Shown here: in pieces, positions 1-34,720 of the stretch
Numbering within the stretch: position 1 is the stretch's first letter
Layout: each line of letters opens with the position of its first letter
Origin: a virus
Length of the DNA stretch: 34,720 nt
Strand: one strand, 5' to 3'
Virus record (IMG/VR): IMGVR_UViG_3300027906_000065
Span: 1 to 34,720 of that record
The notes under the pieces: generated by a model
Database searches by the model: none
The model's input: only the letters and a program-made list of their open reading frames with translations
What the model was told of the DNA's origin: nothing
Position numbers and translations under genes: made by a program

Positions 1-969
1 CATAATATCTGCGTAGTCAATGATGATAACGTCAGGCTGAAAACCTTTTAGCAATAGTTTTTCAATGTGATTTCGCAATGTAACAATTGATGCAGAACCA
101 GTTGGATACTCCTTAATAATAAGACGCCCTAGTTCAGAACCTTCATACTTCTTAAGAACATCAACCTTGTTATCACAAATATCGTTACTAGCAATCCCGC
201 AAATATTAGAATCATATCTTAAACCAACAGCATGTTCAGTTAGCTCAAAAGTATAGTGCACAACATTTTTTCCTGCCTTCATGGCATTAGCACCAAGCTG
301 TACCAGGAAATGACTCTTTCCGACACCGGTATTGGCAGTAATTACGCCAATCTCACCGCGGCCGAGACCACCTTGTAGGATGTCACCGGCATCTAGCCTA
401 TTTAAACCAGTTGGGCAAACACGCCTCGCGAGCTTAACAAACCTTGCATCAGCATCCTCGAAAAAGTCATGACCTGTTGACGAGGGCATGCCGACAGCAA
501 CGGCTTCTTTCATAAGTGTAACAACACTCTCAAACTTATCAGTAGAGATTAGCTCCACAGCTTGCTCTAGAGCCTCTTTAAATGCTTGGCGCTTACAGAA
601 ATCAAGAGCCTTATCTTTTACATACTGCTGATCACCCATGTCCGGATTGTGCTTAATCCGATGGAGAAACTCTACAATCTGATCACGTAGGATTACATCA
701 TTACCCTGTGACAGATCATCCTTAATAATTGTAATCAACAATCCCATCGTAGGGAACGTCTTATATTTAAGGTGGTAAGAAAAATACCTCTCAGTTAAAT
801 AGTTTAAATACTTAAGCTCAAAAAATGTAGGGTTCATGACCTCAATCATTTGTGAGCCCCACGTGTGATCAGATAACAATCCCTGGAAAATCTTCTCTTG
901 AAACTGCTTGCCATATTGGCCGAAGTGAGCATGCGTGCCAGTAGCAACCTTTAGTACTGTATTGTTCAT
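1..969 (-). CDS. Replicative DNA helicase, DnaB / T4 gp41-like (partial, C-terminus cut off)
   Basis: The frame is open from an ATG at 969 to the left edge, giving 323 codons without a stop. It encodes the 5'-3' hexameric helicase that unwinds DNA at the phage fork. The N-terminal ~170 residues are helical, as in the DnaB N-terminal domain. A RecA-type motor follows, with a Walker A motif (ANTGVGKSH) near residues 213-221, the segment HYTFELTEHAVGLRYDS near 240-256, and a Walker B motif (DVIIIDYADIM) at the very edge. The last part of the motor, including the arginine finger region, lies outside the window. The start is supported by GGAAG about 10 bases upstream, and the gene follows the 5' nuclease gene by 3 bases, so both are probably on one transcript. 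DnaB and gp41 families cannot be separated from this fragment. Confidence 0.9.
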   Translation of the reverse strand, partial: MNNTVLKVATGTHAHFGQYGKQFQEKIFQGLLSDHTWGSQMIEVMNPTFFELKYLNYLTERYFSYHLKYKTFPTMGLLITIIKDDLSQGNDVILRDQIVEFLHRIKHNPDMGDQQYVKDKALDFCKRQAFKEALEQAVELISTDKFESVVTLMKEAVAVGMPSSTGHDFFEDADARFVKLARRVCPTGLNRLDAGDILQGGLGRGEIGVITANTGVGKSHFLVQLGANAMKAGKNVVHYTFELTEHAVGLRYDSNICGIASNDICDNKVDVLKKYEGSELGRLIIKEYPTGSASIVTLRNHIEKLLLKGFQPDVIIIDYADIM

Positions 970-972
970 TAT

Positions 973-1950
973 TTAACTTCCTGATCTTAGATTAGAATTT
1001 ATAGACATATAGAATGAATCAGCATCGAATGTTGACAACCCTTCCCGTATTAACGTCTTCATTAACTTTATTTTATTACCAGCCGGCTCAAAAGTATCAA
1101 CAATACTTTCAACTTTTTGAATTTGGTCTGCAGAGAGGTTTAGTGTACCTAAATACATTAGGCGCCAATTCCTGTTAGCAATGTCAGGACTCTCATTAAT
1201 ATTTTGAAATAGCTTAATTTTATCCCCCGGTTTAACTGAGCCTCTCTCTTGGCTCAGCCGTACAATGTCTTGGACTGAAATAAAGTCCTTATTTGAAAGC
1301 TCAGGAAAACGTTTTAGCATCGTCTTAAATCCAGCACCTTTAATTCCTGGCAAGGAGTCTGAACCATCACCACAGAAACACCTAGCAACCAAAAAGTTCT
1401 CTGGAAACATACCGAACTTTGAATAAACGTCTTTCATTGTAACAAAGTCTTTTTGTCCTGGTGACCATTGAATAACCCTATTTGACAATAACTGGTAGTA
1501 GTCTTTGTCGGATGATACTATCACACACCGGCTATCTTTAAACTTATACTTTGTTAGGTACGCAATTACATCGTCTGCTTCACAATCTGAAACGTACATT
1601 TGTTTTACTGGCACAGTCTTTAATAACTCGATAGTAAGAGATACTTGCCGGCTACGATTTTCTACAGTATCCGGAATATCATCACCGTAAAATCTATTCA
1701 ACTTTTGAGGACGCTTCTTTTGCTTGTAATCCTTAAAGATAGCACGTCGGCGGGACGAGCCACCACCCTCCCAGACGATATACATCTCAGATGGCTTAAG
1801 TTGATCAGACAGCCTTGCTAGGGATTTAAGGAAACCCAAGGTCCCCCCGACGTGCTCTCCGTGTATAGACATAGCAGGATTTGCTATAAAGTGTCTAGTA
1901 AATAAGTTGTATGCATCGACTAATAGTATAGGGCGTTTTGAAGAAGGCAC
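973..1950 (-). CDS. 5'-3' nuclease of the FEN / T4 RNase H family
   Basis: This 325-aa protein has the PIN-like fold of flap endonucleases, which remove RNA primers and 5' flaps from lagging-strand fragments. Metal-binding acidic residues are visible: D12 in ILLVDAYN, E61 in VWEGGG, the cluster D122/E124/D126/D127 (DCEADD), and D148/D150 in SSDKDYYQLL. The helix-3-turn-helix signature GDGSDSLPGIKGAG is at 194-207. The length is close to T4 RNase H (305 aa), and no polymerase domain is attached. The start is GTG at 1950, preceded by GGAG with a 6-base spacer. It lies directly after the stop of the recombinase gene, which suggests translational coupling. The separate polymerase gene at 6550 lacks this domain, so the two together replace functions that bacterial Pol I carries on one chain. 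Confidence 0.92.
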   Translation of the reverse strand: MPSSKRPILLVDAYNLFTRHFIANPAMSIHGEHVGGTLGFLKSLARLSDQLKPSEMYIVWEGGGSSRRRAIFKDYKQKKRPQKLNRFYGDDIPDTVENRSRQVSLTIELLKTVPVKQMYVSDCEADDVIAYLTKYKFKDSRCVIVSSDKDYYQLLSNRVIQWSPGQKDFVTMKDVYSKFGMFPENFLVARCFCGDGSDSLPGIKGAGFKTMLKRFPELSNKDFISVQDIVRLSQERGSVKPGDKIKLFQNINESPDIANRNWRLMYLGTLNLSADQIQKVESIVDTFEPAGNKIKLMKTLIREGLSTFDADSFYMSINSNLRSGS

Positions 1951-1951
1951 A

Positions 1952-3145
1952 TTACTCTCCAGGGATTATTAGATCTTCCTCAATTTCCATAGCAATAGAT
2001 CTTATTTCTTCGTATGACTCAACATCAACATTTAGATCTTGAGGAGAAAACTCTTTTACCAGGCATGCCTTGAGGAGTGCATCAATATACCCACCGTACT
2101 CCGGAGAATACATGACCTCACCAAAATCCTGCTTATAAAACTTCTTCTCAACCTTAAGTTCACCGGTTTTCGTGTCAGATACAGTCAATGACTTCCAGGC
2201 ACCGGTGCCAGTCACTGTTACTTCGTTTGTGCCTATAACCTCAGGCCCATGTTTTCTTAGGAGGTCAAATACTTGTTCATGTTCCTTGATCCCTTTTCCA
2301 AAGTGAATCTCAAACTTTGCCTCCCTAAAGGGTGGGGCAACCTTATTTTTAATCGTCTTTGCGGTAACATGAATACCTACGACCTCTTTGTCTTTGTTTT
2401 CGATTCGTTGGCCGGCCCCCAACTTAATTCGTACAGACGAGTGAAAAGGAATTGCCTTACCCCCGGGTGTAGTAGTAGGATCTCCATACATAACTCCGAT
2501 TTTTGTTCTAATTTGGTTAAGGATTACGAATAACACGTTTTGATTAGAGATAACTCCCGTAATTTTTCTCATACCCTTTGAGATAGCACGGGCTTGAAGC
2601 CCGATTGATTCTTTGTCATAGTCCCCAATTAGTTCAGCTTTTGGTGACGTTGCAGCAACAGAATCCCAAATGATAGTAATAGGAACATCCTTGTCCATTG
2701 CCTTAGCTTTCATGATAGTCGACTCAGCGATAGACAACACCTCTTCAGTGCAGTGGGTATCGACGTACACAAACCGCTTATTAATATCAACGCCTAGAAG
2801 GCCTAGATTCTCAACAGATGTAGCATTCTCAGTATCAATATAGACAACGATACCTCCCATTTGTTGGGTGGAACGGCCAATCTGAATAGCTAGATGGGAC
2901 TTTCCAATAGAGGGTGGGCCAAAGATTTCGATAATTCGACCTTCTGGCATGCCGCCATTTTCCCTGTTGGCAATAATATAGTCTAGTTGCTTACAGCCAG
3001 TTGATATCCACCTTTTAACGTGCGTAGGCGAAACATCATATGCTAGATTATACGCTACTTTCGAACCATGTTCTTTATTTAGGGACTGGATTAAATCTTT
3101 CGTAAAATCGTCAGTTGCGGGGTTATTCTTCTTTTTCTTAGCCAT
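1952..3145 (-). CDS. RecA/UvsX-family recombinase
   Basis: This 397-aa ATPase forms filaments on single-stranded DNA and catalyses strand exchange, which T4-type phages use for recombination-dependent replication. Visible are Walker A (GPPSIGKSH, 76-84), the catalytic glutamate in VYIDTENA (E106), Walker B (ITIIWDSVAA, 156-165), and the L2 region from NQIRTKIGVMYGD to TTTPGGKAIPFHSSVRIKL (about 210-242). The TPGGKA...SVRIKL pattern looks closer to bacterial RecA than to T4 UvsX. A lysine-rich N-terminus (MAKKKKNN) precedes the core. A possible promoter lies just upstream (3171-3199), and the gp32-like gene before it ends at a terminator, so this gene probably starts its own transcript together with the nuclease and helicase genes. 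Confidence 0.93.
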   Translation of the reverse strand: MAKKKKNNPATDDFTKDLIQSLNKEHGSKVAYNLAYDVSPTHVKRWISTGCKQLDYIIANRENGGMPEGRIIEIFGPPSIGKSHLAIQIGRSTQQMGGIVVYIDTENATSVENLGLLGVDINKRFVYVDTHCTEEVLSIAESTIMKAKAMDKDVPITIIWDSVAATSPKAELIGDYDKESIGLQARAISKGMRKITGVISNQNVLFVILNQIRTKIGVMYGDPTTTPGGKAIPFHSSVRIKLGAGQRIENKDKEVVGIHVTAKTIKNKVAPPFREAKFEIHFGKGIKEHEQVFDLLRKHGPEVIGTNEVTVTGTGAWKSLTVSDTKTGELKVEKKFYKQDFGEVMYSPEYGGYIDALLKACLVKEFSPQDLNVDVESYEEIRSIAMEIEEDLIIPGE

Positions 3146-3170
3146 ACCTTATCCTTCTGTAGATAGTAGA

Positions 3171-3199
3171 ATATTAACAATCATGAATACAATGTTCAA
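3171..3199 (-). promoter_or_regulatory. Possible sigma70-type promoter for the recombinase-nuclease-helicase genes
   Basis: On the minus strand TTGAAC (3199-3194) and TAATAT (3176-3171) are separated by 17 bases. Each hexamer matches the consensus in 4 of 6 positions. It lies between the terminator of the single-strand-binding gene and the recombinase start at 3145, where a new promoter would be needed. Matches of this quality occur by chance in AT-rich DNA. Confidence 0.35.
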
Positions 3200-3232
3200 G
3201 GCAAACACAATGTTTATAACAAATAAGAGAGC

Positions 3233-3263
3233 AAAAAAAACGGCAGGACTAGCCTGCCGTTTT
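3233..3263 (-). terminator. Rho-independent terminator after the gp32-like gene
   Basis: A perfect 11-bp stem (AAAACGGCAGG at 3237-3247 with its complement at 3253-3263) encloses a 5-base loop. On the minus strand it is followed by a run of eight T. It begins about 20 bases beyond the stop codon of the single-strand DNA-binding protein gene. Read on the plus strand the T run is shorter. Confidence 0.9.
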
Positions 3264-3283
3264 GTAGGAAATGTAAGCTAGGC

Positions 3284-4126
3284 CTACATATCTTCCAAGT
3301 CTGCAAATGCATCATCTAGGCTACGATACTTCGTAGATGCCGGTGAATCTGCAACTTCGCTTGTTGCGGTCTCCGTAGAGGTCTCAGTTGCCTTTGCTTG
3401 TGAAGTTGTCGTTGTAGATGTATTTGTAAAGCTAGACGTAGCATTACGAGTAGTGCCATCTGTATCTGAGTCTTCACCATTCAGCCAGTCATTCACAATC
3501 TTCTCAAGTTCGTCAGCCGGCTTGAGGGTATACAGCTGATCAAGATCTGGAACGTTGCTAGACCATTCCTTAATCTGGCCGGCGTCTCCGGAAAGTTCAG
3601 ATGCCTTACCTCGAGGGCGAACAGTTGTGGTGGCCCACATACGCCCTGGTGGCTTAGTACAAACAACCTTAACATCGCGGCCCTCTAGAGGATCTGTAAT
3701 ATCACCATAATCCTCATCAAGCATAATGTTAAGTAGCGACTGGTATACCGTCTTACCAAATGACCAAAGGCGAACGCCCTTAGATTCTTCCCCACGAACA
3801 ATAACCGGTGCATAGCAACGCATCTTGGGGTAAAGCTTCTTTGCTAGCTCGTATGACTCCTTTGAACCATCTTCACGTAGCTTATTAATTAGATCCTGAA
3901 TAGGATCTGGCTTTCCAAATTGCTTTGGTGCCAACAAGCCAGGATTGTTGCCAATATTATAATAGAACCACCGCTCCTTAAATGGCTGCCCATCATTCTC
4001 AGGGAATGAGAGAAGACGAATGGTATGTTCCTCACCCTCTTCTGGGCGCCACATAACATTGCGGCGAGAATTTGTTCCGGACAACTGTCCTAGCTTCTTT
4101 CTAATTGCATCAAAATCGATTGCCAT
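3284..4126 (-). CDS. Single-stranded DNA-binding protein, T4 gp32-like
   Basis: This 280-aa protein coats single-stranded DNA during replication and recombination. The N-terminus is basic and resembles the gp32 self-interaction region (DFDAIRKKLGQLSG). The core contains RLLSFPENDGQPFKERWFYY at about 37-56 and a Trp/Tyr-rich OB-like fold (RLWSFGKTVYQSLL around 119-132). From about residue 217 to 265 it is a Ser/Thr-rich linker, ending in an acidic tail (SLDDAFADLEDM) as used by gp32 to bind partners. The four zinc ligands of T4 gp32 are absent; only C104 and C156 occur in the core. The start has AGGAG 9 bases upstream. It is the only replication gene with both a possible promoter and a strong terminator, fitting high-level independent expression. 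Confidence 0.85.
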   Translation of the reverse strand: MAIDFDAIRKKLGQLSGTNSRRNVMWRPEEGEEHTIRLLSFPENDGQPFKERWFYYNIGNNPGLLAPKQFGKPDPIQDLINKLREDGSKESYELAKKLYPKMRCYAPVIVRGEESKGVRLWSFGKTVYQSLLNIMLDEDYGDITDPLEGRDVKVVCTKPPGRMWATTTVRPRGKASELSGDAGQIKEWSSNVPDLDQLYTLKPADELEKIVNDWLNGEDSDTDGTTRNATSSFTNTSTTTTSQAKATETSTETATSEVADSPASTKYRSLDDAFADLEDM

Positions 4127-4147
4127 CTTTTTAACTCCTAATTTCCG

Positions 4148-4170
4148 AACTGTTTAAAGTCCAACTGTTT
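4148..4170 (-). repeat. Direct repeat in the leader of the gp32-like gene
   Basis: The octamer AAACAGTT occurs twice on the minus strand (4170-4163 and 4155-4148) with a 15-base period. It lies between the possible promoter and the ribosome binding site of the single-strand-binding gene. T4 gp32 represses its own translation by binding its mRNA leader, so the position is suggestive, but a role is inference only. Confidence 0.4.
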
Positions 4171-4195
4171 GTTTACGTGGGATATCCACATAACA

Positions 4196-4224
4196 AGAAT
4201 ACAACATGATAGTGTGATGTACAA
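4196..4224 (-). promoter_or_regulatory. Possible promoter for the gp32-like gene
   Basis: On the minus strand TTGTAC (4224-4219) and TATTCT (4201-4196) are separated by 17 bases. The matches to consensus are only 3 of 6 and 4 of 6. The site sits in the 104-base gap between the second zinc-ribbon gene and the gp32-like gene. Confidence 0.3.
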
Positions 4225-4230
4225 AAAATA

Positions 4231-4482
4231 TTACCACTTGCCTAAAGGGCATTTATGCCCGGGTGCAAAGACAACTGCAGGAAAGAAACAACTACATTTT
4301 GCACACTTAAAACGTAGGGGTGAAATTGACTTAGGCACAATCGTATGTTTAAGCTCAGGACAAGACTTGCAGATTTCTGATCTTGACTCAATTTGTCGAC
4401 GAGATTCATCAGACGGGTTTGAAATATTAAGGTAATCCTTAAACAGGCCTGTCCACCCGTCCTTGATATCTTTAAGGTTCAT
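4231..4482 (-). CDS. Small zinc-ribbon protein, copy 2
   Basis: This 83-aa protein has six cysteines in a zinc-ribbon arrangement: C38 and C41 (ICKSC), C60, C63 and C65 (CAKCSC), and C78 in the closing KCPLGKW. The N-terminal ~35 residues are helical and begin NLKDIKDGW. It is a clear paralog of the gene just upstream and overlaps its end by 11 bases, so translation is probably coupled. Small phage proteins with a C-x2-C, C-x2-C-x-C and CPxxKW pattern are common but uncharacterised as far as I know. Its place before the single-strand-binding gene hints at a DNA or transcription role, but the sequence does not show one. Confidence 0.75.
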   Translation of the reverse strand: MNLKDIKDGWTGLFKDYLNISNPSDESRRQIESRSEICKSCPELKHTIVPKSISPLRFKCAKCSCFFPAVVFAPGHKCPLGKW

Positions 4483-4732
4483 ACTTGTCCCACTTGTTGA
4501 TCGGGCACTTTTTTAAAGGAGCAAAAATTAGTGCTGGGTATACGCAGCCACACATCTTACATTTGCCCCGGGCTGCTTTGGATGTAAAGTTAAAAATCCG
4601 AAGCTCAGGACAATTAGTACATAGCTCTGCGCGTCGGTCAACTTCAGCTCTAAACTTAGGGTCTAATGACTTGTCGTCTGCTAGGCTTTTAATATAGTTA
4701 AGCCAACCATCCTTAATGTTCTTGAGACTCAT
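4472..4732 (-). CDS. Small zinc-ribbon protein, copy 1
   Basis: This 86-aa protein has the same architecture as its downstream neighbour: SLKNIKDGW at the N-terminus, C38/C41 (LCTNC), C58/C61/C63 (CKMCGC), and C76 in KCPINKW, followed by five extra residues (DKYEP). All six cysteines are at matching spacings in the two copies, which supports metal binding and a tandem duplication. The helical N-terminal part has diverged more than the ribbon. It follows the 75-aa gene by 5 bases. The function is unknown; zinc binding is inferred from the cysteine pattern. Confidence 0.78.
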   Translation of the reverse strand: MSLKNIKDGWLNYIKSLADDKSLDPKFRAEVDRRAELCTNCPELRIFNFTSKAARGKCKMCGCVYPALIFAPLKKCPINKWDKYEP

Positions 4733-4737
4733 GAGTA

Positions 4738-4965
4738 CTACTCCTTATATCTCCCGCCACCAAATGAACGAGCAACAGCATCATCCTCTTCATCATCATT
4801 GTCAGGTGTAGCAGGTGAAGTGGTACCGGTGATAGCCATGCCGCCCAGTGTGGATATCTCTAATTTAGGATTGCCTAGATTTTCATCAGGCTCAGAGACA
4901 ATGTTTTTCTCAGCCAAGAATGTTGCTAACAACTCTCGAATATATTCTCTTAGGATATTTTTCAT
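4738..4965 (-). CDS. Hypothetical 75-aa protein with acidic C-terminal stretch
   Basis: The ATG at 4965 has GAGG 8 bases upstream. The product starts with a helix rich in basic and hydrophobic residues (MKNILREYIRELLATFLAEK), followed by a Gly/Thr/Pro-rich segment and an acidic stretch (DNDDEEDD) near the end. I do not recognise the family. The N-terminal helix resembles in style that of the 190-aa protein at 5951-6523. It lies 28 bases after the MazG-like gene in the replication and nucleotide cluster. Short phage proteins of this form are sometimes virion components, but nothing here shows it. Confidence 0.65.
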   Translation of the reverse strand: MKNILREYIRELLATFLAEKNIVSEPDENLGNPKLEISTLGGMAITGTTSPATPDNDDEEDDAVARSFGGGRYKE

Positions 4966-4993
4966 TTATGTTACCTCAAAAATATATATTTCG

Positions 4994-5302
4994 CTACTCA
5001 ACAACTTCATCCAAAACCAGGCCGGTGGCAAAGGCGCCGCGCGTGTAACGCTTTAAGCTAGCACACTCATCAAGCGCAACCTTATCCCAACCATATGCAG
5101 ATAAAATCCCATACACCACCTCTTGAATATCAGCTAACTCCTCTAAGCTAGGTTCCTCAGAGAATTCGGCAACTTCTTCATGTAGCTTCTTAAGCATATA
5201 GGATCTTAGCTCATCACCGGAAACAATATGTGTGGTATATTCTACACCACTTGCTTCTAAAATAGAAGGTATATTGTCACGAATGAGCTTATTGTACTTC
5301 AC
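4994..5302 (-). CDS. MazG-like / phosphoribosyl-ATP pyrophosphohydrolase-like NTP pyrophosphohydrolase
   Basis: This 102-aa all-helical protein starts KYNKLIRDNIPSIL, typical of the PRA-PH-like branch of the MazG superfamily. The metal-binding motif ExxE...ExxD is present: E43 and E46 in LHEEVAEF, then E55 and D58 in LEELADIQEV. Such enzymes hydrolyse nucleoside triphosphates to the monophosphate and pyrophosphate and in phages are thought to adjust nucleotide pools; the substrate here is unknown. The start codon is GTG at 5302 with GGAG upstream, and it overlaps the end of the HD-hydrolase gene by 14 bases, so the two are co-translated. Confidence 0.85.
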   Translation of the reverse strand: MKYNKLIRDNIPSILEASGVEYTTHIVSGDELRSYMLKKLHEEVAEFSEEPSLEELADIQEVVYGILSAYGWDKVALDECASLKRYTRGAFATGLVLDEVVE

Positions 5303-5885
5303 TATTTTTCTCCAAATGAATTGCCATTGCCTTTGCCTGCTGGAGGACTAGTGCTAACGTTGGCTCATGCCCAACGTAGAATCGGTTCTCTTCAAAATGA
5401 GATCCGGATGCTAGCTGAATAGCAATCCATTCATCATTATTTAGGGTGACACCAAAATGCTGCAACAACCACAACGTACGGTGAGAAACTGACATTTTAT
5501 TAAGTGTTTCATTGTATTTGTACATCTGGCCCAATTTTTCCCGGTGCCAGCTAGAGTCCTGCTCTACAAAGTACCTCTTTGTAAGATCACCAATTTTACC
5601 AATGTCATGGAGTAACCCAACCTTAAGAATACTAGCGGTAGGAAGATCAAAGCCATATGCTTTATCTAGAGATCTCATCGATGATGTAACGGTAAGAGCA
5701 TGTTGTACTAAGCCCCCAGGAAAACAGCTATATTGATCGGTTCTAGAGGACGCAGGACACATCACAATCCTTTCGCCCATATCATTTAATAGGTTATTAA
5801 GCTGGTGGTCGGATAACCTCTTAAGGAGGCCCTCAAACTTTTCCCATCGACCTTGCAACTCTTCAAAATCTACATCATTAGACAT
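5289..5885 (-). CDS. HD-domain metal-dependent phosphohydrolase
   Basis: The product is a 198-aa HD-domain protein. Ligands are visible at H62 (FPGGLVQHALTV) and H93/D94 (LLHDIGKIGD), and further conserved-looking segments are SWHREKLGQMYKYNE and LWLLQHFGV. Similar proteins occur in many phages, with unproven substrates; nucleotides, alarmones or cyclic nucleotides are all possible. Three in-frame ATG codons lie at 5897, 5891 and 5885. I chose 5885 because GGAG lies 6 bases before it. Upstream is a possible promoter with a perfect -10 box. The 14-base overlap with the MazG-like gene suggests that the two enzymes work on related substrates. Confidence 0.85.
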   Translation of the reverse strand: MSNDVDFEELQGRWEKFEGLLKRLSDHQLNNLLNDMGERIVMCPASSRTDQYSCFPGGLVQHALTVTSSMRSLDKAYGFDLPTASILKVGLLHDIGKIGDLTKRYFVEQDSSWHREKLGQMYKYNETLNKMSVSHRTLWLLQHFGVTLNNDEWIAIQLASGSHFEENRFYVGHEPTLALVLQQAKAMAIHLEKNSEVQ

Positions 5886-5916
5886 ACTCATCTCCACTTG
5901 GTTGTATAACTAGTTT

Positions 5917-5945
5917 ATTATACAAAACCTAGAAGAAATTTATAA
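5917..5945 (-). promoter_or_regulatory. Possible promoter before the HD-hydrolase gene
   Basis: The minus strand carries a consensus TATAAT (5922-5917) with a weak TTATAA (5945-5940) 17 bases upstream. The expected transcript would start about 25 bases before the chosen start codon. The upstream element also contains TATAAATT, one base from the T4 late promoter core TATAAATA, so a late-type promoter is an alternative reading. Confidence 0.4.
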
Positions 5946-5950
5946 GCTAA

Positions 5951-6523
5951 TTATTCCCAACGCTCGCCATTATTACGAACGTTGTATACCAGGACGCCGT
6001 CCTTATACTCTTCGACTCGTAAGTGGCCTGTCATTTTGATATAACCTACTGATGCTGCTGCGCGGAGAGTATCATAGACAAATAGATTTGCTAGCCTAGC
6101 CTGGGGTAATCCAGTGTTCGGGAAGTATGCACCTTTTCTTTTTGAGTTCTCCATATCTTGTGCCTTACCAATTGCTTGACCAAAGACATCAGTACCTGAT
6201 CTTGCATTTTCGATAAGCGATTTGGCGCGCTCCAGTGTTGTATCGCCACGGCCGCGTTGAACTCTAAGATTTTTCATTAGCTTAGCAGGGTTTGAAGATG
6301 CTAGCCTTTTTACTTCTGCAGCAGAACCATCCTCACCAGCAAAAAGAGCCGCGATGTCAGCAGGCAGCCGGCCTCGGCCGGCAGAACCAAATACCTTACC
6401 ATTTCCAGATGGCTTAGGTTCTTCAGTCGGCTCCGGAGAAGACTTATCTTCTGGCCCTGACTCTTGAAGAAGAATCCTTTGAATCTGCTTCCTGATATAA
6501 AATTCTGTTTGTAAATTTGACAT
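5951..6523 (-). CDS. Hypothetical 190-aa protein
   Basis: The ATG at 6523 has GAGG 8 bases upstream. The first ~20 residues form a likely helix (TEFYIRKQIQRILLQE), followed by an acidic, proline-rich linker (about 21-42) and a basic segment (GSAGRGRLPADIAALF). A helical middle region leads to a compact C-terminus with VGYIKMTGHLRVEEYKDGVLVYNV, which reads as a small beta sheet. I do not recognise the family. It lies 26 bases after the DNA polymerase gene and 65 bases before the HD gene, so it is in the replication cluster. A DNA-binding or polymerase-accessory role would be a guess from position and charge only. Confidence 0.75.
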   Translation of the reverse strand: MSNLQTEFYIRKQIQRILLQESGPEDKSSPEPTEEPKPSGNGKVFGSAGRGRLPADIAALFAGEDGSAAEVKRLASSNPAKLMKNLRVQRGRGDTTLERAKSLIENARSGTDVFGQAIGKAQDMENSKRKGAYFPNTGLPQARLANLFVYDTLRAAASVGYIKMTGHLRVEEYKDGVLVYNVRNNGERWE

Positions 6524-6549
6524 TCTTAATACCTCGTATTAATTAATTA

Positions 6550-7764
6550 TTATCCATCTTGTGCTATAGTACTCAAAGTTACAGGAAACTCTCCCAAAGT
6601 AGGGATATTAATCCTTTTCTTTAGAATGTTAGTAAACTTGTCATGGTCATCAGGATGAATATCTATTAGCATTGCATCATGAATTATGAATATCGGATCA
6701 CAACGCAATTTATTTTTTTCTATTTTTTTCTTAAGAGATGCAAACCCAATCATGGCTGCATCAACAGCTGAGGACTGGATGTAGTAGTTTATTAGTGCAC
6801 TATCATCATTTCTATCAGGGGAAACCTTTCGGCCAAAATAGTTTCGAAAAAATGCACCCTCCTTAAGGGCTGGCCGAATTTCAGATAGTATGTCGCTAAC
6901 ACCAAAGAATGACTTTATACTATTGATAACTTGAGTAGCATTGTGCTGTTTACCTAGCATCTTTGAAAGTCGACCCTTTGATACTCCATAAAGTGCACAA
7001 AGAACTGCTATCTTGCATTGTTCCCTACTTAGTGCCGAATTAAATAGGCTGTCTGATAATTGTATATACACATCATCTTCAGATTGGCGCCCAGTGCTCA
7101 ACCTAGCGATCCTTGGCTCTAGCGAAACAAAGTCAACTTGCATAACTTTACCTCCAGGATACCGGGAAGAAATAATGTCCCTGTATCTTTTTGGTAAGGT
7201 TAGCACTTGAGGCCCGTTAGCAATTGTCAGCCGACCAGTAAGTGTTGATGTTTGATTGTAGACACAGAGCTCTGAGTAATTGTCTCTCAATGGCTTAAAC
7301 GTTCTCAACGTGCTCTTAATAGTTTGGTTTTCTTCGCCTTGTATGTAACCTTGCAGCTTTGGGCTGTCAACGAAGGCACGTGATAGGTTGAGGAGGAACT
7401 CTCTTTGGCTAATGAAGTTGCCACAATACTGATCACCTAAAAAGCCCTTAAGGCATGATTCTAAAGCCGCAATTAGAGTATTGATCGTTTCTTGAAATTG
7501 TTTTTGAGGTAAAACAGCATGCCAGGGAATATTTTGTATATTTTCCCCAGTCAATAATTTAAGCGATTTAAGGTGTAAGTTACAGGCAACAACGGGGGGC
7601 TCGATGTTCATAAACTCAAGCAAAATATCTAGGCTCTTAACGACTGCCCTATTACCATAGACCCATGCACCAGCTGGCACTACATTATCCCATGTATACT
7701 CTCCATTCGAATATACTAGGTTTTTGGACGTCCCCAAGACATTTGAGCTTACGCATATTATCAT
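6550..7764 (-). CDS. Family A DNA polymerase, polymerase domain only
   Basis: The product is a 404-aa DNA polymerase of the Pol I / T7 family containing only thumb, palm and fingers. In order: TGRLTIANGPQVLTLP from residue 176 (the TGRL motif), motif A MQVDFVSLEPRIARL with D211, motif B REQCKIAVLCALYG with R247, K251 and Y259, and motif C FIIHDAML with H362 and D363. Motif C normally reads HDE, so the second carboxylate is alanine here. Motif B has LC where FG is usual. No 3'-5' or 5'-3' exonuclease motifs are seen in the ~170 residues before the TGRL motif. The frame can start at TTG 7791; I prefer ATG 7764, although neither has a Shine-Dalgarno sequence. A perfect inverted repeat covers this start codon. 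Confidence 0.88.
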   Translation of the reverse strand: MIICVSSNVLGTSKNLVYSNGEYTWDNVVPAGAWVYGNRAVVKSLDILLEFMNIEPPVVACNLHLKSLKLLTGENIQNIPWHAVLPQKQFQETINTLIAALESCLKGFLGDQYCGNFISQREFLLNLSRAFVDSPKLQGYIQGEENQTIKSTLRTFKPLRDNYSELCVYNQTSTLTGRLTIANGPQVLTLPKRYRDIISSRYPGGKVMQVDFVSLEPRIARLSTGRQSEDDVYIQLSDSLFNSALSREQCKIAVLCALYGVSKGRLSKMLGKQHNATQVINSIKSFFGVSDILSEIRPALKEGAFFRNYFGRKVSPDRNDDSALINYYIQSSAVDAAMIGFASLKKKIEKNKLRCDPIFIIHDAMLIDIHPDDHDKFTNILKKRINIPTLGEFPVTLSTIAQDG

Positions 7765-7787
7765 AGTACAACAATACACTATGATAA
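7758..7787 (-). promoter_or_regulatory. Perfect inverted repeat over the DNA polymerase start codon
   Basis: TTATCATAGT (7787-7778 on the minus strand) and ACTATGATAA (7767-7758) are exact reverse complements, separated by the 10 bases GTATTGTTGT. The polymerase ATG (7764-7762) lies in the second arm, so an mRNA hairpin would sequester it. A 6-codon frame (7798-7778) starts just upstream and ends in the first arm. A DNA operator is an alternative. Confidence 0.6.
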
Positions 7788-7825
7788 GCAAGTGTTCATT
7801 TTAGAAATCTAATTGTAAGTCGGGG

Positions 7826-10800
7826 CTACCCAGCAGCTTCCGTTGCGACAGAGTGAGCTTGAGACACCAGGTCGAGTGAAGACTCATATGCCCCGTAAGC
7901 ATCAAGCTGGACTAGTTTAAGCTCAGTTGTAAACTCACCTTGTGATAGAGAGTGTGATATCCCAGTTACCGCGTATACATTGTCGACAGTTGTGCCAGTA
8001 CCAAAATCAATAAAAAATTGTTGACCAAAATTCACCATAGGGCAACCAAAGATAGTGACACTAACTTCAACTGGTGATACCCTTAGTGGTAAGCCTGCGT
8101 TAGCCTGGCCGGCTGGAGTCCTTGCCGTAGACTGTCCTGATCTCATCATGTGTATTGTTGAAAGTTGTGGATCATTCATGCTACTAACACTAGCAGATAT
8201 GACACCTGAATATTGGGCACCATAAACGATACTAGGCATACTACTTCTAATAAAGTTTTTGATTGCAGAAAACCCACCAGCAATCTTCCATGCAGGAGGT
8301 GATGACTCAGGAACTGCCTCAATAATGTTAGCAGTTGTCATTGCCTTCTGTAATTGCGCGGCGTTCGTTGCGCGGCGCTGTTGGGCTGCAGCACTAGAAC
8401 CTGACTCACGAATAACATTTCTAGCCAGAGTATTGAGAGTCCCCATACTTCCTCGGCGGCTAGCCTTTAAAAGATCTTGCATCGTACTATGAGGACTACA
8501 TGCCTTATCATAGATATGAATCTTTAATATTGTTTGTTGAGATGCTGTTAGATCTGGATTGTCATTCATCGCGGATACTACTTCGGTTGACATAGCCAGT
8601 CTAGGCTTCTTAAATTTAAGGCGTTGCTCTGGCCGCGTATTTGGATCACCTGTATAAGCCTGCCGGAGGCGCTTTTGTTTTTCGCCATCTAATGCAGTCG
8701 GGTTATCTTCATAGTTTGCCTTAAGCTTCATACCACCCTCGCCATCAGATTGATAGAGGTTTGACATCCCGTATGCAGGGTTATGTGACTTGCTTATAAA
8801 CTTGCTTTGAAGAATACCCAGAAACCGGCGGATTGGCACAAATGCTGTTTCATTGGTGGCATCATTAAGGTGGCTTTTAAACTCAGAGAAATCTATTGGA
8901 AATGAAGAGATATTCCTGTTACACATATATGATGCATATTCATTAAACGTATAGTAGAAAACCTGTATTTCATCAAATTTCTCTTCAGCTAACAAAGGAG
9001 CAATAACATACGTCGACATAAGCTTGCCTAATGATACATACTTTTTTGGAAATGCACGGGCGAAACGGTTGGCTACCGAATTCCCCCCAAGCGCTGCCTT
9101 GGCTTTTCTTTGAAGCGACCTGTTCCAGTCTTTAGACGTAGCGAACCGAGGGTCGGCGATATGCTGTCTAACTTTGCAGTGGCGACTAACTTCGGTTCGT
9201 TTATTCCTTAACTTGAATTCGCACTTATCATTAAGGATAGGTTCCCACCATGGATCACCAGAATTAGGTGATTTAATCAAATCTTCCTTGAGTGCCAAGG
9301 CATTTTCAATTGATTGTGTGAGGGAAGCTACAACACCACCGTGTGTATTACCATTTGCAGTGCCCAGTAATTCATCAAGGGCACTTACAAGCTCCGTTGT
9401 AGCCTCACCGGCGGTGCCACGGTTGATGGCTTGCCTTTGTTGGCGTCTCCATCTTCTCATTGCCTGCTTAGTCTGACGGTCCATGTTGGAAATTCCACCT
9501 GGACTGGTTACAGATGCTAGCCATGTCTCACCAGAAACATCGGATGAGCCTCCCTCATTAGGGGGACTGACCTGCCTTCTTAAATGACGGATTATACCGG
9601 ACAACTCTTGAAATCGTTTAAGCTTATCACCGACACCTGGACCTTTTGATATATCACTTGAATTAAAGGCCATGGCGCTTGAAGTAAATAGCTCAATAGT
9701 GACTTCGACCTCCCCGGCATCGTTGAAGCTAAAACTAGAGTTTTTAACCTTAAACTTATCCTTTGCACGGCAAGCATCAATAAAAGCAGCAAACGGGTTC
9801 GCGGATACTTCTCCTGCTAAGTTTTGGGCATCAGGATGGCTCCACCCGTATTCTATTAATAATTCTGTTTGCCCGTACATATCTGGGCGAATTAAGTCAC
9901 TGATCTCTGCTAGGCGGGATCGGTCATGTAAGACCAGGCTAATCTCAGCAGTTTTGTGGGACATCATGCCGCCGGTAGGTGTCACTGACAATGAGAAACC
10001 GGTAAGGGTAGCAAGAGGCCGAAACCTATCTATAACTTGAGATGATCTATCCGTGGTTGACGCTGGGTTAGCATCACCACTTATTACAGACATATCCGGT
10101 GATGTCCATAACTCGTCAGCAGGTACCAGAGTTTGAGGGGACGTAAATAACTCCATGCCGGAGCTAGCAATGTTTGGAGGATCATCTGCCGTAGAAGGTG
10201 CGGTATCATCTCTCTCAAATTCAGGGTTTCCCAGTAATGATGCATTAACAGCCATTGTCGTGATCTTTGCTTCATCAGAGTCGGCGGAGGTTGTAGCACG
10301 GCCTCGCAAAAACTGGGCTAAGGACATTGTGCTTATCTTGTCATCAGGCCCTTCAACTGGTGCACGGTGGGTAATTACTTGAACATCTAGGTATACTTGG
10401 CACCTAGACATCTCGACAGTGGGTATATATGAAAGAAATAATGATACAGCGCCAGAATCCTTTGTGGCAGGAGACAAATCGGGATCATTAATTAGAAAAC
10501 ATGAATAGACAGGGGATTCCCCAGACTCAGCACTTGCATTGACGTCGTCGATATCGGCATATTCATCCCACTGGGCCGGTTCATCACCGGCTGGGGGTTG
10601 AGGAGTTAAACTAGTTGTGTGCTGAGTATATACTTTTTCTTCTTTAATGGTCTTTACCAGGGAAGGTATACCATCAAAGTACATAGAGGCAGCTTCAGTA
10701 CCGTGTGATTCCGGAGTGTCTCCGGGGCCGGGTTCTGGAGGAGGGCCGTCTACATCATCAAAATCAAATGCTCCGCTCGAACCCCAACGATCAGGACTAC

Positions 10801-11167
10801 CGGCCCATGGAAGTTTGGCGAACGCATTAGCGTCCCCAAGAAAGGCAGGCTCAAACAATACCTCAATAAACCCACGAATCTCTGCTGCAGTCTTTTCCTC
10901 TGGAATAGCAGCGACTAGTTCATCTATTAAAAACTTTGTAGAGTGTGAACCCTCAGTGGCAGAAAGAAAGAACTCACCAAGCTGGTGGGAGATGGTCTCG
11001 TTTGCCAGGCGCTCGACGGCCGCGGCTTGAGTTGCAGAGGAGTCTTGAGGGTTGGTCTGTTTATCAATCAGTATATTAATAAATGAACTCTTTGATCGGA
11101 TACCATAATATACCCCTAACTCAGAAATTACTGCTGCTAACCTAGTATACCTTCTTGGGTCTGACAT
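7826..11167 (-). CDS. Baseplate hub-like virion protein
   Basis: This 1113-aa protein shows the pattern of large-phage baseplate hub proteins. Around residues 385-500 lies a beta-rich region with AEISLVLHDRSRLAEISDLI and TELLIEYGWSHPD. The C-terminal ~70 residues contain VSVTIFGCPMVNFGQQFFID, then a GTGTTVDNVYAVTGISHSL segment and a repeat-like TTELKLVQLDAYGAYES, typical of a hub beta-barrel end. The N-terminal ~300 residues include a Pro/Gly-rich acidic linker (DVDGPPPEPGPGDTPESHGTE). The start ATG overlaps the stop of the LysM-like gene (TAATG), indicating coupling. No lysozyme catalytic motif is seen. The hub role rests on these segments and the baseplate context; the exact T4 counterpart (gp27-like or another) is uncertain. 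Confidence 0.7.
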   Translation of the reverse strand: MSDPRRYTRLAAVISELGVYYGIRSKSSFINILIDKQTNPQDSSATQAAAVERLANETISHQLGEFFLSATEGSHSTKFLIDELVAAIPEEKTAAEIRGFIEVLFEPAFLGDANAFAKLPWAGSPDRWGSSGAFDFDDVDGPPPEPGPGDTPESHGTEAASMYFDGIPSLVKTIKEEKVYTQHTTSLTPQPPAGDEPAQWDEYADIDDVNASAESGESPVYSCFLINDPDLSPATKDSGAVSLFLSYIPTVEMSRCQVYLDVQVITHRAPVEGPDDKISTMSLAQFLRGRATTSADSDEAKITTMAVNASLLGNPEFERDDTAPSTADDPPNIASSGMELFTSPQTLVPADELWTSPDMSVISGDANPASTTDRSSQVIDRFRPLATLTGFSLSVTPTGGMMSHKTAEISLVLHDRSRLAEISDLIRPDMYGQTELLIEYGWSHPDAQNLAGEVSANPFAAFIDACRAKDKFKVKNSSFSFNDAGEVEVTIELFTSSAMAFNSSDISKGPGVGDKLKRFQELSGIIRHLRRQVSPPNEGGSSDVSGETWLASVTSPGGISNMDRQTKQAMRRWRRQQRQAINRGTAGEATTELVSALDELLGTANGNTHGGVVASLTQSIENALALKEDLIKSPNSGDPWWEPILNDKCEFKLRNKRTEVSRHCKVRQHIADPRFATSKDWNRSLQRKAKAALGGNSVANRFARAFPKKYVSLGKLMSTYVIAPLLAEEKFDEIQVFYYTFNEYASYMCNRNISSFPIDFSEFKSHLNDATNETAFVPIRRFLGILQSKFISKSHNPAYGMSNLYQSDGEGGMKLKANYEDNPTALDGEKQKRLRQAYTGDPNTRPEQRLKFKKPRLAMSTEVVSAMNDNPDLTASQQTILKIHIYDKACSPHSTMQDLLKASRRGSMGTLNTLARNVIRESGSSAAAQQRRATNAAQLQKAMTTANIIEAVPESSPPAWKIAGGFSAIKNFIRSSMPSIVYGAQYSGVISASVSSMNDPQLSTIHMMRSGQSTARTPAGQANAGLPLRVSPVEVSVTIFGCPMVNFGQQFFIDFGTGTTVDNVYAVTGISHSLSQGEFTTELKLVQLDAYGAYESSLDLVSQAHSVATEAAG

Positions 11168-11463
11168 TATCTTATAAATCCTGCAATTTGATTAAGGCTT
11201 GTTGGGATCAATAATCTAGTGCCAGGAGGAACTTGTAAAGCCCACCCGATATTGCTAGCTGCAGCAATGACCCACCACAGCCTTGCATTACCATATTTCT
11301 TTCCAGCAATAGTATCAAGGCGCTCATTACCAGATGTAACATATGTTGCCGTTGTTAACGTGCCTCGCTTCTTAGCTAAACGGATTGACCTTATAGCCTC
11401 GGGGGTCCCCAGTCGCGTTTGAGCATTGAGTTTAGAAGTCCTAGAGTACCTACGTATTGACAT
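11167..11463 (-). CDS. LysM-like baseplate protein (T4 gp53 / P2 gpX-like)
   Basis: This 98-aa protein consists mostly of a LysM-type fold: NERLDTIAGKKYGNARLWWV, then IAAASNIGWALQVPPGTRLLIP. The pattern of a glycine-preceded 'LDTIA', 'YGNARLWWVIAAAS' and 'PPGTRLLIP' is that of phage tail protein X and the LysM part of baseplate wedge protein gp53. These proteins attach around the tail hub or wedge. The N-terminal ~40 residues are basic. AAGGA precedes the ATG at 11463 by about 9 bases, and the gene sits between two large baseplate genes with almost no spacing. T4 gp53 is about twice as long, so the match is to the domain and not to the full protein. Confidence 0.78.
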   Translation of the reverse strand: MSIRRYSRTSKLNAQTRLGTPEAIRSIRLAKKRGTLTTATYVTSGNERLDTIAGKKYGNARLWWVIAAASNIGWALQVPPGTRLLIPTSLNQIAGFIR

Positions 11464-11474
11464 TGCTATTTTCC

Positions 11475-14400
11475 TTATTCATCAGAACTGGTTTCTTCAT
11501 TAGCAGCTTGGTTGCCATCTCTGTATGCTATATTCTGGGTTCTAACAGTCGAATTTGAGTCTAGAACATTTTGTTCATGCATATCATTCCCCACTAGACT
11601 GTGGACAATCTCACCGACAGGATATACAGGTGCCCGATTGAACCCGTCAGAGTCCAGACCTGGTGGCAAGTCATGGATAACCGCAAAGGACATGCTTACT
11701 TTTACAGACTTTGGAGCCCGGCTGCCTAAAATCCCAGTTGCCCAAGTTGAGTCACCATAACCATATGAAAATGAAGTTACTGCACATGCCAGGCCGCGGC
11801 CGGCTGTGGATTCAAAGCTCCTTACAACTGCATTACTGGCAGCACTAAAAAAGCTGGCTAGCGGCGATTCAGGTGGTGCAGAGGTGTAGTCTGGTTCCTC
11901 TTCGACCTCAATGTGTGGGTTGGCAAAATCAGACCACCGCGAATCAGGTCTTAAAGATGCATGCGTGAGATATACTTCATCGCCTTCGTAGGCCCCATAC
12001 ATAATATTTGCAGAGTATACATATTCGTTTGGTTCACCTTCACTAATAAAAGGAATAGCCCCAACAGCTCCTGCTCCCGTCACTTTAACATGCTGACCTT
12101 CATATAATGCAATACTTCCGGTACCGTCAGTTTTATGGTAATTACCGCGTTGGGTGACTGTCGCAACCGCCTCATCCGGGAGGCCGTTCGAACGGCTGGG
12201 GATTGGCTCGGCAGCAATGGAAGCACGCCACTGTAGCGCCGGAGCTTGGCCGAGCCATGGGCCGACGGTGGTGTCGGGTTGAGGGGCTGCACTCACGGCT
12301 TCCGCCGGCGAGCCCGTAATGTTAAATGCAGATCCTTCCTGATCCGGATTGTTAACCCCAAAGATCCTTGCAAGATTAAACTTACTATAGTTAGATCTAA
12401 TAAGATCACCAACCCTTAACCGGATAAGAGGTGAGGCAGCCGGTACCTGTGAAAAAGGCATAATGTGGCCTTTCAATCCTGCTGGATCCTTAACTGCAGT
12501 ACCCGGGGACCACTGAGGATATATTAATGTTAACAACTTATTTAGTTGGAACCACATTTGATCAAAATCATCTGGGTTTGTAGCAGCAACAGTGAATGAA
12601 ATAGATACCGATCTAGTTGTCTTAGAAAAAATCTGGACAGGATCCATTCTGCCAAAGCCACCTACCGAATTCCATTCCGGAGAATAGTCATCAGAAATAT
12701 CATCAAGAAATGCATGAAAAGCGATAATCTCATTGGTTCGGAGATCATGAAAGTAAAAAGGAACATATTCAGAATCGAGCCTGTCCTCTATTGCCATGAC
12801 CTCCTCTTTCGAAAACCTCGTTGATCCGTCGGCCGGGGTATATGTATGATCTGGAATAACAGGTAGCGTGCCAAACTGTGCTGCAGCTGTATTGAAACTT
12901 GTAGGCATTAAGTACTGTGAAGGAAGTGCAGATGCCCGCAAGACAGATCTTATATTATAACTAGAGGGATCGCTGGGGTCTGAATAACCTACCCTGCTTT
13001 TAAATTGTCTGGTAAGCGGATTTTCTGGGTACTTATCTGGATCATTATTTAGTGGGCTGAAAGCATAACTGTCACCAACTAACATAATATCACCGAGCTT
13101 AGCACATAGGTTTATAAGCTTAATAGACTTCACTTCTGAGAATGAGGTTAATAGAGCAATTGCTACACCTATCTTATTCACAACGCTGTTGTTACTGTCA
13201 GTTAGTTCCTGCCCTAATACAATTAATTGTTCTAAATCTCTATTACATGTTCTAAATATATTTGCAGCATAGCCGGCTTGACCGTTCGAACTCATAAGGG
13301 CTTCTGGAAGTGCGAACCAGTTTACTCCATCCCAGTTAGAAACACCAAACAATGAACCCATCCCATAAAAGACGGCTTTTAAGTAATACTTAACTGCGGC
13401 GCCGGCTGGCCCTGTTGCTGTATTGGTACCTTCAAGGTGAGGTATACCAAACGCCTCCAAAAAGAACTGGCGAATGGCATTACCAATACCCCCTCCAGGA
13501 GGTAGTTGCTTTTTACCCATAGGAAGAGTTCGTGGATCGAAAGGGTTTCTTGCCCGCGGGCTGGTGGCAGGAATAAGCGCGGCAAGAAAAAATAACAGCG
13601 AAAGTGCAAGGACCTGGACTGCTAATATACCGGCACCAACAATTGCGGTCGTTATCATTCCTAAAGGTAGCGTACCAGTAAATTTCTCGAAATATGAGTT
13701 TAGGTGGCCATATGTGTCGTTTGAAGACAACTCATTTCTTACCTTAGATCCTATGCTACTGCCACCATTATCAGCCAGGATATACCCCCCGCTTGTCTTA
13801 GTGTAAGGTGTAAAATTAGGTGCCTTTAGCTCGTTAACGCTTAATGACAGGAATGGAAGCCCCATTTGAACTTTAGGACTTGGGTATAATGCAGCTAATT
13901 CTTCACCCGGGCCATGGCCAGTCCCGGCAATCATTATATCTCTGCCTATCTTTTGTAGCTCAGAAACAAGTATCTGTTCGGCACCGGGATCATAACGTCC
14001 CATCTTTTTTTGTAAGCTACCCATAGAACCGTCTGCAGCGACCGAAAAGGCACCATCATCAACATAAGGTGAACCCTTAATAGGGTGGAAACGATTATTC
14101 TGTAGAATCTTTGCAGTAGCTTGTTGGATTACGTGGGGCCCAGCAGAGGATGCTTTTGTGCGTGTACCAGCCTTATTAAATACGGTACCATGCCCAGGAA
14201 CTTTTGACAATAGTGTATGGCCCTTGCCACGCTCTGTGCCTACACCTTTATTATAGATAACACCTTCATTGTTTTTAATGAAGGGATTGATTTCCCCTGT
14301 TGAGGATGATCCTTTATAATCGCTAACACCTGTGAGTGTATAGTCGCTTTCCTTTACCGCACCGGCATCGATGACTTCATCAACAAACGTTGCATGTGCA

Positions 14401-14687
14401 CCGGCACCATTATTCGCACCACCTCTCTGGAAGGAGTCAACTATGGGGGGAGAGCCCTCAGGATTTCGATGACTAGCAGCAGGTGTGGATCCAGGCTTAA
14501 GATTATAATGATTAACTTTAGTTACTTCACTAAGATAATCGCCCAGTTTTGTCCTGGTGACCTCCTCTGGTCCGGACTCAGGAATGTCATCACCCTCCAT
14601 GAATGTACTTCCATTGCCCGTGGGTTTCGGGGTCAGGGGAGGGCCATGGGTGCCTTTCTTAAATGGTGGGTGCTTTGGGCTTGACAT
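11475..14687 (-). CDS. Large baseplate/tail structural protein with a membrane-like segment
   Basis: This 1070-aa protein is not assigned to a named T4 gene. Residues 1-330 are Gly/Ser/Thr-rich and low in predicted structure. A long hydrophobic stretch lies at about 342-374 (GMITTAIVGAGILAVQVLAL and on through LSLLFFLAALIPA). Residues ~640-770 form a compact domain with YVPFYFHDLRTNEIIAFHAF, VGGFGRMDPVQIFSKTTRSV and SFTVAATNPDDFDQMWFQLN, followed by LIRLRVGDLI. The C-terminal part (SYGYGDSTWATGILGSRAPK) is beta-rich and ends acidic. Domains with 'FGRMDP...TTRSVSISF' occur in virion proteins of large marine phages, as I recall, and the neighbours are baseplate genes. The stop is followed after 11 bases by the LysM-like gene. 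Confidence 0.65.
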   Translation of the reverse strand: MSSPKHPPFKKGTHGPPLTPKPTGNGSTFMEGDDIPESGPEEVTRTKLGDYLSEVTKVNHYNLKPGSTPAASHRNPEGSPPIVDSFQRGGANNGAGAHATFVDEVIDAGAVKESDYTLTGVSDYKGSSSTGEINPFIKNNEGVIYNKGVGTERGKGHTLLSKVPGHGTVFNKAGTRTKASSAGPHVIQQATAKILQNNRFHPIKGSPYVDDGAFSVAADGSMGSLQKKMGRYDPGAEQILVSELQKIGRDIMIAGTGHGPGEELAALYPSPKVQMGLPFLSLSVNELKAPNFTPYTKTSGGYILADNGGSSIGSKVRNELSSNDTYGHLNSYFEKFTGTLPLGMITTAIVGAGILAVQVLALSLLFFLAALIPATSPRARNPFDPRTLPMGKKQLPPGGGIGNAIRQFFLEAFGIPHLEGTNTATGPAGAAVKYYLKAVFYGMGSLFGVSNWDGVNWFALPEALMSSNGQAGYAANIFRTCNRDLEQLIVLGQELTDSNNSVVNKIGVAIALLTSFSEVKSIKLINLCAKLGDIMLVGDSYAFSPLNNDPDKYPENPLTRQFKSRVGYSDPSDPSSYNIRSVLRASALPSQYLMPTSFNTAAAQFGTLPVIPDHTYTPADGSTRFSKEEVMAIEDRLDSEYVPFYFHDLRTNEIIAFHAFLDDISDDYSPEWNSVGGFGRMDPVQIFSKTTRSVSISFTVAATNPDDFDQMWFQLNKLLTLIYPQWSPGTAVKDPAGLKGHIMPFSQVPAASPLIRLRVGDLIRSNYSKFNLARIFGVNNPDQEGSAFNITGSPAEAVSAAPQPDTTVGPWLGQAPALQWRASIAAEPIPSRSNGLPDEAVATVTQRGNYHKTDGTGSIALYEGQHVKVTGAGAVGAIPFISEGEPNEYVYSANIMYGAYEGDEVYLTHASLRPDSRWSDFANPHIEVEEEPDYTSAPPESPLASFFSAASNAVVRSFESTAGRGLACAVTSFSYGYGDSTWATGILGSRAPKSVKVSMSFAVIHDLPPGLDSDGFNRAPVYPVGEIVHSLVGNDMHEQNVLDSNSTVRTQNIAYRDGNQAANEETSSDE

Positions 14688-14690
14688 TAT

Positions 14691-14957
14691 TTATTTCCCG
14701 CTGTTTACCTTGCTTTTAAATTTAGCAGCTACCTCAGGGTCTTGCATAGATCCTTGAACGTTTGCTACGACGTTAGCCCATTGCATTGCCTTTTGGCGAA
14801 TAACTGAATCAATATATTCACGTTGCGATGGTGTGGCTTTAAGACCAGTTGAAGCTTCAAGGGCATCAATCATATTAGAGATAATCTTTTCTTCTGTCAT
14901 GGTACCCATAATGTGCTTGAAGTTTTCTTGGGTTTGGCTATTTTCTTTCTTTTTCAT
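14691..14957 (-). CDS. Small hypothetical protein between tape measure and baseplate genes
   Basis: This 88-aa, probably all-helical protein starts at an ATG with AAGGA about 8 bases upstream. It has a lysine-rich N-terminus (MKKKENSQTQENFK), a helical core (EEKIISNMIDALEASTGLKA, then PSQREYIDSVIRQKAMQWAN) and a short C-terminal helix. It follows the tape measure gene by 10 bases and ends 3 bases before the next start codon, so it belongs to the tail operon. The family is not recognised. Its position fits a small chaperone or baseplate assembly factor, which is inference. Confidence 0.7.
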   Translation of the reverse strand: MKKKENSQTQENFKHIMGTMTEEKIISNMIDALEASTGLKATPSQREYIDSVIRQKAMQWANVVANVQGSMQDPEVAAKFKSKVNSGK

Positions 14958-14967
14958 TCTTTATCCT

Positions 14968-17900
14968 TTATGCGCTTTCGCCAGATGCGACGCCGGATCC
15001 GGAGGCGACAGAGTTACCAGACCAGCCGGCTTTTTTGTTATGGTGTCTGCTTAGCTGGACTGTATGTTTGCCGTTTCTTCTAGATTCGTTCGACAGGCTA
15101 TATGCAATATCATTTGCATCCATTGTAATGCCGAGGTTAACTGTGATGTTAATTGGTTTGTTTTGGACCTCAATCTTTTCAGTACTAATTGCCATATTTT
15201 TGCCAAACTTATTAAGGCTTGCCGACATGTCAATTGCAGGAAGTGTGGTTAATAAATTGCTGATCTCGTTGAAGTTTTCTGCAACCGCTTTAACAACTTC
15301 CGTTGCTGTATTCATCGATGAAGAGATAGTAGATGTGAGATAAAGGCCCGAGTTCTCAGCTAATATGCTAAGGTTCCATAGGCCGTCGTCTATCTTCATA
15401 AACATCTCGTTAGTTATATTCGGGATTCTTGCTAAGGCACTCATTGCGTTCTGGATCTCCCCTAAAAACAGTGTATATTGTTCTACGACGCTTTGCCTAG
15501 ACTCTAATTTCCTTTTGCTAATATCCCATTCCTCGGTACCACTAGCTTTTTCGAGGGCTCTCTTTAGATAATCCATTCGATCAATTTGGTTTGTGAAATG
15601 AGTTGTACCGGGGTCAATCCTACCGGAAGACATCGTAGCAGTTAATAATTCCTGATATGCCGTTGCAGCCTTTGCCCTATATTTGATTGTTCTGGTGTTA
15701 ATTTTCCAGTTTCCACCACTAACTTTTTCCATTACGGTCTTAACGCCGTCATAGTCAATTAGGCCCATGAAGTGAATTGCTTCATTAATTTCCCTCATGG
15801 CGCCGCCATCATTATTTCCGGCGGTTGATCTTGCGGGGGCAAACTCTTTAAACTTTGTAACTCCGTTTAAGATAACCCCGAGTGCGCCAAAGACTTCGCC
15901 AAGCGCCTTTGCCTTTTTCTCACCGCCGCTGGGGATAGAAAGAGCCAGCATCTTGTTAATAAAGTCTTGCAGAGGCCCAGTATCCTTAAGGATATGCCTG
16001 TTAAATTGCTCCAAGTTATGTTGCATGGCCCCGATGGATGAATCTTCCCATTTGCCTCCGACTGCATAAGCATTCAGCTTAGCATCTTTGCCAGCAAACA
16101 TTTCTGACATCATACCTAACATGTCAAAGATCTTAACGATTGACTCTACTTTCTTTGCGAACTGCTCAGGATTCTCGATGCCTTGTGCAACCTTAACCAT
16201 CTCTTTTAAGATATTAGTAATCGAAGGCATCATTGAAGTAAATGCGGTACCCATTGAGTTCATAAGCTTGCCAACGTCAGCTAACATCCAGCTAAACGCT
16301 TGGTTTGCATTGGAATAGCGATCAACAATCTTTGAAACCTCAGAAACGATTGGCCCGATACCACCCATCATGTTACCCATTGCAGTCATAACAGATATTA
16401 CTAGGTTTGTTACTGCCTCAAGTGCCTTTGGATCAACGTTCATTGACCCGATATCTCTAATCATGGGTTTAATTGCGTTGATGATGTCTTTCATGCTACC
16501 ACCGATAGCACCAATGAGGCCTTTTATCGGTTCCTCAGTAGCCTTCATATACTCAGTCATTTTATTCATCATCTGAGGGCCTTTGTTACCGGACCAAAAT
16601 CCGCTGTTTGCCTGAACCGTCTTCATCTGTTCATCTGATGGTTTGAGGGCATCAAGGGCCTTGGCAATACCTTCTAATATCGGGCCAAAAGCCCCAATCA
16701 TTGCGGCGGCATTAGGATCGACATCATCAAATAGCTTAATGAACTCTTCGCTAAAGAAAGAATCCTTGACCTTTGTTATCAGTGCCATGGCGCCCTCTTG
16801 GGCTACTTCCATATACCTCGTAAGTTTATCCATCATCTCAGTAGCTTTGCCACTACCGAACCATCCATCCATCCCGGCTACAGCTTTAATAACTTCTGGA
16901 TCAGGCATCATTGACTTCATAATTGAGCCGATTGCCTTTAAGATCTCGCCGATAGCCGTGATTGCCTGCACACCACTCTCAGTAATGTTAGTAGACTCAG
17001 CTACCTTAACGATCTTATCAATTAATGGCAGTATACCCCCATCCAAAACCTTATCAACAAACTCAGTTGCCGCCTTGATATTATCTTCCATAGACTTACC
17101 GGCAACAAGGTCTGCCAGGCCTGGCCTTAAAGCCTCCATCACACGTGCAACTGCATTAACAAACCCTTCGATTGCCTGAATTACGGCAAGTAATGCTTCC
17201 GTTATCATCTTAAAGCTCTTAGGATCACCCACTCTAATCTTGGCTATCTTTTCCATTACCGGTACTAGGTTGTTAACCATGGATGTTGCCAGCGTTCCTA
17301 GTACACCGAAACCGGCAACGATGATTGCAACACCGGCCGTGCCGAACGGGAATGCCATGGCCATAAGGCCTAAGGCTCCAGCAATTGGAAGCATCATTGC
17401 AGTAGTTCTCATAATTGATGAAATACCTTGCATTAGTGCCGCGACACCTTCTGGGTTAGGGATTGAACCTAACATTTTGCCAATGATGACCCCTAGCGCA
17501 CCCATTGCGATCATGACGACACCGATTACTGCTAGCCCGATTGCTATCTGGACACCGAATTTATCGGCCAGCATACCGGCGGGGATCGCTAGTGCCATGG
17601 CAACAAGCCCAGAGACTAGAATTAGGCCCATAATTACAAAGAAGTTCTTGATGGCATCCATCCCTACTTCAGGCATGGCATTAATAATATGGCCCATGAT
17701 ATAAGCTAACGCACCCATGGCTAAAACCACCAGCCCCGTCTTAGCCAGCGCACCTAACATTTTGCCCCATGAGATCTTTGACAAAGCCTCAGCAGCTAGC
17801 GACATAGGAAGCATTGCAAACATTAAGCCAACTAAGACTGCGCTCATTATAATAAGTTTCGTGTTATCAACACCGGCAACAGCATCAACGGCTAATTTAA

Positions 17901-20313
17901 GTGCATAAGCTAAACCGACTAATGATGCCCCGACAAAGATAATTAAAAGGCCTACAGTTATCATGGCCTTACCAATCTTACTGGCCTTGAAGTCTGCTAG
18001 GCGATATATCAACCCCTTAATAGAGCCAATCATGCTGCCTTTTTTCTTCATCTTCTTTGCAGCACCTTTTGTACCAGCGCTAGCACCACCGGTAAAGGCA
18101 CCACTAAACAGTTTTGCAACCGCCTTAAATAATGTACCAAAAACGGCGCCTAAAGTCATATTAGCGGCAACGGTAATAATTGTCTTAAGGATAACAGCAC
18201 TCAAGAGGTATGGCCACATCTTTTGCCATAGTTTTCCTAAGGCCGGCTTGACAGCTTCCCATAAGTCAGCAAATGCAGCTGCGAGAATTGGCCAGGCTGC
18301 CTTGATATTCTCGAATGCGCCGGCTAAGGCTTGGTGAAGACCATCTGCCAGCCCAGTTGCGCCATCTGTCAACGCACTTGGGTCCCTAATAAAGTCTGCC
18401 AACTTATGAATCAAGCTAGCTAGTCCCTTTATCAACATAGGGATCATGCTCATGATAAGTAATAGTATGGTCTTACCAAACGTCTTAAGGCCATCCATAA
18501 AGGCCTTACCTGGACCTGAGGATGCATCAAAGAAGTTGCCGAATATCTCCTTAAGGCGCTCTGCAAAGGATTCTACACCGGCCTTAGGGTCAGTACGGAG
18601 ATCAACGAATAACTGGCGGAAAGCCCCTAATAGATCTTTCCTTAGCTTCTTAAATCTAGATGGGCTGAAAAGATCTGTTAACGCCTTCACCATGGTCTGG
18701 ATGCCGGGGAACATCTCAATAAACATCTTACCAAGATCTTTACCAAATAGATGTACCTGTCTCATCGATTTACGGATGTTTGAGAACATCTTGCGCATGC
18801 CTTTGCCACGCATGATGCCTTTCTTGAATCCGGATGCTAAGGCTTCACTAAATGTCTTTGGACCGTCGCCACCGCCGCCGAACACTTGCTTAAGTGAATC
18901 AGCTAATTCCTTCATCGCTTCAGCTTGAGATATCGTTTTTGCTTCGGCATCCTCAGAGCCGGCAACAATATCATCATAATCCATATCAGATGACAGAGCT
19001 TTCTTTGCAGCCTCTTCGGATAGGCCCATCTGTGCAGAAAGTAATTTTAACTCTTGGCGGCTTAGGTCCTCGACGGACTTCCCAGTTTCCTGGAATGATT
19101 CGCGGAGCATATCCATCCTCTTACCAGGATCTTGCTCTTTCATCATCTCCATTGCGTCGATATTCATACCAAACGCCTGTGAAAGTTTTGAGGCACCTGC
19201 TGCCGCATCTTCGAAATTGTCCCAAGAATCTATCACACCGGTGAGTTCTTTTGCGCTAATGCCAAGTTTATGCGTGTATACCGCCAATGAAGATAGTTGC
19301 TTAACGGACAAGGTACCGAAGTTTGCGACGTCTCCTGCCATTGAAGCCATTGACTTAGCTAGAACTTTAGGACCAACGCCAAATTGTTTACCCATATTGA
19401 TAGCTTGGCTACCAACTTGATGCATTGTATCGGTTAATGAATTTCCGTTAGTCGAAGCCAAGGTGCCCATTGCAGCGAAAGCCTCACCGGTCAGCCCGAG
19501 GCCTTTCCTATATACATGCAGCTTGCCGGCATTAGCAGCGACTTCGCTTCCGAAGACACCCATCTGATCACCTAGATCAGTCATTTGTTCACCAGCAGCC
19601 TTAAGAGCGTTTGCTAAGCCCTCTGAGCCTGGACCAAAATGCTTTCTTAGGCTAATACCATGCTTCGACATGTCCTTCATCTGAGATTTCATAGAGTCGA
19701 AGCCTTGCATGACCTGCTTACCTTCATTACTAGCAAGGCTACCAAACTCTTCGCGCACGTCTTCCATGGCTTGGCGGAGAGCAGACACGCCACCACCGGC
19801 ACCTGCAGCTAAAGAGGTTAGGTTATTTAATAGGCTAAATGGGAGTGTGATTAGTGCCTTACCGATATTACCAATTATACCTGTAATACGGCCGGCTGTA
19901 CCGATAAAGCCACCTATCATATTGGTAGCTCCCTTGAATGCAGACATTATACCTACACCAAGTCCAGCAAACATTCCACCCATCGGGGAGAATGCTTTCT
20001 TCATCATGCCACCATCTTTGGCGGACTTTTTGGCCATTGAATTTACTGCGCTACCGGCGGACTGAGCACTACCTTCTAGGCGTTTAGCTTCTTCAGCTGC
20101 ATCAGTTAGTCCATCCTGTAATTCACTCAGGCGATCTTTCATGCCGTCTAGGCCTTCACAGTCTAGAGCATTGCACATTTCCATTGCCATCTGAGTTTGG
20201 TTGGACAAAAACTTAGACTGGTTCTGCAAGATCGCAGTACGCGCTTGCAGGACCTTATTAATTTGTCCTTCTAAATCTAGTTGGCTTGCCGCCTGTTGTT
20301 CGTCTTTAGCCAT
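14968..20313 (-). CDS. Tail tape measure protein
   Basis: At 1781 aa this is the longest product and sits where tape measure genes sit, after the tube and chaperone genes. Residues 1-90 are helical and coiled-coil-like (QARTAILQNQSKFLSNQTQM). A Gly/Met-rich stretch follows (~100-180). Between about 605 and 1010 there are roughly eight hydrophobic helices, for example near 614, 700-725, 783-808, 818-836, 858-878, 889-911, 921-946 and 974-1008. About 1113-1390 contains tandem repeats of ~95 residues. The C-terminus is polar. It sets tail length and probably helps DNA cross the membrane. At about 0.15 nm per residue, full use of the protein would give a tail of about 260 nm. The start has GGGAG about 9 bases upstream. 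No lytic enzyme motif is seen. Confidence 0.93.
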   Translation of the reverse strand: MAKDEQQAASQLDLEGQINKVLQARTAILQNQSKFLSNQTQMAMEMCNALDCEGLDGMKDRLSELQDGLTDAAEEAKRLEGSAQSAGSAVNSMAKKSAKDGGMMKKAFSPMGGMFAGLGVGIMSAFKGATNMIGGFIGTAGRITGIIGNIGKALITLPFSLLNNLTSLAAGAGGGVSALRQAMEDVREEFGSLASNEGKQVMQGFDSMKSQMKDMSKHGISLRKHFGPGSEGLANALKAAGEQMTDLGDQMGVFGSEVAANAGKLHVYRKGLGLTGEAFAAMGTLASTNGNSLTDTMHQVGSQAINMGKQFGVGPKVLAKSMASMAGDVANFGTLSVKQLSSLAVYTHKLGISAKELTGVIDSWDNFEDAAAGASKLSQAFGMNIDAMEMMKEQDPGKRMDMLRESFQETGKSVEDLSRQELKLLSAQMGLSEEAAKKALSSDMDYDDIVAGSEDAEAKTISQAEAMKELADSLKQVFGGGGDGPKTFSEALASGFKKGIMRGKGMRKMFSNIRKSMRQVHLFGKDLGKMFIEMFPGIQTMVKALTDLFSPSRFKKLRKDLLGAFRQLFVDLRTDPKAGVESFAERLKEIFGNFFDASSGPGKAFMDGLKTFGKTILLLIMSMIPMLIKGLASLIHKLADFIRDPSALTDGATGLADGLHQALAGAFENIKAAWPILAAAFADLWEAVKPALGKLWQKMWPYLLSAVILKTIITVAANMTLGAVFGTLFKAVAKLFSGAFTGGASAGTKGAAKKMKKKGSMIGSIKGLIYRLADFKASKIGKAMITVGLLIIFVGASLVGLAYALKLAVDAVAGVDNTKLIIMSAVLVGLMFAMLPMSLAAEALSKISWGKMLGALAKTGLVVLAMGALAYIMGHIINAMPEVGMDAIKNFFVIMGLILVSGLVAMALAIPAGMLADKFGVQIAIGLAVIGVVMIAMGALGVIIGKMLGSIPNPEGVAALMQGISSIMRTTAMMLPIAGALGLMAMAFPFGTAGVAIIVAGFGVLGTLATSMVNNLVPVMEKIAKIRVGDPKSFKMITEALLAVIQAIEGFVNAVARVMEALRPGLADLVAGKSMEDNIKAATEFVDKVLDGGILPLIDKIVKVAESTNITESGVQAITAIGEILKAIGSIMKSMMPDPEVIKAVAGMDGWFGSGKATEMMDKLTRYMEVAQEGAMALITKVKDSFFSEEFIKLFDDVDPNAAAMIGAFGPILEGIAKALDALKPSDEQMKTVQANSGFWSGNKGPQMMNKMTEYMKATEEPIKGLIGAIGGSMKDIINAIKPMIRDIGSMNVDPKALEAVTNLVISVMTAMGNMMGGIGPIVSEVSKIVDRYSNANQAFSWMLADVGKLMNSMGTAFTSMMPSITNILKEMVKVAQGIENPEQFAKKVESIVKIFDMLGMMSEMFAGKDAKLNAYAVGGKWEDSSIGAMQHNLEQFNRHILKDTGPLQDFINKMLALSIPSGGEKKAKALGEVFGALGVILNGVTKFKEFAPARSTAGNNDGGAMREINEAIHFMGLIDYDGVKTVMEKVSGGNWKINTRTIKYRAKAATAYQELLTATMSSGRIDPGTTHFTNQIDRMDYLKRALEKASGTEEWDISKRKLESRQSVVEQYTLFLGEIQNAMSALARIPNITNEMFMKIDDGLWNLSILAENSGLYLTSTISSSMNTATEVVKAVAENFNEISNLLTTLPAIDMSASLNKFGKNMAISTEKIEVQNKPINITVNLGITMDANDIAYSLSNESRRNGKHTVQLSRHHNKKAGWSGNSVASGSGVASGESA
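16150..16975 (-). repeat. Tandem ~95-residue repeats within the tape measure gene
   Basis: Two units align well at protein level: MPDPEVIKAVAGMDGWFGSG...MMDKLTRYMEVAQE and KPSDEQMKTVQANSGFWSGN...MMNKMTEYMKATEE. Each is preceded by a related helix (ITAIGEILKAIGSIMKS and IGAFGPILEGIAKALDA). A third, more degenerate unit begins near TNLVISVMTAMGNMMGG. The repeat limits are approximate. The DNA has diverged, so the duplication is old. Confidence 0.6.
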
Positions 20314-20377
20314 TAACGATCAACTCCCATTGCACTTGATAGGAATAAATAGGCTGTTGACCTATTTTTCCAATACA

Positions 20378-20405
20378 ATTATAGTAACCAATTAATGCCT
20401 GTAAC
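20378..20405 (-). promoter_or_regulatory. Possible promoter for the tape measure gene
   Basis: The minus strand has TATAAT (20383-20378) and GTTACA (20405-20400) with a 16-base spacer, overlapping the end of the preceding small gene. The start codon at 20313 is about 65 bases downstream. The -35 matches consensus in 4 of 6 positions. Confidence 0.35.
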
Positions 20406-20651
20406 CTGTTGAAATTCTTTGGAAGCTTTTCTTTTCGACTCAAGCAAATTAGAAACCTTCTTAAGGCTAGCCTGAGGGTGGTTTAGTTCGGCGTATAATT
20501 TTCTTGATGCTTCTAACACATTTTTTGTAGCAACAATTTTTTCCTTGCTACCGCTTAGCTTAACGCCTGTGCCGGTACCCATAATATAGGATGCTGCTGC
20601 TGCATGAAATGATTTTAGAGCCTTTCGCTCATTAGGGTTTTTTTGATCCAT
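20379..20651 (-). CDS. Small helical protein before the tape measure gene
   Basis: The 90-aa product is predicted to be all-helical: ERKALKSFHAAAASYIMGTG, then KEKIVATKNVLEASRKLYAE and a C-terminal helix ending FQQVTGINWLL. A strong AGGAGG precedes the ATG at 20651. It lies between the frameshifted chaperone-like gene and the tape measure gene. The family is not recognised. The position suggests a role in tail initiation or tape measure handling, but nothing in the sequence proves this. Confidence 0.75.
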   Translation of the reverse strand: MDQKNPNERKALKSFHAAAASYIMGTGTGVKLSGSKEKIVATKNVLEASRKLYAELNHPQASLKKVSNLLESKRKASKEFQQVTGINWLL

Positions 20652-20681
20652 TTTTTCGCCTCCTATTGTAATTATGGCGCT

Positions 20682-20954
20682 CTATGTAAAGCGTCTTAAG
20701 TTAGCAGGCACCATGGCTCTTTGTCGTCCCATCATTTCACGTGCATCTGGTGTGTTATGATGGGCTGCCCTTGTGGCAGCACCATTCCCGCCGTTAGCAT
20801 CATTTGCGCGCTTGATCTCTTTATTGAGTCTTTTAATAAACCATATCCTCTGCCAAACAGGAATATTATAGGCTTCAGTGTAAGTGAAACCTTGATAATA
20901 CATCAAGGAGAAAATATGTTCTAAATAGACTTCCTTATCATTCGGTGTCAGGCC
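20682..20954 (-). CDS. C-terminal extension of the gp26-like protein, read after a +1 frameshift
   Basis: This 90-codon frame has no usable start of its own. The first possible initiator is TTG at 20906, followed by ATG at 20903, and neither has a Shine-Dalgarno sequence (the upstream bases read TTTCTCC). The frame is open back to the run of seven T at 20961-20955, and from there encodes GLTPNDKEVYLEHIFSLMYY followed by QGFTYTEAYNIPVWQRIWFI, ending in a basic, disordered tail. Segments like 'LMYY.GFTY.EAYN.PVW.R.WFI' follow gp26-type genes in other T4-related phages. I therefore read it as the second half of a frameshifted tail assembly chaperone, comparable in logic to lambda G/GT. The fusion would be about 374 aa. 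Confidence 0.72.
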   Translation of the reverse strand, partial: GLTPNDKEVYLEHIFSLMYYQGFTYTEAYNIPVWQRIWFIKRLNKEIKRANDANGGNGAATRAAHHNTPDAREMMGRQRAMVPANLRRFT

Positions 20955-21807
20955 AAAAAAACGAGGCGCCCATGGGAAGGCGCACCTCCGATGATTCGAG
21001 ACATGATGGACAATCCATCCAGGACTTCATATCAACACCGGGCTCAGCTTTATCAATGTGCCGGCGCAGCTCTAAAGAATCACGAGCTGGCATATTACGA
21101 ATAAACATTCCAATCTTTGTGCGATCGGTGATGCCTTCAATCTGGACAATTGCATGTTGTAAGCGGGTTGTTACAAGGTTCTCTCCGGAAAGACCTGTCT
21201 TCTTCTTTCTTTCCATGGTGATCATAATCTCTTGTTCATCGCGGCCGGTCAAGAACTTAAACCTTACATTCTTCTTCGAGACAGGAAGCTGGAACTCAAA
21301 TAGGTTAACACCCTCAGCGACCGGTGTAAGCTCAAGTCGCTTAATGGGAAGTTCCGTTAGATTAAATGACTGCTTTGATCTTTCGCCACATGCAGGGCAA
21401 TCAACTTCGACGTTGTATTCAGCACCATAACCAGTAATACGTAATGCAGTCATAACAGCATTTCTATCACCAGCTAACATTAAGTCAGGCTCAATAGATT
21501 TATCAACCATACAAGACTTAAGGAGGTGTGTAATAACAGTACCTTTCTTAATCAAGGCCTTTGAGGTAAGAATATCTTCTTCCCGGGCAGTCATTGCACG
21601 AATGTCAATTGTCTCTGCGCGACACAGAGGATTATCATCAGTATATGTAATTCCCCTAGAGGGAAGCGGAACGGTCTCAACAGGGATTTCAAATCCAAAA
21701 TCATCCTTCATAACATTCCGGGTTGGCATACCTGGATGTCGGGCTCCTGGATTGTCACCTTTGAAGATCTCATTTTTCTCTGATCTTGTTGTATTTTCTT
21801 CAGCCAC
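20938..21807 (-). CDS. T4 gp26-like tail/baseplate assembly protein (zero-frame product)
   Basis: The 289-aa product has the features of the gp26 family: PLPSRGITYTDDNPLCRAET followed by IDIRAMTAREEDILTSKALI near the N-terminus, and two zinc-knuckle-like pairs, C137/C140 (VDCPACGERS) and C266/C269 (MDCPSCLESS). The end GASFFWPDTE resembles the family's usual C-terminus. The frame extends up to TTG 21837, but GTG 21807 is preferred because GGAG lies 8 bases before it and the product then begins MAEENTTR. T4 gp26 acts in baseplate hub assembly. Here the gene stands between tube and tape measure genes, where other phages have a tail assembly chaperone. A +1 shift five codons before the stop would extend it. 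Confidence 0.85.
   Translation of the reverse strand: MAEENTTRSEKNEIFKGDNPGARHPGMPTRNVMKDDFGFEIPVETVPLPSRGITYTDDNPLCRAETIDIRAMTAREEDILTSKALIKKGTVITHLLKSCMVDKSIEPDLMLAGDRNAVMTALRITGYGAEYNVEVDCPACGERSKQSFNLTELPIKRLELTPVAEGVNLFEFQLPVSKKNVRFKFLTGRDEQEIMITMERKKKTGLSGENLVTTRLQHAIVQIEGITDRTKIGMFIRNMPARDSLELRRHIDKAEPGVDMKSWMDCPSCLESSEVRLPMGASFFWPDTE
20955..20961 (-). other. Candidate programmed +1 frameshift site, seven T
   Basis: In the zero frame the codons read TCG TTT TTT TGG CCT and reach a stop five codons later. Moving one base forward on the T run gives TTT TTT (T) GGC CTG, which is open for 90 codons. The -1 frame meets a stop within three codons. The site is a run of seven U in mRNA; +1 ribosomal slippage and transcriptional slippage are both possible, and so is a homopolymer error in the sequence. 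Confidence 0.65.
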
Positions 21808-21917
21808 GATATTTTCTCCATTAAGTGTATAGCACAAAGCTACTAATATTCGTCAGTATGAATAAGTATCCCATGGACTAAAACGACTGTAAAATAATTT
21901 ATAATCAGTTCTTGAGA

Positions 21918-21960
21918 TTAAAACGACAAAAGCCTGCAGGCACAACACCAGCAGGCTTTT
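21918..21960 (-). terminator. Rho-independent terminator after the tail tube gene
   Basis: A perfect 10-bp stem (AAAAGCCTGC at 21928-21937 and its complement at 21951-21960) encloses a 13-base loop. On the minus strand it is followed by TTTTGTCGTTTT. It lies about 30 bases after the tube gene stop and before the gp26-like gene. Confidence 0.78.
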
Positions 21961-21990
21961 GAAAATTTTAACGATTTCGCGTTTGCGATA

Positions 21991-22479
21991 TCAGTACTGA
22001 AGTACGCAGTTATCGAAGCGGATTGTTAATGAAATCTCTGTTGGGTCTTCTCCACCGTAATCCAGGTCACCGAATGACGCGGAAGTGAGGAAACAACCCT
22101 TAAGGTCCCAAAGTTCAACAACCGTTCCAACAGGGTCCAAAAGTTTGAGTTGGCAATCACGCTTGTAGAAATCAGCATAACCAGCACGACCTGATACAGA
22201 TTCGAAGTGGGTTCGAACCCATTCCATTACCTGCTGTGCACCTGAAGGTGCGATTGGATCGTGTAAGGTGCAACTAATTGCATCAAACTTTGTTTTACCT
22301 GCTAAGTAACGCGTGGAGTTCATATAAGAGACCTCCTGCTCAGCAGTGTTGATGGTGGGGCGGTTTGCAGTCTTCATTAAAAATGCATCTAAACCCTCAA
22401 CCGCGAAAACCCACCTAAACTTGCGTTTAGGCTCAAACTTATTGGGTAGCATATCAGTGACGGAAAGTGTCTCAGCCAT
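21991..22479 (-). CDS. Tail tube protein, T4 gp19-like
   Basis: This 162-aa protein matches the tail tube family in length (T4 gp19 has 163 aa) and layout. It has an N-terminal RKFRWVFAVEGLDAFLMKTA strand, the EQEVSYMNSTRYLAGKTKFD segment, a helix MEWVRTHFESVSG preceding ADFYKRDCQLKLLDPVG, and the closing strands WDLKGCFLTSASFGDLDYGG and ISLTIRFDNCVL. Tube subunits stack in hexameric rings inside the sheath and form the DNA channel. AGGAG lies 9 bases before the ATG. It directly follows the second sheath gene and has its own terminator, as expected for a product needed in many copies. Confidence 0.93.
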   Translation of the reverse strand: MAETLSVTDMLPNKFEPKRKFRWVFAVEGLDAFLMKTANRPTINTAEQEVSYMNSTRYLAGKTKFDAISCTLHDPIAPSGAQQVMEWVRTHFESVSGRAGYADFYKRDCQLKLLDPVGTVVELWDLKGCFLTSASFGDLDYGGEDPTEISLTIRFDNCVLQY

Positions 22480-22534
22480 GTCTTTTAACTCCTATCAAAA
22501 AGATTCTATTCTAAATATTCTGCTACTGCAGAAA

Positions 22535-25500
22535 TTATACTTCCATACCAGCGTTTGTAACAACAAAGTCTAGAGAGATGAACTCTACTGTTCTTGTTGG
22601 TTGCAAGAAGATTTTACCTCTGACTGTATTGTTTTCAATATCAGCCTGTGTGGTGGTGGTCGTGTCAATTACAACTTTAAACTTGTCTAGACCCTGCTGT
22701 TGCTGGATTCTTTGCAGAATTGGATTAACTGCTGCGGAGAATCTTCCCAACGTTTCCTCTCGGTTAGGTTCGAATAACAAGCCATTACCAACTGTACGTA
22801 CCTCACGACGAATTTCAATAAGAAGTCGTCTAACATTAACTCTATCAAGGGCGGATTGCGCTCTTTGTAATGTCTTCTGTCCCCAAACAACCACACCAGG
22901 AGTGTGAGGGAATGCGGCCAGAGGATTGACATCAGATTCATATAGTGTATCAAGGTTTGTGCGACTTAGTTTGACCTGTGTCTCTACAACACTCTTCAGA
23001 GCGCCTCGAGAGAAGCCAGCCGGGGCAAACCATGGATGTGCCATTGAATCATTTAGAGAGAATGCTCCAAGTACCGCAACCGAAGGAGGGCATTGTACAT
23101 TCGTCCCAAGTGCAGGGTCTGTAATTACAACATCGGGGAAGTATACAGCAGCAAATGATGAATCTAGATTTCTACTGTTTAACTCTTCAACCGTAAGATT
23201 AACACTTGGCTTCTGAGTTGAGTAATCAATCATTAAGTCATTATTGACAGCTTTTTCTTCAATGTCCATAATATACATTGCATCGAATCGATCTTCGACC
23301 GCGTCGATTGCATAATCAGTAATCGCTTCATCTCTCATACCTGGCACAGCTAATAACTTAATATCAACGTCAGCCTTCTCAGCCATTACATCAATTGCCT
23401 TTCTAAATGAAGCCACTGTTGAACCAGCAGTTCCACCTTGATTGGCATCGTCCATTTCCCAAACAGCAGCTCTATTAGTAAGTTGTGCTTTTTCAGAATT
23501 TAGAATGTTTGTTCCATCAAATCCACCCTGCAAGAAGAATGAGAACTTCATGTATCTTCTTGTCGTTGAGCTTGAAAGGTCAACCTTTGGATCAAGGAAT
23601 CTGGTACCTACGTCTGCATCGTCTGCGACGGCAACACCTTCGAGCGTTTGCATATCAGCATCCGCCTTCCGGACACCGGCTCTTCGATATTCAGCAACTG
23701 CCCATTGTTTATGGTCAACATTACCCTTTACTTGGGGGTTTGCATCCTGTACAACATTGGGGTTCTTGGTAATAACCTGAATTCTTTCAAGTGAGAACAT
23801 ATTGTTATTGAACTTGTCAGAGTCTAGTTCGGCACCAACGGCTGCACCGGCGGAGTCGACTGGCGGCTTGGCGCCGGCATTGTCTCCAATAGCAGGTTGT
23901 GGTACACCGTCAGATCTAAATGATGGAAAGTATTTGCCATATGATAATATTGAGCTATTGAACTTAACACTATTGTTAGGATTGCCAATGTTGTCCATAA
24001 CCTGGAACATCGTTCCCCAACATAGGGCAGCTTGTACTCTCTTCTTATCACCGGTACCTTGAGCAATCGTCGCCCTCATTGGGACTGGAGGCTCGATGGC
24101 ATCATTAAGGACTGACCCGTTTCCAGCAGCTGGATTACCAAGGTTGTCAACGGCGGACTGTCCACTTTCAAGATAGTGGACACTGTCAGTGTCATTATTA
24201 TGTGATGTGACTAAGTGCTTATAGCCTCTATATCCTAATGGGAGTGCATCGTTTGGTACGGCACCTGAATCGACTTCAGGGGCCATCTCTACCCGAATGT
24301 ACTTAGAACGCTGTGGGTGTATACCATCAACAACTAGTTTTTGTGAACCTGGGCGTTTATCGAAATCATAGTACATGTACTGATCACCAATTACTCTAGA
24401 AATATATCTTTCCGAGTTAGGGTTCAAGTCCAGGCCAATGAATTTCTCGTATACTCTTGGATCAACATCATCGTCGGAGATATCTCTAACGAAGAGATCA
24501 AACCGGCCATGTTCATCACCGGCACCCATCATTACGTTTGAAATTGTAATCTTGAACTTACCAGAACCTGCTGCACCATCATCAAGGGCATGAATCTTAA
24601 ATAGATTCTTAGGTTTGGAGCCGAAGACCTGTGAAATAACCCATGGGGACTTGGCCGTTTGGAACCTGTCCTGGAAGTCTTCATAGTTGGGTGAAGTTGC
24701 TGTACCGTCAGCTAGAAGAACATCAGCATCATGTGGATTGTTTCCTGGCACTAAGAATGCCGCGGCTTGAGCTGCGGCGCCAGCAGTTGCACGACCATGT
24801 GCATCTACCCCTGCAAAAGCAGAAGGAATGTCATAGTGTGTATATACTAAATGGCCTGCATGTTCGAGGCATGAAGGATCCGTATTTAGGATATTCATAA
24901 AATAATCCGGTGCAGATGGATCGAAGCTACAACGTAGTGAGCTTGGATTTGCGCTGGTATTCACATGGCCATTTAATAGAAGTGTAAATCTTTCTTGGTT
25001 GTTTGTTGTTGTAACCTCGCCTAGTGGACCACCATTAACATCGGTTGCGCTGGCTGGAGAAGCCTCCGGAGTCTGGTTACCTGCGACAGTATCGGTACCA
25101 TCAACGGCATCGCCGCTTAAACACCGTAGTGTTGCATGGACGCCCCGGGGGGTCATCAGGACCGCTCGAATAATTGGCGCCGATTGGCTATCAGTATCGA
25201 TTCCCGCGTCCTCCCAAGAGGTATGCTGGGGACCAGATTCAACTGCATCTCCACCACCGGCGAAGTTGTCAATATCCGTAGTGAGTCCAGTTAAGGCGGA
25301 TCCGCCACTAACTGCTGGGTCTGCCGTATCAAAGACCTCTGCATCAACGCCGGCTTGGGATATTCCATCAAAGGACATACCAGCCGGGGTGGCGCCGTCG
25401 GAGTCGGTAACTGTAGGGCCCCCTGGATCACCGGCTAACATTTGAGTTATAGTAACTGCGTTAGACCCATTTGATACTGCAAGAACATCAACTGAGGTAT

Positions 25501-27367
25501 CATTAATTACGGTAGCAAGTTCGTCTACGATATCAGGGATTGTTGATTCATCAACGCCTCCCTCGAAGGCGGTGGGCGATACTGGATTTGTAATTGAAGC
25601 GTCCGCGAAGGCGGAATCAGAGATTGTCGCAGCATTACCAGCAGCACCAGCAAGATCATGATCAATTTTTACATTGTCTCCATCAAAGGATGCAGTAGCA
25701 GCGACAGTCGCGGCGTTGATTGCATCTCGTAAATGTTCCTGTGCCGAAGTGGTTAAAAAGTCTGCATGGCTAGTATTAATTGTGACATTATCGCCGGCGA
25801 CTACATAGGCAGCCGGATCCGCATCGGCAGCTACAGTAATTATACTTGCAGTAGCTCCGGAGTCAGTGACTGTAAATGTGTCACCATCTACCAGGGTTGA
25901 TACAGCACCTAAGACGATTGTAATCGATGCGATCGCTTCTTGGCGGGATGTGACCTCGTTCGCGGCCGGAGTATCAGAGTCAACGAATGTTATAACTTGA
26001 CTGGCACCTGCAACATCCCCTACTAGCATGGTGTCCCCTGGATCCGGAGTATCGGCTGCTATTGATACACTTTCAATTTGATTAACCATGTCATGGGCGA
26101 TTGCGCCCGTAGCATCGGCGTTGCCGGCTACGCCAGTAACTGTTTGAGTAGCTACCAGTGCGTCCCCGTCAGCGGAGAAAGCTAGCTTTGCAGCAAGCGG
26201 GGTTGTTGCGTCAGCAACTGCCTGGACTGCTCTAGCGGCTAGCTCTGCAGCTGTAGGGCCATCGCCACCGTTTATTAGTTGTGAACCACCAGCTGCTCCA
26301 GTAACTGTGATTGAGCCGTCGGTAACTGCGCCGCCATCGACTTCATCTCCAGGAACCCCGAACCCGTTCATCGTAACGACAATGTCTGCGTCCCCGGGGA
26401 CTGCGTCTTCCGAAGTCATCTGGAAGCCTAGTCCAGCTCCTCCAACAGCATGAGCAAGATTGATTTCAGCATCTAATCGCGCTGCAACCTGGGCTTCAGT
26501 TAATGCATTAATATCAATGCTAGCAACAAAGTCATCACCATCGGCTGCAGCCGCGCTGTCTCCAAGGCCGTCATTAAAGTCGATTGTTAGCTTATCGCCA
26601 TTAAGATCAGTGAACTGGATTGTACGGCCGGCTGTAACTGCACCGGCGACTGTAATTGTAGCAGAAGATCTTGAACCAATGGAAACAAATAAGTTTTTAT
26701 TGTCTTCTAGATCTGCAAGATCGTTTGATGTCCCTGTGCCGGCGGATGATTTGTTATTTGATCCTTCATGGAACCATAACGTTGCAGAGGTACCCTCAGC
26801 ATCAGTGAAACGTAGGCCTTCACCTCTTGTACCAAGGGCGGCAACTTCTGCCATGCTCCAAGCTACATCAAGGTTAACCTTTGCAGCTGCAGCAGCTTCA
26901 CCATCGCTATTATATGGTTCGCGCATAAGTGCACCGAGGAAGTAGGTTCGTCCACTTCCCTGTGTGCCGTCGTCGAAAGCCATGGGGTTGTCATCCAGGG
27001 CTCCACCGGATGGGTTACTAGCATTCTGTGGTAATTGAGCACCAACAACAAAACCGGCATTCGTTACACGACCTACACTATCTCGTTTCTTGGCATCACC
27101 AACACCTAGAACTCGAACATATGTCCCTGCCCTGGCGTTTTTCATCCACTCATTCATAGCAAGGGGGCCAAACTTTTTACCATCTGTACCTCCAAACTCA
27201 GCCACGAAGTCAGCATAAGTGGCTACTGTGATTGGGACAAAAGCTGGTCCCTTTTTAGCAGTACCAATTACGCCAGCAGGTATACCCTGAGGTCTAATTG
27301 CAGTTGGTCCGCTTAAGTCAATTTCTCTGGTGCTAACGCCAGCGCTCTTAAATGTAAGTTCAGCCAT
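22535..27367 (-). CDS. Tail sheath protein 2, giant paralog with repetitive insertion
   Basis: This 1610-aa sheath protein is the paralog of the gene just upstream. The N-terminus (TREIDLSGPTAIRPQG, then PAGVIGTAKKGPAFVPITVA) and the C-terminal ~250 residues (HPWFAPAGFSRGALKSVVET, then WGQKTLQRAQSALDRVNVRR and LLFEPNREETLGRF) are classic sheath segments of the kind involved in subunit linking and contraction. Residues ~230-710 are an insertion of Ala/Asp/Gly/Thr-rich beta-like modules absent from the other copy. The rest of the central region aligns in order with sheath 1. AGGAG lies 8 bases before the ATG. At 2.4 times the length of T4 gp18 it should form a sheath, or part of one, with a large outer layer. 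Confidence 0.9.
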   Translation of the reverse strand: MAELTFKSAGVSTREIDLSGPTAIRPQGIPAGVIGTAKKGPAFVPITVATYADFVAEFGGTDGKKFGPLAMNEWMKNARAGTYVRVLGVGDAKKRDSVGRVTNAGFVVGAQLPQNASNPSGGALDDNPMAFDDGTQGSGRTYFLGALMREPYNSDGEAAAAAKVNLDVAWSMAEVAALGTRGEGLRFTDAEGTSATLWFHEGSNNKSSAGTGTSNDLADLEDNKNLFVSIGSRSSATITVAGAVTAGRTIQFTDLNGDKLTIDFNDGLGDSAAAADGDDFVASIDINALTEAQVAARLDAEINLAHAVGGAGLGFQMTSEDAVPGDADIVVTMNGFGVPGDEVDGGAVTDGSITVTGAAGGSQLINGGDGPTAAELAARAVQAVADATTPLAAKLAFSADGDALVATQTVTGVAGNADATGAIAHDMVNQIESVSIAADTPDPGDTMLVGDVAGASQVITFVDSDTPAANEVTSRQEAIASITIVLGAVSTLVDGDTFTVTDSGATASIITVAADADPAAYVVAGDNVTINTSHADFLTTSAQEHLRDAINAATVAATASFDGDNVKIDHDLAGAAGNAATISDSAFADASITNPVSPTAFEGGVDESTIPDIVDELATVINDTSVDVLAVSNGSNAVTITQMLAGDPGGPTVTDSDGATPAGMSFDGISQAGVDAEVFDTADPAVSGGSALTGLTTDIDNFAGGGDAVESGPQHTSWEDAGIDTDSQSAPIIRAVLMTPRGVHATLRCLSGDAVDGTDTVAGNQTPEASPASATDVNGGPLGEVTTTNNQERFTLLLNGHVNTSANPSSLRCSFDPSAPDYFMNILNTDPSCLEHAGHLVYTHYDIPSAFAGVDAHGRATAGAAAQAAAFLVPGNNPHDADVLLADGTATSPNYEDFQDRFQTAKSPWVISQVFGSKPKNLFKIHALDDGAAGSGKFKITISNVMMGAGDEHGRFDLFVRDISDDDVDPRVYEKFIGLDLNPNSERYISRVIGDQYMYYDFDKRPGSQKLVVDGIHPQRSKYIRVEMAPEVDSGAVPNDALPLGYRGYKHLVTSHNNDTDSVHYLESGQSAVDNLGNPAAGNGSVLNDAIEPPVPMRATIAQGTGDKKRVQAALCWGTMFQVMDNIGNPNNSVKFNSSILSYGKYFPSFRSDGVPQPAIGDNAGAKPPVDSAGAAVGAELDSDKFNNNMFSLERIQVITKNPNVVQDANPQVKGNVDHKQWAVAEYRRAGVRKADADMQTLEGVAVADDADVGTRFLDPKVDLSSSTTRRYMKFSFFLQGGFDGTNILNSEKAQLTNRAAVWEMDDANQGGTAGSTVASFRKAIDVMAEKADVDIKLLAVPGMRDEAITDYAIDAVEDRFDAMYIMDIEEKAVNNDLMIDYSTQKPSVNLTVEELNSRNLDSSFAAVYFPDVVITDPALGTNVQCPPSVAVLGAFSLNDSMAHPWFAPAGFSRGALKSVVETQVKLSRTNLDTLYESDVNPLAAFPHTPGVVVWGQKTLQRAQSALDRVNVRRLLIEIRREVRTVGNGLLFEPNREETLGRFSAAVNPILQRIQQQQGLDKFKVVIDTTTTTQADIENNTVRGKIFLQPTRTVEFISLDFVVTNAGMEV
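25238..26680 (-). repeat. Repetitive, G+C-richer insertion in sheath protein 2
   Basis: About 480 codons hold four diverged modules of one type, each a helix followed by strands with a DGDxVxxTxxxAGxAGN-like core. Examples are AAKLAFSADGDALVATQTVT with GVAGNADATG, ATASFDGDNVKIDHDLAGAA with GNAATISDSA, and DVLAVSNGSNAVTITQMLAG with DPGGPTVTDSD. A first, weaker copy contains RLDAEINLAHAVGGAGLGFQ. One sampled line (26281-26340) has 35 of 60 G or C, against 26 of 60 in a sampled sheath-core line (22801-22860). Module limits are approximate. Confidence 0.65.
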
Positions 27368-27415
27368 TGTGTTTTGCTCCTACCTGTTCCAAAGCTTGTT
27401 TATTATAGGTATTCA

Positions 27416-30400
27416 TTACTCGAACATTACGCCGCTGCGAGTGATGATAAAGTCGATTGCGATAAATTCGATTGCTCGAGTTGGTACCACAACGATTCTA
27501 CCGTTTAATCGGTTACTTTCATAATCCTCTACAGAATTATTTGTGTCGTCCATCACAACCTGGAATGATTCGATACCAGCCTGTGCTTGAACTAATGCTA
27601 ATAGAGGAGTAACTGAACCAACGAATCTTGCCCTTGTTTGCGGCGTGTTTGGTTCGAAAAGAATGTTGTTTGCAACACTAACGATTAGTCTCTTCACTTC
27701 AAGAAGCATGCGGCGTACATTAATTCTATCAAGTGCAGATTTCTTCATCTGTAGTGTCTTTTGCCCAAAGATCACGAATCCAGCATTTGGGAATACTGCA
27801 ATCGGGTTAATCCTTGCATCATATAGGGTATTTCTATCACCAGCAGTCAACCTAGTTGTAACGTTAGATACCATCTCTAAGGCACCTCTGTTGAAACCAG
27901 CAGGTGCGAACCAAGGATATGATACCTTATCATTAAACCCAAGCGATGCAATCCCAGCAACTGTGGCGGGGACTCTAACTTGGAGGTTATTGATTGGGTC
28001 ATCGATCCAGACGTCTGGGAAATATGTTGCTGTGTAGTTGTTATCAAGTGCTCGACCCTCGAACTGTTCAGCAGTGTATTGGACATCCGACTTCTTACCA
28101 TGCTGACTTGGTTCACCTAAGAATAGGCGACCTTGTTCTTCATCATAATACGGGATATCCATCAAGTAAATGGCCTTTGAGTAAGACTTAACTCTTTCAG
28201 CTGCAAGGTCAGTAACTAGCGAGTCTCTGATACCTGGGACTGTTAAGATGTTTGTATTAACAGTCATTCCGTCAGTCATCATATTAACAGCTGTTCTGTA
28301 AGAAGCAATTACATTGTTTTTCTTACCAGAGCCAGAAGTATTATTGACCTTACCAACAACGCCTGTACTACCTGCACCCGCTGGTGCATCGTCAAAATGA
28401 ACCAGCCCGTCATCGGTGAACTCTGCATGGGCCTTACCATATAGCATAGTACCATCAGCTGCTGTTCCAGTTTCTGTAGATGCTGATCTGTCATTCATTG
28501 CAGCAACATCCTTATCTAGAACATTGAGACCATCAAACCCTCCGTAGAAGACTGTCGTAAACTTCGCATAGTCGCTAAAGCGGTTGAATGCAATCTTGTC
28601 ATTGTGAACCAACGATGCCAATGTAAGGCGATCGCCATGAGCCCCAACGGCATCATTAATTGCATAGGTTGTAGCATCAGGGGTTTCGTTTCTCATGTAT
28701 ACAGCCTTGGCCATTACGATACTAGAAGGATCGGTTAGGTTTGTGCTAATACTTTCCGCTACGGAATCCTGATCATGCAGCTCATGGAGAGCAACCTTTG
28801 CAAGAGAGAACCTGTTATCACCTAAAGCATCTGCTTCATCTTGCGATGTTATAGTGCCAAGTCCCTCAATACCTTGAAACTTTGTATATGCCTTAATAAG
28901 TGGATTAGGCGAGGACGATACGTTACTGTTTAGTACTGCACTATCTCCTGCTTCTCCGCGAGTTGGGCACCGCTCGAACTTTACACCCCAGTAAAATCTG
29001 GAGTCCGCACGTTCGTTTGCACCAAGGTGACCAGTATAATCTTGATCAATTGGAACTAAGGGGTCTGTACCAGCAGATACACTTCCTCGGGTACATTTAA
29101 ACCTTAAGGGAAGGGGTGGAACTAAGGAACCAAACAGGGTGTCACCTTCGTGAACCTGCGCCGTGGTACCGACATCCCAAAGTTGTAGCCTTGAGTCTCC
29201 CGCCGGGTCCGTATCTTGGAATCCTGATGGCATTACTCTTGTCTGTACGACCGGTATACCTTTAAAGCCAAATGGAAGTACATCCTTTGGAACACATGCA
29301 TCGCCTGAGTCAACTTGCGAATTCATAACAATGCGTATAACAGCACTTCGGTTCGGGTACTTTCCGGAGATGACTAATCTTCGTTCATCATCGTCCTCTG
29401 CGTCAAAGTCATAGGCGACGCTGTAATCACCGATTTGCTTAGCAATATACCTGTCGCTCTTTGGATCAAGGTTACATTCTGGATATGCTTCAACAATCTC
29501 TTTATTTAAATCTGTGTCGCTGAATCTTCTAACTTGAACTTCAAATGTTCCATACTCATATGCCGGGTCTGTGCTAGCACGTAGGTTCCCAATGGAGACC
29601 TTGAACTTATCATTTGGATAAGATCCATCGTCCAAAGACTCAAAGTGAAAGAGATCATATTCTGTCTCACCGTATGGTTGTGAAGTAAAAGCAGGGGTCC
29701 GGCTTGTCTTGAATCTTGTATCAAAACGACCAAATAGTTGTGCCCAGTGACGTTGTAGCGCGGAACCAATGTTGATATCAGTGTTCGGCGTCTGCCGGCC
29801 GCGGACTAATGCAATACTGTTGGCCAATGCAACTGGAAGAGAATCATTGACACCATCTGGGCCTGTTGCATCAAGACTGTCGCTAAACGCTCGACCAGCC
29901 ATGGCAATTTCATCTTCAACGGCATAGTCACACCAGAGTACATGCTCATACTCTTGGAACCTGGATTCCTCTGTGTTTAAGACATTTGATATATACGAAG
30001 GTGATGCAGGGTTTAATGACGCAGAGTATACCCTGATACCATTAATACCATCATCCCTTCCGAAGTCTTCATCGGAGGAGGAAAGAATTAACTTAAAGTT
30101 TCCGTCGCCATCTGGAGTTATTAGATCATCCGGATGTGCAAAGGCGCCAGTAAAAAGTGCGTTAACGTCTGTACTTGGGCTAGCAATCATCATTCTAGAA
30201 CCAGAAGGTACCATAATCATTGCGCGTACAAGGTTTACTACACCCAAGGCTGTATTAGCAAATGAGTTGTTGTCAGTAAATACTGGAAACCCCTCTGCTT
30301 CTCGTGGCCGTACGGTATGCTTGGCAACCAAGAATTGTACACCACCCTGGAGATCATCAGCTGTTTCATCACCGAAGTAACTAGCAAAAGTACCTTCCAG

Positions 30401-30766
30401 GTTGGCATCTACGCCGTCATTGACCTGAACACTGAAACCAGCACTCTTAACGACACCATGTTGTGATGTCGCGTCAATTTCGTTTTGGGTTACGTTTGCA
30501 CCAGCACCTAAAACTCTCATATAGGTTACTGCATTTCTATGCTTCAGGAATTCCCTTACAGCATAAGGACCGAAGCGGTCTGCGGCGAGACTACCGAATT
30601 TAGTCTCGAAATCCGCAAAAGATCCTACAGTCACCGGTACAAAGGCGGGCCCTCTTGCTGCAGTTCCGATTATACCTGCTGGGGTGCCTGTTGGTGATTG
30701 CTTTCTTGCGGAAAGGTCTATTTCTTGTTCAAAAAATCCGGGTGATCGGAATGTCTGTTCAGCCAT
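27416..30766 (-). CDS. Tail sheath protein 1
   Basis: This 1116-aa tail sheath protein has the standard sheath ends: EQEIDLSARKQSPTGTPAG and IIGTAARGPAFVPVTVGSFA at the N-terminus, with AVREFLKHRNAVTYMRVLGA after it; then YPWFAPAGFNRGALEMVSNV, VIFGQKTLQMKKSALDRINV and NILFEPNTPQTRARFVGSV near the C-terminus. The central part is larger than in T4 gp18 but lacks the repeat modules of its paralog. Sheath subunits surround the tube and contract on infection. The start has AAGGAG 9 bases upstream. The downstream paralog begins 48 bases after the stop. Being next to the neck genes and closer to ordinary length, this copy may be the main sheath; that is inference. Confidence 0.93.
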   Translation of the reverse strand: MAEQTFRSPGFFEQEIDLSARKQSPTGTPAGIIGTAARGPAFVPVTVGSFADFETKFGSLAADRFGPYAVREFLKHRNAVTYMRVLGAGANVTQNEIDATSQHGVVKSAGFSVQVNDGVDANLEGTFASYFGDETADDLQGGVQFLVAKHTVRPREAEGFPVFTDNNSFANTALGVVNLVRAMIMVPSGSRMMIASPSTDVNALFTGAFAHPDDLITPDGDGNFKLILSSSDEDFGRDDGINGIRVYSASLNPASPSYISNVLNTEESRFQEYEHVLWCDYAVEDEIAMAGRAFSDSLDATGPDGVNDSLPVALANSIALVRGRQTPNTDINIGSALQRHWAQLFGRFDTRFKTSRTPAFTSQPYGETEYDLFHFESLDDGSYPNDKFKVSIGNLRASTDPAYEYGTFEVQVRRFSDTDLNKEIVEAYPECNLDPKSDRYIAKQIGDYSVAYDFDAEDDDERRLVISGKYPNRSAVIRIVMNSQVDSGDACVPKDVLPFGFKGIPVVQTRVMPSGFQDTDPAGDSRLQLWDVGTTAQVHEGDTLFGSLVPPLPLRFKCTRGSVSAGTDPLVPIDQDYTGHLGANERADSRFYWGVKFERCPTRGEAGDSAVLNSNVSSSPNPLIKAYTKFQGIEGLGTITSQDEADALGDNRFSLAKVALHELHDQDSVAESISTNLTDPSSIVMAKAVYMRNETPDATTYAINDAVGAHGDRLTLASLVHNDKIAFNRFSDYAKFTTVFYGGFDGLNVLDKDVAAMNDRSASTETGTAADGTMLYGKAHAEFTDDGLVHFDDAPAGAGSTGVVGKVNNTSGSGKKNNVIASYRTAVNMMTDGMTVNTNILTVPGIRDSLVTDLAAERVKSYSKAIYLMDIPYYDEEQGRLFLGEPSQHGKKSDVQYTAEQFEGRALDNNYTATYFPDVWIDDPINNLQVRVPATVAGIASLGFNDKVSYPWFAPAGFNRGALEMVSNVTTRLTAGDRNTLYDARINPIAVFPNAGFVIFGQKTLQMKKSALDRINVRRMLLEVKRLIVSVANNILFEPNTPQTRARFVGSVTPLLALVQAQAGIESFQVVMDDTNNSVEDYESNRLNGRIVVVPTRAIEFIAIDFIITRSGVMFE

Positions 30767-30851
30767 TAGAAGATTCTCCTTGGACTTATGTCACTCTTTA
30801 CTAAGTATTGGGTACAAAACCAAACTTCTTGATTATCACATGCTCTTAGCA

Positions 30852-32198
30852 TTAAATTTTTCCTAAGTCAGTGGTCAGACCTTCTCGATAGACTGTCTCA
30901 CCTTTTCTTTGGTTTCTAGATTTAACTCTTACAACTTTTGTTATCTTTTTTCCAGTAAATGGATCATGTGTTACACGCAACATTTGTTGAGTGGTCCCAC
31001 TTGCACTAAAACCGCCAACGGAGGCTTCAATATTTTTTGGCGTATCAGCACCCTTTTTGTCTTGGGCGCTGCTTGGCCGGTTATCAACAGTCGAGACAGA
31101 AGCGCCAGGAACATCAACACCTGCTATTCGTAGGGTTGAAGCTATGCCGTCTGCACCGATAGCTTGACCAGGCAGTGGCTCATCAGCCATTGCAAAGTCA
31201 TTTAATATATATGAATTCACATCCGAAGATGCCACGCCCCCGATAACAGGGTCTACTGGAACCCCTGCTGTCTGTGTGGAGGCAAAGCTAGTCTCAGGTG
31301 CAGAAACATACCTTCTTAAACCATTTAATGAACCTGGGAAGTCTGGCATTATCAGATATCCAGGAACAGTAATGTTAAAACTATATTTAACCAAACGCTC
31401 TTCATCAGTAAAGTCATCATAGTTTGTACCAGGTGATATTGATGCATCAACTGTAGCTACAAACCAGTACCCTTTATCGGATTCAATCCGGAATTGGCGT
31501 TGGTGATTATTATGGTATGTCGACATTAGTGCCGATATCATCCCATTCATCTCTTGGGTGTATTGGGCCCAAAAGGTAACCTCATATGAAGCTGTATAAA
31601 ATTTCACAGGAGGCATTTCTATTATTTCAAAAATGTTTGTACCAAGGGTTGCCTTAATATGATTACCAGATCTTGTGTCTTCATCCGGACTTCCATCCAC
31701 CCTGCGGGTCGCTAGCTTTCCATCTTCGGTTCCGTTACCAGAACCATCAGCTAGGTGGCTTGGGTGATCAGCACCGTCTTGAAACTTTAAATTACGAGAA
31801 TTTAATAGTCTCTGGTACTTTGGATCATCCTTGCTTAGTCTTTTTCTTATAACCGCGGGACTTCCCTGCCCTGGACCCATTGCTGCATCCTGGTTTATAT
31901 CAGTCCTCATTATAGAAACTAGAGGTAGGATTAATGCGCCGGCTTTATCCCTTAAGGGTTTCTTGCGGCGAAGTACAGCAAAGCGTTCACCGGTTGCAAA
32001 GATGATTGGAACCCTCTTCATATTATTTTCAAACTCGTAAAATAATGGTATTTCTCCATTAAACAGGTTGAATAATGCACGATCAACGTCTTCGATTGTA
32101 CAAGGGGGAAGGTAATCATCTACCGCGACATTTTGGCCTTCATAGCCAGTTCCACGAGATACACCATCTGAATATGCTTTATCTAGTCTAGTGGACAT
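30852..32198 (-). CDS. Tail sheath stabiliser / tail terminator, T4 gp15-like
   Basis: This 448-aa protein resembles T4 gp15 in layout, though longer (gp15 has 272 aa). KRVPIIFATGERFAVLRRKK corresponds to the gp15 segment RVPITYASKEHF. PPVKFYTASYEVTFWAQYTQ with EMNGMISALMSTYHNNHQRQ corresponds to the strand-helix unit of gp15. RLVKYSFNITVPGYLIMP matches the later strand before its tail. A Gly/Asp-rich insertion lies around 130-180, and the last ~150 residues are low-complexity. gp15 forms the ring that ends the tail and holds the sheath and tube to the neck. The gene is coupled to its predecessor by an overlapping TAATG, and the order gp13-gp14-gp15-sheath-tube is as in T4-like phages. Confidence 0.8.
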   Translation of the reverse strand: MSTRLDKAYSDGVSRGTGYEGQNVAVDDYLPPCTIEDVDRALFNLFNGEIPLFYEFENNMKRVPIIFATGERFAVLRRKKPLRDKAGALILPLVSIMRTDINQDAAMGPGQGSPAVIRKRLSKDDPKYQRLLNSRNLKFQDGADHPSHLADGSGNGTEDGKLATRRVDGSPDEDTRSGNHIKATLGTNIFEIIEMPPVKFYTASYEVTFWAQYTQEMNGMISALMSTYHNNHQRQFRIESDKGYWFVATVDASISPGTNYDDFTDEERLVKYSFNITVPGYLIMPDFPGSLNGLRRYVSAPETSFASTQTAGVPVDPVIGGVASSDVNSYILNDFAMADEPLPGQAIGADGIASTLRIAGVDVPGASVSTVDNRPSSAQDKKGADTPKNIEASVGGFSASGTTQQMLRVTHDPFTGKKITKVVRVKSRNQRKGETVYREGLTTDLGKI

Positions 32199-32863
32199 TA
32201 TTCATCCCCATAAAACGAAGAATCAGTTGTTACAGAGTTACCTTTATTAGATACCTCTTGAGGCTTACTGATTGGTGCCTCTAATTTTTCATTTTGTTGT
32301 AGGGCTCTTACGTCTCCAGTTTTTCCTAGTGAGTTCTCTTCCTGGCCACGTTGTTGCACGAATGTCTTCTGTACTGCATCAGGATCATCGATTGCTTCCG
32401 ATGTGGGACCTAAAGGCTTAACATTAATTTGCCCTTGGCGTGCCTGCTTCCCTGTAACCTTATAACCAGTTTGGTGCTCTACCTGGCCATATACATTCTT
32501 ATCAGCAATCACAGAGGTGATCTCAAAGAAAAGTTGCCCATAGCTAAAATAGTCACCGGATCTAACTTGAAAATCTTTGTCCGTTAGGTCTCTTGCATGG
32601 AGATATACTTCTATAGTTGCCGTCTCCTCAGAGCCAAATTTAGTTGTCTTAAACGTCTCTGGTTGCCACTCGACTAAAGCATCAAGCTCAACCGGTGGAT
32701 TAAATACTTTCTCAGGTGCTTCTTCATACACATCGTGGACCGTTGTTAGGTCTTCCCGAACTGTATAGTAAAAAATCTTTTGCCCTATTATATCTTTAGT
32801 GACTTCTTTTGTGAGGTCAGATATGTAATCTATTTCTCTTGGTGTTATGAATAATCTTGCCAT
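32198..32863 (-). CDS. Neck protein, T4 gp14-like
   Basis: The 221-aa product shares the plan of T4 gp14 (256 aa): a helix followed by IIGQKIFYYTVREDLTTVHD and VYEEAPEKVFNPPVELDALV, comparable to the CYYVPRE...GEDLKNKF region of gp14; then TATIEVYLHARDLTD and DYFSYGQLFFEITSVIADKN, comparable to the GDLIYFPMDNSLFEI region. The last ~70 residues are polar and probably flexible. gp14 joins the head-side neck ring to the tail. The start has AGGAA about 8 bases before the ATG, 9 bases beyond the stop of the gp13-like gene. The similarity is structural and positional and not strong in identity, so alternatives are other head-closure proteins. Confidence 0.75.
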   Translation of the reverse strand: MARLFITPREIDYISDLTKEVTKDIIGQKIFYYTVREDLTTVHDVYEEAPEKVFNPPVELDALVEWQPETFKTTKFGSEETATIEVYLHARDLTDKDFQVRSGDYFSYGQLFFEITSVIADKNVYGQVEHQTGYKVTGKQARQGQINVKPLGPTSEAIDDPDAVQKTFVQQRGQEENSLGKTGDVRALQQNEKLEAPISKPQEVSNKGNSVTTDSSFYGDE

Positions 32864-32872
32864 TCCCTATTC

Positions 32873-34117
32873 CTACCCTACAATAATCGCTTTGCCGCCA
32901 GGAATTGCCATATGGCTCAAGATCTTTCGCATGTTTTCAACAGTTGCAGCTTCATCCTCGATCATTTTGCTGTATGTCATACCAGCTAAAAGTTCTTTAA
33001 GTTGCTCTTGCATCTGTTGCTTTTCTTCTCTACCTTGCGATATTAAATCTGAACCATTCATTGACAAATCCCCACCGGGGATGGGTACGGAACTAAACTT
33101 TGAACGTACTAAACCAAGAAGCTCTTTTGAAAGAGCCAAACAATACTGTCTTATCCATTGACGGCCCATGCTATTAATCTTTGAATAGCCAAGGTTTCCA
33201 TAGGGGACGTTAGATAAATTACTCACGCCGTAAATGGTGTCCTCTTGATGGTCCGGATTAAAAGGGTCAGGGCTGTATGCAACTCTAACCCATAACTTTT
33301 TTGGGTCCCCAGACGTTGGGGTCGGGAATATTCGTATTTTCGTGCCAGATGTACGGTATGAATAATTTGATCTCCGTACTCTGTTTGATAGTTTCATTTG
33401 ACCACCGCGCAAAATATCTTCGAATATCGGTAAGACATAGAAAACAGTTTCAGGTGTGAAAGACTCAAATGAAAACTCATTATTTAAATAATTGATAGCA
33501 GACGTAGTGTCAAAAAAGCGATATTGGGCTTGGGGAGAGTAATGGCATATTTCCATGATCTTCATCTTTGTCTTTGCCTCTCCCTCTCCAGACTGCAGTT
33601 CAAATATAGAAGTGCCATCCTCATCAACTAACTCTGTGTATAGATCATAATCCTGCCTATTTGTTTCTAGCTGTATTGATCCAGACACACTATTATAGGA
33701 TCCACCCATGCCTGCATCGTGTGCATATGGCGCAGCTCTGCGAAGCATGAACTCAAGATTCTCCATTGGGAAAGTATTCTCTTTTCCACTTGGGCCTGTG
33801 TATAAGACCTTATCTTCACCTTGCCCTGGTTGCCCCTTAACTACCTGCCGAAATGAATCTAAGCTACCGGTGGGGATTCCTAAGAGGTTCATTAATTGGG
33901 ATGAAGCTGCATGTTCGTTAATGATACTGCCATACTCACAAAATGCTTCTTCGAAGCAGGCCCAAACTTGCTTCTTTGTTAGCTCAACACTGAGAATATC
34001 ATCACCTAATTTTCTCTTGACGAAAGTAACCATTGAATCGGCTTCATGTTGAAATGCAACATCTGCATCAAAGAAACCGAAGGGTGTTGGTGACAATGTA
34101 TTAGTAAATGTAGCCAT
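32873..34117 (-). CDS. Neck protein, T4 gp13-like
   Basis: The 414-aa product matches T4 gp13 (309 aa) at both ends. The N-terminal FVKRKLGDDILSVELTKKQV, then WACFEEAFCEYGSII, corresponds to the gp13 [20 protein letters not shown] region. The C-terminal NSMGRQWIRQYCLALSKELL, then VPIPGGDLSMNGSDLISQGR, corresponds to the RWVKDYATALAKELNG and MMLPGGVTVDGQRLIEEAR segments, and even the final IIVG resembles ILVG. gp13 is part of the neck that seals the filled head and receives the tail. A longer frame reaches 34165, but ATG 34117 is chosen because GAGG lies 8 bases before it and the product then begins MATFTNTL. Confidence 0.88.
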   Translation of the reverse strand: MATFTNTLSPTPFGFFDADVAFQHEADSMVTFVKRKLGDDILSVELTKKQVWACFEEAFCEYGSIINEHAASSQLMNLLGIPTGSLDSFRQVVKGQPGQGEDKVLYTGPSGKENTFPMENLEFMLRRAAPYAHDAGMGGSYNSVSGSIQLETNRQDYDLYTELVDEDGTSIFELQSGEGEAKTKMKIMEICHYSPQAQYRFFDTTSAINYLNNEFSFESFTPETVFYVLPIFEDILRGGQMKLSNRVRRSNYSYRTSGTKIRIFPTPTSGDPKKLWVRVAYSPDPFNPDHQEDTIYGVSNLSNVPYGNLGYSKINSMGRQWIRQYCLALSKELLGLVRSKFSSVPIPGGDLSMNGSDLISQGREEKQQMQEQLKELLAGMTYSKMIEDEAATVENMRKILSHMAIPGGKAIIVG

Positions 34118-34253
34118 GTTTCGTCCCTCAGTATAGCTCGTTACAATATTAAATATATAGCTCAAATTCAGACATTCCGCAACACCTTATGGAGCTCGCG
34201 AAAAAGTTGAGTTACTTATGCAAATATTACACACACACGCTCAGAAAAAATTT
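34118..34253. other. AT-rich intergenic stretch before the neck operon
   Basis: Between the terminator and the gp13-like start there is no credible gene. On the minus strand TATATTTAATATTG (about 34155-34142) could hold a promoter -10 region, but I find no convincing partner element. A short ACACACACAC run lies near 34229-34238. Confidence 0.4.
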
Positions 34254-34292
34254 GAAAAAAAATAAAAAAGGCGGGCATTGCTGCCCGCCTTT
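34254..34292 (-). terminator. Strong rho-independent terminator
   Basis: A perfect 11-bp stem (AAAGGCGGGCA at 34267-34277 and its complement at 34282-34292) has a 4-base loop and, on the minus strand, is followed by a T-rich run. It lies 25 bases after the stop of the gene cut by the right edge. Confidence 0.93.
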
Positions 34293-34317
34293 CTAGATTT
34301 AAGCTGTCTTACCAGTT

Positions 34318-34720
34318 TTAGTTAGCTATGACTACACTGCTATTGGCAACTACTTCCCACAGCTCATCACTGCTATTCCAAACTAGCATGATGTGATCAG
34401 TGGCGGAATTGAAGGCCAAAGTTGAAGCATTTACGGCACGAGTACCTGTATGGCGCATTGTTGCAGCAACAGTAATAGTACCCGCTTGCCACCCAGAAGA
34501 GACCAGTGTCTTCTTGACACCAGCACCAGTACCAGCAGCTAGTGCAACAGTCAAGGCATCTGCATCAGCAGATGTGCCTAAAACAGATACACCGTGGCCG
34601 GCCAAAGTGTTCTCAGTGGCAGGGAATGCCCCTGCAACATCAACAGCTGCGGTTGGTTGAGTTAGTGATAAAGAGAAAAACTCATTTCCACCATCATCAC
34701 CTAAGTCGCCTAAAGTACCT
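34318..34720 (-). CDS. C-terminal part of an unidentified, probably virion, protein (partial)
   Basis: The frame is open from the right edge (first complete codon at 34719) to a TAA at 34318, giving 133 residues. The visible part is beta-like and rich in Ala, Gly, Thr and Val, with GDLGDDGGNEFFSLSLTQP near the edge, LTVALAAGTGAGVKKTLVSS in the middle and FNSATDHIMLVWNSSDELWE before the end. A TTG at 34605 lies inside this longer frame and is not the start. The style is that of phage head decoration or appendage proteins, but I recognise no family. Its strong terminator and place beside the neck genes support a highly expressed structural product. Confidence 0.7.
   Translation of the reverse strand, partial: GTLGDLGDDGGNEFFSLSLTQPTAAVDVAGAFPATENTLAGHGVSVLGTSADADALTVALAAGTGAGVKKTLVSSGWQAGTITVAATMRHTGTRAVNASTLAFNSATDHIMLVWNSSDELWEVVANSSVVIAN

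Follow-up and report, generated by a model that had tools for sequence, protein, structure and literature searches.

The DNA analysed here, referred to as the window, is the 34.7-kb virus record IMGVR_UViG_3300027906_000065, and it carries two consecutive tail sheath genes on the minus strand. The upstream copy, sheath paralog A (27416..30766, minus strand), has an ATG start and encodes 1116 aa. The downstream copy, sheath paralog B (22535..27367, minus strand), also has an ATG start and encodes 1610 aa. A first-pass annotation had reported two adjacent sheath genes of these sizes, and both reading frames and their positions were confirmed. Both proteins matched the PHROG tail-sheath family phrog_23 (E 6e-54 for A and 1.5e-52 for B) and the Pfam sheath C-terminal domain Phage_sheath_1C (PF17482; 30.4 bits for A and 31.1 bits for B, cut-off 26.9). 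The subtilisin-like sheath domain PF04984 scored 27 bits in A, under its cut-off of 31.4, and was unlisted for B. It is close to certain that A and B are sheath-family proteins.

In the order of minus-strand transcription, the window encodes an Ad2-like head-tail adaptor (32873-34165, minus strand), a 221-aa gene, a tentative gp15-like gene for a sheath stabiliser (30852..32198, minus strand; PF16724, E 5.8e-5, slightly under the cut-off), A, B, a gp19-type tail tube gene (21991..22479, minus strand; 162 aa; phrog_4542, E 5e-32), a baseplate hub, a tape measure, further genes and replication genes. The sheath genes therefore adjoin the tube gene in the order A, B, tube. Two other large genes of the tail region (7826-11167 and 11475-14687, minus strand; 1113 and 1070 aa) gave no convincing PHROG match. 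Among the replication genes, a 413-aa protein matched only part of a longer phage DNA polymerase family, and an exonuclease-family protein is encoded separately (6550-7791 and 973-1950, minus strand), which is possibly a split polymerase.

Sequence and fold of the two sheath proteins

A and B aligned with 30% identity over 912 columns (E 2e-117) and with 47% identity over the N-terminal 114 residues, a likeness that excludes chance. The first-pass annotation had described shared N- and C-terminal sheath segments. The ends are indeed common to both proteins, but the sharing is wider, as homology spans most of the ~1040-residue sheath. Its description of both proteins as oversized applies chiefly to B of the window, and there because of a lineage-specific insert; about 1000-1100 aa is the normal size of both proteins in this phage group, and an ordinary B (~1040 aa, without the insert) is as large as A. 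Across relatives, the length of A is nearly constant (1005-1302 aa, SD 43), whereas B ranges from 913 to 1794 aa (SD 174).

The excess length of B in the window is mainly due to this insert, which covers residues ~152-712 (~560 aa; 25232..26914, minus strand) and has near-zero occupancy in 25 short B relatives. Pfam gave no match to it and PHROG a single weak one (E 0.097). No internal repeat was detected by local self-alignment, although some stretches appeared similar by eye. The insert follows the N-terminal core segment, at the place occupied in T4 gp18 by the outermost domain (residues 98-188; PMC8570332). Judged by this position, it is probably an extension on the outer surface of the sheath. 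Owing to the B inserts, a sheath subunit can be as long as about 1800 residues.

Structure models were built for A of the window (alignment of 84 sequences) and for an ordinary B from locus L011 (alignment of 75), the latter as a stand-in for the 1610-aa protein. Mean pLDDT was 86.4 and 85.8, respectively. For both models, the best structural match was the phage sheath 9f4a (Z 32.6 for A and 32.0 for the L011 B, over ~445 residues). Z was about 32 to the sheath of a Klebsiella phage KP1 variant and 27-28 to the T4 gp18 model, and several bacterial injection-system sheaths matched both models nearly as well as the phage sheaths did.

The N-terminal segment of A (residues 1-22; 30701..30766, minus strand) is conserved and was modelled with low confidence in the monomer. 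The corresponding segment of B (residues 1-22; 27302..27367, minus strand) is conserved as in A, with residues 1-15 of low confidence in the L011 model. M1, E3, F6, S8, G10, E15, I16, D17 and L18 are common to both families. The last 20 residues of A (27419..27478, minus strand) are likewise conserved, and the same columns are conserved in the last 20 residues of B (22538..22597, minus strand); in A numbering, the residues held in both families are R1097, E1100, F1101, D1105, F1106, T1109, N1110 and G1112. Sheaths of known structure have their subunits interwoven through a conserved 'handshake' (PMC8894135). By analogy, we consider the end segments of A and B to be putative linking arms, and the low confidence of the first ~15-22 residues would be expected if the arm folded only in contact with its neighbour. 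With the core fold and conserved end segments present in both proteins, neither copy looks unable to join a sheath. Consistent with the first-pass view that both copies are intact and retain their linking segments, neither family lacks the putative arms.

These data bear on the idea that A alone forms the contractile sheath while B is a sheath-derived outer decoration for host-surface binding or tail stability. The large inserts and the much greater length variation of B would fit such a role, and extra sheath domains have been proposed to aid adhesion or virion stability (PMC9230969). Yet the C-terminal core of B is at least as conserved as that of A (B-B 0.644, A-A 0.609), its end segments are conserved, and ordinary B proteins have no large insert. 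We therefore regard a purely decorative B as very unlikely.

Conservation and origin of the pair

Virus contigs were searched with A, B and the tube gene as queries, the last of which does not select for sheath genes, and 224 loci of the group were recovered, with some contigs present twice. The A+B pair was found in 182 of these loci, and the other 42 showed one copy with a contig end within 1.5 kb. Close relatives with a single copy had been named beforehand as the observation that would speak against the pair; none of the 224 loci obtained with the three queries had a single copy and room for two. All tube genes with a long enough upstream region were preceded by A and then B, the A frame in L229 being a 256-aa piece. 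Among 20 contigs of 102-242 kb, 18 contained exactly two sheath genes, and L159 and L230 contained three. A T4-type gp23 capsid gene was present in 18 of the 20 long relatives, which identifies the group as T4-related phages, some larger than 200 kb; the window itself stops short of the capsid region and has phage replication genes. The A+B pair is thus fixed in a large and apparently common group of uncultured T4-related phages. As neither old paralog was seen to be lost in the whole group, the second copy probably does what the first cannot.

Each locus has one tube gene, and the order and spacing of A and B are fixed, with a median gap of 39 nt. In L129, a 1254-nt gap between A and B is filled by an antisense open reading frame of 426 aa with repeated HGSF/CP motifs (7376-8656, minus strand), which by eye looks like a homing-type endonuclease.

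An ATAYNTA motif was found upstream of A (30800..30809, minus strand), of B (27404..27413, minus strand) and of the tube gene (22510..22519, minus strand). In relatives, it occurred in 55 of 92 upstream regions of A (10.9 in shuffles), in 56 of 111 of B (12.6 in shuffles) and in 102 of 142 of the tube gene (16.7 in shuffles), a 3- to 6-fold enrichment. The motif was picked by eye from the A and B upstream regions, so that the A and B counts are partly circular and the tube set is the better, though imperfect, test. A further copy lies near 21870 (minus strand), upstream of the hub gene. The T4-type late promoter TATAAAT[AC] was absent within 90 nt upstream of A or B. ATAYNTA may be a late promoter element in these phages; if so, separate dosing of A and B could follow.

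The presence of an own upstream motif and ribosome site for each gene would also permit separate control of A and B as alternative sheaths, with only one of them in use at once, depending for example on conditions or host; alternative sheaths had been considered in the first-pass annotation. Against this, no locus has lost either copy, there is only one tube gene, gene order and spacing are fixed, and the codon usage described below suggests that both genes are well expressed, being codon-adapted above their neighbours. This universal co-retention makes alternative sheaths an improbable explanation.

To place the duplication, we built a tree from 279 columns of the sheath C-terminal domain with four long rows left out. 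It recovered an A clade (support 99/96) and a B clade (100/100), and A and B together excluded all single-sheath relatives as well as the sheath pair of Pseudomonas phage PaBG (100/100), so that a shared origin with the PaBG pair was rejected. A larger first quick tree agreed, with a support of only 82 for the join of A and B, which became 100/100 without the four long rows. The two clades and their joint exclusion of single-sheath relatives point to a single old duplication, and the tree places the origin of the tandem once in the stem of the group, after its split from the line of Microcystis phage Mel-JY01 and the Flavobacterium immuto phages.

The identity between A and B was 41.8% within the same genome and 41.6% between genomes (101 pairs). 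Gene conversion between the copies was rejected on these grounds, and A and B appear to evolve as two separate proteins. A comparison of the two families showed 193 columns with one residue common to both and 33 columns in which each family has its own fixed residue. Of these 33, Mel-JY01 agrees with A at nine and with B at seven, so that neither copy simply represents the ancestral one.

The two genes differ in their later history, as only B was re-duplicated or strongly enlarged. A was never found duplicated, whereas B was re-duplicated in L033, L159 and the L074/L077/L081 group. Some loci also have, after the tube gene, a third or fourth sheath gene that is B-like and in part very divergent (L221:5471-6229, L228:1625-5269, L230:10687-14382, L107:4262-6997 and L033:17041-19518). 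Decay of either copy into a pseudogene was rejected, since interrupted copies are few and isolated (L062, L101, L105, L181, L218 and L229) and may be sequencing or assembly errors.

Codon usage and composition of the sheath

Contractile phage sheaths are usually regarded as built from one kind of protein. Within two-fold codon families, the fraction of codons ending in C was 0.66 for the capsid gene, 0.475 for tube, 0.454 for B, 0.418 for A and 0.33-0.38 for neck, hub and baseplate genes. A trained codon index ranked these genes identically; B exceeded A in 73 of 101 loci, and divergent third copies scored much lower, although the training set of the index included the low-copy genes and the loci are related to one another. 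The B-like copy after the tube gene in L230 had a codon adaptation much below that of A and B. The tape measure gene, which is expected at few copies, scored like A. The position of both A and B above most low-copy neighbours suggests, with modest weight, that both are bulk proteins.

Considering all evidence, a two-component sheath in which A and B are both bulk subunits is the best single account, and we give this prediction of particle content from genes about an even chance of being correct. The tree and synteny show that a gp18-type ancestor gave rise to the tandem in a single event at the base of the group, and that both copies were kept thereafter. A and B would jointly form one contractile tail sheath as non-redundant subunits and assemble around the same single tube. 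Each keeps the core fold and the conserved end segments, through which neighbouring subunits would be interwoven. Their codon usage suggests that both are made in bulk, giving a two-component polymer and not a one-protein sheath with a minor variant. B is the more plastic of the two: it takes up large inserts, which probably lie on the outside of the sheath, and gives rise to extra B-type copies, while A remains single and of near-constant length. The mixed sheath or distinct subunits proposed in the first-pass annotation fit this account.

A more specific form of the two-component sheath is an obligate, ordered heteropolymer, for example with alternating rings or with A/B pairs along the strands, around a single tube, fixed throughout this large phage group and with B as an exchangeable outer platform. 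We know of no solved phage tail with such an ordered two-subunit lattice geometry, and we propose this arrangement only tentatively, as it is rather unlikely to hold in full.

The principal competitor, which we consider possible but doubtful, is a sheath made almost entirely of one paralog, with the other confined to a specialised ring at its baseplate end or its neck end. A, which adjoins the gp15-like gene, could form a ring at the neck end; alternatively, B, whose inserts are costly, could form one close to the baseplate. Precedent comes from the PVC and AFP particles, which have several sheath proteins, with Afp3, Afp4, Pvc3 and Pvc4 resolved in baseplate reconstructions (PMC8894135; PDB titles). 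Specialised-ring paralogs, as thought for AFP/PVC, would also fit universal retention with strong divergence, and a subunit of 1610-1794 aa would be expensive in bulk. Conversely, the codon usage of A and B exceeds that of genes whose products should be present in few copies (gp15-like, adaptor and hub), and ordinary B equals A in size, so that, as a rule, B is no decorated minor form. The 101 complete A/B pairs represent a natural experiment on the contacts that distinguish the two subunits.

Comparison with other sheath systems

The core fold of A and B and their proximity to tube and gp15-like genes are shared with the T4 gp18/KP1-type sheaths. However, the sheath of T4-type phages consists of one protein of ~660 aa, whereas this group has two of ~1000-1100 aa or more. 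The closest named sheaths (~37%) are those of Mel-JY01 and the immuto phages, which have a similar gene neighbourhood but only one sheath gene (812 and 709 aa), outside the A+B duplication.

The first-pass annotation had pointed to extracellular contractile injection systems of the PVC type. Similar to A/B, the AFP and PVC systems have several sheath paralogs (Afp2-4, Pvc2-4) and share the sheath core. In their case, several paralogs occur in one particle. These particles are headless with small sheaths of 354-451 aa, whereas relatives of the window carry a T4-type capsid gene. Together with best structural matches to gp18-type phage sheaths, albeit with injection-system sheaths near, this lends no support to a special link to these systems.

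Two sheath proteins in one phage are already known. PaBG has a two-component sheath of gp76 and gp213, both identified among its virion proteins (PMC7412058). As in A/B, PaBG and the 'Lupandier' phages have two divergent paralogs that arose by gene duplication. In contrast to the adjacent A and B genes, for ~1000-1800 aa, the PaBG genes are separated by >100 kb and their products have 528 and 547 aa; by the tree, their duplication is a separate one. A report on Alexandravirus (Erwinia phages, 261-266 kb) states that the genome encodes two distinct tail sheath proteins (PMC9686651), a likeness to the A/B group by description only. In the literature on paralogous, duplicated or two-component sheaths, we otherwise found only the injection systems and one general remark that some phages have two sheath copies (PMC9230969); a paper describing an adjacent A/B pair was not found in the literature searched. 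The new features of A/B are the independent origin, the adjacency, the large size, the fixation across a large uncultured T4-related group and the repeated re-duplication of B only.

A further pair was detected in LR756508, a 484-kb uncultured phage with two 824-aa sheath genes ~1 kb apart (L161:3825-6299 and 7314-9788). Both fall outside the A and B clades, one as a long branch of unsure place, and the pair is apparently a separate case. Together, A/B, PaBG, Alexandravirus and LR756508 suggest that two-component sheaths arose repeatedly in large phages. Separately, two adjacent T4-type gp23 capsid genes were observed in the contigs of L018, L019 and L203 (G001, G011 and G017), so duplication of the capsid gene occurs in the A/B group too.
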